DNA of 64,000 nucleotides from contig OX637401.1 of NCBI GenBank assembly GCA_951799425.1, positions 21,800,001 to 21,864,000 of the forward strand. The letters are read 5' to 3'. The notes under the pieces were generated by a model, which had not been told where the DNA came from, did no database searches, and worked only from the letters and a program-made list of their open reading frames with translations. This document shows, piece by piece, positions 1 through 64,000 of this stretch; position 1 is the first letter of the stretch; the number at the start of each line of letters is the position of its first letter. Source of the stretch: Ilex aquifolium. Lineage: Eukaryota; Streptophyta; Magnoliopsida; Aquifoliales; Aquifoliaceae. The position numbers were made by a program, and so were the translations under genes.

Positions 1-339
1 TTGCTCCTTTAAAACCAAAACTTACTTGGATTATTGGTGATTAGCATTCCGACAAAGAGAAAATTAAGATCGTACAAATCTCATTAACTTTTACACCTAT
101 CTGTTAAAATCACCATATTTTTTTTATTTGTTACAGGGTATTCAAGTTTGAGACAATTACTTCCTCGAGCACTAAAACCAACTACTATAGCTCGAACTAG
201 TTTAAGGAGATATACCTTGAGAAACAAAAATGACTGACTTTTAGAGGGTGTGAAAAGTATCGAACTTGAGATAACTTGCCTGTAAGAGGACATACTTGAT
301 TATTGGACCATCGTTAAGGGTTGTAAAAATCTTTTTTTT
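1..339. other. AT-rich intergenic sequence
   Basis: No open frame with a recognisable product, no RNA gene and no clear repeat boundary was seen in this stretch. It reads as ordinary degenerate intergenic DNA leading into a SINE-like remnant. Confidence 0.6.
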
Positions 340-490
340 TTTTGGCTCAAGGTTAGAAGTGTCCAGACCGGGTTACACGCACTTAGACTAATTTCCTTTC
401 CAATCTAATTCACGTCGAGACTAGGATATTCATAAGGGATAAATCGCTTATGACTTGGCCCTAAAGAGTTGCTAAGATTCGAAATTAAGA
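340..490 (+). repeat. 3' half of a SINE-like repeat (same family as 2357-2662)
   Basis: The stretch shares an ordered series of words with the 3' half of the copy at 2357-2662, for example 'aggatattcataagg', 'ataaatc.cttatg' and 'gagttgc.aagattc'. The tRNA-like head is not recognisable here, so the copy looks 5'-truncated, as is common for retroposed SINEs. No target duplication was identified. Confidence 0.5.
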
Positions 491-699
491 CGTCTGAATT
501 TATTACTCATTTTTGTTACCATTCAAATTATCCTTAGAATTAAGGGTTGTTAAACTCACCATATACATATACTAGTTATTTCTCGTGTCTAAAGACACTT
601 AGTAATAAAAAAAAATGATCAACAATAAATAAATTTGTATCCATACTCAAAATCAAATTACAAAAATAGAAGAAAGATAAAGGTATTTAAGCACCGATT

Positions 700-1262
700 G
701 TAGTGGGAGCGAGTGGTGGTGGGTGACAACGACCATTACTGATGGTGGCAATCGTGAGTGGCAATGGTAATAGTGGTGGTGGGGTGGTGGTGGTAGAGGT
801 GATGGTGGGACAGTGACGGTGGTGGTAAGGTGGCGGCAGCGGTGGTGATGATAAGGGTAATGGTGGCAGTGATAATAAATATAAGAATAAGATGACGATG
901 GTGGTGGATGGTGACGGTTAGAGCGATGGGGGTGATGGCGGGGGTAGTCGTGGTGGTGGTGGTGGGGCAGTGAGGATGATGGTGGTAGGGGTAGTGATGG
1001 GACAATGGCGGTGGTGATAGGGTGGCGACAGCGGTGGTGGTGGTGGGACGATGAATGGTGGTGGTATTGGGGTGGTGACAGCGGTAGTGGTGGCGACGAT
1101 AGTGGTGGTGGTTGTTATAGCAGAGATGGTGGTTGGGTTGTGGTGGTAGTGGTAGTGATGATGGTAGTGGTGGGGCGGTGGTGGTGGTGGGGTGGCAGTG
1201 GTGGTGGTAGTATTGATGGTGGTGGGGCGGTGGGGGTGGGGGTGGTGGTGGGGCTGTTTCAA
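700..1262. repeat. G-rich GGT/GTG trinucleotide tract
   Basis: About 560 bp built from imperfect ggt/gtg/gat/gcg triplets. The + strand is strongly G over C, almost free of C, and the - strand is correspondingly C-rich. It produces long open frames of His/Thr/Pro on the minus strand and Gly/Val/Trp on the plus strand in several overlapping registers, which is what a triplet repeat does and not evidence of a gene. Runs of GG every 3 nt could form two-layer G-quadruplexes or R-loops (inference). Confidence 0.9.
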
Positions 1263-2356
1263 ACGTCACTTTTTTAAAAAAAAAAATAATTATGAGAAGT
1301 TATAAGTTTTAGAAGTACTTTTAAAAAGTTTCTCCAAACACATTCTTAGGGTCCTATTTTTCCTATTAAATTTGAAGTGTTAATATTAACTGTCATATTA
1401 ACTTTAAAATAAAATTTTAAAATAATTTCAACCGCGAAAAACAAAAGTTATTTTGTTTATCTTTTGAGATTTGAATTGTATTGTACTTTATTTTATAGAT
1501 TTCACTCGTTATATAAAATAGGTACAAATGTGATTTTCTATGATATTGAACAGTAACTTTGCAATATTGCATCAAAGGCTATGATTCAAACAGACAAGTT
1601 CCAACTAGACAGAGTCGAGATAAAATCAATATAAAAAACTTGATTCGATCATTATTTGTTATAACAGTTAAAAAAGAAATAAAAAAAAGATCAACATTTG
1701 GAAGAATCACTACAAATTTTTTGTACTTGGTTGAATTATAGCTTTGACCTCATGGGGAATCCGCAAGAGTAGAGTAGTCTAACAAGTTGTTCCGGTAACG
1801 AACCGTAGATACAAATATTTTGATGCAACTCTCTCTAATGTCTCTTAGGTTAGCCTAACACCGATTGTTAGCGAATAATTGTAAATATTCGAAATCTATT
1901 ATGTAAGAATAGATTTAATGTAATTTTTTTGTTTCCCAAAAACCTTTGACTCAATCCAATGGACTTTATTTTGTCTCCTAGTTTTTTCCATAAATTATTG
2001 AGTCGGTACCGTATATTATTAGTTCATGAATTCTGTAACTCTTTTGGCTTTTCTCTTTAACGGTTTTGTCTATTTTTTTTCCTCAAAAGCATAGTTCATG
2101 ACTCATTACTTTTTCCTTAAAATCCAATGGAAGAAGACTACTTTGACCCATTCAATTATTACCCCCAATTCCATTTACCCATTGTCACATCATCTCTTCC
2201 ACTATTTGAATTGATTTTAATACATAATTTCAATGTCTGTAATTGGAACAATGTAGAGTCAATACACGTAATTAGAAGTATAATATGAGAAATATAATAG
2301 TTTAGGGCGTAATGTAAACTAGAAGACATAGTTTTAGGATCCAAATATAATTTGTT
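1263..2356. other. AT-rich intergenic sequence
   Basis: Low-complexity A/T runs and short unrelated open frames. Nothing with a recognisable domain, RNA structure or repeat boundary was found. Confidence 0.6.
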
Positions 2357-2662
2357 CACCCCAAGGAGTTAGGCTAGGGGTATCTTAGTCACATGATAAA
2401 CCTCTCATGAATGATAGGTCAAGAGTTCGAATATCTGATGAAGTGTAGCCATTTGGAGCCACCATCTATAAATTTTTTCTTGGTTCAATAGTCAGGGATA
2501 TCCAAGCCAGCTTACGTACACCTTAACTAATTCCCTCTTCGGTCTGGTCAAAGACAGACTCATCCACGCTGGGATTAGGATATTCATAAGGAATAAATCT
2601 CTTATGGCCTGACTCCAAGGAGTTGCCAAGATTCACTCATAGATTTACACCTTTATGTGGAG
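2357..2662 (+). mobile_element. tRNA-derived SINE-like copy
   Basis: The 5' part resembles a tRNA-type Pol III promoter. An A-box-like stretch lies at about 2381-2392 (tatcttagtcac, compare the tRNA 'TAGCTCAGT' core) and a B-box-like stretch at about 2423-2433 (agttcgaatat). They are about 30 nt apart, as in tRNA genes. The 3' body (about 2485-2660) reappears at 340-490, so it is a repeat family and not a tRNA gene. No clear poly(A) end or target duplication was seen, so the boundaries are approximate. Confidence 0.55.
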
Positions 2663-2822
2663 AGGCGACTTTATTCAAAGTCCAACATTAGTCCAGTATA
2701 TAAGTGAAATAATAGTATAATAATCTACTGAAATAGCTGGAATATCAAATATATATATATAATTTGCCCAAACCTTTATCAATGCCACTTTTCATTGGAT
2801 AATTAGATTTTAATTTTTAAGC

Positions 2823-2906
2823 ACATGGTACCCATAAAGAAATGTTTTTTGGGTTAGTACACCATAAAGAAATGATTTTTGGGCAAGTACCCATAAAGAA
2901 ATGTGG
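2823..2906 (+). repeat. Three-copy short tandem repeat
   Basis: The phrase 'cataaagaaatg' with flanking 'ttttttgggttagtac'-type sequence occurs three times in a row with a period of about 33-36 bp. It is a short local duplication with no other content. Confidence 0.65.
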
Positions 2907-3274
2907 GTGCCATCCAACAGATTATGGTCTCACCTTCCACACAAGGCTGCTGGCCGCCTTCTAGAACTCCTTTAGCCTTTGAAAATGTGCACACCCCATC
3001 TAAAGTTCATGAAGACCATGAGGAAGATTCATAAAGATTCAGACCTAGTCAACCTTTGCAACTATGAAAGTGCATGCCAATGGATGTGCTTTCTCATCAA
3101 GACCCTAATGTCTCATAAGCCTAACAAGCCCAATATTTGTTGAAAATCTGTTCCAAGTATCTATTCAACAACTCCACTAGTCAATCTTTTATTATTTTTT
3201 TAATCAAATTAGTGTGTATTGTTAGATAATAGACCGCACTTAACATTAAATGAATAAGATTGAACTATTTCATT

Positions 3275-3606
3275 TAGGGCAATCCCACATCGGGATTGCT
3301 TTGGGTGTGTGTGTTAATTTAAATATTTCACTGGACACTTCCTCTTTTTAAGAGGTTGTGTTTAGTGTGTGTTCAAAAAAAACTGAAAAAAAGCCCTTTG
3401 GGGCGCATGTATACGGGCGTTTCGGTGTTGGGCTGGAATCCCACACTTTAGGCCAAAGGCCCTGCGGTTATGGTAATCCACCGGGGTGTCGGGGGACTGG
3501 GCAATCCCATATCGGGATTGCTTTGGGTGTGTGTGTTAATTTAAATATCTCACTGGGCACTTCCTCTTTTTAAGAGGTTGTGTCTAATGTGTGTTCAAAA
3601 AAAAAA
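3275..3606 (+). mobile_element. Dimeric SINE-like retroposon with snRNA-type promoter motif
   Basis: Two near-identical ~105-bp units (about 3278-3382 and 3499-3604) are separated by ~115 bp. The whole ends in a 12-A run and is flanked by a 12-bp direct repeat, aactatttcatt (3263-3274 and 3607-3618). Target duplication plus poly(A) is the signature of LINE-mediated retroposition. Unit 1 contains atcccacatcg (3282-3292), an exact match to the plant snRNA/7SL upstream sequence element RTCCCACATCG. It is followed 25 nt later by a TATA-like tttaaata (3318-3325), close to the Pol III-type spacing. Unit 2 carries a changed element (atcccatatcg). Each unit also has two dyads: gcaatccc/gggattgc and cctctt/aagagg. 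Family identity is not known to me. Confidence 0.6.
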
Positions 3607-3618
3607 AACTATTTCATT

Positions 3619-4162
3619 CGGTGCACACTGTTTTACTCAGTATTATTAGCTTTAGATCTTAAGTTGAAAGCCTTTAATTAATTTGATGTGTATTGCTCGG
3701 GATATTTATGCATGTCCAAACTTTAATTATAATCACTTCTTTATTAGATCAATTCATATTTCGTAATCCAAACATAAAAAACTCCAACCGTCAAAGGATA
3801 TATCAGTTAAAAACATTTAACAATTAGGGTTAATATTTCGAACTTTCAAATTCGTCTTTTTTACAGTCTAATATTTTTTATTTTGGGATGATTGTATATA
3901 TTCAGAATTTATTTTGTAACCTCCTAATAGAAAAATTCAAAAAGATTCAAGAATAGTCAGCCTTCTAGAGCTATGAAGATGCCAATGTATGTCTCTCTCA
4001 TCAAGACTACTATGTTTCATATAAGCCTAAGATCAAAGACTCCCATTGTCAAGCAAAACTACAAGAAGGATGTCCTTGTCAATACCACCACATATTGTAC
4101 CGTTATATGTTTGACTTGATGGCCCATTTGATCTAATTCTTATTATTGGAGTTTCCAACAAA
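3619..4162. other. AT-rich intergenic sequence
   Basis: No gene, RNA or bounded repeat recognised. The sequence is flanked on both sides by inserted elements. Confidence 0.55.
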
Positions 4163-4170
4163 ACTTAAAC

Positions 4171-4811
4171 TAGGGGTGGCAATTGAGTCGTGTTATGTCA
4201 ACTTCGTGTCGTGTCGAACATTAGTCAATCATAACCCAACCCATTTAACTAATCATGTCGTGTCGAGTTGACCTGTTTATTTTCGTGTCGTGTCGTGTCA
4301 TGTTCGTGTTCGTATTCGTGTTGACCCACATAAATTTTGAATAAAAAATTTAACGCTAAGATTTTATTTTCACTTAATTGAATCTCTCTTCATACTTTTT
4401 CTACAAACTAAAAATTAACTTAATAATAATAATAATAATAATGAGTAATAATATTTTTTTTATACAATAATTATGTCAGTGCTTGATAAACAGTTACAAA
4501 TAATTAATATTTTATTTCTATAATACTAATTAAATATGCTAATCGTACATCGCGCAACCAAATTAAATATCAGAACTAATGGAAAAAAAACAAGTCATCA
4601 GAATATGAAAACTCATACATGAAACGAAAAGGCCAAGTGAGTTAAAAAATTCGTGTTGACGGGTCAATTCGGGTTAAACGGGTTGAACCCGAACACTGTT
4701 AATGGGTCGTGTCATACACGGGTTTGTACCAAAAAATAGTCAACCCAAATCTATTTATTCGTGTCGTGTTCGTATCGAGTTATCGTGTCGTGTCAAAAAT
4801 TGTCACCCCTA
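4171..4811. mobile_element. Non-autonomous hAT element (641 bp)
   Basis: The termini are inverted: the left end starts taggggtggcaatt and the right end is the complement of taggggtgacaatt. A perfect 8-bp target duplication acttaaac flanks it (4163-4170 and 4812-4819), the length produced by hAT transposases. Sub-terminal regions are rich in short direct and inverted 'cgtgtcgtgt' motifs, typical of transposase-binding repeats in plant hAT elements. There is no coding capacity, so it must have been mobilised in trans. The same TIR type is used at 5557, 11303, 18598 and 19559 in this window. Confidence 0.85.
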
Positions 4812-4819
4812 ACTTAAAC

Positions 4820-5548
4820 CCTTGTTTATGTTTGCAACTTAGGGTCCGCTCCCCCCACCCCACCCCAAGTTCCATCACTTGCTCTTTTTTTAAAAATTCA
4901 AACAATACGGAAAAAAATTCTTTTTTTTTTGAAATAATCTTATTTCTGTATATCCTATTGAAAAATGTCACAATTAATGGAAATAAATATCTTATTGAAA
5001 AGGTCACTAGGCGAGCCGGAGCTCTTCTACGCCCCCGAGCTCGTGCCAAAATCTCCATGATCAAATCTCATAAATGTTTTGTAAATTTTTGTAATTATAA
5101 TAATGGACGCTCCAAAGAAAAATGTGTTTTTTTTTTCATCTCTACTCGTATAAACATGAAGTGCCAACGATGAGGCTCGATCTCAACCTATTTCTCAATA
5201 GGAATTGGGATTGCCCATCTGCGTTTCCCATTTTTTCGAAAATCATGTGTTCGTCATATGCTTGAGCTGGTAAAGGTCAAAAAAAAATGTCACGGGTTGC
5301 TTTTGAAAGCAATGTTTTTAAAGAAAAATGCTTAGTTTATAGCCCATTTGCTTGTCTATCGTTGAAGTTACTAAACAGTAGACTTAAGCCCAAGCTAACT
5401 TTAATATTTAATTGTTATAATTTGGTAACAAGTCAGTATCTGATGACCAAATTTGGATCCTCTAATTTTAAATTTCATTGTTTTTTTTTAATCAAATTTA
5501 AGCATCTATCATCAAATTTATTATTTATTAATGAGATCTGTAAACATG
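4820..5548. other. Intergenic sequence without recognised features
   Basis: Contains poly-T and poly-A runs and short chance open frames. No protein domain, RNA gene or bounded repeat was recognised. Confidence 0.55.
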
Positions 5549-5556
5549 GGCGGAAC

Positions 5557-5806
5557 TAGGGGTGCAGTTCGGGCAGGTTGGGCGGGTTGAAAGGTTAACT
5601 CTAACCCAACCCTAAGTATATAATCTTCAACCCTAACCCTAACCCTAACCCTACCTCAACCCGAGTACTGTTTGAGTTTAATTCGGACGGGCTCGGGTTG
5701 AATTCGGGTTTTTTTGTCCAGGCTCAACCCAAGTTCTAAAAATTGTAATTCAAATCCTATCTTTTTCGAATTGGGTTCGAGTTGACCCGTCCAAGTTGCA
5801 CCCTTA
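5557..5806. mobile_element. hAT MITE (250 bp) carrying telomere-like repeats
   Basis: Left end taggggtgcagttcggg, right end complement of taagggtgcaacttgg. Flanking octamers ggcggaac (5549-5556) and agcggagc (5807-5814) match at 6 of 8 positions, consistent with an aged hAT target duplication. The interior contains about four uninterrupted units of the plant-telomere hexanucleotide-like motif ccctaa (about 5629-5653), plus 'gggttg'/'caaccc' sub-terminal motifs. No coding capacity. Confidence 0.7.
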
Positions 5807-5814
5807 AGCGGAGC

Positions 5815-7700
5815 CAATACTGGCCCAAACGCACTACCCCACCCTGGAAAATCTTTTAGGGAATTTTGTGGGCCGGTGCAAAATATAAGAAGTTTTGGTA
5901 GAAAAATACTATACGCAAAACATGTTGGATAGAAGTCCATTTTGACATGAAAAGACAAAAAAAACCTTTTATGTATTTAAAAATAGAAAGTGAAAAGTTT
6001 CCTATTAAACAACTTTTTAAGAAACCCATTAATGAAATCCCTTGTTTTATGCAAAATCCCTTTACATTCTGACTGTCATCTTCCACTTTCTTTTTTTTTT
6101 TACTCGTTTCATCTTTACACTTTCAAAGGAAAGTTTTGAAGAATCCAAACCTTTTGCATTGCCTTTGTTAGAATAACATTGCTCTAAAGACGAAGGTTGT
6201 TGGAATATTTGGCTTGAACGGACTCCGTTGAAGTAAGTTGTTGAAGTTGTCATTATTTTTCCGGCATCGTTGAGGGGTTCCGTCGTCATCACAAGGAGTT
6301 CCGGCATTCCCACTGACTCTATCACAGTAAGTTTTGTGGTTTTTTCGTTTTTGTTTTATTTTTATGAATTAAACAAAAAAAACCCCAAATCAGGTGTATT
6401 AATTTGGGCATTGATTTCGGTTTTTTTTTTTGAACGAAATCCTTAAAAGTTTTAATTATGTTTACACAAAAATTTCGCATTCCAATTTGAGTTAATGTTC
6501 AATGTGGCAATATACAAACCTCAAATCAAAAATCCCAAAAATATTACTGTTTTGTTATTTTTTTTAAAATTTTTAAATGATATCCATCATATTTTAGATA
6601 GTGTTTTAAATGATATATAATACATAAAATTCATTTGAAAAGTTTTGTGCAATGTTTCATTGTGTAATTGCTAGAATTTGAGAAAACCAAATCATATAAT
6701 TAGATATCCTATTTTGTTAAATTATGCTTTTTTTCAACTACGAAAACATTGTTACTGTTTTACATCTTTGAATACGGATAAAAATTTGTATTATTTGTTA
6801 TTTTAGAATGATGTAACAGTATTGCTGCAATTTCATGCAACATTTTGTTGTAACTCTTTTAGATACTTAAATAATGTCACTGTTTAAGTTATAGATGTCA
6901 CTCTTATTAATGTCACTCTCTAAGAACCCTTTAAGTCATAACTTTGTTGCTTGAGTAATCATTGTATTTGTTGAATAATTCATCAAAGATGTCCTATTTT
7001 GGTAAATGATGTGTTTTTATAGCTAGGAAACATAGTTACTGTAATACATCTTTCAATATGGATAACAATTTGTACTATGTTGTAAATTTACTATGATGTA
7101 ACACTATGGTATTGAAGATTATTTATATAACTACACTATATACTGATAACCTTATTGTTGATAATTCAGGGTGATACAACATGCATTGAATTTTTTCATT
7201 GAGCTTCAAATATGGCCAAGTAGTTATGATGGTGACAGCATAGTAACACACTATGGAACAGTATTGATACATTATATATTGACCTTTATATTCAATTAAT
7301 AATGCGTGGAAAGCTTTATACACATTGACAACATACAGTTGAAACGTTATAATGTTGCAATTTCATGTAACATTTTGCTGTAACTCTTTTAGATACTAAA
7401 ATAATGTCACTGTTTAAGTGATAATGTCACTCTTATTAATGTCACTCTCTAAGAACCCTTTAAGTTATAACTTTGTTGCTTGGGTAATCATGAAATTTGT
7501 TGAATAATTCATAAAAGATTTATGAAACTTAATCCACAGAGGTACAATGTATATGGACGACTAATTTAATAAATTGTATTTCTTTAATAGTCACAATTAA
7601 ATTAAAAAAAAATTATGACTATTAAATTATCATTGAATAGAGATTAAAAAACATACAGATATAACATATAGTGACAAGATACATTAAAATATTCAAATTT
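5815..7700. other. AT-rich region with two pairs of internal duplicated blocks
   Basis: Largely non-coding. Two diverged blocks are each present twice in the order P-Q-P'-spacer-Q': P 6707-6825 and P' 6992-7110; Q 6826-6990 and Q' 7355-7516. Shared words include 'aataatgtcactgttta' and 'atgtcactctctaagaac'. The GC-richer part at 6060-6330 reads like a transcribed leader, with a possible splice donor at about 6330, but no product can be assigned. The region may belong to the same decayed Mutator-like element as the transposase remnant at 8090-8858 (inference). Confidence 0.5.
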
Positions 7701-8089
7701 ATTCTTAAATATCTAATTTTTTATTGTGAACACATGACATGACAAAAACACGATCTTCATCAGCGAAAAAAACACAGGGGAAACGAAGGGGGATATTGGC
7801 AAGGAATGTTGTGGGGTCAACATCTGGTAGAACTGGTAAGGAAGCAATAAGAGTTGCTTCATCAAGTGTGAAGGAAATGTCAGTAGACCCACAGTACAGA
7901 TCAAACATGCTTGCAATCATAAGGGCCATACATGAAATTGTGTTGCAGGAAGAACACAAAATGTCATTGTGAAAAAATCATTTTTGGTTGATCTTTGAAA
8001 GTATCATAGAGAACAATTTTGTGAAGTCATGGTGCAGGAAAAGTGACAACAGCATACTGCCTATAATTTTGTGTTTCAACCCCGAGACA

Positions 8090-8858
8090 TCAAAATTCAG
8101 GATTGGTGGAGAGAGTATCAAATTGAGAAAAACTATCAATTCCTCTTGCCTTTTCAACACCCATCCATGCTCGATCATAAGATATTGTTAGACCATAGTC
8201 TGAATTAAAATCATTAACAACTTCAACGGGCTGAGTAGAGCTCTTTTCACGAACGTGATCAACAATCAATTTTGCAATCAAATTAGAACTGAGCCGCTTA
8301 TTTTGTACTGTACGTAGAGCAGCCCCACATGTGTGCTCGTTGTGTAATTTTCTTATGTAAAAAAAACCATTTACCTTCTCGAGAGTTGCATTAATACGCC
8401 ACCCACATCCAGTGGAATATTTTGAAGCACACTCGGCGATAACCCGCTCTTTACAATTCTTAACATAATTAAATTCAAATCCAACTTCGATTGAGTATTT
8501 GCAAAGAGCATTACGAAACTGTGACACTCAAATCCAACATCATATAATTCGACATCTTCAATAAAATCAATATCATCAATAACACGTGACTTGTCATCTC
8601 GCCAACAACATTCATATCAACATACTTAACTGCGATACATCTCACCAAATCAAACATGTTCTTCATATCTATATCATTGCGCAAAATGCAATTCGGATGC
8701 CCAGAGATAGAGTATGACAGCCCAAAAACAACATTTGTCAAACAATCCCATGTGTCACGGATACCACGCACGACGTCATCTAACGTTGAACCCACACAAA
8801 ATCTGAGGACTGATGTCTCATTACCGAATTTGCATACCGTCATTACGGTATCTTCCAT
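8090..8858 (-). pseudogene. Mutator-like (MULE) transposase, N-terminal remnant
   Basis: Reading leftward from an ATG at 8858, the first ~85 codons look like the N-terminal region found ahead of many plant MuDR transposases. After frame breaks near 8600 and 8525, a second frame (8527-8090) carries the MuDR DNA-binding region: conserved Cys/His spacing in 'CGWRINATLEKVNGFFYI' and 'NEHTCG', followed by the family-typical stretch before the catalytic domain. The DDE catalytic core is absent and the frame decays below 8090. A possible 5' leader exon and intron lie at about 8890-9290. A typical MULE transposase is 600-800 residues, so this is a severely truncated, frameshifted relic. What is seen is the domain similarity; transposition function is family knowledge. 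Confidence 0.7.
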
Positions 8859-8891
8859 TGTTCTTCATGTTAATAATTTTAACAAGAAATA

Positions 8892-10170
8892 ATAAAAAAT
8901 CAGTCAACACAGTACGAAAACACTGTGACATGTATATGAAAGATAAACATCATATGCAATTCCTATAACAAATAAATTATTAAGTGAAAAAATTCGCAAC
9001 ATCATTCACATACTGGAATACATAATCCCTTTGAATAAAAAATAAAAAACACGTCAAACCATGGTGTTGCTGGGTAAAGTCTATTCTTCAAATCAAAGAA
9101 GTTTAACAAATGTTATTTGAACTAATTATATGAACATGCATGACACCAACTGATTGTGTAATCAGAAAACACGAAAAAAAAAGAACCTGACATGAGGACA
9201 TACCAGAAAATTGATGAACCTCTTGAAGAAGACTGATGATGATTAACGGTTTAAAAAATGAAGATATGAAAAAGCAAAAATATTTGCTGCCAAAAAGTTT
9301 GTAATCTTTTTAAAATTCAAACGTTTGATTGCCCATTAAAATAGGAAACCACTAATTCAATAAAAACAGAATAAAAAAAAAAAAGGAAACTACTAGATAT
9401 TGCCTAAAATAAGCAAAGGGCATTTAGGTACTACTAAAATATGAAAATTTGAAATTATGTACTTATCCACCAAATGTTTTATAGAAAGTATACATATAAA
9501 CTTAAAAGTTTGGGCAATGGACTTTTCCAGGAATATTTTAGAAAAAATGTACTCCCCCACAATTTTCCCAATCTTTTTTTATTACCCAGCTAATGCTCAC
9601 CCATGACCCATATGGAAATGGAGCCCACAATTTATTTATTTATTTGTTTACACTTGTTGGGTCTACCCACTATTTATTTATTTACATTATTATAATTAGT
9701 CCTACCCCCATATAGAATGTTTTTTTTTTAGAATTATTTTATTTGTTAAATTGGTATTTGATTCATTTGTTTAAGACTTCTTTAAGACATTATTCATCTT
9801 CCTTTTTCTTGCAAATTTAATGTATTGTTTATTATTCTAATTTTTGATCTTTGATTAATTGCGAATACTATTACTATTAGGTTCTTGATTTTGAATGTTT
9901 ATAGTGAGAAAATTCATTGCGTCAATTGTAAATGATTTTAAATTGCTTCACTTTTTTTGTAAAAATATTAAATTATTATATTACTTTTATTCTATGAAAA
10001 AAATTTAAAACTTGTTAAAGTGTTTAATATTTAATCATTAATGCCCATACAAACATAGTTTGTTGACTCCGCCATTGCCTATAAAACTAGTGAAGGGCAC
10101 ACGAATTGTCCAAGGTCCTAGGATAAACTAAAGGTTTGAACTGGAGGTGGTGAAGGATTCCCCGCTCCAA
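8892..10170. other. AT-rich intergenic sequence upstream of the MULE remnant
   Basis: The first ~400 bp may be the leader and first intron of the broken MULE gene on the minus strand. The rest is A/T-rich with no recognisable genes, RNAs or bounded repeats. 5870-6060 and 9370-9570 share weak inverted similarity that could be worn MULE termini, but this is too faint to call. Confidence 0.5.
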
Positions 10171-10176
10171 CTTGGG

Positions 10177-10179
<3 letters not shown>

Positions 10180-10224
<45 letters not shown>
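10180..10224. repeat. (GA)n microsatellite
   Basis: A perfect GA dinucleotide run of about 21 units lies immediately beside the outer hAT insertion at 10240. Confidence 0.95.
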
Positions 10225-10228
<4 letters not shown>

Positions 10229-12036
10229 GAACTTTGAAGCATAGTTTTAAAAATCGGTCCGGACATCAACCCGGTAAAGAGACCGGGTCAATAGGTTACT
10301 GGTTCAACCGTTGGGTCACTGGTCGAACCGGTTAAATAATAAAAAAAAAAAATTATAAATAAGTTAAAAATCACAATAATTATGAAAATAGTATGCTTAA
10401 TGTATATTAGATCAAACAAAACTCCAAAATCATCAAAATTGTATCCCATATCAAATAATTAAGTTCTTCCAATTTCAAAGTTCCAACACCTAATAGTATA
10501 ACCAACTACAAAATTACAAATACAAATCAACTAATAGCATAATATAAGAACCGAATGAATCTTCAAATCAAGTAATTGCACAATTACAAACATATTATAA
10601 TAGCATTCATCAAAGAATATCTTTACTATTTCTCTGTCGAGTATCTAGAATTGCTTTTTCTATGATTAATCTTTACTCTTTTTTTTTTTTTTCCAGACAG
10701 GCCTGCCTATACAACTGAACCAAAAAAAATCAAAGAATCAACAACTTCCTCGTTAATACTTTGCACCCCTGTTGATAATGCAACAACAACATCCAGGAAT
10801 ATTCAATAGAGGGGAAAAATCAGCAGAACCCCAATTCTGCACAGCCCAATTAACAAAAAAATCAGCCAAATAATTGGCTTCCCTGTACACATGAATTAGG
10901 CTGAACAACCTCATATAGGAGAGAGAGAGAAACTTAATACCTGAGAGGAGAGAGAAGGATGAAGATCTGTTGTGGCCTGTGAGTCGAAATCTCAAGGATC
11001 TACTATTTGAGTCTTCAGAAGAATTGATTCGAAGAGATGAATGTATTTGAATTTTGAGTACTTCAATTTCGATAATCAATAGTTCGAATGAGCTTGGTGA
11101 TCAGTGATGTGCTGTTGAGGCCTGAGCCAAGTATAGAGCGAGCACAGAGGCAGAGGGAGATCGTCGCTGAACAGAGCAGAGGACAATCGTCGTTGAACAG
11201 AGAAGAGGGCAACGAAATAAAATTTTGGGCAAAAATGCTCTAGAACTTCATTTTTATAGCTGTCAAATTGAACCGTCCAGTTTGATCCAAACCGGCCTAG
11301 ACTAGGCCTGTCAAAATCTAACACGACACGAATCGATACGGATTAAGCGGGTTTGGGTGAGACCTTAACGGGTTCGGGTGATAAACGAGTCAACCCGTTT
11401 AATAAACGGGTCGTGTTCGGGTGAGACATGTCAACCCGTTTATAACCCGTTTAATCAATTTAAATAAAATTAATATAATAATAAATTAATAATTATTTTA
11501 AAAAAATTGGTCAAATTTTTTTTTTTATTTTTAATGACAGCTACACAGAAAATATATAAAGTTATTTTTCCCTAACCCTAATCTATTTCCATCGCTGAAC
11601 GGCTGAACGTTGGGTTGCGCCTCCAGCCTCCAGCCTCCAGCCTCTACACTTTTTCTCTCTTTCTTTCTTTCTCTCTCTCTCTCTCCAAGCTTAGTTGTTG
11701 CTCCTCTCCATCTACGCTGAACTGAACTGAACGTTGGGCTGAAGCTTGATCGCTGACCAGTGACCACGGAGCTCGCTGAACCAAACGGAGCTTTCTCTCT
11801 ATCTCCAAGCTTGAGTCGCTGACCACGGTAAATCTTTTTTAGATCGGTATTTTAGTGTGATTTTAGATGTATTTCAGATCTGTATTAGTTGATTTTAGAT
11901 CTGTATCAGTGTGATTTTAGATATATTTTAGATGTATTTCAGATCTGTATCATATCTGTATCTATCTCCAAAAACCCTAAATTTTCTCAAAAGCTTCTGA
12001 AATCAACAATGATTTGATCCATCAACACCCCCACAA

Positions 12037-12436
12037 ATGGGTTCATCCGGAAAAACCTTTTGCCTCTTCTTTTTATTTCTGGTCCTCTTTACCAATCTTG
12101 AGCTCATCCCACCAGCTAAATCTGCTCCTGATAACACCAACTTGGTGTACAAGGGATGTGCAAAGCAGTCTTTATCAGATCCAACTGGGGTTTATTCTCA
12201 AGCCTCTCAGCTCTTTTTGGTTCTTTGCTTGCACAGTCCTCAAAGGCCAAGTTTTTCAAGACTACTACTGGTAGTGGCCAAACCAAAATCTCTGGTCTCT
12301 TTCAATGTAGAGGTGACCTCAGTAATGTTGACTGCTACAACTGTGTAAGCAAGCTACCAATACTCATTGACAAGCTCTGTGGTAAACCCGTTGCTGCAAG
12401 AATCCAACTTTTAGGGTGCTACATGCTCTATGAGGT
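12037..12436 (+). pseudogene. PDLP/DUF26 cysteine-rich protein gene fragment inside hAT
   Basis: From an ATG at 12037 the frame gives a hydrophobic signal peptide (about residues 8-32) and then the start of a Gnk2/DUF26 domain. After a 1-nt loss near 12200 the domain continues in the next frame, with the family-typical 'CRGDLSNVDCYNCVSKLP' and a following 'GCYMLYEV', where similarity stops at a TGA. The first DUF26 unit is cut short; the second unit, membrane helix and tail of a plasmodesmata-located protein are missing. It lies in sense orientation in the putative leader intron of the hAT transposase, so transcription of the transposon would include it. Captured exon, not a working gene. Confidence 0.75.
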
Positions 12437-12952
12437 CTGATGTCTGACGGTGAAGACATCATCTCAAGACCTTAGTTCGATGCCTAGTTTGGCATTGAGA
12501 ATAGTTATATTTAAATTGGGTTGACTGAAAAATTAGGATTGATCTTTACTTTCCTTGTGATAATTCCGTGTTTTTAACTGTTTTAATATGTAGTTGTCAA
12601 ATAATTTTACATAATGGTTATAAACCAAAGCTTGAGTTCATAACTTAAGAATTAACAAATCTACAGTTACTCCTAATTTCTCCTTAGTTTCCAATGAGCA
12701 CATTGATGTTACCCATCTTGATCATTGAGGTCCCAAATGAATCAAACTTAGTTATTCATGAACAAGTTGAGATTTGTTTATATAAAAGAACCAATTAAAT
12801 ACACAAGATTCTAACCATAACTTAGACCTTTTTGCTTTCTCACATTTATTTATTTTCAATTTTTCAAGTATTTAATGTTTGTCAATTTTTCAAGTATTTA
12901 ATTTAATTTTTCAAGTATGTGTTTTTAATTCTTTCGTGTTTGTCTTAAACAG

Positions 12953-15175
12953 ATGGATTATTTCGAACACATTATAGTTTCTGATGAAGAAGATCAGGTC
13001 GAGCATGAATCTAAGTTAGTTGCAGCTCCAACAACACATACATCAACTGGTACAACTACATAAAAAGGTAAATCTAATCGTACGCGACAAAAGACTTCAA
13101 TAGTATGAAAATACTTTACAGAATTAAATGAAAAATATCCAGACTGCAAGAAGCGTGCTGCATGTAATATTTGTGGTATCAAATATATATGTGATTCTAG
13201 TCATGGAACTGGTAATATGCATACTCACATGGAAAAATCTGTGAAAAAAGACACCAAGGATATTGGACAATTACTTCTAAGTCAAGGTCAAGGATCTATG
13301 CTAATATGATCCACAAAATTTGATCCTGAAAAGTTTCGTGAGTTAGCGGTTGAGGCAATACTTAAGCATGATTTACCATTTCAATTTGTCCAATATGATG
13401 GTATTAGAACAATGTTCAAGTATGCTTATGAGAATATCAAGATACCTTCTAGGAATACTGCAAAGTCAGATGTGTTAAAAATGTATAAGAGAGAGAAGGA
13501 TAAACTTAAAATTGTGTTGGGTTCCCTTCCTGGAAGAATTTGTTTGACATCTGATTTGTGGACTTTTATATCGACTGATGGATCTGTTTCTCTCACAGCC
13601 CATTATGTTGATCTAGATTGGAAGTTGCAGAAATTTTTTTTGAACTTTTGTCTCATGCCCCCTCCCCATACTGGTATTGCATTGTCTGAGAAAATTTATA
13701 CATTTTTGACTGATGGGGGAATTGAAAGGAAATTATTTTCTTTGACTTTGGATAATGCTTCTAGTAATGATTGTTTTGTTGAATTGTTGAAGAGTCAACT
13801 TAACCTTAAAAATGCTCTCATGAGGGATGGTGAGTTCTTCCATGTTCGGTGTTGTGCACATATTCTTAATTTGATAGTCCAAGATGGACTTAAAGAAATT
13901 GATGAATTAGTGATAAAAATTTGAGAAAGCATCAAATATGTTAAAGGTTCATCGGGAAGGAAAAAGAAGTTCATGGATTGTGTTGCTCAAGTTTCATTAG
14001 AGAGTAAAAAAGGTTTGCGAGGAGATGTTCCAACTAGGTGGAACTCAACTTATATTATGCTTGACAGTGCACTTTTTTATCGTCGTGCATTTATTCATTT
14101 ACAGTTGAGTGATTCTAATTATAGACATTGTCCTTCCCAAAAAGAATGGAGCAAAGTAGAGAAGATTTCTAATTTGTTGAGGGTGTTTCATAAAGTTACT
14201 TGCTTATTCTTTGGTACAACATATCCCACAGCTAATTTGTACTTCCCCCAAGTGTTCCTAATTCAACATACTTTGAAGGAGGCATTGACAGATAATGATA
14301 GTTTTATGAGGATAATGGGAAGTCATATGTATGCCAAGTTTGACAAGTATTGGTCAAAATATAGTGTGATTCTTTCAATTGCTATCATCTTAGATCCTCG
14401 GTACAAAATTCAGTTTGTAGATTGGGCTTATTCAAAACTTTATGGTGGTGATTCCTATAAGTTCAAGTGTGTTCAGGATACTTTATTACAGCTCTTTGAA
14501 TTGTACTCTGTCAACTTGTCACATGTTGTTCCAAGTACTTCAAGTAGTGAGAAACAAGTTAGCGAGACTCATGGTCTTAATGATTCCGAAAACATTTTTC
14601 AGGTAAAATATAATTTAGTTTGTTTGAATTGAATGTGATCAAGGTAGTTTATTGTATATTCGTAATGATTTTGTACAAAATGTAGGATTTTGAAAAACGT
14701 GAAGAAGAAGATTATCTTGTTTCTCGAGTGACTGAGTTATAGTTGTATTTTAATGAAAAAAGGCTTGATCGAAAGAAGGACTTGGATATTCTAACTTTTT
14801 GGAAAGGAGAGCAGTTTTGGCACCCTATATTGTCTCGATTGGCTTGTGATGTGATGACAATTCCTATTTCTGCAGTTGCATCTGAATCTGCATTTAGTAT
14901 CGGTGGTAGAGTTTTGAATAAGTATCGAAGTTCACTTTTACCAGAAACTGTCCAAGCTTTGATTTGTACTAGAGATTGGATTCATGGGAAGAGCAGTAAG
15001 TTTGATTCCATTTTACTAGTATTATTTTTCTCATTATACTAATTCTTGTGATCATTGATTCATTTATATTTTGCTGTGCTTAGTTGTAGATGATTCTAGT
15101 GATGATTCGGAAGGGGAAATAGATGATGATGTTTTCAATCAAAATATGAAGTCTAATAAAGCTATGTCCGCTTAA
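12953..15175 (+). pseudogene. hAT-superfamily transposase, nonsense-riddled
   Basis: One continuous frame from ATG 12953 shows a BED zinc finger (Cys and His residues in 'CNICGIKYICDSSHGTGNMH', about residues 75-95). It is followed by an RNase H-like catalytic region ('LTSDLWTF', 'LTLDNASSND', 'RCCAHILNLIV', 'PTRWNSTY') and, after a short intron (14603-14685), the C-terminal dimerisation domain ('PISAVASESAFSIGGRVL'). A second intron (14996-15089) precedes an acidic tail ending at TAA 15173-15175. In-frame stops lie at 13061 (TAA), 13106 (TGA), 13307 (TGA), 13922 (TGA) and 14740 (TAG), but there is no frameshift. So the gene died by point mutation and is otherwise full length (about 680 codons). 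The start follows an AG splice acceptor at 12951-12952. Confidence 0.88.
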
Positions 15176-16302
15176 TGTTCTAATTCTATATCTATCATTG
15201 ATCATGACTAAAGAGAAGTAATGTCAAATTTTTGGTATTTATCTAGTTATGGGTCTATTTAATTATTAATGTTATATAATATTTCATTTTAATTTGTGTA
15301 GGGCATTGGAATTTGGTTATTGAATCTGCTCGTTGTCGTGGAGGTGAAAATTTGATATCTTTCATGGGATTTTGTGAATCATGGAATTTGTGGTTGTTTG
15401 AGATTGTGGTTTGTAATATGATTGTATTTATGATTTGTAATATGGTTGTTGGTGGAATTTGGATATTTTGGATTGTAGTTTGTACTTTATAATATGGTGT
15501 GGTATGGTATGACTCATATGAGATATATCTAAATATCACATTTATTTGTGTTAGTTTGTTAGTTTTATAAAGATATATAACATTTTTAAATAAACAGATA
15601 AATGGTTAAACGGATGGTTTATCATGTTAAATGGGTGAAACGGGTGGTAAACAAGTAAATGAGTTAAACGAGTGGTTTACCGTGTTAGCCTGACCCAACC
15701 CAACTCGACTCGTTTAAAATTAGACGTGTTAAAAAAGTCGTGTCGTGTTACTCGTTTATTAAACTGTTCGTGTTCGTGTTTCGATTTTTTACCCGTTTAT
15801 TAAACGTGTCGTGTACGGGTTTACATGTTTTTCACCCGCCACCCGTTTAACCGGACACGTAACCGTTTAACCCGACACATTTGACATCCCTAGTCGGGAC
15901 GGTGAATTATATAGAAAATCGGCCGGTTCAGCGGGTTCTTACTGGTTCTTTTGCTCAAACGATTTGATAGCTAAATCGGCCCGGTTCATGCTCCGGTTCA
16001 CCGAGTCAACCCGCCGGGCCGGGCCGGGCTTTAAAACACTGCTTTGAAGTCACCCTTCTGACAGTCTTGTGGGCATTGTGAAACTGTTTGGCTCTGGGAC
16101 AAGGAGTTTTAGATGTTTAAAGTTAAATTTTAGGAGCGGTCAAGAGCCTTATAATTCCACCGGTAAGGGCCTAACGGGGTGGCTACTAGCCGCTCTTCCT
16201 TGCCCCCACCCTTTTCATAATCAACAAAATATATATATATCGCCTCATGTAAAATTAAATCCACTATATTCTAATGCTTGTAAAATTGGACATCCCCTCG
16301 TC

Positions 16303-16744
16303 TTTTAAAGTATGCTCTTTACTTCTATTTGGTCTTTTAAGTTTTAATTGCAACATGCAAATCTTTGGAGTTTTAATTAAATTTCAACTTTGTTTTTACA
16401 TTAAAATTTGTCAATTTATTATGACGATATGGTCTGCTGTGACCAACACATGACTTAGGTAAGGAGGTATATTTGTCTGGTGAAAAATATATTATGTGTA
16501 GGCAAGAAATCTTATTTTATTTTATTTTATTTTTAGAATAAAAAACAGAAAACAAACTCGAAAAAAAAAAAGATTGTTGGACAAATATAGCCTTGTGGGC
16601 AAGTTCTATGCCATATTTCTATCGGAATAAATTAATAGATCTGGATAGAAGAACTGAATTGAAACTCAAATAAAACTTCAAGGATGTAATTGCATCAATT
16701 AAAACTTTATGGACCAAATATAAATTATATGCATACTTTAAGGG
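16303..16744. mobile_element. Small element with long inverted repeats
   Basis: About 120 bp at the left ('aaagtatgc...atttggtc...agttttaattg') reappears inverted at the right end of a ~440-bp interval. It is non-coding. No convincing target duplication was found. The inverted repeats share vocabulary with the element at 32211-32778, but family membership is not established. Confidence 0.45.
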
Positions 16745-17479
16745 TATAAATTATAAATTACCTTTACTGTTAAAAGTGATAATGGATTTAGGGCTGGGCC
16801 AGATTTAGGCCGGGCCATTCTGTATGATTACACAATTTTAAATTGGCCCATGTCCAAATTGGGGCCAGGTTTACCTATTCCCAGCCCAGCTCTTGGGCCA
16901 ATCTTATAACATAGGCCTAGGTGGCATGTCCACTTTAAAGAACATTTATTCTCACTCAGTTAGTTTCAAATTATTTAGAATAAATAAAAATAAGAAAACA
17001 ATATGATTTTTTTCTACCAAAAAAGTGAAGAGTTGAATGCCTACAATAGCTATAATGTACAAACAGCAATTCTATAAGGACTTAATTTAGGAATCTAATT
17101 CATCGCAGCCATTCGATTACTCATGAGCTCTAAGATTAGATATAACCCACTTTTAATCTGACAGTTGTAAATGGTTAGGCCCGTTAGATTAAATCCCTAA
17201 ATTAGATTCGAACGAAAATATTTTTTGGACCTAATTCAATGCAGCTATTGAATTGAAAGTGAGTTTCACTTAACATTAGAATTTACAACTAACCCAATAG
17301 ATGGATTGAATTAAGTCTCTCATTAGATACCCAAATCAGGTCTCTATAGTATTACTCAGATCCAAATAACATCTTTCATGTACAAAAAGTAAGGACTATC
17401 ACATAACATATGAAATACGTATAGTTATAGTTATATAAATACTTATGTAAAATCAGTCCAATCTAACTTACTCTTGAAT
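16745..17479. other. Intergenic sequence without recognised features
   Basis: AT-rich; a short 'gggctgggcc' / 'ggcccagc' inverted pair lies at about 16790-16920, too degenerate to call. No coding signal. Confidence 0.5.
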
Positions 17480-17493
17480 AATTATATTCTTAT

Positions 17494-17757
17494 ACCAACG
17501 AGCAGTTGGTCTAATAGGTAAGAATTCGGATTTCATTCCTTAATGTTTGAGTTCAAATCTCCATAGCTACGACAGTTCATTGGGGCTAAACTTACTCTTC
17601 AGTGCCCAAAACACATAGTAGGACCTTAATTTTGGCCCCGACGTAAGTGCGATGGGGTCCCCTATAGATAGCTGTATGGTGCTGAGGGACAATATTCACT
17701 CACGAATATATAGAGTGATCTATCTACATATTTATTTTCTGTGCCAAAAAAAAGAAA
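17494..17757 (+). mobile_element. tRNA-derived SINE with poly(A) tail and target duplication
   Basis: The head contains an A-box-like 'agttggtctaataggt' (about 17503-17518) and a B-box-like 'gagttcaaatctc' (about 17550-17562) at tRNA-like spacing. The body ends in an A-rich tail (about 17745-17757). Flanking sequences aattatattcttat (17480-17493) and aattatattcctat (17758-17771) form a 14-bp target duplication with one mismatch, as expected of LINE-mediated insertion. The sequence differs from the SINE at 2357, so two SINE families are present. Confidence 0.8.
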
Positions 17758-17771
17758 AATTATATTCCTAT

Positions 17772-18111
17772 TAGCAGACATGCGTTTTCTTCTTCAACTT
17801 CTCTCTCTCCCCACATGTTGACATACGTAGATACTGCAAATACATATACTTTCACCCACCAACGCTCTATTGTAGCCTACTTTCTCCCCATCATCCATCT
17901 CGCAAGCTCCTTGAAGAATGGAGCTAGAAGTTTACTATATGGGAATTTTTTTTATAATAACAAAATAATATATTTAATCAATAATATATGTTGAGACCTA
18001 GATCACACAGAGCCTAAAGCGAGGGCGAGAGCGTAAAAGTAGCAAAATTCAAAAATATTTGAGAGCGGGATTTGAGAGCGTCATGTTTTAAGAAGTTAAA
18101 TTTTATATGAG
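17772..18111. other. AT-rich intergenic sequence
   Basis: No gene, RNA or bounded repeat recognised between the SINE and the following MITE. Confidence 0.55.
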
Positions 18112-18305
18112 CAATGTTACATAGACTTAAAAATTTGACTTGATGATGTAGTTGTTATATTTGTCATTATTTACTGTGGGCCCCAGTATTTATTAGGACC
18201 CACTATCTATTCAATAGTAGTGATTCATCAAATTAAATTTTTAAGTCAGTTTTTTAAGTCTATTTAGTATTTTTTAAGTTAATTTTTTAAGTCTATTTAG
18301 CATTT
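18112..18305. mobile_element. Small MITE (~194 bp)
   Basis: The left end (aatgttacatagacttaaaa) and the inverted right end (aatgctaaatagacttaaaa) agree over about 20 bp. The right terminal motif is itself duplicated in tandem (18250-18305). No target duplication was found. The termini recall those of the MITE at 25596-25752. Confidence 0.5.
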
Positions 18306-18597
18306 TCTATTTTATGTTGTAAATAGAGTTAATTTCTATTTTATGTTAATTTTAAATTAAGATAAACTTAATTTCTATTTTGTACAAATATATTATAAAT
18401 GAGTAAAAAAAATCTCGATTGAAAAAAAAAAAAGAAAAAGAAAAAGAAGAGTTAATTTCTATTTCAATGCCTTTGGCTTGAATGAAAAAAAAGAGATCTC
18501 CACATGCCTAGAAAAGGCAGTAGTTCTTTCCATCTCTCTTCAGCTTTCTAACGTGGCTGCTGGCTGGAAATCTTTTAATAAATATGAGTATAGCCAG

Positions 18598-18814
18598 TAG
18601 GGGTATCAAACGTGTCGTGTTCGTGTGATCTATATGTCGTGTTATGCGTATCGTGTCATTGTTATTCGTGTTAAGACCTACTAAAAAAATATATATTTAT
18701 TATGTTCTGAGTATTAAATATTAGTTTAGACTATTTATTATGCGTATTTAATAATCGTGTCAATTTTATAATCGTTTGTGTTGAGTTCGTATCAACGGGT
18801 CAGAGTCACCCCTA
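18598..18814. mobile_element. hAT-type MITE (217 bp)
   Basis: Left end taggggtatcaaacgtgtcg and right end complement of taggggtgactctgaccc, with 'cgtgtcgtgttcgtgt' sub-terminal motifs as in the 4171 element. The flanks are not an 8-bp duplication. Instead the adjacent bases form an inverted pair, gccag/ctggc, so the insertion boundary has probably been altered. Confidence 0.6.
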
Positions 18815-19550
18815 ACTGGCGGCCCAAGTAATGGAGTTCAAAATTTTATTGGTACAGTTCTTTTAATTATAGTATATTAAAATTTGTGAATTTATTTGTA
18901 TTAATTCGCAAATTTATGATGGATTCACTCTCAACTCGCAAATTCACGCACAAAACTTGAGAGTGTGAGTGTGTGTGGACGAATAATGTGACTCAATTTG
19001 AGACACCACATGTGAGAATCCATATTTCTCAAATATGTTTATTAGCAATCAAATCAAATAAAAAAACAAATTAGAAGATTTTTAATATAGTATGAATAAG
19101 TATATTAGACCTGTGATAAGAAATATAGAGATTAAGTTGTATCTGAATATGTTTGTGTTACATTATTTTATCCTATGTAATCAATTATCAGGTGACAATT
19201 TTCAGTGAATAATAATGTAGCTTTTCAGTCTGTAAATGAAGGTATGGTGTTTGACATAGGTACGTTGTATCGAATCACATTATATTTTTGTGTTTTGTGT
19301 ATTTTTTTTTTAGATTCTTATCTCCCAACTTATGATATCAATGTTAATTTTTGTTGTGTAAAACGAACAAATTATACCAATAATTTAACATTGGTTTGTA
19401 ATACTTTCAATACATTTGCGATTGTTCTCAACTACTTTTTATATTCTAAAAATATTGTATGATAATCTCATTATCAATTCATAAAATAGGGTTTAGTTAA
19501 GATATCCAAATTAACAGTGATACCCCCCACCTCCACCCCACCTGCACCGA
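18815..19550. other. AT-rich intergenic sequence
   Basis: Only short chance open frames, with no recognised domain. It ends in a C-rich stretch that served as the target for the next element. Confidence 0.55.
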
Positions 19551-19558
19551 CCCCTAAC

Positions 19559-20355
19559 TAGGGATGGCAGTGGACCGAAGCGGGGGCAGGGGGTGTAGTC
19601 TCCATCCCCATACCCGCTTAAAAAAACTCTGTCTATCCCCGGTCCACCCCCGTTAACGGATATAGTTTTCATCCCCATCCCCGTCCCCTGGTAAATTTGT
19701 AGTCTCCGCCCGCGGGTAAATTTGTAATCCCCGCCTTCACCCCCGCCCCCGTCTACCTTACCCGCCCCAACTCAAGCCCAAGCCAAAGCCAATATAATCT
19801 AAAATGCTAAATAAATTTAGCATTCTAAATAATCTAACATAATTATAGAATATCATAACATAATTAAAAGTTTGTCATTTACAATATAATCCAACATAAT
19901 ATAATTAAAACTTTGTTTATAACATAATCCAACATAATATAATTAAAAGTTTGTCTCTCATGTAAATCCAACATAACATCATTCAACACAATATAATGTA
20001 ACATAATATAATCCAACATAAAAAAACATAAAAACACAAAGATCTACACTTTTACAAGTCAAAAACATAAAAAAAAATTCAAAAAATAAAACAATTTTCA
20101 AAAGAAAAAATTATATAATAATATGTAGATTTGTATTTACAGCAACATGTATATATACATAAAATAATAATAATAATAACGGGTAAAGCAGGGTGGGGAG
20201 GAGGCAGGGTGGGGGTAAGTGTTAGTTCATCCCCGCACGGGTTTATACGGGTATTCCCGTATATGTCCACCGTCCAATACGTACGATCCATCCCCGGTCC
20301 AAACGAAGTGGGTTTGAACGAATACCCATTTGTACCTGGTCCACTGCCATCTCTA
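19559..20355. mobile_element. Non-autonomous hAT element (797 bp) in a CCCCTAA tract
   Basis: Left end tagggatggcagtggacc and inverted right end tagagatggcagtggacc match at 17 of 18 positions. A perfect 8-bp duplication cccctaac flanks the element (19551-19558 and 20356-20363). The sub-terminal 200 bp on the left and 150 bp on the right are rich in 'ccccg.cccc' and 'cgggtt' motifs, and the centre is AT-rich. No transposase. The target lies in a short ccccta(a)-type repeat that continues to about 20380. Confidence 0.85.
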
Positions 20356-20363
20356 CCCCTAAC

Positions 20364-20801
20364 CCCTAACCCCTAACCCCTCTTTGTCTCTGGGTGTATA
20401 TACTGTGTGTGGTCATGGTGACAGTTTAAATTTTGGTAAACAAATCCAAGTTCTTTGTTAGTATGTAGTGATACACTAGAAAAAAATGCAGACCCAATGC
20501 TTATGAATGCTTCTTAAAATGAATCAAGCTCATGGGATGAGGCATGAAGCCCCATGACAAAGTCTTTCTAATTAACTAATGATTTAACCTTGATTATATA
20601 TATATATTTCATCTTGACGTTATTAAAGTAAGAAAATTAGGGAGGATAGGAATGGGTAGTAAATATGGAAACTTTGATATTTTGGTAAGATGGAAATGAA
20701 AAACATAAACTATAATGACAAAAATTAGAATCCAATAAGATTAAATTATAATTTAATAAGAACAATGTTATTAAATAACGAGGTTCACCTTCCAAATTTA
20801 T
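20364..20801. other. AT-rich sequence before the copia LTR
   Basis: Starts with a few ccccta-type units and then ordinary AT-rich DNA. No coding signal. Confidence 0.5.
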
Positions 20802-21357
20802 TGTGTGTGACTTGTATTTCAAATCTCCATTAGATTTTATTTGGAGATTTTTTTATGGGCAGCCGCTAATTTAATTGGTATGCGTTTGTTTTATGTACAA
20901 ACTCAATGACCCATTGTCATGATTATCATGGATGTCTATGCTAGCAAGGGTATTTGTTTCTAACATAAATTGGAGAACTCATGTTTCTTGTCCAACACGT
21001 AATGGACTTTGGGGAAAAAGACTTTTGACTTTTCAAAGCTAGGTTCCTTTGTCCAGAAGGTGGGGGAATTGATAAAGGTTTGGTCTTCAGCGGCTTGCGG
21101 AGTGATGACGTCTACGAGTTCTTCCTTTTGCCAAAAATTATTTGGTTTGCTCTATTTTTGTGTTGGTCCAATAATTTTTATAATATTGGAATAGAGTGTG
21201 TGGTTATTTTCTCATTGATTTGTTTCAAGAACTTTATAATCTCTAACCTTTAATAGTGAACGTAGGCTTACTTGTTGAGTCGAACCATGTAAATCTCTGT
21301 GTTCTTTTTTTCTATTTCGTTTCGTTATTGTTTTGCTTGTGGATTTGGTTCATAACA
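20802..21357 (+). repeat. Copia 5' LTR
   Basis: Starts tgtgtgtgacttg and ends near ...cataaca just before the primer-binding site. Its first ~310 bp align throughout with 25503-25955 (shared long words such as 'ctagcaagggtatttgttt' and 'aaaaagacttttgac'), apart from a MITE inserted in the 3' copy. Confidence 0.8.
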
Positions 21358-21385
21358 AATTGGTATTTGAACTATTGGTTTCAGG

Positions 21386-24300
21386 ATGGCTACAACAAAA
21401 TTCGAGATAGCAACATTTGATGGTTAAAATAATTTCAGTTTGTGACAAATTAAGATGAAAGCCGCATTGCTTCACCAGTATAGTTTGACAAAGGTCATTG
21501 ATGAAACTTATCCAAAGACAAATTAGACTAAAGTTACTGATATTGAAGATAAATCATACAATGCAATTCAGTTGTTTTTTGTTAATGAAGTTCTTCGCGA
21601 GGTCATCGATGAAGACAAAGCCGAAGGGTTATGGAAAAAGTTGGAGACTTTGTATATGAAGAAGTCTCTCCCCAACCGTTTGTATTTGAAGTAACAGTTG
21701 TATACACTCAAGATGAAGGAAGATACACCCATTAATGAACATTTTGATGAATTGAACAAAATTATTATTGACTTGAAAAATATTTATATTAAAATTGGGG
21801 ATGAAGATCAAGCTCTAATTGTGTTATGCTCGTTGTCTGATTCGTTTGATAATTTTGTTAATTCAATATTGTATGAGAGAGACTCAATCTCCTTAGTTGA
21901 TGTGAAATCCTTGTTGAATTCTAAGGAGTTACGTACTAAATTAAATGGTAAAGACAATGATGCTCAGGTCAAGGGTCTGTTTGTGAAGGGTCTCCATGAT
22001 AGTTCTTTTAATAATAATAGAGGTCGATCCGTTGAAAGAAATTCAGATAAAGAAAAACGAAAATCTAGATATCGATCACAGTCTATAAAGAAACAAAATA
22101 ATGTTGAATGTTTCTATTGTCACAAAATTGACCATTATAAGCGTGATTGTTTTAAGTTGAAAAATAAAGGGGGACAGAAAAAATTAAATCTTTCTGATTC
22201 CTCTAGTGTTGCTGATTTTGCAGGAAATACATTTGATGGTTCAGATAATATCCTTACAGTTGTTGTCTCTGATGAACGTTTTAATGATGAATGAATTCTT
22301 GATTCAGGTTATTCCTATCATATGTGCCCTAATAGGGCTTGGTTTACCACCTATGAGTCGATCAATGTTGGTTCAGTCTTGATGAGAAATAATATTGCTT
22401 GCAAGACTGTTGGAATATGTATTATCTGAATTAAGACATATGATGAGATTGTGTGGACTTTGACAGATGTACGACATATTCCAGAATTAAAGAAGAATTT
22501 GATTTCTTTGGGTACTTTAGATTCCATTGGTTGTAGGTTTTTTGCTTAAGTTAGAGTTATGAAAGTTTATAGAGGTTCTCTGGTTGTGATGAAAGGTAAA
22601 AAGCTTAATGGTCTCTATGTTCTTCAGGGTGATATTGTGATTGGTGCAGCTAGTGTGTCATCTTCAAAAATTCTAGATTCAGATACTACCCAGTTATAAC
22701 ATATGTGTTTGGGCCATATGAGTGAGAGGGGCATGAAAGTCTTGTGTAAACAAGGTTTGCTTGGCAAACATGAAATTGAGAAACTTGATTTTTGTGAGCA
22801 TTGTGTCTTCGGGAAATAGTGCAGAGTCAAATTCAGTACAACTATTCACAAGACTAAAGATACAGTTGCTAATATTCATTCAGACCTTTGGGGTCATTCT
22901 CAGGTTCCATCTAAGGGTGGCGCTCGGTTTCGTTTGACCTTTATTGATGATTATTCAAGAAAAGTTTGGGTGTATTTTTTGAAACGCAAGAGTGATGTTT
23001 TTGAGACTTTCAAGCAATGGAAGACTTTGATTGAGAAACATACAGGCAAGAAAGTCAAGCGTCTCAGAACAAATAATGGTTTGAAATTTTTTGGAGGTGA
23101 ATTTAATGAGTTTTGTAGAGATGGAGACATTGTCAGACATCATACTATTCGGTCTACTCCACAGCAAAATGAGGTTGCAGAGAGGATGAACATGACTTTT
23201 TTGGAGAGAGCACGTTGTATGCTTTCTAATGCAGGATTGTTTAAAGTTTTTTGGGCTGAGGCTGTCAGCATTGTTTGTTATTTGGTTAATCGTTCTCCAT
23301 CCACTGCTATTGATTTGAAGACTCCACATGAGGTATGTATGGTCTGGTACTCCTGCTGATTATTCTGATTTAAAAATATTTTGTTGCATTACTTATTATC
23401 ATGTGAATGATGACAAGCTTGAGCCTAGGGCTAAAAAGTACATATTTATTGGTTATGCTAAAGGTGTGAAAGAATATATATTGTGGTGTTCTGATCCTAA
23501 ATTTCCTAAGTTTATAGTCAATAGGGATGTTGTATTTGATGAATCTTCCATGTTTCATCCGAGAAAGGAGTTTGTAGTTTCTACAGAGAAAGAACAGGGT
23601 TATAGCAAGGGGGTGGAGCTACAGGTGGAAGCTTCACAGAAAGTACTTGAAAGTACTTTAGGTCAATCCATTACAGATTTGCCTAGTTCTAGTTCTGATG
23701 CTGATCCACAGGAGAAATAAGAATATGGTATTGCAAGAGGTAGTGAGAAGAGACAAATTTGACCCCCTCAGAAATATGGGTATGCAGACTTAGTAGCTTA
23801 TGCATTGACTATAACAGAGGAGTTTAGTGTTAGAACATTCCACATATTTAGAAGCTGTCACAGGTAATGAGTCTGCCCATTTTGTCGTTGTTATAGCTGA
23901 AGAAATTGAATCTCTTCATAAAAACCAGACTTGGGAATTAATAAATTTGCCTAAAGACATGAAGACTATTGGTTGCAAATGGGTCTTCAAGAAAAAGAAA
24001 GGAATTTCAGAGGTTGAATCTGCAAGGTACAAGACACGATTAATTGCAAAGGGCTACAGTTAGAGAGAGAGTGTGGACTTCAATGAAGTTTTCTCATCAG
24101 TTGTGAAACATAGCTCTATTCGTGTACTACTTGCCATAGTTGCTTCACTCAATCTAGAGCTTGAGCAATTTGATGTAAAAACTGCTTTTTTACAAGGTGA
24201 GCTTGAGGAAACTATCTACATGAATCAATCAGAGGGATTTATTGTTAAAGGTAAAGAAGATCATGTTTGTTTGTTGAATAAATCATTATATGGTTTAAAA

Positions 24301-25324
24301 CAGTCTTCACGACAATGGTACAAACGTTTTAACACCTTTATGGTAGATTATGGTTACTCTTGGAGTAATTATGATAGTTGTGTGTATCATAGATAGTTGT
24401 CAGATGATTCTTTTATATATTTATTGCTTTATGTGGATGACATGCTTATTGCTGCTAAGAGCATGTTAGAGATTGACAGGTTGAAGAAACAGTTGAGTTC
24501 AGAATTTGAGATGAAAGATTTGGGTGCTGCAAAGAAAATTTTGGGTATGAAGATTACAGGGATATGAAAGCAGGTATGTTATATTTATCTCAAAATAAAT
24601 ATATTGAGAAAGTAATTGATCAGTTTGGGATGCAGAATTCGAAACCTGTGAGTACTTCACTTGTTGCTCACTTTAAGCTTTTAGTAACTTTATCACTACG
24701 AAGTGAGAATGAGGAGCAGTTTATGTCTCATGTTCCTTATTTTAATGCAGTTGGGAGCATCATGTATACTATGGTTTGCACTCGTTTGGATATTTCACAG
24801 GCAGCTAGTGTGGTTAGTCGTTACATGACTAATCCTGGAAAAGTTCATTGGCAAACTGTAAAATGGATACTTCGTTATTTGAGAGACACTACAGATGTTG
24901 GTTTAGTATTTGGTAGAAGAGATAATATCAATTCTACTGTTATTGGTCATGTTGATTCAGATTATGCGGGTGATCTAGATAAGAGGAGATCTCTGACAAG
25001 TTATGTTTTTACTCTATTTGGGTGCACTGTAAATTGGAGGGCGATCCTACAGTCTATAGTTGCTTTGTCTACCTTAGATGCAGAATACATGGCAATATCA
25101 GAAGTAGTTAAAGAAACATTTTGGTTAAGAGGTTTGGTCTGTGATTTGGGCTTGGAAGAGGAGGTGACTATTGTGTTTTGTGATAGTCAAAGTGCAATAC
25201 ATTTGACCAAAAATCAAACGTATCATGAAAGGACCAAGCACATTGGTGTTAGATATCACTTCATTGGTGAGGTTATAACTCAAGGTATTGTCATAGTAAA
25301 AAAAGTTGCTACAACAAAAAACTG
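21386..25324 (+). pseudogene. Copia gag-pol polyprotein, broken
   Basis: Domains in order: gag (21386-22200) with a CCHC-type knuckle 'CFYCHKIDHYKRDC'; a protease remnant around '[10 protein letters not shown]' (about 22294); an integrase core ('FIDDYSRKVWVYFL', 'TPQQNEVAERMN') up to about 23330; reverse transcriptase with 'FDVKTAFLQGELEETI' (24171) and the 'YVDDM' catalytic box (about 24435); and RNase H ending near 25320. Stops in gag lie at about 21425, 21443 and 21693, and further stops precede the protease and lie in the integrase and RT. Frame changes occur near 23330 and 24565. Several stops fall where family members have Trp or Gln, the pattern left by C-to-T decay of methylated DNA. 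Confidence 0.88.
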
Positions 25325-25502
25325 AGCAGGTATATTTACTAAGTCGGTACCAGTGCTCAAGTTTAAGCATTACTAGGACTTGATTGATATTTGCACTGTT
25401 TGAGTTGTACTCTTCAGGGTATTTGATAAAATTATAAAAGCAACGGTCAAGTTCACTTTAATTGGATGATTTGATGGAATATAAGTCAATGTAGATATTT
25501 AT

Positions 25503-25955
25503 TGTGTGTGACTTGTATTCTAATTCTCAATTGAATTTTATTTGGAAATTTTTTCATGGGCACCCGCTAGTTTAATTGATATGTGTTTATTTTATGGAAA
25601 ATACTATGTATTTCGAATTTATAACCCAAATTTGTATCCTAAATGAAGGGGGACCGTTGGATAAATATGTCCCATCAACTTTTTTAAATGTGATTCACTG
25701 ATCCAATGATCTCCTTTATTTAAGATACAAATTTAAGTGACATAGCATTACTTTTATTTTATAAACAAACTCATTGACCCATTGTCATCATTATCATAAA
25801 TGTCTATACTAGCAAGGGTATTTGTTTCTCACACAAATCGGAGAACTCATTTCCAACACGTGATAGACTTTGGGGAAAAAGACTTTTGACTTTTCAAAGC
25901 TAGGTTCCTTTGTCGAGAAAGTGGAGAAATTGATAAAGCGGATTGATGACGTGCA
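25503..25955 (+). repeat. Copia 3' LTR, truncated and MITE-interrupted
   Basis: Homologous to the first ~310 bp of the 5' LTR. An internal jump near 25938 removes ~22 bp present in the 5' copy, and similarity ends at about 25955. A 157-bp MITE plus its 10-bp duplication sits at 25586-25762. Confidence 0.8.
25596..25752. mobile_element. MITE inserted in the copia 3' LTR (157 bp)
   Basis: A perfect 10-bp duplication tttattttat flanks it (25586-25595 and 25753-25762). The termini are inverted (ggaaaatactatg / agtaatgctatg), and further inverted words lie inside ('aaatttgtatcctaaat' / 'aaatttgtatcttaaat'). The unoccupied site is preserved in the 5' LTR (about 20890), which proves the insertion. 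A 9-11 bp duplication suggests a Mutator-type origin. Confidence 0.8.
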
Positions 25956-26390
25956 CAAAATTTCAGAAAAGTATTTAAACATGATTTCATTTAGAATTTC
26001 ATTCACGGTCTTTTAAAACCTCACATGACATGTACACATTTGCAAAAAATTAGAATTGAGGTATGTATGAGTACCAAATTGAAAAAAGTAAAAAAACTTT
26101 ATTAAATTAAAATTGAAATGATTTACATAAAACAGGGCCAATAATGGTTTAAGTAAATCTCATTTTGCCAATGAAAGATGTTCGTTTGGTCGTCTATTTT
26201 GTTCCAAATCAACTAATCAAGAATCACAAAACAGACGAACGACTAAACGGAAATAAGACGGTGGACCACATTGTAACGTTTTTTTTGAGGGGACAATATA
26301 AAAAAATTAATCATTCAAAGGGTAAATTGAGAATTTTAATATCTTTATGGGGCAAAATGGAATTTACCCTAAAGGTTTTGGATCTTTTGA
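25956..26390. other. Region between the copia element and the F-box gene promoter
   Basis: No gene or bounded repeat recognised. It includes the proximal upstream region of the PP2-B gene; no specific operator could be named. Confidence 0.5.
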
Positions 26391-26394
26391 GCTG

Positions 26395-26402
26395 TATATA
26401 AG
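26395..26402 (+). promoter_or_regulatory. TATA box of the F-box gene
   Basis: tatataag lies 66 nt upstream of the ATG at 26468, which allows a ~35-nt 5' leader. That leader contains a GA run (26444-26466). Assigned by position and consensus. Confidence 0.65.
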
Positions 26403-26443
26403 TTTGTACATCCCACTGCACAATCCACCGTTTCCATTTTAAC

Positions 26444-26466
26444 GTGAGAGAGAGAGAGAGGGAGAG
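26444..26466 (+). repeat. GA run in the 5' leader
   Basis: A gagaga stretch directly upstream of the start codon. GA-rich leaders are common in plant genes. In one frame it extends the open reading frame with Arg-Glu codons but without an ATG. Confidence 0.85.
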
Positions 26467-26467
26467 A

Positions 26468-28817
26468 ATGCCGTGTTTCTCGTTATTGCCGGAAGGTTGT
26501 ATAACACACATCATATCATTTACATCACCGAGGGATGCTTGCAGAGCGGCGGCGATCTCATCTACGTTCAAGTCGGCAACCGAGTCCGACACCGTTTGGG
26601 AGAAGTTCCTGCCGTCCGATTATCCGGAGATCATATCGAGATCCGTCTCTCCGGTGGTTTACTCCACCAAAAAGGAACTCTACTTTCTCCTTTGCAACTC
26701 TCCTATCCTCCTTGATGACAGTAAGCTGGTAAGTAATTCGATCACTCTTCTACTATATTTTTTGGGCAAAATCCGGTTTACCCCCTTGTGGTTTGGGTGT
26801 TTTGCACATGACCCCCCATGATTTTGAAATCATTTTGGACCGATATGCACAATTAACACCGTAAACGGAAGTGATAAAATGACTTTAGTACCCTCAACTA
26901 TTCATCATCTTCTTCCTCCCTCTCAATTGTTGCCTAATTTTCTGAAAATTCAACCAACCACCCAACTTTACAATATTTTCTCTCTCTCCACAAAGCCCTG
27001 TTTGTAGATTTCTATGGGTTTTCATGTGGATGGTCTGGCCCAATGGGTTGTCCATATTTGAATTCAGTTGTTTCCACTTGAGTTAGGGTTGATTTTTATG
27101 GATTCCCATGGATCCCTATCGGTACAAAAAAGTCAACTAAGGAGAAATGAATTGGAATGTAATTGATTCGGATCATTTCAACTTCAAAATTTGGCAACAA
27201 TGATCAAGTTGAGTATTCATTGTGCCGCGCTTGTGGGTTTTTTTTCCAATGAATTCAACTGTGGACAATTGAATTAGACTGAAATTAACAAAATTTGAAA
27301 TTGAAAAGATAGCCAGTTTCAGTGGGTTACACTGTAGCCGGTAAACAAAGCTCCCACCTAGGAGGCATAAGTGGTCGGAAGCGTTACCCCTTTTTAGGAG
27401 GTTGATTCCCGAAGCTAATTGATTGTTAATGGGGCTGAATTTAGGGGTGGAAGATTGAAGTTAACTAAAGTTGGCAAATATTTGACAAAATCTGAATTCG
27501 AGAAATCCGATCAGATCATATCAGGTGTTCAATGACTGTGGAAATAATTTTGCAAGTGATGTTAGTTGTTCCCCGTGAATATCCGTAGGACCATAGGAAC
27601 CCACTGGTGTGGCATTCTAATGAGCAGATTGTTGATTTAGGTTGACTAAAGTTTGATAAAATATAAATTTGGTAGAGAACCGGACCCCCTAGGTTTAGGC
27701 CGAAGCAGGCCATGCTATTATTTGTGTTTTAGATGGCCGGTGGGGTTGGTGGTTCAAGGCGATTTATACACTGTTGTTTGTTATAAGAATCAAGAAATGC
27801 ATCTTTTCCAGTTATGATGGTGGATTTGAACCTAGTTGAGCACATTGCAAATGCAAATTGGCTTGAGACATGAGATAATAGACAAACTTTTGTTTCTTGT
27901 ATATTTGATTATGATTCCTAATGGGAACCTATGTCTGCTGAACTGTTTGTAGTTAATCTAATGATTTTCAGTCGTTACGATGTGCTTACTCTAGTTCTTT
28001 GAAGATCAAGAGGTCCTTTAAGAGTAAACCGTCACAATGGTAGAAATTTTCCATTCTATTGAGGTCATAGAGCAAGGCAAAACCCAAAATGAGATGATGA
28101 TGTTTATTTTTTCCAACTGAACTTATTTCTTATATATTACCTGTTTTCTAATAATGCAATCTTTATGATTGTTCATAAGCAGAGCTTCGCACTAAATAAA
28201 TGGAGCGGCAAAAAATGTTATATGTTACGAGCAAGAGAGCTTAGGATTATTTGGGGAGATGCCTCACAGTACTGGAAGTGGACGTCTTTGCCTGAGTCAA
28301 GGTCTCTCTCCCCATCCACCTATTTGTTTATATGTGTATGCATTGATGACTGATGTACATACATTTCTAAATGTCCAGATTTTCTGAGGTGGCTGAGCTC
28401 CTGTTCGTGTGCTGGCTTGATATTTGTGGCAAGATGCAAACTCAAATGTTGTCCCCAAAGACTACCTATGCAGCTCACCTTGTCTTCAAACTAGCAGAAG
28501 ATTCCAGTGGCCTTGAAGTGCCTGTAAAGGCTTCAGTTAGATTTGCTGCAGAAAGCCCTGTCTACGATACAGTTTACCTGAAATTGGCGACAGATATATC
28601 TGAGTATTTACGAGGATTGCATATGCGTGGAGATAGACAACCTAATGGTCGGCTTCCGCAGAAGAGAGGGGATGAGTGGATGGAGATTGAGCTCGGGCAG
28701 TTTTTTAATGATCACGGGGATGATGGTGAAGTGGAGATGCAATTGAAGGAGACCCAACAGCTTCTTGCGAAGATTGGCCTCATTGTCGAGGGCATTGAGC
28801 TTCGGCCTAAGGAGTAA
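26468..28817 (+). CDS. F-box protein, PP2-B (Nictaba-like lectin) type; 3 exons
   Basis: Exons 26468-26728, 28183-28301 and 28379-28817 join in frame to 272 codons, with GT-AG introns of 1454 and 77 bp. An F-box occupies about residues 3-45 ('LPEGCITHIISFTSPRDACR' and following), and a phloem-protein-2/Nictaba domain occupies about residues 90-270 ('NKWSGKKCYMLRARELRIIW', 'FSEVAELLFVCWLDICGKM', a final 'GIELRP'). Family knowledge: such proteins act as substrate receptors of SCF ubiquitin ligases, binding SKP1 through the F-box and probably glycoproteins through the lectin domain. Length and intron layout are normal for plant PP2-B genes. No stop or frameshift was seen, so the gene appears intact. 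The large first intron contains a dispersed-repeat-like stretch (about 26755-26870). Specific family member not assigned. Confidence 0.92.
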
Positions 28818-31397
28818 AGATTGAATTGAAAAGATATGTACGGATTTAATACGCTTTGATGCAACACACACTACTGTGTATTAATTTTATATATGGTTGA
28901 TAATATTTGAATTTGGTACAGATGTTTTATTATGTAGATAAATTAGCAATTGTCCGTGTCTGAAGGCACGACGTAATAAACAAAAAAATCGAAAGTAAAT
29001 ACATGTACATTAAGAGACCGTATGGTATTAAAAATTGTCAATTAAAAAAATTAAGAAAAAACATTGATAAATATAATATGGGTCTATTATTTTTTTTAAA
29101 AAAATTGATAAAATATAAATCAAAACAATTTCAAACATTGTTCAATGACCGTTTAATTATTGATTGATATTCAAATGGTAATAAATTCAAAAATTATTGT
29201 GGTATGAAAACAATCAAATAAATATGAGATAGAAAACAAATATGAGATAGAAAACAAGGAAGGAGGATTAAGAGATGAATTGCAACAAAAAATATAATAA
29301 ACAACATCAACAAAACCTAAATCAATTAAAACTAAATTTTTAACACTCTATCGGGTTAAATTACACTTTTTGTCATCATAGTATGTTGATAGTTTAGAGA
29401 ATACTCGTGTCTCTAAATATAATATTTTTTTTTCTATTCTTCCAAACAATTACGGCTAAATTATCTCTAAAAATAAGACCCTACAAAAATATGAAGATGT
29501 GCAAACCTTATCAAGTAAAGATGTTTTTCATATATCATACTTAAACATATTCGTGGAGAGATAACATGTCATCAATGGAAACTAGTCCTGATCAAATTTC
29601 CATGATTAAATCCAACTACGCTAACATTATCAAATTGAGAAACTGAATACATAAAATTTGAGTCCCATAAAGAATTCAAGCAAAATTTTCTAAAAACATT
29701 ACTATACAGAACTATTACCACTAATACTACAATTACAATTATTACCACTTAGTATAAATTTTGATAACTAATCAAAATTTGTGCTCAAATTGAAATTAAA
29801 TCTTACCAAGTCAACTATTTAAATTAATTTTGCTATTCAATTCAAACCAAATTTCATCAACTAAGTTAATTTTATGTTGCACAAATTTGTCCCAAGAGCT
29901 TTACCCCACCACAACCCATCCATCACAACTTCGAGATTAACTATCATCACTAAGACCACCATCATTATCACTTCCAAACCTAAAACATATCTTCAGCAAC
30001 CATCGGTACTTCTTCGAGAAGGCGAGCTTACTTTTAACTACAATCTAAGCCAACTAATGTATCAAATTGGCAACAAATCAAATGAACTATAAGACATATT
30101 GACAACAAATCAATTTGAATTTCAGTATACTGTAGGAATAGTGTATAACTTGCAAAATTTATGAATGTGCACAAAGCATTAAATTGAAGTCAAGATTTGA
30201 AATTTTTTAGAGAGAAAATAATATTTAAAAACATAGACAGTACAACCTAAAGAATCTTGAATAGCAGTATGGAGAACTTATTAAACACCGTGCATACACT
30301 TCATAGTAGTTCCTGTCATTTTTGCTTTCTTTTGATGCAAACCATTCCCAAATGTGCCAAAAAAATAAAAGACTTGGCTGTTGATCAAAAGGGCTCATTG
30401 ATTCTTTCGGAATGCTTTGCAGTTTTTGGACAAAACAAACACAAAAAATAGATGAACTCATCCTTGTTCACAAAGGACCACTTACCCTGAACCAATCTTA
30501 GGTCCTCATATCCTAGAACGTACAGAAAAAGATTGTAAATAACCTAAAAATATGTAAAACTAAAAAAAATAACAAACCCAAACCAATAAATCACTTTTTT
30601 AGGATATCATCGTCCCGCTGGAGTTGTGCCATTGTTGATCGTTGGAGCTGCGCTGTCGTGCTATAGATGGTCACTGCAGCAAACAAAGTAAGTTTGCTAA
30701 AAAATAAGGATAATGTTGGCCCACTTATTGAAGCAATAATACAAATACTTAGTGTTTCGGTGACTGTGGTGGGTTTTGGTAGTAATGTATGCGTGTGGGG
30801 GTGGAGAGGCGTTTGTTGGCTAGGCAGGTTTCGATGGCAGTGGTGGGGACTGGGGAGGAAAGGGGGTGGAGGTGCTGGTTGGTTGCAGGTAAGAGTTTGA
30901 CTTTGGATATATAGGATGTTTAGTGGGCTGTTATGAGTTTCGGTGGCAGAGGGGAGAGGGAAGGAAGGGGTGGTTGCGGTAAGGGGAGACATACGCAGAG
31001 AGAGAGGGGAGGGATACCCGGGTGAGGCTTCAAGATTGTCGATGGTTGATCACTGTGTCTCCGATGGTGCCTCCACAGTGTTGCTTTGAAGAGAGAGGGT
31101 TTCGGTGAGGAGAGAAAAAGAGAGAAGAGAAAGGGGCGTCGGTGGCTAAAGGGGCGGCTTATGCCAATTTGGAGCCTAAAACAGAAATATTAAATGAATG
31201 TCTTTTTATTTTTAGTATTATTTTTTTTAAAAAAAATTAATTTATTTTTAATTTTCTATGTGAGAGGGAGACAAAAGAAGGATGTGTTAATATTGTCGAG
31301 AAACAGATTTCAACTTTTATTTTTGTTTTTTACCACAGAGAATGAGAGAGAGTGTTTAATTTCAACTTTTATTTTTATTTTTTTATTTTTTTTACTA

Positions 31398-31444
<47 letters not shown>

Positions 31445-32200
31445 AGTAAATATGAGTTGACTTTTGAGTATTTTGTTAATTTCTAAGTTTTTAATGTTAT
31501 AGATTGGATTATATGCCCAAATTATTGCAATAAAAATTTTGATTGCATTTAATTTTTGGATCTTTTTTGTAGGGCTTAAAATTTAATAGATTTAATTTTT
31601 TTTTTGGGCTAGTAATGTACCTAAAATTTGGGGCCTAAAACCCATGCTTTTTTTTTTCCCCATACTGTTGGGCTGGCCCCTGGGTGGCTATTCGTTGGGG
31701 GCAAAGATCGAGAGGAGGAACAAAGAGAGATCGAGATGGATGCAACTGATAAAGGAAAGCGGAGTAAATAATATAGTATCATCATTATATTGAATATTCT
31801 GAAGCTGTGATATGAAAAAGTGATTTCTTTGATATGGAAAGGATATTATTTAGAGCAGCATGAGCGGGGGTTAAAATTTAAATATAAACGTTAATTTTAG
31901 ATTTGGACATAATTTTAGATTTAGATGACATTGATTTTGGGCGAGATTGAGAGGCGAATTCAATGTAGCGGTGTCAATTTTGGAAACTAAAAATTTTGAG
32001 CAGCAAAAATATTTCAAAAGAGCTAATGTGGTACGTCGGATCAAAATGATCTGAGACGTCAATAGCTTGAGACAGTTTGAGATAACGTTGTCCGTTGGAT
32101 GATGCCTTTTTTGGTTACGAAACGATCTGGGCCGCTCTTTGTCTCCAAAATTCAAAATCGTTCTACTTTATTATATAGATTGTTTATAATTCTCCGCCTT
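28818..32200. other. Intergenic region without recognised genes
   Basis: A/T-rich with scattered GA and T runs. Open frames at 30591-30992 (minus) and 30667-30900 (plus) overlap each other in a G/T-rich patch, show biased composition without a domain, and were not accepted. Putative polyadenylation signals for the PP2-B gene (aataaa-like at about 28973) fall in the first 200 bp. Confidence 0.55.
31402..31436. repeat. (GA)n microsatellite
   Basis: A GA dinucleotide run of about 17 units. Confidence 0.95.
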
Positions 32201-32210
32201 CAATTTTTAG

Positions 32211-32778
32211 CGTTAATTGCACTGGACGTCCCAAAATGTGGGGTTATCTCATTTTGATCTACAATGTTTAAATTGCATCATTTTAATTCCTGAAGTATTC
32301 AATATATTTTTATGTGGTCTTTTAAGTAGACAACATTCAGATTGCTAACGATTTTTTATTATAAACTTGTCATATAATACCTATTGGATAATTCTTGACC
32401 AAATTTTTACCCAAATTTTAGTCAAAGAGTTACTCAAATTATACAGTTTTGATTATAAACTATCTAAATTTTAGTCAAGAGTTATACAAATTTTAGTCAA
32501 GAGTTATCCAAATTTTAGTCAAGAGCTGTCTATATTACACATTTTTAGTCAAGAGTTGCTCAAATTTTGGTCAAGAACTACCCAAATTATGTTTTGCCCA
32601 TATTTAGGTAATCACGTGACAAGTTTATGATAAACCATTAGTAATTTAGATGTTGTCTGCTTGAAGGACCACATTAAAACATATTTAATACTTCAATGAC
32701 TAAAATAATGCAATTAAAATATTGGAGACCAAAATAAGACAAACTCTATACTCTAAGGACCTTTAATACAATTAACCC
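32211..32778. mobile_element. Long-TIR element (568 bp), Mutator-like
   Basis: About 170 bp at the left is repeated inverted at the right, with words such as 'ttaattg.a', 'tgcat.attttag', 'atgtggtc.tt.aag.agacaaca' and 'ataaacttgtca'. Flanking decamers caatttttag (32201-32210) and caatttttaa (32779-32788) differ at one base and fit a 9-10 bp Mutator-type duplication. The ~230-bp centre holds five to six copies of a ~23-bp tandem motif around 'attttagtcaagagttatc' (32400-32590). Non-coding. Confidence 0.7.
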
Positions 32779-32819
32779 CAATTTTTAATTTTCTACTGTT
32801 GTTTTTATTATGGTTCAAT

Positions 32820-33470
32820 AGGATTCAGATTTAGAACCACCCTCATGCTCAACAATAGCATTGGCAGGCCATCTGTCTCTCTCTCTCTCACACACACAAA
32901 CACATTAGGCTTGCTTCACCCGTCCAACAAAGATGCCTTTTGCTTCGCCTAAAAGAAAGAGGGAGACTTGTTAATCTCCTCAACATAGTCATCAATAAGT
33001 CTTACAAAAAATTGTCTCATAAGTTATAGACTCTGGTGGAGATAAATCAGGCTAAGGGCGAACACGTGACCAACACATGCTAGCAGTCGCGTGCAACGCA
33101 CGAATGATGGAGTCTGGTACGAAGATTGAGCTCCAACCCCAAATAGCTCACCCATATTCCTTATTTTTAGATCAAACTAGTTCCAGATATTTGGGGAAGG
33201 AAGTTCCACATTCCTTGCCACCTAATTTGAAAAGTAACTATAAGGCTTCAACGTTAAACAGGACTCAGGCCTATAAAGGGGAGAAAGTATCTGCTTCCAA
33301 GGTAAGCAACTCTTTTCCCAACTGAAAACCATTTCCCATATCGAACCTTTACTAACTTTATCATCAGATGGTCGACCACTGGAGCCCTTCCAATCCTCGA
33401 CTTCTGTGCTGGCGCTCGTTGGTGATTGTCAGGTCATCATCTATCCTAGAGCCCTTTTTTGGGATCAACA
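32820..33470 (+). repeat. Ty3/gypsy 5' LTR remnant
   Basis: The LTR is inferred from its 3' end (...gggatcaaca at 33470), directly followed by a gypsy primer-binding site, and from a TATA-like 'ctataaag' at about 33271 with a transcribed-looking downstream part. The 5' limit is not determined, because no second LTR lies in the window. The sequence differs from the LTRs of elements A and B. Confidence 0.5.
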
Positions 33471-33853
33471 GTTGGCGCCGTCTGTGGGAATCGACTTGAT
33501 TTCCAACATTAAATCCAAGTCCCATGGCGATCACAAAAGCATCCAAGGATCCTACAGTTGATCAGACGCAAGAACGTCCTAACTCCCACACAACGGGGCG
33601 AAGGAATGTGCCCCCACCAGAAAAGAAATCCGCAAAAGTCAAAAGATTGAAGAAAAAAAATAGTTGGCACCGTATGTAGGAATCGACTTGATTTCCAACA
33701 TTAAATCCAAGTCCCATGGCGATCACAAAAGCATCCAAGGATCCTACACTCGATCAGACGCAAGAAACGTCCTAACTGCCATACAACGAGACGAAGGAGT
33801 GTGCCCCCACCAGAAAAGGAATCCACAGAGGTCAAAAGATTGGAGAAAGGCCA
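33471..33853 (+). repeat. Tandemly duplicated PBS and gag start of a gypsy element
   Basis: 33471-33660 and 33663-33853 are near-identical ~191-bp copies. Each has a primer-binding site (tggcgccgtctgtggga at 33473-33489; degenerate tggcaccgtatgtagga at 33664-33680), a short leader and an ATG (33524 and 33716) opening a gag-like frame beginning 'MAITKASKDPT'. The frame breaks soon after and the rest of the element is missing. Beyond the second copy is a CA-rich run (about 33855-33910). Confidence 0.75.
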
Positions 33854-34219
33854 CACACACACAGACACAGAGTCTAACACAGACAAAGACACACACCAGC
33901 ACACACAACACATTGGTTTGATATTTTGGGTGTTTTGTATTGGTTCAACATTTGTGAAAATTGGGCTTGAGTCCTTTTAGATGGACTTTTAATGACTTGA
34001 GTCCGTTAAAGAAACTTATTTGGTAATAAGTCCATTTTTTATCTTACTAATAAGTACTTAAGTCCACTATTTTTTTTAAATTTCAAAAATACCATTAACA
34101 ATGTTATTCTGTTCAATTATAGAAACCTTAAAGACCTTGAAAGTAACTTTAAATTAATTTCTTAAATTAGAAATTATTATCCCTTAATTCACTCATAAAT
34201 TGAAATTGAAATTTATATT

Positions 34220-34252
34220 TTCTCTCTCTCTCTCTCTCTCTCTCCCTCTCTC
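34220..34252. repeat. (TC)n microsatellite
   Basis: A TC run interrupted by a single C insertion. Confidence 0.95.
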
Positions 34253-34509
34253 GTTAGAAGAAGATTATCACTCCAGTGCAACAAATCTTTCTCCTTAGAT
34301 ATCATTTTTTCCACCATAGCATCAAAATCAGTAGGGTTTGGAACATCATTAACAACTACCATATCTTTTACTGCGTTCTGGTCATCATAAACTTTTATGT
34401 CGTTGGTTTTCGAAAAAAAAGGTTGAAATACTTGCTTAATGTGTTATTAGTTTGATCCCCAATTTTATTTTTATTTTTTTGATAAATAATCCCCAAATTT
34501 TTTCAATGT

Positions 34510-34940
34510 TTCATGTTATTAGGTTTTTTGTTTACCATGTTACTATTTTTTCTAATTGATCATGTTACTATTTTTTATTGAGCATGTTATTAATTTTTCA
34601 GTGTTACTTTTTTGGATGCTGAAGAATTCAAGACTTTTTCCTCTGGTTATGAGTTTGAATGCTACTATTTTTATTTTTAATTTTGTTCAATGTTTCATAT
34701 TGCTATTTTTTTTGTTGAGCATGTTATTGTCTTTGTTAAGCATGTTACTATTTTTGTCGAACATGTTACTATTTTTGTTGAACATGTTACAATTGTTATT
34801 TTTAAAAAATATTAATATTTAATGTTACTATTTTTTTATGTTTAAATGTTACTATTTTTGTGCTTAAATGGTATTATTTTTTGTGTTTAAATGAAATTTT
34901 TTTTTTTTTTTGTATTTGAATGTTACTATTTTTATTTTTA
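34510..34940. repeat. Degenerate minisatellite, unit around 'atgttactattttt'
   Basis: More than ten imperfect copies of a 16-22 bp motif lie in a T-rich stretch. The long hydrophobic open frame across it is an effect of the repeat. Confidence 0.75.
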
Positions 34941-35195
34941 TTGTTACTATATATGATAGAGATATAGTCCTAACTTATATATGGATATAGATAGATATAA
35001 GAGAAATTTTTTTTTAATGTTAGTCAAACTCCTAAGATTTAGGAGTTTTTAATTTTTAGTTTATTTCACTTCTAAAGGGAATGGATAGTCTGGTAAAATT
35101 GACAAAAAACGGACTTCATAACAAATAAGTTTTCTTGGCGGACTTAAATCCAAATAAGTCCATATTAGGGGACCGACCTCCAAATTTCCCTTAAT

Positions 35196-36133
35196 ATTTT
35201 GGGTGTTTTGCATTGGTTTGATATTTTTGGGTGTTAATTTGGGTGTTTTCTCATATTGGTTTGATAAGTTTTGCAAGAAATTAATTTGGAAAATTATAGT
35301 TGTTAGTAGCATATTTTTTATTGAATGTTAGTGTTATGGTTTTGAAATTTAATGTTAAGATTATTTTGATTGCGTTTAGGTTTTGATTTTCAAATTGTGT
35401 AATTGGAAGTCATGTTTACGATTGAATGTTTGAGTTATTTTGATAGAAGTGGGTTGGATGAATGATGGTGGTTTGATTGGATTGGTTTAACAAATTTGGT
35501 TTCATTTCCCATTTTGTATGGATTGGTAACTGCTTTACTAATATAATTATTATTCTTTGAAACTGTAACCATTTTTCTCTCATATCCCATCAATTTGCTT
35601 TCTGTTGTTGAATTGCCTTGCAGATTTTGTGTTGTATGATTGTTGAAAAGAAGTTTGCAATGTTTGAGACGAAGAGTAACCTCATCCAACCCCATTCCAA
35701 ACCTTTCCTACAAAGGTTGACGTTAGTTTCTTGTACTCTTTCCTAAAAATTTTCAATTAATAGAATTAATATGGTAGTGTTTTGTTCTAACGGTGATAGA
35801 GTATACATTTGGTTTGGAGTGGTTGCAATAAACAGGTGAAGAGTGATTCTCTCATGCCATGAATTTTTATAGAACTTGACTATATTGGTTGGACAAAGGA
35901 GGGATCACATACTTCTCTTAGCTCTTTCATTAGCTGTTTAGTGGATATTTCCAGTGTGTGTGTGTTTTTTTTTTTGTAAATTATAGCTCATGTTTAATCA
36001 ACTATTAAGTTTTTTATGGATTGTATTGCATTTTGAAGTTAGATACGTGCACAAAGGAATTTTTTGGATGATTTCGTTGGTATTTACGATTTTTAATTTA
36101 AACTTTTGATTTGGTACCCGCGTGCGTGTGTTA
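35196..36133. other. Intergenic sequence up to the element A insertion site
   Basis: AT-rich; no accepted open frames or bounded repeats. It ends with the target duplication ttaat (36134-36138). Confidence 0.55.
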
Positions 36134-36138
36134 TTAAT

Positions 36139-36873
36139 TGATGGTGTAAATCTACGCGAATGAGCTATGGAATAGGATCAACTCGTACGAATGATGTGCG
36201 TGGAGTTCAATGTCGTATCTGGGTTACAAGGCTTGTGTCAAACGATGCAGGTTGATGCTTAGGGGAATTGGGGAAAGGGAAATAACACAACAGAGGTGCA
36301 GTGGTTCACCGGCCTGAGCTCGGCTAGTCCACTCGGGAATGGAGACTCTTGCTCCTCTGCTCTTATTGATGATGCTGAATATGTTACAATGTAGTAAGGG
36401 AGACCTTAGGGTTCTTCGTGGCTCTATTGCCCATCTCTTTCAATGGAAGTCTACCCCCCATTTATAGCCTCTTGCTTACCTCTAATCCGATTTTATTTCC
36501 TATAATGAAGGGATCTTCCTCCATCTCTCCTTCCCCAATCCCGGAGTTACCTAAAATCCATATGACCAGCTTTTATGGTCTCCACCTCGAGATCTTTGCC
36601 TTCTTTCATGGAATTCTCCTTAGTTTTCGGAGAGGATCTTGGTTGGTTACGGGTTTTGTGCCTTGGTTCCAGCTTGATTCCTATTACGGGGGTATCTGCT
36701 GTCATCTTGCTGTCCTCCTGCCATTTCTCATTTCGTGTCTCTTGATGGGGAGCTCTGACCTCAGCTGGATGAGCTTAGACTATAGCTTAAATGAGCTCTG
36801 CTTCCCCTCTCCGAGCTCCCGATCTGAGCTCATTTCCTGAGCTCAGGTTTGGTGTAAATCTCAAGTATCATCA
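36139..36873 (-). repeat. Element A 3' LTR
   Basis: Pairs with 48653-49387. Read on the minus strand it has a TATA-like 'tataaatg' (complement at about 36459-36466) and ends ...tttacaccatca. It is rich in gagctc/agctca words, as are other parts of the element. Confidence 0.92.
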
Positions 36874-37051
36874 GTTGCCCCCCAGCTCTTGCCTTAAGTT
36901 AGCTTAGGCAAGGGCTGAACTGCTTCCCAAACTGAGCTAGACCTGCACGTGGCTACCCTTAGCTTCACACGTGACTGAAGCCCTTTGACGGTTTGCAGCA
37001 CTCATGACTCTCCTGGATTCCCGCGCACGTCTCAGCCCACGTCCCTCAAGC

Positions 37052-37059
37052 TTTAAATA
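37052..37059 (+). promoter_or_regulatory. Candidate TATA box of antisense gene 1, element A
   Basis: tttaaata lies 486 nt upstream of the ATG at 37538. Element B has the equivalent 'ctttaaatg' at 62505-62513 (minus), 495 nt upstream of its ATG. The preceding ~50 bp are also alike, including 'cccgcgcacgtctcagccca'. Conservation of this non-coding stretch supports a promoter just inside the 3' LTR, independent of the LTR promoter. Confidence 0.5.
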
Positions 37060-37537
37060 CCCAAACGGCTACCTGAACCGCTTCTTTCCACTATTCATCT
37101 TCTCCTATGTTTCTCCGAACTTCTTGCCTCTGCGAATTCTTGAATTCCTGTCTCGAAGCTTTCTGATTCTTGTCCAAAATCGGCATTTCTGGGTTTGATT
37201 CGAAGATTCGCAGCGCTTCCCCCCTTGATTTGGCCCCGGATTTGTTGTTCGTCGCTCCTTCCCAACTAGGTACGCTTTCCCTATTCTCTTTGCGAACTTT
37301 CGAATTCTGGACCCTTTGAGTTCTAGGTGGTTGTTACGTTTTTGGACACATAGGTTCTTCTATTTCTGGTCCCGTGATTGTTGTCTGTCTCCCCTTCCCC
37401 ATTTTGTGGATTGGAGTTCCATTGTGCACATACTCGCTGTTGGGAGTTACTGTGCTGACCCCAGGGTCATTAGGGAGAGTTTGATTAGTGTTCCCCCTCT
37501 TTATCGTTCCTTTAATCTTCCATTTTCTTGCCCAGTC

Positions 37538-40161
37538 ATGTCTGCCTCCTCCGGTGCTACCCGTTCCTCTGTTTCCCTATTAGGCGATCAGTCTGAGGAC
37601 ACTGATTTAGGGGACGTAGGTGATGAAATCGATAATTTTCCTGGTGTGGAGGCTGTAGAAGCCGAGGTCGGCACCGAGGAAACTCCCTCTACATCATCTC
37701 CCATGCCCCCCAGGCCTGACAAAGGCAAGGGCAAGGTGAGTGGAGTTGGGATTGAAGAAAAAGCCTCATATTTGGGGCTTGCCTTCAGGCATGCCCAGTC
37801 AGTTGGCTATAGTAGAGAGGTCCCTGGGTTAATGAGAGCTTATAAAGCTCGATACGGTTTTCCTCCTGGGGTTGAGCCCTGGTGCCTAGATAAATCCATT
37901 CTCTATGTAGAACAAGTGCGCCAGAGGGTCTGTTTCTTCCTGGCTGCCTTTGAGAACGGTCTTCGCTTTCCCCTGCACCCTTTTATTAAGGCTGTTCTGC
38001 AACACTTTAATGTATGCCCTTCCCAGCTTTCCCCTAACTTCTATGGCATTATGGTAGGCCTCTTAGTCATCTTCAAGAAGCATAAACTCGGGGTTCCTAG
38101 CATTTCTCTGCTTATGGAGCTTTTCAACGTCAAGCTGACCTCTTCCGAAGGTTTTCTATATATTTCTAAGCGAACTAATGCTAGGAAGATTATTACCGAC
38201 CTCCCATATTCTCATAAAGGATGGAAAAAACATTTCTTTTATATTGGGGGTACCAACTGGGAATACAATCCTGCGGATAAGACAGATACTCTTGGTATCC
38301 CTATGGCTTGGACTACCCCAGAAAACTTGCGTGAGTCTTCACTCGAGCTGACTGAGCCCTGATCTGGAATTTATGGGCCTCTTGCCTTTCTCTTACTTGC
38401 ATATTTTTTCTTTTTAGGTGGTCGTCTTGAGCTCAGCCCTGAAGATAAGAAGGTGTTAGTGAAGTTGGGGAAAATCAAGCCAAAGAGGTACGCTGATCTT
38501 ATTGAGTCTCGGAATCTGGTGAAGCTGGGTCTGAGTCCCCCATCGGCAACCTTAGCTATTCCAATATCTGTTATAGGAGCTGAAGAAGGTAATATCACTG
38601 TTACTTTCTTTCTTTCCCCCTTTCGTTTTCTTTTATACCTCCTGATTTCATTCAGATCTTCCAGGTCCTTCCACCATGAGGTCTACTCCTGAAGAGCTCA
38701 AGGCTAAGGTTGAGGAGCTGATGAAAGGTGGTAAATCCAGCAAGCGGAAGGCCCAGGCCGGCTCTGAGAGTGGACCAATCACCAGGGCTAAAATCCCAAG
38801 ATTGGAGATGCCTTCGCCCTCCTCATCTGCTAGAGAACCGGCTCCCATCATGGCACTGCCTTCCTCATCCAGCACTCCTCAAACTGCAGCCATCTCCACC
38901 CCTCCAGAGGCCCAGCCTGCATCAGCTCAAGTGGGAGGTCAGGCTTCCCCTTCCTCCTCTGAGGTCGAGAGAGCATTGGGATTAATCCCCGATCTCCTAC
39001 CCAGATCTTTTTCATACAGTGCTTCTGGGAAGATGATGGAGAAAGAGGGGAAATCCGAAGAGGAAGATGGAGACTCTTACTTCGACAACATGGATCTAGC
39101 TGTAGGAGCTGTTTCTTCTATTTTTTCTGAATCCGACGTCCTGAAGGCTGCTTCGGTGCCACTTGAGGACTCCATCAACTCAACTCTTCAGGGAACAGCT
39201 GCTGTGAGTACCTTACCAGCTCCATTTACCCTTGTTCAATAGCTTTACATAGTTTTGCTGATCTTCCTTTATCTCCCAGGCTGCCCTCCATGTGAAAGGT
39301 TTATTGCACCGGATCCGGTCTTACGAGCGTTCCGCTAAGGCTCTGAAGACGTATGAGGTCAAAGTTTCTGAGTTGTCCCTCGAAAACGAGGATCTCAGGG
39401 CTCAGGTGCAAAGCCTTAAGGAGCAAACAGTGAAGCAAGCCTCCGACCTCAAACATACCTTAACCGTCAAGGTCAGAGCTGAGGAAGGGAAAAAGAAAGC
39501 TCGAGATGAGCTACGGTTAGTTAAGGAGGATCTGCAGCTCAAGACTGAGGCGTGGACTAAGGCTAGTCAAGAGGCTTTTGACGCCAAGAACTCCCTTATG
39601 CAGTCAAGGCAAGATTATCTCACTCTTAGCGAAGCCAATGACAAACTCTGCGAGGAGCTCGAAGGGCAGAAAGACCTGGTTAAATAGAGGGATAGAGAGG
39701 TAGCCGAGCTGAAAGATGAGGCTACCACCTTGTGGGCTACTGGGTGGCTCGCCTTTAGGCGCAAGGCTATCAAAGCTTTTCCTGACCTCGACTTCAACTT
39801 CCCTATCCCCACCGAGGAAGAAATGGAAGAGTCTAGCTCTGATAATGAGGAAGATGTCTTGGTCCCATCAGCTGAAGCCTTGAGTCAAGACGTACCTGCC
39901 ACTGGGACTTCCGGAGCTCTTGCCGCAATTCCTGAGCTCCCAACTGCGATTCTTGAGCTCCCCACGACAGCTCCTGCTGTTCCTCTCATTACACCGTTTT
40001 CAGCTGACCTGGTGACTGAGGCCCTTGCTCAAAATTCGGAATCAACGGGAGCAGGGACCCTTGTGGCTGGCATCTCTGGAAGCTCTTCCCAACCTTCTGC
40101 TACTGAGGGCTCATCTGCCGAGCTGCGAGATCCTTCAATTACTCCTTCTTTAGATACTTAG
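37538..40161 (+). pseudogene. Antisense gene 1 of element A (4 exons, one nonsense codon)
   Basis: Exons 37538-38330, 38418-38588, 38656-39203 and 39280-40161 join in frame (2394 nt). The intron positions are the same as in element B, and exon 2 is exactly 171 nt in both. The product matches the element B protein along its length: a globular region with 'VCFFLAAFENGLRFPLHPFI' and 'CPSQLSPNFYG', a basic patch in exon 3, and a long coiled coil in exon 4. A TAG at 39685-39687 cuts the coiled coil. The domain resembles the 'putative gypsy-type transposase' family found in antisense ORFs of plant Tat elements; despite that name, no catalytic motif is visible. The downstream 40162-40260 looks like a plant 3' UTR. 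Confidence 0.8.
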
Positions 40162-40671
40162 AGCTCTTTCTGTGCTCATGTAATTCTATCTTCTTCTTTT
40201 TCCTTTGTACTTCGAACTTGTGTTTTGGAATACAAACTTCATAAAGAAATTTCTGAATCTCGTGTTGAATTGTGATGTGTGATGTGTTGTGATTTGAGAC
40301 ATAACTCACATGGTTCTGTTTTTCTGAATTTTTCTTGTACTTCCCTTGCCCCCCCTTGCTTCGAGAAGTGCTTCAGTCCTTCTTGAAGCAGGATTATGGA
40401 CTTCGTGAGCTGCCAAGTTCTTTTGATGAACTAAGGAACCCATTAGGAACTTCATCATTCTGGTGCGAGCAAGGTTCTTGGAAGTGCAGGTCTCAAAGAC
40501 TTGCTGTAGAGGTGCTATGACGCCAACTGGGCTGAGCTCAAATATGAGGAATATTTTATTTGGGTGGTGTCAGAACTCTCTTTGGTTGTTTGGAGTGCAT
40601 TAGGAGGTGTAATCTCGCGCTGATTCCATTTCCCGCCTTATTCCCAACCGTTTTCCATAACCGTAACTGCC

Positions 40672-40684
40672 TTTATTAATTAAG
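40672..40684 (+). promoter_or_regulatory. Candidate core promoter of antisense gene 2, element A
   Basis: tttattaattaag lies 171 nt upstream of the ATG at 40855. The identical 13 bases occur at 58353-58365 (minus) upstream of gene 2 in element B, with 'ttccataaccg' just upstream in both. Shared sequence in otherwise diverged spacer suggests function. Confidence 0.5.
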
Positions 40685-40854
40685 AAACCAAAAAGACAAC
40701 CGACTCCCTTTCGCGTGGCTCTTGGTTTCCTAAAAACTTACAATCTTCTTTAAGTCTCCTATCATCTGCTGAGTTTCGTTCTCTCTTGCCCAAAAATATT
40801 CCTGAGTTTCTTCCTGTTTCTTGTGACCACTCTCTGTCTTTACCATAACCTTTA

Positions 40855-41930
40855 ATGGTTGCTTCTGCTTCTTCTTTGTTCAAGGAACGCACTTCCTTTG
40901 GAATCGAATGGAAGTGGCACTGTCGCTACTTATCTCCTTCAACCTTAGAGTCCTCTGATTTAGAAGCCATCAAGAAACGGTTCTTTTCTGATCTTGATTT
41001 GCCTTTGCGAGTCCCTACTTCCGACGAGCCCTGCAACTACCTTCCTCGAGGGGAAATCTGCTTTTTTGAGGGTGCCATGGATATGGGACTTCGCCTTCCC
41101 ATTCATCCGGCTATATGACGAGTTCTTGCCTACTATGGCCTATGCCCTTCTCACCTTTCCCCACGAGGATGGGCTGCTATGGTGAGCTTCTTCCTGTTCT
41201 GGCGCCTATATGGCAGCGACAGGTTCCCCTTTGTTTCCGAGTTTTTGTACTTCTTCGAGATCGAGGAAGATGATGCCCCCTGCTTCAGCTTCTTTCGTTG
41301 GAGGCATTTTAATTTACCTCCTTTGGTTTTAGGCCTTCCCTCCAATCCTGAAGGATGGTCTAAACGCTTCTTTTTTGCTTCTGGGGAGTCTTGGCGGTCC
41401 ACTGAGGATCGTTGTCGTGAAGCTAGGATTCCACGGTCCTGGAAGAGCTTCTCTCATGTTGGTAGGTTCGAGCTGAGCTCTCTTGAATAGATGTTTTTCT
41501 TGAAGATTTATTCTTATTATATTCTTGTTGCTCAGGTCCCCCTGATCTGGATGTGCCCGAGATGATAAGCATTAATGAGTTGCTGCTCGTTGGGCCTAGG
41601 TCTTACTTTGAGTTGATGACGAGTGCAAACCTTTATTTGCTTGGGGCTGAGGCAACCGAATTTGAATTTTCCTCCGTTCCTTACTCTTCTTGGACCTCTT
41701 TCTCTGACTTTGACGAGGAAGGGGATTCTGACGAGGATGGGGACACTGGTGTGAGCTCAAAGAGGTGTAGGAGGGATGGTTCTTTCTCCCCTGATTCTAT
41801 GTCCACTATTTTCCTTACCCCAGTAGGTCAGAAACTTCTGGACTCACTCTACAAGGCTGAACAAGAAAGAGACGAGCTGAAGGAGGAGAATGCTCGTCTG
41901 AAGGAGGAAGTGGCCGAGCTGAAGTCATAG
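40855..41930 (+). pseudogene. Antisense gene 2 of element A (2 exons, one nonsense codon)
   Basis: Exon 1 (40855-41461, 607 nt, the same length as in element B) and exon 2 (41536-41930) join in frame to 333 codons, with a GT-AG intron of 74 bp. A TGA at 41116-41118 interrupts exon 1 right after 'GLRLPIHPAI'; the frame is otherwise open. The domain is a diverged version of that in antisense gene 1, and the C-terminus ends in a short acidic segment and a coiled coil ('EQERDELKEENARLKEEVAE'). No known function. It lies 694 nt downstream of gene 1 in the same direction. Confidence 0.78.
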
Positions 41931-42419
41931 CTTTAGAAGGATTAGGAGTCCTTCCTCCTTGTACTTCCTTTCTTTCTTTGAACGATGCCAAACTACGTCT
42001 CTATATATATTTTCTTGAATGCTCGTACTCTTGAATTTTTTGAATATCAGTTCTTTCTTTTTAGAATGTGCATGCCCATGTATGAGCTAAGGGGTGCATG
42101 TCCATGTATGAGCTGAGGGGGTCATTTCTTATGTGCTTATGGAGTTCATTCTAAATTCTGTAAATTTAGACACTGAGCTCTTCCAACACATTCCTCGCGT
42201 TCAGAACACGAACGTAGATGGAAAACAGAAGATCATGTCTGTACTGACATCCGCTGCACTAGACATGAAACTGAGAGATGACCTTTGTCGTTTGGAGAAG
42301 ATCAGGAACCACCGTGGTCTTCGTCAGTATTGGGGTTTTTGAGTGTGTGGGCAGTACACGAAGATTCCTGGTCGTGGGGAAAGACTGTTGGTGTCTCCAA
42401 GAAGAGACCAACTTGAATT

Positions 42420-42998
42420 TTATGAGCTTAGAAGCTTATCGTATGTATATGAGCTGAAGAGCTCATCTTGAATTTTTATAAGCCGAGAAGCTTATCGTGC
42501 TTTTATGAGCTGAAGAGCTCATCTTGAATTTTATTAGCTGAGAAGCTTATAGTGTTTTTATGAGCTGAAGAGCTCATCTTGAATTTTATAAGCTGAGAAG
42601 CTTATCGTTTGTATATGAGCTGAAGAGCTCATCTTGAATTTTATAAGCTGAGAAGCTTATCGTTTGTATATGAGCTGAAGAGCTCATCTTGAATTTTATA
42701 AGCTGAGAAGCTTATCGTGTTTTTATGAGCTGAAGAACTCATCTTGAATTTTATAAGCTGAGAAGCTTATCGTGTCTTTATGAGCTGAAGAGCTCATCTT
42801 GAATTTTAGAAGCTGAGAAGCTTATCGTTTGTATATCAGCTGAAGAGCTCATCTTGAATTTTATAAGCTGAGAAACTTATCGTGTTTTTATGAGCTGAAG
42901 AGCTCATCTTGAATTTTATAAGCTGAGAAGCTTATAGTGTTTTTATGAACTGAAGAGCTCATCTTGAATTTTTATAAGCTGAGAAGCTTATCGTTAAC
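42420..42998. repeat. Hairpin tandem array of element A (55-bp units)
   Basis: About ten units with a period of 55 bp (one of 56), measured from the recurring gagctgaagagctc. Each unit carries two dyads: tgagct/agctca around a 4-nt loop, and ataagct-gaga-agcttat. Some units have a damaged stem (for example near 42836 and 42876). The array lies between the converging 3' ends of gag-pol (43100, minus) and antisense gene 2 (41930, plus). Element B has the same array in the same place. Confidence 0.92.
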
Positions 42999-43099
42999 TG
43001 CAGAGCTTGTTCCATATGTACTTGTTGCACATTCCTTTCTTCGAAAATCATAAAAGACTCGTTTATTTTTATTGAAAATAGCTCTATTACATGAAAAAC

Positions 43100-46000
43100 T
43101 TACTGAAAGAACTTCTTAAGGTGCTCGACATTCCAAGAGTGAGGTAGGATTTTCCCTTCCTCTGTTTGTAGCTCATAATTCCCTGGTCTGACTACCCTTG
43201 ATATGATATAGGGTCCTTCCCAGTTGGGTCCCAGCTTCCCATGTGTGGGATCCTTCTTCGCAAGCAGAAGCCTCCTAAGTACCAAGTCTCCAACCTTGAA
43301 ACTCCTCTGCCTTACCTTCCTATCGTAGTATCTTGTAGTTTTCCTTTGATAAATTTGGACGCGATGCAGAGCTCTGTCTCTCTTTTCATCCAGGAGATCG
43401 AGGTTCAATAGGAGAGACTCATCATTGTGCTCGGCATCCGCAAATTCCACCCTTGGTGACTGGAGCCCTACCTCAACAGGGGCTACTGCCTCGGTTCCAA
43501 AAGCTAAAGCAAACGGGGTTTCCTGGGTTGCAGACCTGGCGGTGGTTCTGTAGGCCCACAATACTTCAGGAATGTACTCCACCCACTTGCCTTTTAGGTT
43601 TTCTAGTTTGGTCTTCAGAGCTGCCTTTATGGTTCTGATTGTGACCTCTGCTTGTCCATTGGATTGAGGATGTGCAGGAGCTGAGAAATAGTTCTTTATC
43701 CCGAGCTCAGCACAAAAACTTTTAAATTTTGAGTTGTCAAACTGCTTCCCATTGTCAGACACGATTGCTCTGGGAACCCCAAACCTGCAAACTATCGATT
43801 TCCAAACGAAGTTTTGGACTTTCTGCTCGGTGATTGTTGCCAAAGGCTCGACCTCTGCCCATTTGGTGAAGTAATCCACCCCTATGATAGCAAACTTGCA
43901 TTGTCCCATTCCGGTGGGAAGGGGCCCTAGAATGTCCAAACCCCACTGCTGAAAGGGCCATGGGCTTACCACCGAGGTTAGTAGCTCGGGTGGACAATGA
44001 GAAATATTGGCATGCTCTTGGCAAGTCTTACATCTCTTGACCAATTCGGTGGCATCTTTAAGCATAGTGGGCCAATATTACCCTTGCCTCAGTACTTTTC
44101 CTGCCAAGGCCCGAGCTCCTATGTGATTGCCGCATATTCCTTCATGTACTTCTCTGAGTATATAATTGGCGTCTTTATCTCCTACGCATTTAAGGAGAGG
44201 GGCTGAAAATCCTCATTTGTATAGATTTCCTTGCAGCACAGAGAATCTGGCTGACCTAGTTTTGAGTTTAGAAGCTTCCTTAGCACCGCTTGGCAAGGTT
44301 CTTTTCTGTAGGTATTCTACGATGGGGTCCATCCAGCTCGGCTGAGCTACGATTGGCAGCACGTCCTCCTTTTCAATGCTTACTGAAGGCTCTGGAAGAT
44401 GCTCCACTGGTATTAGCCTATCTAGGTCCTCTTGTGAGTCAGTTGCTAACCTTGCCAACGCATCTGCTCGTGAATTCTCTGCTCTGGGCACGTGTTTGAC
44501 CTTAACCTGCACAAACTTTTTCATTAGTTCTCGTACCTTTCTGAGGTAGAGGATCATTTTTTCGCCTCTCGCTTCGTAAGATTCTTCTATCTGTCTTATT
44601 ACCAGTTGAGAGTCACTGCAAATCTCTAGCTGTTCTGCTTCCATGGAATGAGCAAGATTAAGCCCAGCGATGACAGCTTCATATTCCGCCTCGTTATTTG
44701 AAGCTTTAAACCCAAATCTAAGGGCATACTCGACATCTATTCCTTCTGGAGAGGTCAAGATCATACCTGCACCACTTCCCTGAGCGTTGGCAGCTCCATC
44801 CACTGAAAGCCTCCATATGGGGAGGTCTGGTATTAAATCTGTGGTCTCCATAGGTGCTGCTGCTGTGAATTCTGCGATGAAATCTGCCAAAATTTGCCCT
44901 TTGATGGCAGTTCTTGACTTATATCTGATATCAAACTCACTGAGCTCTATGACCCACTTAACCAACCTCCCCGAAGACTTGGCTTATGTAGCACTTGTTT
45001 CAACGGCTGGTCTGTTGGAACTTCGATAGTATGAGCCTGAAAATATGGTCTAAGTCTCCTAGCTGTCGTAACCAAAGCTAAAATGAGTTTCTCCATCTTT
45101 GGATATCTCTCCTCTGCCCCCTGAGAGCTCTGCTGCAGTAGTAGACTGGCTGCTGAGCTCTGTCTCGCTCCCTAACTAGCGCTGCGCTTGTTGAAAAATC
45201 TGAAACTGCCAGCTAGAGAGTAAGGACCTCCCCTTCTAAAGGGCTCACCAAAACAGGAGGAGAGCTCATATAATTTTTCAGGGCTTCGAATGCTTCTTCG
45301 CACTTGGTATCCCACTGGAATGCATTCTTCAAGACTTGGAAGAATGATTGACATTTGTCGCTTGACCTAGATACAAAACGACTCAGGGCAGCTATTCTAC
45401 CTGTCAGGCGTTGTACCTCCCTTGTGTTGGATGGTGACTGCATATCTAACACCGCCCTAACCTTCTCTGGGTTAGCTTCAATTCCTCGGCTGCTAACTAT
45501 AAAACCCAGAAACTTTCCTGCTGAGACCCCGAATGCACACTTCGCAGGGTTGAGCTTCATCTTGTATTCCTTTAAAATCTGGAATGATTCAGTTAGGTGC
45601 TCGATGTGGAGCTCTGCCTTTAGTGACTTTACTAACATGTCGTCGATGTAGACCTCCATGGATGCACCTATCTGCTTTTGGAACATCCTATTCACCAACC
45701 GCTGGTAAGTGGCTCCAGCGTTTTTCAATCCGAAAGGCATGACTTGATAACAGTATGTTCCTTGTTCAGTCACAAATGAGGTCTTTTCTTGGTCGTTGGG
45801 ATCCATCCTGATCTGGTTATAACCTGAGAAGGCGTCCATGAAGCTAAGGAGTTCGTGCCCAGCTGTGGCGTCCACTATTAAGTCGATCCGAGGTAAGGGA
45901 AAGCTGTCCTTGGGGCATGCTCGGTTGAGGTCAGTAAAGTCGATGCACAGTCTCCATTTTGCATTGATTTTTTTGACAAGAACCACATTTGTCAACCAGG

Positions 46001-48590
46001 TAGGGTAGTCAACTTCCCTGATGGCCTTGGCATGAAGGAGTTTGCCGACCTCCTCATTTATTGCCCTTTGTCTTTCTGAAGCAAAACTCCTTCTCTTCTG
46101 TCTGACAGGTTTGCAAGTTGGGTTTACACTTAGCTTGTGGGTAATAACTGAAGAGTCAATTCCTTCCATGTCTTCTTGTTTCCAAGCGAACACCCCCATA
46201 TTTTCCTTTAAGAAATGGATGAGGAGACCTTTGAGCTCATCGTTCAGTCTGGAACCTACATAAACGAGGTGCTTCGGCTCCCCATCAAGCTGAATCGGTT
46301 CCAGCTCTTCTGATGGCATTGGCCTTGTCTCCATCTCATCTCTCATGTCGAGTTCATCTAATTGGATGTTCTCAACCTCCTTCATCTTCACGGAAGCCAT
46401 GTAACATTCTCTTGCCACACGCTGGTCTCCTCGGATCGCTTCTATTCCATTCTCTGTAGGGAATTTTACGACCAAGTGATAGACAGACGGGATTGCCTTC
46501 ATAGAATTAAGGGATGGCCTTCCAAGCAAGATGTTGTATGCAGAAGGTGCATCGACCACTAGGAACTTTACGGTTGTGGTGGCTTGGCAAGGTGGGTCCC
46601 CTAGGGTGAGCACGAGTTGGATTGAGCCCAGGGGGAACACCATTTCTCCCGAGAACCCCAGCAAGTGAGTACTTACAGGTTCGAGTCTTCCCCGTCCTAT
46701 GTCCATTTTGTCGAATGCAGGTGCAAAAATGATGTCTGCCGAGCTCCCGTTATCGATCAGAACTCGATGAACGGTTCTATTAGCCACCACAGCTCGTACC
46801 ACCAGTGGATCATCGTGAGGGTACTGGCATCCTTCCAAATCAGAATCTGAAAAAGTGATAGTTGTATCTAAGCGTGGTGCTTTAGATACAGTGTGCACTT
46901 CGAGAGCTTCTTCGGCTCTGATTCGTAGGAGGTGTGCTTTCCTGGCTGAGCTGGACTCTCCACCTCCCGCGAATCCTCCGGATATTACTCTAATCTCACC
47001 TAGAGGCTGTTGATGTGGCGCAGGTGCCTGTTGTGGAGGTGGCGGAGGTGGAAGAGCTCGGTTCTGGTTGTCATGGGCTACAAAGTGGCGTAACTGTCCT
47101 CGCTGGATCAAGAACTCGATTTCCTTTTTTAGTTGAATGCATTCATCAGTGTGGTGACCATGATCTCTGTGGTAATCGCAATACCTCGTAGGGTCTCTCT
47201 TGGCCGGATTTGCCTTCATCCGAGGTGGCCATCTTAAGAACTTCTCGTTTTGGACCTCATACAGAACTTGTGACACAGCGGCAGTGAGTGGGGTGAATCG
47301 CTGAGGTCCATATCTAGGCTGTAGTTCAGGCTGCATGGGGCCCAAGCGGTCTCTGACATTTCCTCTTCTCTTTGGCAAGCGGTCTCTGTCCCTCCTCGGA
47401 GACCTTTCTCGCCCTTTTTCCTTCCTGGGACTTTGGTCCCTTCTCTTTTCTTCTTTTTCCTTTTCCTTTCGTGAGGATGTACTCCCTACTTTGGAAAGGA
47501 GTGCCTCTTCACCATTTATATACTTTTCTGCCTTGGCTAACACCTCAGCCATGCTTGCCTGAGGATTCTTCGATATTGAGAACATTAAGTCCTTTGATTG
47601 CACTCCCAATCCCGCAATGAAAGCGGTAATGGCAAACTTTTCGTCTGGGATATCTACCTTCAAAGATTCTGAATTGAACCTCTGCACATAGGATCGCAGG
47701 TTCTCGTCAGGCCTCTGCTTTATATTCAATAAGTAATAGCTCGGCTTCCTATAGATCCGAGCTCCGATGAAGTGAGACACAAAGGAAATGGAGAGCTCTT
47801 TAAAAGAAGAAATCGAGGCTGGGGGGAGCCTATTGAACCATGCCAAGGCTGACCCCTTCAAGGTGATGGCGAAGGCCCTGCACCGCACAGGGTCTTGGTA
47901 TCCATGCAACTCCATTTGGTTTTTGTAGGTGTTAAGGTGATCCACCGGGTCTTTTGTCCCATCAAAGACCTCTATCTGAGGTACTCTGAACTTCGGAGGA
48001 AGGGGGAAATGCAATACCCAAGGGGTGAATGGGGATTCAGTTTGCTGCACCAAGACATCCATCGTTACTGGGGTTTTGACTTTCACTGCTTCTCTCATGT
48101 GGCTGAGCTTTTGCTGGATATCTTGGAAGCGGTGTTCCCAATATTGCTCCATTCTTTCTTGTTGGAAAGGAAGGAAATCATTCCTCTCTGGTCCTTCGTT
48201 ATGACTTTGAGCTTCTTCGTTGATTCCCCTTCTAGGCGGCTGACGGGGCGCTTGGCTGCTTTTTCCTCCTTCGTTTGCTTCCCTGAGGGGGTCAAGGCCC
48301 TGCCGTTCCCTAGGAGGAAGATTGTTTGGGCCTTGTCGAGGTGGTTGCGCCTGCTGAGGATCCTGTAAGAGCTTCAAGAGCTCTTCATTTTGTTGTAGTA
48401 AGCGCTGGTTGACCAGGCAAAGAGCGTCCAGTTCATTGTTGGGGGGAGGATCCATCCTAGGAGGGTCATTTTCAGCAGTAGGGGTGAAATTATGAAGGTC
48501 TTCCGGTTGCCTCCCACTGGTGACCTCCTGGGGATTCTGAGGTCTTGGGGGATTCATCTGACTTTTACTCATATTTCGTGTAGAGACCAT
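43100..48590 (-). pseudogene. Element A gag-pol, broken (Tat-type)
   Basis: The first 1125 codons from ATG 48590 hold gag, a Cys/His knuckle, protease ('VLIDNGSSADII') and RT with 'YIDDMLVKS', ending at a TAG (45213-45215). The coding series then has 1-nt losses near 45117-45121 and 44977-44984 relative to element B. The acquired RNase H follows at 44965-44213 ('SVDGAANAQGSGAGMIL'), then a TGA (44213-44215), a TAA (44078-44080) and the integrase core 44065-43100 ('QWGLDILGPLPTG', 'PQSNGQAEVTIRTIK'). It is clearly related to element B over its whole length, so each break is readable by comparison. Normal role: structural protein and enzymes for reverse transcription and integration. Confidence 0.93.
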
Positions 48591-48632
48591 CAGTTACTGA
48601 AGAATCAGTATATTTGTAACAAGAACTGTCGT

Positions 48633-48649
48633 TCCCACAGACGGTGCCA
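48633..48649 (-). other. Element A primer-binding site
   Basis: On the minus strand tggcaccgtctgtggga starts 3 nt after the 5' LTR. It differs from the element B site (tggcgccgtctgtggga) at one base. The cognate tRNA is not assigned. Confidence 0.8.
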
Positions 48650-48652
48650 AAC

Positions 48653-49387
48653 TGATGGTGTAAATCTACGCGAATGAGCTATGGAACAGGATCAACTCGT
48701 ACGAATGATGTGCGTGGAGTTCAATGTCGTATCTGGGTTACGAGGCTTGTGTCAAACGATGCAGGTTGATGCTTAGGGGAATTGGGGAAAGGGAAATAAC
48801 ACAACAGAGGTACAGTGGTTCACCGGCCTGAGCTCGGCTAGTCCACTCGGGAATGGAGACTCTTGCTCCTCTGCTCTTATTGATGATGCTGAATATGTTA
48901 CAATGTAGTAAGGGAGACCTTAGGGTTCTTCGTGGCTCTATTGCCCATCTCTTTCAATGGAAGTCTACCCCCCATTTATAGCCTCTTGCTTACCTTTAAT
49001 CCGATTTTATTTCCTATAATGAAGGGATCTTCCTCCATCTCTCCTTCCCCAATCCCGGAGTTACCTAAAATCCATATGACCGGCTTTTATGGTCTCCACC
49101 TCGAGATCTTTGCCTTCTTCCATGGAATTCTCCTTAGTTTTCGGAGAGGATCTTGGTTGGTTACGGGTTTTGTGCCTTGGTTCCAGCTTGATTCCTATTA
49201 CGGGGGTATCTGCTGTCATCTTGCTGTCCTCCTGCCATTTCTCATTTCGTGTCTCTTGATGGGGAGCTCTGACCTCAGCTGGATGAGCTCAGACTATAGC
49301 TTAAATGAACTCTGCTTCCCTTCTCCGAGCTCCCGATCTGAGCTCATTTCCTGAGCTCAGGTTTGGTGTAAATCTCAAGTATCATCA
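48653..49387 (-). repeat. Element A 5' LTR
   Basis: 735 bp, the same length as the partner LTR, with nine visible transitions between them. It faces the 5' LTR of element B across a 367-bp gap. Confidence 0.92.
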
Positions 49388-49754
49388 TTAATCATACTAA
49401 TATGAGCAAGCAAACCCACAATTCTCAGTACAAAAAATGACACACCAACACACACACATGCTATACGTACACCCAACACATACAACGCAGCTGAATGGGT
49501 TTGGTTTGAGTTCAATTCCATTTCGTTTTTAGATGAATTTCATAATTTTTAATTTCGTAAGCGGTGGCCTTGCTTAATTCATGTGTGTGTTTACAAATTG
49601 GGTAAGCAGTGGCCTTGCTTAATTCATGTGTGTGTTACAGAGCCTATTTCATGTGTGCATTAACAGTGCCTAATTTTCTGTTTTCCAAGTTATATTAGAA
49701 GAAAATATGGCACTTTGGCACTTTTCATATGTTAGGACAAATAGTTTTGAAAAC
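49388..49754. other. Host DNA between elements A and B
   Basis: Begins with the A target duplication (ttaat) and ends with the B duplication (aaaac, 49750-49754). It contains a ~48-bp tandem duplication ('agtggccttgcttaattcat' type, 49558-49636). No gene seen. Confidence 0.75.
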
Positions 49755-50466
49755 TGATGATACCCAGAATAAAACTGGCACGTGCTCAGTAAGTGAGCTC
49801 AGCTCGGGAGCTCAGGCGAAAGAAGCTGAGCTCCCCTAGCCATGAGCAGAGCTCATCCAGTCAGCACTAAGAGCTCCTAGTCGAAGGCGCGAGAGAAGAA
49901 ATGCTAAGGGAACAACAAGACGACTTGGATACCCTTGTTAAGGAGGTAGAATCCAATCCTAGGCAGAAAACCCGTATTTAACCATGATCTCCTCCTAAAA
50001 TTAAGGAGGATCCCACAGGAGGAGGCAAAGATCTCTCCTTTTGAAGCCAGCCATAAGGAATTTAGGTAACTCCGGAATTGTGGATAAAGATAGGGCACGA
50101 TCCCTTCAATGTAGGATAGTCCCGTATTAGAGGTAAGTATGAGGCTATAAAAAGGAAGAGACAGCCCCCATCGCCGGGAGAGAGATTTTCTGAAACCCTA
50201 GTTCCCTGAGTATTCGACTGTAACACCTTCAATTCATCAATAAAGAGACAGGAGCAAGAGCCTCCATTAGAGAGTGGATTAGCCGAGCTCATCAGCCGGT
50301 GAACCACTATATTTCTATTGTATTTCACACATTACACACGACTAATTAGAGCTGTCATTCCCCACTTCACGAGCCTTGTAGCTCAGATGCCATATTAGTC
50401 CCCATGCAAACTGCTCACGCCAGTTAATCTGGTTCCTTGGCTCGTATCCGAAGGTTTACACCATCA
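49755..50466 (+). repeat. Element B 5' LTR
   Basis: Starts tgatgataccc and ends ...tttacaccatca. It contains a TATA box (50146-50154) and a polyadenylation hexamer aataaa at 50239-50244, so the transcript start (R) probably lies at about 50175-50185. The first 120 bp are dense in gagctc/agctca words. Confidence 0.93.
50146..50154 (+). promoter_or_regulatory. LTR TATA box, element B
   Basis: tataaaaag lies about 380 nt upstream of the gag ATG, with the poly(A) signal 90 nt further on as expected for a U3-R-U5 layout. It is duplicated in the 3' LTR at 63070-63078. Confidence 0.75.
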
Positions 50467-50469
50467 GTT

Positions 50470-50486
50470 TGGCGCCGTCTGTGGGA
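50470..50486 (+). other. Element B primer-binding site
   Basis: tggcgccgtctgtggga begins 3 nt after the LTR and is the form common in plant Ty3/gypsy elements. The tRNA is not assigned. Confidence 0.85.
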
Positions 50487-50528
50487 ACGACTGTTCCTGT
50501 TACAAGTAAGCTGATTCCTCAGTGACTG

Positions 50529-53500
50529 ATGGTAATAACTCGAAATATGAGCAGAAGCCAAACAAATCTACCTCGAATGCAAGATCAGCCGGAAACTGCC
50601 CACGGCAGGCAACCCGGGAACATCCAGGAGGCGAATTCCCTCATTAATAACGAGTTGGAGGCCCTGCGTCTCGTCAACCAACGTTTGCTAAAGGAAAATG
50701 AAGAGCTGTCAAAGCTCGTACAACACCCACAAGAGGCACCACCGGCCCATGAAGGCCAGAATAACCCCCCTCATAGGGAACCTCGATACTGGGACCCCCA
50801 TAGAGAGGTCAGCGAGGGGGGGGAAGGCAGCCAGGCCAGGGGATATGTCCCCTACGTACCCCCTGGTAATGGCCCTAAGGACGAAGTGCAAAGTCGGAAC
50901 GACAGGGGTGAGAGAGGTGGTTTCTTCCCTTATCCGCAAGACAGGAGAGAGCAGCACTGGGAGCAACGCTTCAAAGATTTCCAGCAAGAGCTCAGCCATA
51001 TGAAGGAGGCCGTAAAAAGTAAGGCCCCGGTTACAATGGATGTTTTGGTCCAGCAAACCGAATCCCCATTCACCACGGGGGTGCTACACTTCCCTCTCCC
51101 ACCAAAATTCAGGATGCCTCAAATGGAGGTCTTTGACGGATCGAAAGATCCCGTGGATCATCTCAACACTTACAAGAACCAGATGGAGCTACATGGGTAC
51201 CAGGATCCTGTACGATGCAGAGCTTTTGCTATCACGCTGAAAGGCTCCGCCTTAAACTGGTTTCATAGGCTCCCGCCAGCCTCGATCTCATCCTTTAAAG
51301 AACTCTCCATTGCTTTTGTCTCTCATTTCATAGGAGCCCGGATACACAGAAAGCCGAGCTACCACCTGCTGAATGTGAAGCAGGGTCCCCAGGAAAACCT
51401 GAGGACTTATGTCCAAAGATTTAACTCGGAGACATTGAAAGTAGACGTCCCGGATGAAAAATTCGCCATAACTGCTTTCATTGCAGGGTTGGGAGTGCAA
51501 TCAAAGGATTTGATGTTCTCCATATCAAAAAACCCTCAGGCAAGTATGGCTGAGGTGTTAGCCAAGGCAGAGAAATATATAAATGGTGAAGAGGCACTCC
51601 TTTCTAAGGTGGTCGGTACATCTTCACGAAAGGAAAAGGAAAAAGAAGAAAAGAGAAGGGACAGAAGCCCTAGGAAGGAAAAAGGACGAGAGAGGTCCCC
51701 AAGGAGGGACAGAGACCGCTCGCCAAAGAGGAGAGGAAATGTCAGAGATCGGCTGGGTCCCATGCAACCTGAACTACAACCCAGGTATGGGCCTCAGCGG
51801 TTTACCCCACTCACCGCTGCTGTGTCACAAGTACTGTATGAGGTCCAGAACGAGAAGTTTTTAAAATGGCCACCTAGGATGAAGGCAGACCCGGCAAAGA
51901 GGGACCCCACGAAGTACTGTGATTATCATCGAGATCATGGACACCACACTGATGACTGTATTCAATTGAAGAAGGAAATCGAGTTCTTGATCCAGCGAGG
52001 TCAGCTGCGTCGTTTTATAGCCAATGATAACCTGAACCGAGCTCTTCCGCCTCCGCCACCCCGACAGCAGGCACCTGCACCACACCAGCAGCCTCTAGGA
52101 GAAATCAGAGTGATATCTGGAGGTTTCGCAGGAGGTGGAGAGTCAAGCTCAGCTAGGAAGGCGCACCTCCGGCGGATCAGAGCCGAAGAAACTCTCGAAG
52201 TGCACGCTGTATCCAAGGCTCCACGCTTGGATACAGCTATCACTTTTTCAGATGCTGATTTAGAAGGGTGCCAATACCCCCATGATGATCCACTGGTGGT
52301 ACGAGCTGTGGTGGCAAACAGAACAGTTCATCGGGTTCTAATTGATAACGGGAGCTCGGCAGATATTATTTTCGCACCCGCGTTTGACAGGATGGACATA
52401 GGAAGACAAAAACTTGAGCCAGTAAGCACTCACTTGCTGGGATTCTCCGGGGAAAAGGTGCTCCCCCTGGGTTCAATCCAGCTCGTGCTCACCCTGGGGG
52501 ATCCACCTTGCCAAGCCACTACCACTGTCAGATTCCTAGTAGTCGATGCACCATCGGCGTACAACATCTTGCTTGGAAGGCCATCCCTAAATTCTATAAA
52601 GGCAATCCCATCTGCTTATCATTTAGTCGTGAAGTTCCCTACAGAAAATGGAATCGGAGTGGTCCGAGGAGACCAGCGCGTAGCACGGGAGTGCTACTTG
52701 GCTTCTGTAAAAAGGAAGGAGGTCGAGAACATCCAACTGGATGAGCTCGACATGAGAGATGAAATGGAGACAAGACCAATGCCATCGGAAGAGCTGGAAC
52801 CAGTTCAGCTTGATGAGAAATCAGAACACCTTGTTTATGTGGGTTCCAAACTAAACGCTGAGCTCAAAAGACTCCTCATCCAGTTCCTAAAAGAGAATAT
52901 AGGAGTGTTCGCTTGGAAGCAAGAAGACATGGAAGGAATTGATCCCTCGGTTATTACCCACAAGTTATGCGTAAACCCAACTTGCAAACCCATCAAACAG
53001 AAGAGGAGGAGCTTTGCTTATGAAAGGCAAAAAGCAATCAATGAGGAGGTCAGCAAACTCCTCCATGCCAAGGCTATCAGGGAGGTTCATTACCCCACTT
53101 GGTTAGCAAATGTAGTTCTCGTAAAGAAAACCAATGGGAAGTGGCGATTGTGCATCGACTTCACTGATCTCAATCGAGCATGCCCCAAAGACAGTTTTCC
53201 CTTACCTCGGATTGACCTAATAGTGGACGCCACTGCAGGGCACGAGCTCCTCAGTTTCATGGACGCTTTTTCAGGCTACAACCAGATCGGGATGGATCCC
53301 AGCGATCAGGAGAAGACCTCCTTTGTGACTGAACAGGGAACATATTGCTATCAGGTCATGCCCTTCGGATTGAAGAACGCCGGAGCCACTTACCAGCGGT
53401 TAGTAAATAAAATGTTCCAGAGGCAAATAGGAGCATCCATGGAGGTTTACATTGATGATATGCTAGTGAAGTCGCTGAAAGCAGAGCTCCACATCGAGCA

Positions 53501-56000
53501 CTTAGTTGAGTCATTCCGAATTCTACAGGAGTACAAAATGAAGCTAAACCCCGCGAAGTGCGCATTCGGGGTCTCGGCTGGAAAATTTCTGGGCTTTATA
53601 GTCAGCAGCAGAGGGATTGAGGCCAATCCAGAAAAGGTTAAAGCAATGGTGGAAATGAAGTCACCATCCAACACAAAAGAGGTGCAACGTTTGACAGGCA
53701 GGATAGCTGCACTTAGCCGTTTTGTGTCTAGGTCTAGCGATAAATGCCAGCCATTTTTTCAAGTCTTGAAGAAGGCATTCCACTGGGATGCCAAGTGTGA
53801 AGAAGCATTCGAAGACCTAAAGAGATATATGAGCTCTCCCCCTGTTCTGGTGAGCCCTCTAGAAGGGGAAATCCTCACCCTCTACCTAGTAGTTTCAGAT
53901 TTTTCAACAAGTGCAGCGCTAGTTAGGGAGCGAGACAGAGCTCAGCAACCAGTCTACTACTGTAGCAGAGCTCTGAGGGGGGCAGAGGAGAGATATCCAA
54001 GGATGGAAAAACTCGTTCTAGCTCTGGTTACAGCAGCTAGGAGACTTAGACCTTATTTCCAGGCTCATACTGTTGAGGTTCCAACAGATCAGCCAATGAA
54101 GCAAGTACTACACAAGCCGGAATCCTCAGGGAGGTTGGTTAAATGGGCCGTAGAGCTCAGCGAGTTTGATATCAGGTACAAGCCAAGAGCTGCCATCAAA
54201 GGGCAAATTTTGGCAGATTTTATTGCAGAATTCACAGCAGCAGCGCCTATGGAAACCACGGATTTAGTACCGGACCTTCCCATATGGAAGCTTTCAGTAG
54301 ATGGAGCTGCCAATGCTCAGGGAAGCGGTGCAGGAATGATCCTGACCTCCCCAGAAGGAATAGACGTCGAATATGCCCTCAGATTTGGGTTCAAAGCTTC
54401 AAATAATGAGGCAGAGTATGAAGCCGTCATCGCTGGGCTTAATCTTGCCTATTCTATGGAAGCAGAGCAGCTGGAGATCTGCAGTGATTCTCAACTGGTG
54501 GTGAAGCAGATAGAAGAGTGTTACGAGGCAAGAGGCGAGAAGATGGTCCTGTACCTCAAAAAGGTACGAGAACTAATGAAACAGTTTGTGCAGGTTAAGG
54601 TCAGACACGTGCCTAGAGTGGAGAACTCACGAGCAGATGCTCTGGCAAGGTTAGCAACTGCCTCGCAGGAGGATTTGGATAGGCTAATTCCAGTAGAGCA
54701 CCTTCCAAAGCCCTCGGTAAGCATCGAAGAAGAGGAAATTCTATCAATTGAAGCTCGGCCGAGCTGGATGGATCCCATCGTAGAGTACCTTCAGAATGAA
54801 ACTTTGCCAAATAATGCCAAGGAGGCATCCAAGCTAAGGGCCAGGTCAGCCAGATTTTCCCTGATGCAAGGGAAACTGTACAAGCATGGATTTTCAATGC
54901 CTCTCCTTAAGTGCGTAGGAGACGAAGATGCTAACTACATACTCAGAGAAGTACATGAGGGGATATGTGGCAACCACATAGGAGCTCGGGCCTTGGCAGG
55001 AAAAGTACTGAGGCAAGGATATTATTGGCCCACCATACTCACAAGCGCCACCGACTTAGTAAGAAAATGCAAAACTTGCCAAGAGCATGCTAATATGTCC
55101 CACTGTCCTCCCGAGCTCCTAACCTCGGTGGTAAGCCCATGGCCTTTTCAGCAGTGGGGGCTAGACATTCTGGGACCCCTACCCACCGGTGTGGGACAGT
55201 GCAAGTTTGCCATCGTAGGAGTGGATTACTTTACTAAATGGGCAGAGGTCGAACCTTTGGCAACGATCACAGAGCAAAAAGTTCAAAACTTCGTTTGGAA
55301 GTCGATAGTTTGCAGGTTTGGAGTTCCCAGAGCGTTCGTATCTGACAATGGAAAGCAGTTTGATAATTCAAAGTTCAAAAGTTTTTGTGCCGAGCTCGGA
55401 ATCAAGAACTATTTCTCAGCTCCTGCCCATCCCCAGTCTAATGGGCAGGCGGAGGTCACAATAAGAACCATAAAGTCAGCTTTGAAGACCAAGCTAGAAA
55501 ACCTGAAAGGCAAATGGGTGGAGTACATTCCGGAGGTATTGTGGGCCTACAGGACCACCGCCAGATCGGCGACTCAGGAAACCCCCTTTGCTTTGGCCTT
55601 TGGGACCGAGGCAGTGGCCCCAGTGGAGATAGGGCTCCAATCACCAAGGGTGGAGTTTGCAGATCCCGAGCACAATGATGAGTCTCTCTTGCTAAACCTC
55701 GATCTCTTGGATGAAAAGAGGGACAGAGCTCTGCACCGTGTCCGTACTTACCAAAGGAAAACGGCAAGGTATTATGACAGGAGGGTAAGACACAGAAGTT
55801 TCAAGGTTGGAGATTTGGTGCTTAGGAGGCTTCTGCTTGCGAGAAAGGATCCCACGCATGGGAAATTGGGACCCAATTGGGAAGGGCCCTATATCGTGTC
55901 AAAGATAATCAGACCAGGGAATTACGAGTTGCAAACAGAGGAAGGAAAGGTTCTACATCACTCGTGGAATGCCGAGCACCTTAAGAAGTTTTTTCAGTAA
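50529..56000 (+). CDS. Element B gag-pol polyprotein, 1823 codons, intact
   Basis: Approximate order by residue: retrotransposon gag domain 199-320 ('VDHLNTYKNQMELHGYQDPV'); Arg/Ser/Lys-rich stretch 360-405; Cys/His knuckle near 462 ('CDYHRDHGHHTDDC'); aspartic protease near 602 ('VLIDNGSSAD'); RT with 'FSGYNQIGMD' and the 'YIDD' box near 972; native RNase H about 1115-1225; second, acquired RNase H from 1253 ('SVDGAANAQGSGAGMI', 'SNNEAEYEAVIAGL'); integrase with an HHCC finger about 1474-1520 and DDE residues near 1543, 1604 and 1640. No chromodomain follows; the tail has the common 'GPNWEGPYIV' segment. Two RNase H domains mark the Tat lineage. The ATG lies 63 nt after the LTR. No frame break separates gag from pol, so a single polyprotein must be cut by its protease. 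Every catalytic motif appears complete. Confidence 0.95.
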   Translation: MVITRNMSRSQTNLPRMQDQPETAHGRQPGNIQEANSLINNELEALRLVNQRLLKENEELSKLVQHPQEAPPAHEGQNNPPHREPRYWDPHREVSEGGEGSQARGYVPYVPPGNGPKDEVQSRNDRGERGGFFPYPQDRREQHWEQRFKDFQQELSHMKEAVKSKAPVTMDVLVQQTESPFTTGVLHFPLPPKFRMPQMEVFDGSKDPVDHLNTYKNQMELHGYQDPVRCRAFAITLKGSALNWFHRLPPASISSFKELSIAFVSHFIGARIHRKPSYHLLNVKQGPQENLRTYVQRFNSETLKVDVPDEKFAITAFIAGLGVQSKDLMFSISKNPQASMAEVLAKAEKYINGEEALLSKVVGTSSRKEKEKEEKRRDRSPRKEKGRERSPRRDRDRSPKRRGNVRDRLGPMQPELQPRYGPQRFTPLTAAVSQVLYEVQNEKFLKWPPRMKADPAKRDPTKYCDYHRDHGHHTDDCIQLKKEIEFLIQRGQLRRFIANDNLNRALPPPPPRQQAPAPHQQPLGEIRVISGGFAGGGESSSARKAHLRRIRAEETLEVHAVSKAPRLDTAITFSDADLEGCQYPHDDPLVVRAVVANRTVHRVLIDNGSSADIIFAPAFDRMDIGRQKLEPVSTHLLGFSGEKVLPLGSIQLVLTLGDPPCQATTTVRFLVVDAPSAYNILLGRPSLNSIKAIPSAYHLVVKFPTENGIGVVRGDQRVARECYLASVKRKEVENIQLDELDMRDEMETRPMPSEELEPVQLDEKSEHLVYVGSKLNAELKRLLIQFLKENIGVFAWKQEDMEGIDPSVITHKLCVNPTCKPIKQKRRSFAYERQKAINEEVSKLLHAKAIREVHYPTWLANVVLVKKTNGKWRLCIDFTDLNRACPKDSFPLPRIDLIVDATAGHELLSFMDAFSGYNQIGMDPSDQEKTSFVTEQGTYCYQVMPFGLKNAGATYQRLVNKMFQRQIGASMEVYIDDMLVKSLKAELHIEHLVESFRILQEYKMKLNPAKCAFGVSAGKFLGFIVSSRGIEANPEKVKAMVEMKSPSNTKEVQRLTGRIAALSRFVSRSSDKCQPFFQVLKKAFHWDAKCEEAFEDLKRYMSSPPVLVSPLEGEILTLYLVVSDFSTSAALVRERDRAQQPVYYCSRALRGAEERYPRMEKLVLALVTAARRLRPYFQAHTVEVPTDQPMKQVLHKPESSGRLVKWAVELSEFDIRYKPRAAIKGQILADFIAEFTAAAPMETTDLVPDLPIWKLSVDGAANAQGSGAGMILTSPEGIDVEYALRFGFKASNNEAEYEAVIAGLNLAYSMEAEQLEICSDSQLVVKQIEECYEARGEKMVLYLKKVRELMKQFVQVKVRHVPRVENSRADALARLATASQEDLDRLIPVEHLPKPSVSIEEEEILSIEARPSWMDPIVEYLQNETLPNNAKEASKLRARSARFSLMQGKLYKHGFSMPLLKCVGDEDANYILREVHEGICGNHIGARALAGKVLRQGYYWPTILTSATDLVRKCKTCQEHANMSHCPPELLTSVVSPWPFQQWGLDILGPLPTGVGQCKFAIVGVDYFTKWAEVEPLATITEQKVQNFVWKSIVCRFGVPRAFVSDNGKQFDNSKFKSFCAELGIKNYFSAPAHPQSNGQAEVTIRTIKSALKTKLENLKGKWVEYIPEVLWAYRTTARSATQETPFALAFGTEAVAPVEIGLQSPRVEFADPEHNDESLLLNLDLLDEKRDRALHRVRTYQRKTARYYDRRVRHRSFKVGDLVLRRLLLARKDPTHGKLGPNWEGPYIVSKIIRPGNYELQTEEGKVLHHSWNAEHLKKFFQ

Positions 56001-56080
56001 GTGTTACTTGTAATAGAACTACTTTTAAATAAGAAAGAGCAAGCCTTTTATTCACCCTCCAATGGTCTCCAAAGTAGCAA

Positions 56081-56749
56081 GATGAGCTCTTCAGCTCATA
56101 AACAAACGATAAGCTTCAAAGCTTATAAATGCAAAGATGAGCTCTTCAGCTCATAAACAAACGATAAGCTTCAAAGCTTATAAATGCAAGATGAGCTCTT
56201 CAGCTCATAAACAAACGATAAGCTTCAAAGCTTATAAAGGCAAGATGAGCTCTTCAGCTCATAAACAAACGATAAGCTTCAAAGCTTATAAATGCAAGAT
56301 GAGCTCTTCAGCTCATAAACAAACGATAAGCTTCAAAGCTTATAAATGCAAGATGAGCTCTTCAGCTCATAAACAAACGATGAGCTTCAAAGCTTATAAA
56401 TGCAAGATGAGCTCTTCAGCTCATAAACAAACGATAAGCTTCAAAGCTTATAAATGCAAGATGAGCTCTTCAGCTCATAAACAAACGATAAGCTTTAAAG
56501 CTTATAAATCAAAGATGAGCTCTTCGGCTCATAAAAACCCGATAAGCTTCAAAGCTTATAAATTTAAGATGAGCTCTTCAGCTCATAAAAACCCGATAAG
56601 CTTCAAAGCTTATAAATTTAAGATGAGCTCTTCAGCTCATAAAAACACGATAAGCTCCAAAGCTTATAAAAGAAAGATGGGCTCCTCAGCTCATAACTAC
56701 AGGATAAGCCTCAAAAGCTTATAAACAAAAGACGAGCTCTTCAGCTCGT
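56081..56749. repeat. Hairpin tandem array of element B (54-bp units)
   Basis: About twelve units, period 54 bp. Each has tgagct-cttc-agctca and ataagct-tcaa-agcttat, two inverted repeats with 4-nt loops separated by about 16 nt. It starts ~80 bp after the gag-pol stop and ends ~390 bp before the end of antisense gene 2. Compared on the same strand, the element A units keep both stems, while the loop of the second is gaga in A and ttga in B. Because 54 is a multiple of three, one frame stays open for 195 codons; this is not considered a gene. Confidence 0.93.
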
Positions 56750-56750
56750 A

Positions 56751-56829
56751 CAAAATTCAAGGCTGAACGCTTCTTGGAGACACCAACAGTCAAATTCAAG
56801 GCTGAACGCTTCTTGGAGACACCAATGGT
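56751..56829. repeat. 39-40 bp tandem duplication
   Basis: Two copies of a unit containing 'ttcaaggctgaacgcttctt' followed by 'ggagacaccaa' lie directly beyond the hairpin array. A related single stretch occurs in element A near 42393-42415 (inverted). Confidence 0.8.
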
Positions 56830-57138
56830 CCTCCCCCCAGGACCAGATACCCTTGTGCACTGCCTACACACCCAAAGACCTCGAAAGATCCAGAACAACT
56901 GAGAACACCTATGAGGTCAGATGAGAAGTAAGGTCAGAGCAGACATGATCTTCTGTTCTCCATCTACGTTCGTGTTTCGAACAAGAAGAGTAAGCTGAAA
57001 TAACCTAACAGAATTCGAGATGAATGAAAAGTCTGGCATTCGAAATATCCGACAGTGCAAATATTCAGAAAAATACAAAAAGAGTCATAGTCTGATATCG
57101 CTTAAGAAAAGAAAGAACGATACAAGGAAACAAAGATT
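56830..57138. other. Spacer / probable 3' UTR of antisense gene 2, element B
   Basis: Non-coding, partly similar to the element A spacer 42000-42400 (inverted). It would form the 3' UTR of antisense gene 2 and face the end of gag-pol. No clear terminator motif. Confidence 0.5.
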
Positions 57139-58227
57139 CTAGTCTTTCTTAAGTTCAGATTTCAGCTCAGCAACCTCTCCCTTCAGGCTAGCATTCTCTT
57201 TCTTCAGCTCATCCCTTTCCTGCTCAGCCTTTTGAAGCGAGTTAAGGAGCTTCTGACCAACAGAGGTAAGGAAGATGGTGGACAGAGAGTCAGGAGAAGG
57301 GGAATCGTCCCTCTTACGCTCCCTCGAACTCGTGACGGTGTTTCCGTCCTTGTTAGAATCCCCATCCTCATCAGAATCAGAGAAAGAGGTCCAGGAAGAG
57401 TAAGGAATAGTGGAAAACTCAAACTCAGTAGCCTCAGCCCCAAGCAAATAGAGGTTTGCGCTCGTCATCAGCTCGGAATAAGTCTTAGACTCCACAAGCA
57501 ACAACTCGTTGATATTCACCATCCCTGGTAAATCCAGGTCAGGTGGATCTGCACAGCAAGGACATAATCAGAGCATATTTTTAAAAGGAAAGTACTCAAA
57601 AGAGCTATGCTCGAGCTTACCAATACGAGAGAAGCTCTTCCAGGACCGAGGAATCCTGGCTTTATGACAGCGATCCTCAGGAGACCTCCAAGCCTCTCCA
57701 GAAGCAAAGAAGAAACGCTCAGACCACCCTCCAGGGTTGGAGGGAAGATCTAGAACCAGAGGGCGTAAATTGAAATCCCTCCAACGGAAGAAACTGAAGC
57801 AGGGGGCATTATCTTCCTCAATCTCAAAGAAGTATAGAAACTCAGAGACAAAGGGGAACCTGCCAAGAGCACGAAGGCGGCAGAACAAGAAGAAGCTTAC
57901 CATAGCACCCCATCCTCGTGGAGAAAGGCGAGAAGGGCACAGGCCATAATAGGCAAGAACTCGCCCAATGGCCGGATGAATGGGAAGGCGAAGTCCCATG
58001 TCCATAGCACCTTCAAAGAAACAGACTTCCCCTCGGGGAAGGTAGTTACAAGGCTCGTCGGAGGAAGAAACTCGCATAGGCAAGTCAAGATCAGGGAAAA
58101 ACCGTTTCTTGATGTCCGTCAAATCAGAAGATTCAAGTAATGAAGGGGACAAATAGCGACAATGCCACTCCCATTCGATCCCAAAGGAGGATCGTTCCTG
58201 GAACAAAGAAGAAGTGGATGCGGCCAT
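57139..58227 (-). CDS. Antisense gene 2 of element B (2 exons, 338 aa)
   Basis: Exon 1 (58227-57621, 607 nt) and exon 2 (57548-57139, 410 nt) join in frame across a 72-bp GT-AG intron. A globular domain at about residues 40-190 includes 'EVCFFEGAMDMGLRLPIHPA', 'LCPSRLSPRGWGAMVSF' and 'GGWSERFFFASGEAW'. These align with 'RVCFFLAAFDNGLRFPLHPF', 'VCPSQISPNFYGVMVGL' and 'KHWKEHFFFVGGTNW' of antisense gene 1, so the two are paralogues. The C-terminal ~40 residues form an acidic/charged coiled coil. No catalytic motif, signal peptide or membrane segment is evident. It is transcribed against gag-pol and ends facing the hairpin array. Function unknown; a role as element-encoded regulator or structural partner is only speculation. 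Confidence 0.85.
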
Positions 58228-58352
58228 CGAAAATGCTGGTAAGGAAAAAGATGCAAGAAATCAAGAAGAAAGTCAAGAATAGGTCATGCACTTGAGAGCT
58301 TTTCAGGAAACTAAGAGCCAAGAAAGAGGGAATCAAGTGGCCTGTTCAGTTT

Positions 58353-58365
58353 CTTAATTAATAAA
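58353..58365 (-). promoter_or_regulatory. Candidate core promoter of antisense gene 2, element B
   Basis: The complement reads tttattaattaag, identical to 40672-40684 in element A. Upstream (higher coordinates, to about 58455) are four imperfect copies of 'ccataaccg' / 'ccatatccgc' spaced 23-30 bp apart. They resemble MYB-type AACCG sites in repeated arrangement, where A has a single clear copy. Confidence 0.55.
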
Positions 58366-58459
58366 GGTAGCAGCGGTTATGGAAAGTGGCTACGGTTATG
58401 GAAAGTGGTTGCGGATATGGAAAGGGGAAAGACGTGGCGGTTATGGGAAGCGGTTGAGA

Positions 58460-59388
58460 GAAAAACGCGGGAAAAGAAACCAGATACTACCCCTCCTATT
58501 TGCACTCAAAACAACCAACGAAAATTCTGACCCCACCAAGCAATATACCCTCCATATTTGAGCTCAGCCCAGTAAAAAACAGAGCACTTGTATACCAAAT
58601 CTTTGAGGTGTGAAAGCTCAAAGCCTCGCTTAAGGAAGGCCTAAAGCACTCCGCAAAGCAAGATGTGGGGAAAAGAGAGGTGAAACGTAGAAGAAGGTCC
58701 TCTACTCTTAGAGAAATGGAGCAACGAAATTTATTATCTGATCTAGAGAAGGGTTCGTTTAAAGAATCATGAAGCTCAGACAGAACCCATAAATTCAGAC
58801 AAAAGAACCACGAAGCTCAGAAATAAACTTTAAGATCAGACAACAGAGCCAAATAGCTCAGAAAGCGCTCTTCAGTTCATACGGAAAAGACAAAGAGTTC
58901 AGAGCTCTCAAGTTCGAAAAAAGAACCGTCTTAGCTCAGCAAGAATTTATAAGCTCACAAGCACGAGCTATGCAACTCTGAAGGAGCACGCCAGTTCAGA
59001 ATATAGAGTTGAGCAGCTTAGGACGAAGAAGAATAAGGAGTGGACCCCTAAGGTACCAACTACTGAGCTTAAAAGGCTCGGGAAAAGCAGTAGAACATAA
59101 CACCAAGTCCCCCGTGCTCTTCAAACCTAGTAATTTTGCTTCAAGAAGTGCACAGCACCCCTCAAAGCAAAAGGGGGCGAAGGGAGTATACAAAGTTGAG
59201 TGCATGCAAAGCCAGGCAAATAAGTGCACCGTTGCGGTTCGAGTCGAAGTCGAATCAAAATCCAAGGATACATATATGCTGAAATTAAAAGATATGTATA
59301 TATATACTAAGCCAGCAAAAGAGCAATAAATGAAGTCAAAGACTACATCACGAAAAATTCTTTACAGAGAAATTACAACTAAAAAGAC
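58460..59388. other. Spacer between antisense genes 1 and 2 of element B
   Basis: About 0.9 kb, non-coding, with frequent 'agctcag' and 'gagctc' words every 20-40 bp (58565-58990). It contains the 3' UTR of gene 1 and the upstream region of gene 2. The matching element A spacer (40162-40670) is shorter and lacks most of these words. Confidence 0.6.
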
Positions 59389-62018
59389 CTAGGATTCTGG
59401 AAGAAGAGGGATTGAAGGATCTCGCAGCTCAGTAGAGGAGTCCCTTGCTTCTGTTGCTGAGGGCTCACCTTGAACAAGGGCTTCAGACACCACGACAGCT
59501 GAAAAGGATGCAGAAACAGGAACAGCAGGAGCTGCAGCAGAAAGCTCAGGAATCGTTGTTGAAGGCTCAGGGAGCGCGATAATAGCTTCTGAGGTCCCAG
59601 GGGCGGGTGTGTCTTGACTTAAGGCAGCAGCTGGGGAGTCTGAGATATCCCCCTCATTGTCAGTGCCAGATTCTTCCATTTCCTCCTCAGTGGGGATGGG
59701 GAGATTGAAATCAAGGTCTGGATATGCTTTGGTAGCCTTACGCCTAAAAGCAAGCCATCCAGTAGCCCATGAAGTGGTGGCCTCATCCTTAAGCTCGGCA
59801 AACTCTTTGTCTCTCTCTTGAACCAAATATTTCTGCTCCTCGAGCTCCTCACAGAGTTTGCCGTTAGCCTCACTGAGGGCAAAATAATCTTGATTAACCT
59901 GGATGAGCTCCCTCTTAGCGTCAAAGGCCTCCTGGTTAGCCTTGGACCACGCCTCAACCTTAGCCTGCAGGTCTTCCTTAACCGCCTTCAGCTCATCCCG
60001 AGCCTTCTTTTCCCCTTCCTCAGCTCTGGCCTTGACTGTCAGTGTGTGTTTGAGATCGGAGGCTTGCTTCACCATCCGTTCGTTGAGACCCTCCATCTGC
60101 ACTTTAAGGCTCTCCACCTGAGCTCTGAGGTCTTCATTCTCAAGAGACAATTCTGAAACCTTGGTCTTGTATTTCTTTAAGACCTGGAAAGAGCTTTCTT
60201 GAGAGCGAACTCGGTGCAGCAGACCTTTCGTATGAAGGGCAGCCTGAGAATATAAGGAAAGTACAGCAAATAATGTCAGACCACGAAATACAAACAAGCA
60301 AAGAGAGACAGGGGGTTAACACTCACAGTAGCAGCTCCCTGAAGGGCCAAAGAGATGGATTCCTCCAGGGGCATGGAAGCGGCCTTCAGGACATCAGACT
60401 CAGAAAAGATAGAGGAAAGAGCTCCAGCAGCAAGGTCTATATTGTCAAAAAAGGAGTCCTCATCTTCCTCCTCAGACTTTCTCTCTTTTTCAGTCACCTT
60501 CCCAGAAGCACTGTATTCGAACTTCCCGGGTTGAAGGTCGGGAACCAATTCCAAAGCCTCCTTGACCTCAGAAGAAGAAGGGGAAGCCTGATCCCTCTCC
60601 TGAGCAGACGCCAACTTAGAAGGGGCCACTGGAGGGGAAGAAAAGGTGGTTGCAGCTTGTGGAGTTCCAGAGGAGGAGGGCGGAGCCTTGCTTGGAACCT
60701 GTCCTTCAGCTGCAGAGGGGGGAGAAGATGCTTCCAGCCGGGGGATCTTAGCTCGAATGTTTGGGCCGCCCCCAGAGCCTACCCGAGCTTTGCGTTTCCT
60801 AGACCTGCCACCCACCATCAGCTCTGCAATTTTGGCCTGAAGCTCTTCTGGATCAACCTTCATGGTAGAAGGACCTGGAAGATCTGGAAGAAGTAGGAAA
60901 ATGTAAAGAAAAAGAGAAAGGAAGGAAAGATAATGAAGAAAGGAAAAAGAATGGCGTTGAAATCACCTTCGTCAGCCCCTAAAACAGACAAGGGGATCGC
61001 TAAAGTCGCCACAGGAAGACTCAGACCTAGCTGTACCAGGTTCCTTGACTCAATCAAGTCGGCGTACTTCTCTGGCTTGATCTTCTCCAACTTTGCTAGC
61101 AACTTTTTGTCCTCAGGGCTGAGCTCGTAGCGTTCACCTAAGAGGAAGAAAGTATGCAAATAAGAAAAAGATAAGAGGCCGGCAGGTTTCAGATCAGAGC
61201 TCGAACTCAAGTAAGGACTCACGTAAATTATCTGGTTCAGCCCAGGCCGTAGGGATACCGAGTGTGTCTGTCTTATCAGCAGGGTTGTACTCCCAATTGG
61301 TGCCCCCGACAAAGAAGAAATGTTCCTTCCAGTGTTTATGGGAGGTCGGAATGTCAGAGATGAGCTGCCTAACACTGGCACGCTTGGAGGCATACAAGAA
61401 GCCTCCGGAGGTCGGTTTTACATTGAAGAGCTCTAAGAACAAAGGAATGCTAGGAATCCCAAGTTTATGCTTCTTAAACAGGACTAACAGACCAACCATG
61501 ACGCCATAGAAGTTGGGGGAGATCTGGGAAGGGCACACATGAAAATGTTGCAGAACAGCCTTGATGAAGGGATGCAAGGGAAAGCGAAGGCCGTTGTCAA
61601 AAGCAGCAAGAAAGAAGCAGACTCTGTTATGAACTTTTTCTACATAAAAAACGGATCGATCTGGGCACCAGGGTTCGACCCCAGGGGGAAAACCATACCG
61701 AACTTTATAAGACTTCATTAGCCTAGGGGCCTCTTTACTGCAGCCCACAGATTCGGCATGCCTAAAGGCAAGCCCTAGATACGAGGTTTTCTCCTCCACC
61801 CCGACTCCACTTATCTTAGCTTTGCCTTTGTCAGGTCTGGGGGGCAGGGAAGATGAGGTGGAGGGAGGCTCCTCGGCGTAGACCTCAGCCTCTACAGCCT
61901 CTACACCCGGAAAATTATCAATCTCATCACCAACTTCCCCTAAATCCGTATCTTCTCCGGCTGACCTAGATCCTAGAAGTGAAACAGAGGAGCGAGTGGC
62001 TTCAGAAGAAGCAGACAT
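59389..62018 (-). CDS. Antisense gene 1 of element B (4 exons, 792 aa)
   Basis: Exons 62018-61223, 61137-60967, 60883-60327 and 60243-59389 join in frame (2379 nt). All introns are GT-AG and 76-87 nt long, at the same positions as in element A. An alternative acceptor 9 nt downstream for exon 3 is also in frame. Parts: acidic N-terminus (1-60); globular domain about 100-245 shared with antisense gene 2 and resembling the 'putative gypsy-type transposase' family of plant antisense ORFs; a basic, NLS-like 'GRSRKRKAR' in exon 3; Ser/Pro-rich linker; long coiled coil about 520-680 ('VSELSLENEDLRAQVESLKV'); acidic tail. No nuclease or polymerase motif. The ATG was chosen because it matches the ATG in element A, although the frame stays open upstream to 62411. 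Confidence 0.87.
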
Positions 62019-62678
62019 GATAGGGAGAGAAAAAGGAAGATGGAAAGAGCGATAGAGCAAAGGGGGATTAGTCAGGCACTCTCTAATGACCCGGGGATCA
62101 ACACAGTGGCTCCCAACAGCAAGGATATGAACTACAGAACCCCAATCCACGAAGTGGTGAAGTGGGGCTAGACAATGGTCACGATTCCAAAAATAAAAGA
62201 ACCGAAAAGCCCAAAAATGCAATAACCACCTCGAACTCGAGGGATCCAGAGAAAAAAAAAAAAAAAAAGGGAAGAAATAAGGGCAAAGGACGTACCTAAC
62301 CCAGGGATAGTGGCAAACAGGAACTGGGAACGAAATCGGAAAAGGAGGCGTCGCAAGTCTTCGAAACGAGGTCCGAAAATTCGATTTCAGGCAAGAAAAT
62401 AGAAAAACCAAGGCAAGGAGGACTGGAATCGCAGAGAGAGCGGAGACGAAGGGCAGTAAAGAAGATGAACAGTGCGAAGAAGCAGTTTAGATAGCCGTTT
62501 TAAGCATTTAAAGCCTGGGAGACATGGGCTGAGACGTGCGCGGGAATCGAGGAAAGTCATGATGGCTATAAAACCGTCAGAAATCCTACAGCCACGTGCT
62601 AGCCACACGCACGTTTAACTCGTCTTGTACAAGTCATCCCCTGCCTGAGCTAACTCAAGGCAAGGGCTGGGGGGCAAC
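62019..62678 (-). promoter_or_regulatory. 5' region of antisense gene 1, element B
   Basis: Between the gene 1 ATG and the 3' LTR. A TATA-like ctttaaatg (minus strand, 62505-62513) and the adjacent 'cccgcgcacgtctcagccca' match element A. The leader of ~460 nt would be mostly non-coding. The polypurine tract occupies the last ~15 bases. Confidence 0.5.
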
Positions 62679-63390
62679 TGATGATACCCAGAATAAAACT
62701 GGCACGTGCTCAGTAAGTGAGCTCAGCTCGGGAGCTCAGGCGAAAGAAGCTGAGCTCCCCTAGCCATGAGCAGAGCTCATCCAGTCAGCACTAAGAGCTC
62801 CTAGTCGAAGGCGCGAGAGAAGAAATGCTAAGGGAACAACAAGACGACTTGGATACCCTTGTTAAGGAGGTAGAATCCAATCCTAGGCAGAAAACCCGTA
62901 TTTAACCATGATCTCCTCCTAAAATTAAGGAGGATCCCACAGGAGGAGGCAAAGATCTCTCCTTTTGAAGCCAGCCATAAGGAATTTAGGTAACTCCGGA
63001 ATTGTGGATAAAGATAGGGCACGATCCCTTCAATGTAGGATAGTCTCGTATTAGAGGTAAGTATGAGGCTATAAAAAGGAAGAGACAGCCCCCATCGCCG
63101 GGAGAGAGATTTTCTGAAACCCTAGTTCCCTGAGTATTCGACTGTAACACCTTCAATTCATCAATAAAGAGACAGGAGCAAGAGCCTCCATTAGAGAGTG
63201 GATTAGCCGAGCTCATCAGCCGGTGAACCACTATATTTCTATTGTATTTCACACATTACACACGACTAATTAGAGCTGTCATTCCCCACTTCACGAGCCT
63301 TGTAGCTCAGATGCCATATTAGTCCCCATGCAAACTGCTCACGCCAGTTAATCTGGTTCCTTGGCTCGTATCCGAAGGTTTACACCATCA
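62679..63390 (+). repeat. Element B 3' LTR
   Basis: 712 bp, identical to the 5' LTR except for one c/t difference seen by eye. It is followed by the aaaac target duplication. Confidence 0.95.
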
Positions 63391-63395
63391 AAAAC

Positions 63396-64000
63396 TAATC
63401 TTAGCAGAGGCAAACATTTTAAAATATGAAAATGCCTCAAAAGAGTTCTATGGCCTGACAGTGCTAATTTTATACGTTTTGTATTACACTTAGATGCTTT
63501 TTCAGGTATGTTTTGATTGAGTCAAAATGTACTTCAGTGATTAATAAGAATGTTACTTATAGGTTATTGTCGATCTGAGTAGCATAGGAGCTTCTTCAAG
63601 CTGGAAATCATTATATGGGCATCAGGTTGGAGTAGTTGAGAAAGTTCTCTCTCTCTCTCTTCACTCCCACAGACACAGTCAAACACACACATATCACCGC
63701 ACAACCCAACCCCAATTTTCTTTTTAATTTGTTGTCGTTTAATTCTAGGAAAGTAAATTACAAACGTGAACAACATTAATTTTTAAATTCTCTCATCTCT
63801 AAACTTTGAACACAATCTGTGTTATTTGACAATTTTTTTCTTTATTTTCAACATTGAAATCTATCTTTTGGTTTCTCTATTTTTATTCAAATTTTGTTCT
63901 TTTTAATTAAATTTCTCTAATTGTGCTAATGTATTGACTTTTTTCAGCTACTCACATTGACATGTTTGAGATCGTGGCTGTCAAAGTTGTAAGATTCTTT
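63396..64000. other. Host DNA right of element B
   Basis: AT-rich with a short TC run (63645-63660). A possible small exon between 'ttttttcag' (ending about 63948) and 'gtaagatt' (from about 63991) can be imagined at the window end, but there is no domain or context to support it. Confidence 0.5.

Follow-up and report, generated by a model that had tools for sequence, protein, structure and literature searches.

Two intron-bearing antisense PF04195 paralogues in a Retand-type retrotransposon of Ilex aquifolium

Results

Element B and its gag-pol frame

We analyzed a 64,000-nucleotide stretch of the Ilex aquifolium genome (contig OX637401.1, positions 21,800,001 to 21,864,000; hereafter the window), which holds element B and the diverged element A. 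See Table 1 for the coordinates of all features. Its termini and domain order mark element B as a full-length, young copy of the Retand type (Tat, Ty3/gypsy). The preliminary description had called B intact, and this holds, as the gag-pol frame is open, the LTR pair shows 1 mismatch in 712 positions, and the insertion is flanked by the 5-bp target duplication AAAAC. Searching four pieces of the gag-pol frame separately, Pfam identified gag, RT, RNase H, a second RNase H (RVT_3), and integrase, in the order RVT_1, RT_RNaseH, RVT_3/RNase_H, then rve. According to the accessible parts of PMC6317226, an additional RNase H (aRH), placed after RH and before integrase, characterizes Retand, with Ogre having the same; the gag-pol of B carries this domain. 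Retand elements are further described, in the accessible parts of PMC11963269, by a long region between pol and the 3' LTR, an antisense PF04195 ORF, and often tandem arrays. Element B has the long region, the antisense ORF, and an array.

Table 1. Coordinates of features in the window
Feature	Position	Strand	Remarks
5' LTR, element B	49755..50466	+	712 bp; TG...CA ends; target duplication AAAAC at 49750-49754
gag-pol open frame, element B	50526..56000	+	stop to stop, 1824 aa
54-bp unit array, element B	56077..56747	.	12.4 copies
Gene 2 exon 2	57139..57548	-	short coiled-coil-like stretch at its end
Gene 2 exon 1	57621..58227	-	PF04195 domain; phase-1 intron 57549-57620 after it
Gene 1-gene 2 intergenic region, presumed gene 2 promoter	58228..59388	-	TGAGCT/AGCTCA 9 vs 1.05 expected
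E2F-like TTCCCGC, gene 2	58467..58473	-	about 240 bp 5' of ATG
Gene 1 exon 4	59389..60243	-	coiled-coil-like region
Gene 1 exon 3	60327..60883	-	basic NLS-like patch RKRKAR
Gene 1 exon 2	60967..61137	-	
Gene 1 exon 1	61223..62018	-	PF04195 domain; phase-1 intron 61138-61222 after it
TATA-like box TTTAAAT, presumed gene 1 promoter	62506..62512	-	TAAAT conserved in 6/6 aligned loci
E2F-like TTCCCGC, gene 1	62540..62546	-	a short way 5' of TATA-like box; invariant in 6/6 aligned loci
3' LTR, element B	62679..63390	+	target duplication AAAAC at 63391-63395
Element A	36139-49387		orientation opposite to B
Element A gene 1	37538..40161	+	exons 37538-38330, 38418-38588, 38656-39203, 39280-40161; 1 internal stop
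Element A gene 2	40855..41945	+	exons 40855-41461, 41536-41945; 3 internal stops
55-bp unit array, element A	42401..42994	.	dyads of same kind as B array

Two antisense genes share the PF04195 domain

Element B carries gene 1 (792 aa, four exons) and gene 2 (338 aa, two exons) antisense to gag-pol. Two multi-exon genes with these positions and product lengths had been proposed earlier, and our models agree. All four introns have GT-AG borders, from which we infer that the transcripts are spliced. The motifs VCFF, GLR.P.HP, CPS..SP, and W..(H/R)FFF..G..W occur in identical order in both products, as first noticed, and the common domain to which they were ascribed is PF04195 (Transposase_28, TRP28), with frame scores of 36.0 and 38.8 bits over the curated cut-off of 26.2 bits. 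A Pfam search returned PF04195 as the sole Pfam domain of the exon-1 proteins, and all four members of A2 match it (E limit up to 10). Scans of viral contigs and of bacterial and archaeal genomes confirmed no relatives. Four weak PDB sequence matches (E 0.024 to 0.34), to a tRNA deaminase-like inactive protein and a putative hydrolase, were taken as chance, and a possible tie to the plant mobile domain (PF10536) was dropped, as it had no match in the exon-1 proteins. Structure predictions of the two exon-1 domains, made from four-row alignments, were not usable, with mean pLDDT values of 40.4 and 43.5.

The NLS-like basic patch previously seen in the large product is RKRKAR, near residue 351 of gene 1. 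Each product had also been said to end in a coiled coil. A simple custom heptad score does peak in both, marking coiled-coil-like stretches near residues 528–560 of gene 1 and 307–338 of gene 2, and there are coiled-coil Pfam matches below their cut-offs.

Paralogy, distribution, and selection

Genes 1 and 2 are paralogous, as had been suggested. The profile comparison proposed at that stage joins them at E 1.6e-23, BLASTP run on this one pair of exon-1 products yields E 1e-25 with 35% over 130 aa, and the position of the phase-1 intron is identical in the two genes. A distant one-gene lineage has a phase-1 donor at the same place in 4/4 inspected loci, and an AG acceptor in three of these. 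Therefore, the intron-bearing antisense gene is old.

PF04195 antisense genes occur in several families and two lineages of the host genome, including one-gene families as well as the distant one-gene lineage. Absence of gene 2 from all other family members had been set beforehand as a point against the pair; across the host genome (800 Mb), gene 2 lies downstream of gene 1 in 82 of 88 close copies, so the pair passes this check. Among the matches listed, a stop falls inside the exon-1 match in 10/150 for gene 2 and 3/145 for gene 1, and these lists favor intact copies because they run best-first.

The pair had been attributed to a duplication within the element. Paralogy stands, but an origin within the element does not follow from our data: an unrooted tree without an outgroup places the distant lineage's single gene about as far from gene 1 and from gene 2 as these are from each other, gene 2 is not present in related one-gene families, and between two families similarity is far higher in the gene 2 block than in gene 1. 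On these sequence comparisons, an ancient duplication with later loss, or gain of gene 2 by recombination, would fit as well as a local duplication.

Element A has genes 1 and 2 at places matching those of B, with GT-AG kept in 4/4 introns. A is decayed and B is open, since both genes of A contain internal stops. Against PF04195, an incomplete frame of gene 2 in A reaches 19.7 bits, under the cut-off. Between A and B, dN/dS is 0.14 for gene 1 (95% 0.10–0.18), 0.11 for gene 2 (0.07–0.16), and 0.063 for a gag-pol piece (0.05–0.08), values that are approximate because dS, at 0.9–1.2, is close to saturation. The ratios for genes 1 and 2, together with the GT-AG signals kept in A, therefore argue for two real, selected proteins.

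Putative promoter elements and lineage-specific words

In A as in B, the heptamer TTCCCGC, which we take to be E2F-like, is present 5' of each antisense gene and absent from the rest of the element, an observation that is new here. Across the two-gene loci, it is found 5' of gene 1 in 7/7 and 5' of gene 2 in 5/7.

Also new here is that each of two lineages has a short word of its own in excess in non-coding DNA, TGAGCT/AGCTCA in the lineage of A and B and CTCGCC in the distant one. Over whole loci, TGAGCT/AGCTCA occurs 65 times in A versus 12.5 expected and 64 times in B versus 13.6, with CTCGCC at expectation. CTCGCC occurs 12–23 times versus 1.7–3.6 expected in all six distant loci, where TGAGCT reaches up to 2.3 times expectation. 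Besides the intergenic region (Table 1), the 3' LTR of B holds TGAGCT/AGCTCA seven times versus 0.70 expected, five of them at 62718–62779, near the LTR start; the LTR and the inter-gene region have no mutual self-match of at least 150 bp. The region upstream of gene 1 has no clear excess of this word. Coding parts show a mild excess, both in gag-pol of A (12 versus 4.5) and in gene 1 (7 and 8 versus 3.2 and 3.1 expected).

We applied a joint test in which one word must be over-represented in two compartments at once, with 100 shuffles. AGCTCA ranked top for B, A, and L012 (0/100 shuffles reach it) and second in L022, behind an overlapping word (1/100). CGCCCA ranked top in L027 and CTCGCC in L031 (0/100 each), and in L032 CTCGCC was second, exceeding the null maximum. 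One of four host-flank pairs used as controls also reached 0/100, via a CCACCA repeat. In L027, the near-gene compartment falls within an open frame.

Single-window word scores are not exceptional: the top scores are 22.0 for A and 29.5 for B, and the best of 31 overlapping host-flank windows is 26.1. Among four 3.7-kb copia loci centred on coding sequence, L036 and L037 have CAAGAA as top word, scoring 26.2 and 28.2. The first window chosen for the distant lineage (2.2 kb past the open frame) ranked CTCGCC words among the ten best in 3/5 loci, with L029, L031, and L033 showing them and L027 and L030 not; this window was later shifted to directly upstream of the domain, after the whole-locus counts. 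Word positions are partly conserved between B and A (4/8 versus 16% of all words), and 1/7 is kept between B and L022 (versus 22% of all words).

Dyads in the tandem arrays

Each unit of the B array contains the dyads ATGAGCT-N4-AGCTCAT and ATAAGCTT-N2-AAGCTTAT. The dyads in this 54-bp unit are reached by 0/3000 shuffles, and those in the 41-bp unit of L022 are not significant (848/3000 shuffles), with dyad arm lengths picked unit by unit after inspection. The second dyad reads AAGC-N6-GCTT in two-gene families versus GAAC-N6-GTTC in one-gene families; its 6-bp spacing is not significant after allowing for the choice of spacing. An RNA hairpin was considered as the cause of the dyads and seems less likely, as the 2-nt gap of GAACTT-NN-AAGTTC points to DNA instead.

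Discussion

That Retand elements carry antisense genes is long established, although to our knowledge these have no assigned function. Those with PF04195 ORFs are already published (Vicient 2025, PMC11963269), and named examples in the accessible parts of that survey and of PMC7264820 are Silene Retand, maize Grande, and rice RIRE2. The same parts of the survey give 104 antisense ORFs, 57 of at least 600 nt with TRP28, and 63 clusters. As described there, these ORFs resemble those of B in lying between pol and the 3' LTR, in being antisense, in carrying PF04195, and in having tandem arrays beside pol. Element B differs from them in its two PF04195 paralogues, in its exon-intron structure with a phase-1 intron common to the paralogues and the distant lineage, and in a lineage-differing word that is in excess in its LTR, between the two genes, and in the array. 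Within its accessible text, the survey (PMC11963269) makes no mention of two TRP28 genes per element or of shared motifs, and the word "introns" has 0 occurrences.

We suggest that the region between pol and the 3' LTR of B may be a regulatory module. It would encode two paralogous PF04195 proteins, each from its own antisense promoter and through a spliced mRNA; the introns would outlast retrotransposition, since the genomic RNA has the opposite polarity and the splice signals are unreadable in it. Both proteins would be nuclear and would dimerize via their C-terminal coiled coils. They may bind the TGAGCT/AGCTCA words repeated in their own LTR, inter-gene region, and array, where the words form dyads, and could thereby govern how their own family is transcribed or silenced. 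That the pair are nuclear dimeric regulators binding the words of their own element is our leading but tentative reading of the sequence, to which we give a little under an even chance. DNA binding has been predicted for the TRP28 domain in the accessible parts of Vicient 2025 (PMC11963269), and the Grande antisense protein is reported to be nuclear (review, PMC7264820).

A serious though unlikely contender is that the words are host transcription factor sites or slippage products, with the TRP28 proteins doing something else. Fast array turnover spreads short words, single-window enrichment is not unusual in the host genome, and the E2F-like sites suggest a region read by host factors. This account fits poorly with an identical word in the LTR and inter-gene region of B, which lack a long self-match, and with a word that differs between TRP28 gene lineages within one host. 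It is decidedly unlikely, in our view, that the TRP28 proteins act after reverse transcription, for example in nuclear import of cDNA or integration, and that the words are unrelated. The NLS-like patches agree with such a role, and a part in the pre-integration complex and retrovirus-like accessory functions have been raised in review (PMC7264820); the word excess in LTR and inter-gene region and the lineage difference would be left unexplained.

It has also been proposed that the antisense RNA is functional rather than the protein, for example as double-stranded RNA with the genomic RNA (PMC7264820). We consider this very improbable in view of the low dN/dS of both genes, the splice signals kept, and the few exon-1 stops among the listed, best-first matches. 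Steinbauerova et al. reportedly suggested that part of such ORFs stem from an inserted mobile element. That the gene pair is a passenger that does nothing for the element, for instance a DNA transposon that had nested in its ancestor, is hinted at by the Pfam name (Transposase_28) but is hardly credible, with both genes under selection, several families and two lineages in the host genome carrying such genes, and only two of the 63 published Retand clusters lacking TRP28 (accessible parts of PMC11963269).

Our leading reading, self-regulation by word-binding PF04195 proteins, has a parallel in VANC of the Arabidopsis VANDAL elements, which is element-encoded and reads short motifs tandemly repeated in its own non-coding DNA (PMC5735166, PMC10398659). 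VANC motifs differ between related families, as do the words of the two TRP28 lineages, and motif excess in non-coding DNA and tandem repeats with family differences is what we found here, with exceptions and weak controls. Unlike B, an LTR retrotransposon with PF04195, VANDALs are DNA transposons, and VANC carries DUF1985. This domain had no match in the exon-1 proteins with max_evalue set to 10 (HMMER filters drop most hits above about 0.1) or, with an E limit of 1, in the remaining exons. We know of no binding or demethylation by TRP28 proteins. By analogy, the PF04195 pair are possibly VANC-like anti-silencers. A fuller scheme of self-recognition in Retand, unlikely as a whole, would have spliced antisense TRP28 genes activated through E2F-like sites in dividing cells and their products bound to lineage-specific words in the LTR, promoter, and array of their own family, lifting silencing; in two-gene families, the second paralogue would have taken over the second dyad type (AAGC-N6-GCTT).

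HBZ of HTLV-1, which has a spliced form and a leucine zipper, offers another comparison. As proposed for the products of B, it is a nuclear regulator read from the antisense strand, and its gene, named in the accessible parts of PMC11963269, lies near the 3' LTR. An HTLV antisense promoter sits in the 3' LTR (PMC7264820), whereas in B there are two genes, whose presumed promoters lie outside the LTR, and the likeness is one of description. Ogre, in another Tat lineage, has an extra ORF with a plant mobile domain, and this domain (PF10536) differs from the PF04195 of B (accessible parts of PMC6317226).

Within this genome, then, the antisense genes of a large clade are two selected, intron-bearing paralogues. 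We predict that TRP28 of this lineage would bind TGAGCT/AGCTCA dyads, and TRP28 of the distant lineage the GCTCGCC word. The fuller VANC-like scheme, if true, would mean protein-based anti-silencing in an LTR retrotransposon, with an origin separate from VANDAL. If the proteins do bind the words of their own elements, a widespread class of plant retrotransposons would carry sequence-specific self-regulation, which would bear on the amplification of families and on host silencing of such elements.

Two complete Retand-type elements and their antisense genes

The window contains two complete LTR elements, A adjoining B, and element B is our main subject. In B, gag-pol is an open frame of 1824 codons, with Pfam domains in the order gag, RT, RNase H, second RNase H and integrase. 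A second RNase H before the integrase is the Ogre and Retand arrangement in the available text of PMC6317226. From structure and domain, we assign both elements to Retand. The LTR pair of B has 1 mismatch in 712 bases, and that of A is 98.6% alike. Between pol and the 3' LTR, B holds a tandem array, gene 2 and gene 1, in that order, with both genes antisense to gag-pol. Element A, in the opposite orientation and ~0.37 kb from B, is used here as a comparison copy; stops break both of its antisense genes.

Features of the window and of repeats in host loci (L numbers denote loci with PF04195 matches)
Feature	Position	Gag-pol strand	Remarks
Element A	36139-49387	-	target duplication TTAAT
Element B	49755-63390	+	target duplication AAAAC
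Tandem array of B	56077-56747		54-bp unit, 12.4 copies; pol to 3' LTR interval
AGGTACG block	62291-62297		gene 1 upstream alignment A3
Open frames	13310-14632		hAT-type transposase-like (by eye)
Polyprotein pieces	21695-25325		decayed, Ty1/copia-like (by eye)
Likely host gene	26402-28817		F-box and phloem protein 2-like (by eye)
42-bp repeats, L027, L029-L031	~3390-3750		near distant-lineage antisense frames
42-bp repeats, L033	~6300-6570		near distant-lineage antisense frame
51-bp array, L030	5543-5867		distant lineage; dominated by GACAGC/TGGACA

The preliminary description noted two multi-exon antisense genes in B with a common domain, and both points held. Gene 1 spans 792 codons in four exons and gene 2 spans 338 in two; both match PF04195 (Transposase_28, or TRP28) above the cut-off. 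The two proteins align at E 1e-25, and profile-profile comparison of two small profiles gave a probability of 99.6 (E 1.6e-23 over 142 columns). Element A has both genes, with exon boundaries and GT-AG sites matching B at all four introns. Between A and B, Nei-Gojobori dN/dS comes to 0.14 over 777 codon pairs of gene 1, 0.11 over 335 of gene 2 and 0.063 over 1115 of a piece of gag-pol. Pairs in which A has a stop were omitted; its gene 1 has one internal stop and its gene 2 three. With dS at 0.9-1.2 these values are rough, yet far below 1. Neither antisense gene overlaps gag-pol, so the constraint belongs to the two genes themselves, and on this sequence comparison both are real genes under constraint.

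Distribution and history of the paralogues

The host assembly (800 Mb, 103 contigs) holds at least 150 PF04195 matches above cut-off (150 scored, all passing, of 5837 candidates). Among the matches listed, the gene 2 domain has at least 150 at 92-100% identity and the gene 1 domain at least 145 at 87-100%; an internal stop interrupts 10 of these gene 2 matches and 3 of these gene 1 matches, both lists being biased towards good copies. Gene 2 recurs in other family members: for 82 of the 88 gene 1 copies with at least 96% identity (of 145 listed), a listed gene 2 match lies downstream on the same strand, at 3.5-3.8 kb in 81 of the 82 pairs. The six unpaired copies may have partners ranked lower than the matches listed.

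We then surveyed 25 loci of 10 kb each, picked for differing PF04195 matches rather than at random, and found elements with one antisense gene as well as with two. Five loci have both genes (L009, L011, L012, L014, L028). Thirteen have gene 1 only (L010, L013, L015-L018, L020-L026), with the integrase 0.8-1.5 kb past gene 1 and no gene 2 match in between; this integrase is 74-84% similar to that of B in twelve, and in L010 it is a short 68% piece. L019 has gene 1 alone, with no pol within the fetched stretch. Six loci (L027, L029-L033), each with a single PF04195 frame, form a distant lineage; their integrase is mostly 52-58% like B in five, and no pol was found in L032.

The single intron of gene 2 and the first intron of gene 1 follow the domain at matching positions, at most one alignment column apart and each in phase 1. 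All four distant-lineage loci inspected (L027, L029, L031, L032) have a phase-1 GT donor at the corresponding position, and all except L031 also have a matching AG acceptor. Given this common place and phase, the intron very likely arose before the paralogues diverged. In an unrooted tree, a gene 1 clade of 27 rows, some of them fragments, stands apart (support 100/99) from gene 2 grouped with L027, the sole distant row, which covers half of the columns. The three groups are roughly equidistant, so either the duplication would be about as old as the lineage split seen here, or gene 2 would have arrived from elsewhere. Furthermore, L009, L012 and L014 are mosaics when compared with B (57139-63390, 250-base windows): they are 43-73% alike across most of gene 1, 75-84% in the LTR and promoter, and 88-96% in gene 2 and its near upstream region. 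Since the gene 2 block is much more alike than gene 1, the two blocks appear to have been swapped separately between families.

Putative promoters

Outside the LTR, a block holding GATTCCCGCGCA and a TATA-like box precedes the gene 1 ATG by ~500 bp and is kept in all six aligned loci. The gene 1 upstream regions also share an invariant AGGTACG block (6/6) that looks like a splice donor, possibly that of a 5' UTR intron. The heptamer TTCCCGC matches what we take to be the plant E2F consensus, WTTSSCSS. A and B each have exactly two sites, one upstream of each antisense gene on its coding strand; about two are expected by chance in 13 kb, so it is placement and not number that carries weight. 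The gene 1 site is found in 7/7 two-gene loci and 12/14 gene-1-only loci (absent from L015 and L018), the gene 2 site in 5/7 two-gene loci (absent from L012 and L028), and a single site of this type in 2/6 distant loci. None occurs in 36 kb of flank. The placement of these E2F-like sites suggests expression of the antisense genes in dividing cells.

Array dyads and lineage-specific words

The 54-bp unit of B contains two perfect inverted repeats with arms of at least 7 (0/3000 shuffles), and the 55-bp unit of A two with arms of at least 6 (21/3000). The 41-bp units of one-gene elements are weaker (L024, arms of 5, 133/3000; L022, 848/3000); arm lengths were chosen unit by unit, after inspection. 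One reading of the A and B units is GAGC-N6-GCTC plus AAGC-N6-GCTT, and of one-gene arrays (L013, L020, L024, L025) GAGC-N6-GCTC plus GAAC-N6-GTTC. The 6-bp spacing is not significant after allowing for the choice of spacing. TGAGCT-N4-AGCTCA occurs in 5/7 two-gene, 0/14 gene-1-only and 0/6 distant loci, the fetched two-gene loci giving partial views because they end in or just past the array position. The genome contains 5656 copies of a 24-base segment of the two-gene unit and none of its reversed control. Distant-lineage arrays have no clear dyads of the A/B type. The 42-bp repeats near distant antisense frames would, if coding, make 14-residue steps, perhaps a repeated coiled coil.

Among six-base words in the non-coding DNA of A and B outside the arrays, AGCTCA (TGAGCT on the other strand) is the most strongly over-represented. 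Of 19 other gene 1-lineage loci, 13 were tested with their arrays, and the word ranks first to seventh in all 13. Enrichment is seen in the LTR (B, 7 vs 0.70 expected; A, 8 vs 0.48), the gene 1-gene 2 region (B, 9 vs 1.05; A, 3 vs 0.46) and the array, with no clear enrichment upstream of gene 1 (1 vs 0.28 and 0.37). Coding sequence has a mild excess, in gag-pol of B (8 vs 4.5, 13/200 shuffles), gag-pol of A (12 vs 4.5, 0/200) and gene 1 (7 and 8 vs about 3); the count in the 36-kb flank is 16 vs 10.3. The distant lineage has its own word, CTCGCC, often as GCTCGCCCA, with 12-23 copies vs 1.7-3.6 expected in 6/6 loci, and TGAGCT there occurs at 0.9-2.3 times its expected number. Counts in A, B and five gene 1-lineage loci are 30-65 vs 6.6-13.6 for TGAGCT and 2-5 vs 1.5-4.7 for CTCGCC.

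Scored in single windows, the words do not stand out: the best reach 29.5 in B and 22.0 in A, against maxima of 26.1 in flank and 28.2 in copia loci. A joint test scored one word enriched in two separate compartments together (7 element sets, 4 flank pairs, 100 shuffles). AGCTCA came top in B, A and L012 (0/100 each); in L022 it was second (2.56) to the overlapping CTGAGC (2.60, 1/100). CGCCCA led in L027, whose near-gene compartment falls within the open frame preceding the domain and is possibly coding, and CTCGCC in L031 (0/100 each); L032 gave GGCGCC (2.44, 0/100), then CTCGCC (2.39). L030 is an exception: GACAGC ranks first there, supplied by the 51-bp array of that locus, as though the distant lineage were in the course of changing its motif. 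Three flank controls gave unremarkable results (15, 29 and 52 of 100), and the fourth came to 0/100 through a CCACCA repeat. Word positions are partly conserved between B and A (4/8 sites vs 16% of all words); between B and L022 the figures are 1/7 vs 22%.

Relation to earlier work and proposed function

In its available text, Vicient 2025 (PMC11963269) finds antisense coding regions in every cluster, with TRP28 missing from two of the 63, and predicts DNA binding; there is no mention there of two TRP28 genes per element or of shared motifs. A 2020 review, as available, urges that antisense and spliced transcripts be looked for (PMC7264820). The accessible portion of a 2026 sunflower/Arabidopsis LTR paper (PMC12844716) takes VANC, the anti-silencing proteins of Arabidopsis VANDAL DNA transposons, as a model for element-encoded methylation control and describes a locally lowered CG level in Retand; neither 'antisense' nor 'TRP28' appears in the paper. 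We found no closer precedent than these three in non-subscription literature.

VANC proteins are the closest working model for TRP28 proteins. According to the available parts of PMC5735166 and PMC10398659, they bind short motifs in tandem repeats of non-coding DNA and remove silencing. VANC proteins carry DUF1985 and the exon-1 TRP28 products have no match to it, so the resemblance, drawn by analogy, is one of design and not of membership. In the model we favour, the gene 1 and gene 2 products would act in the nucleus as dimers and regulate their own family by recognising specific sequences, the TRP28 domain predicted to contact DNA, the coiled coil to mediate pairing and the basic patches to direct nuclear entry. 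The antisense orientation accounts for the persistence of their introns, as genomic RNA carries them backwards.
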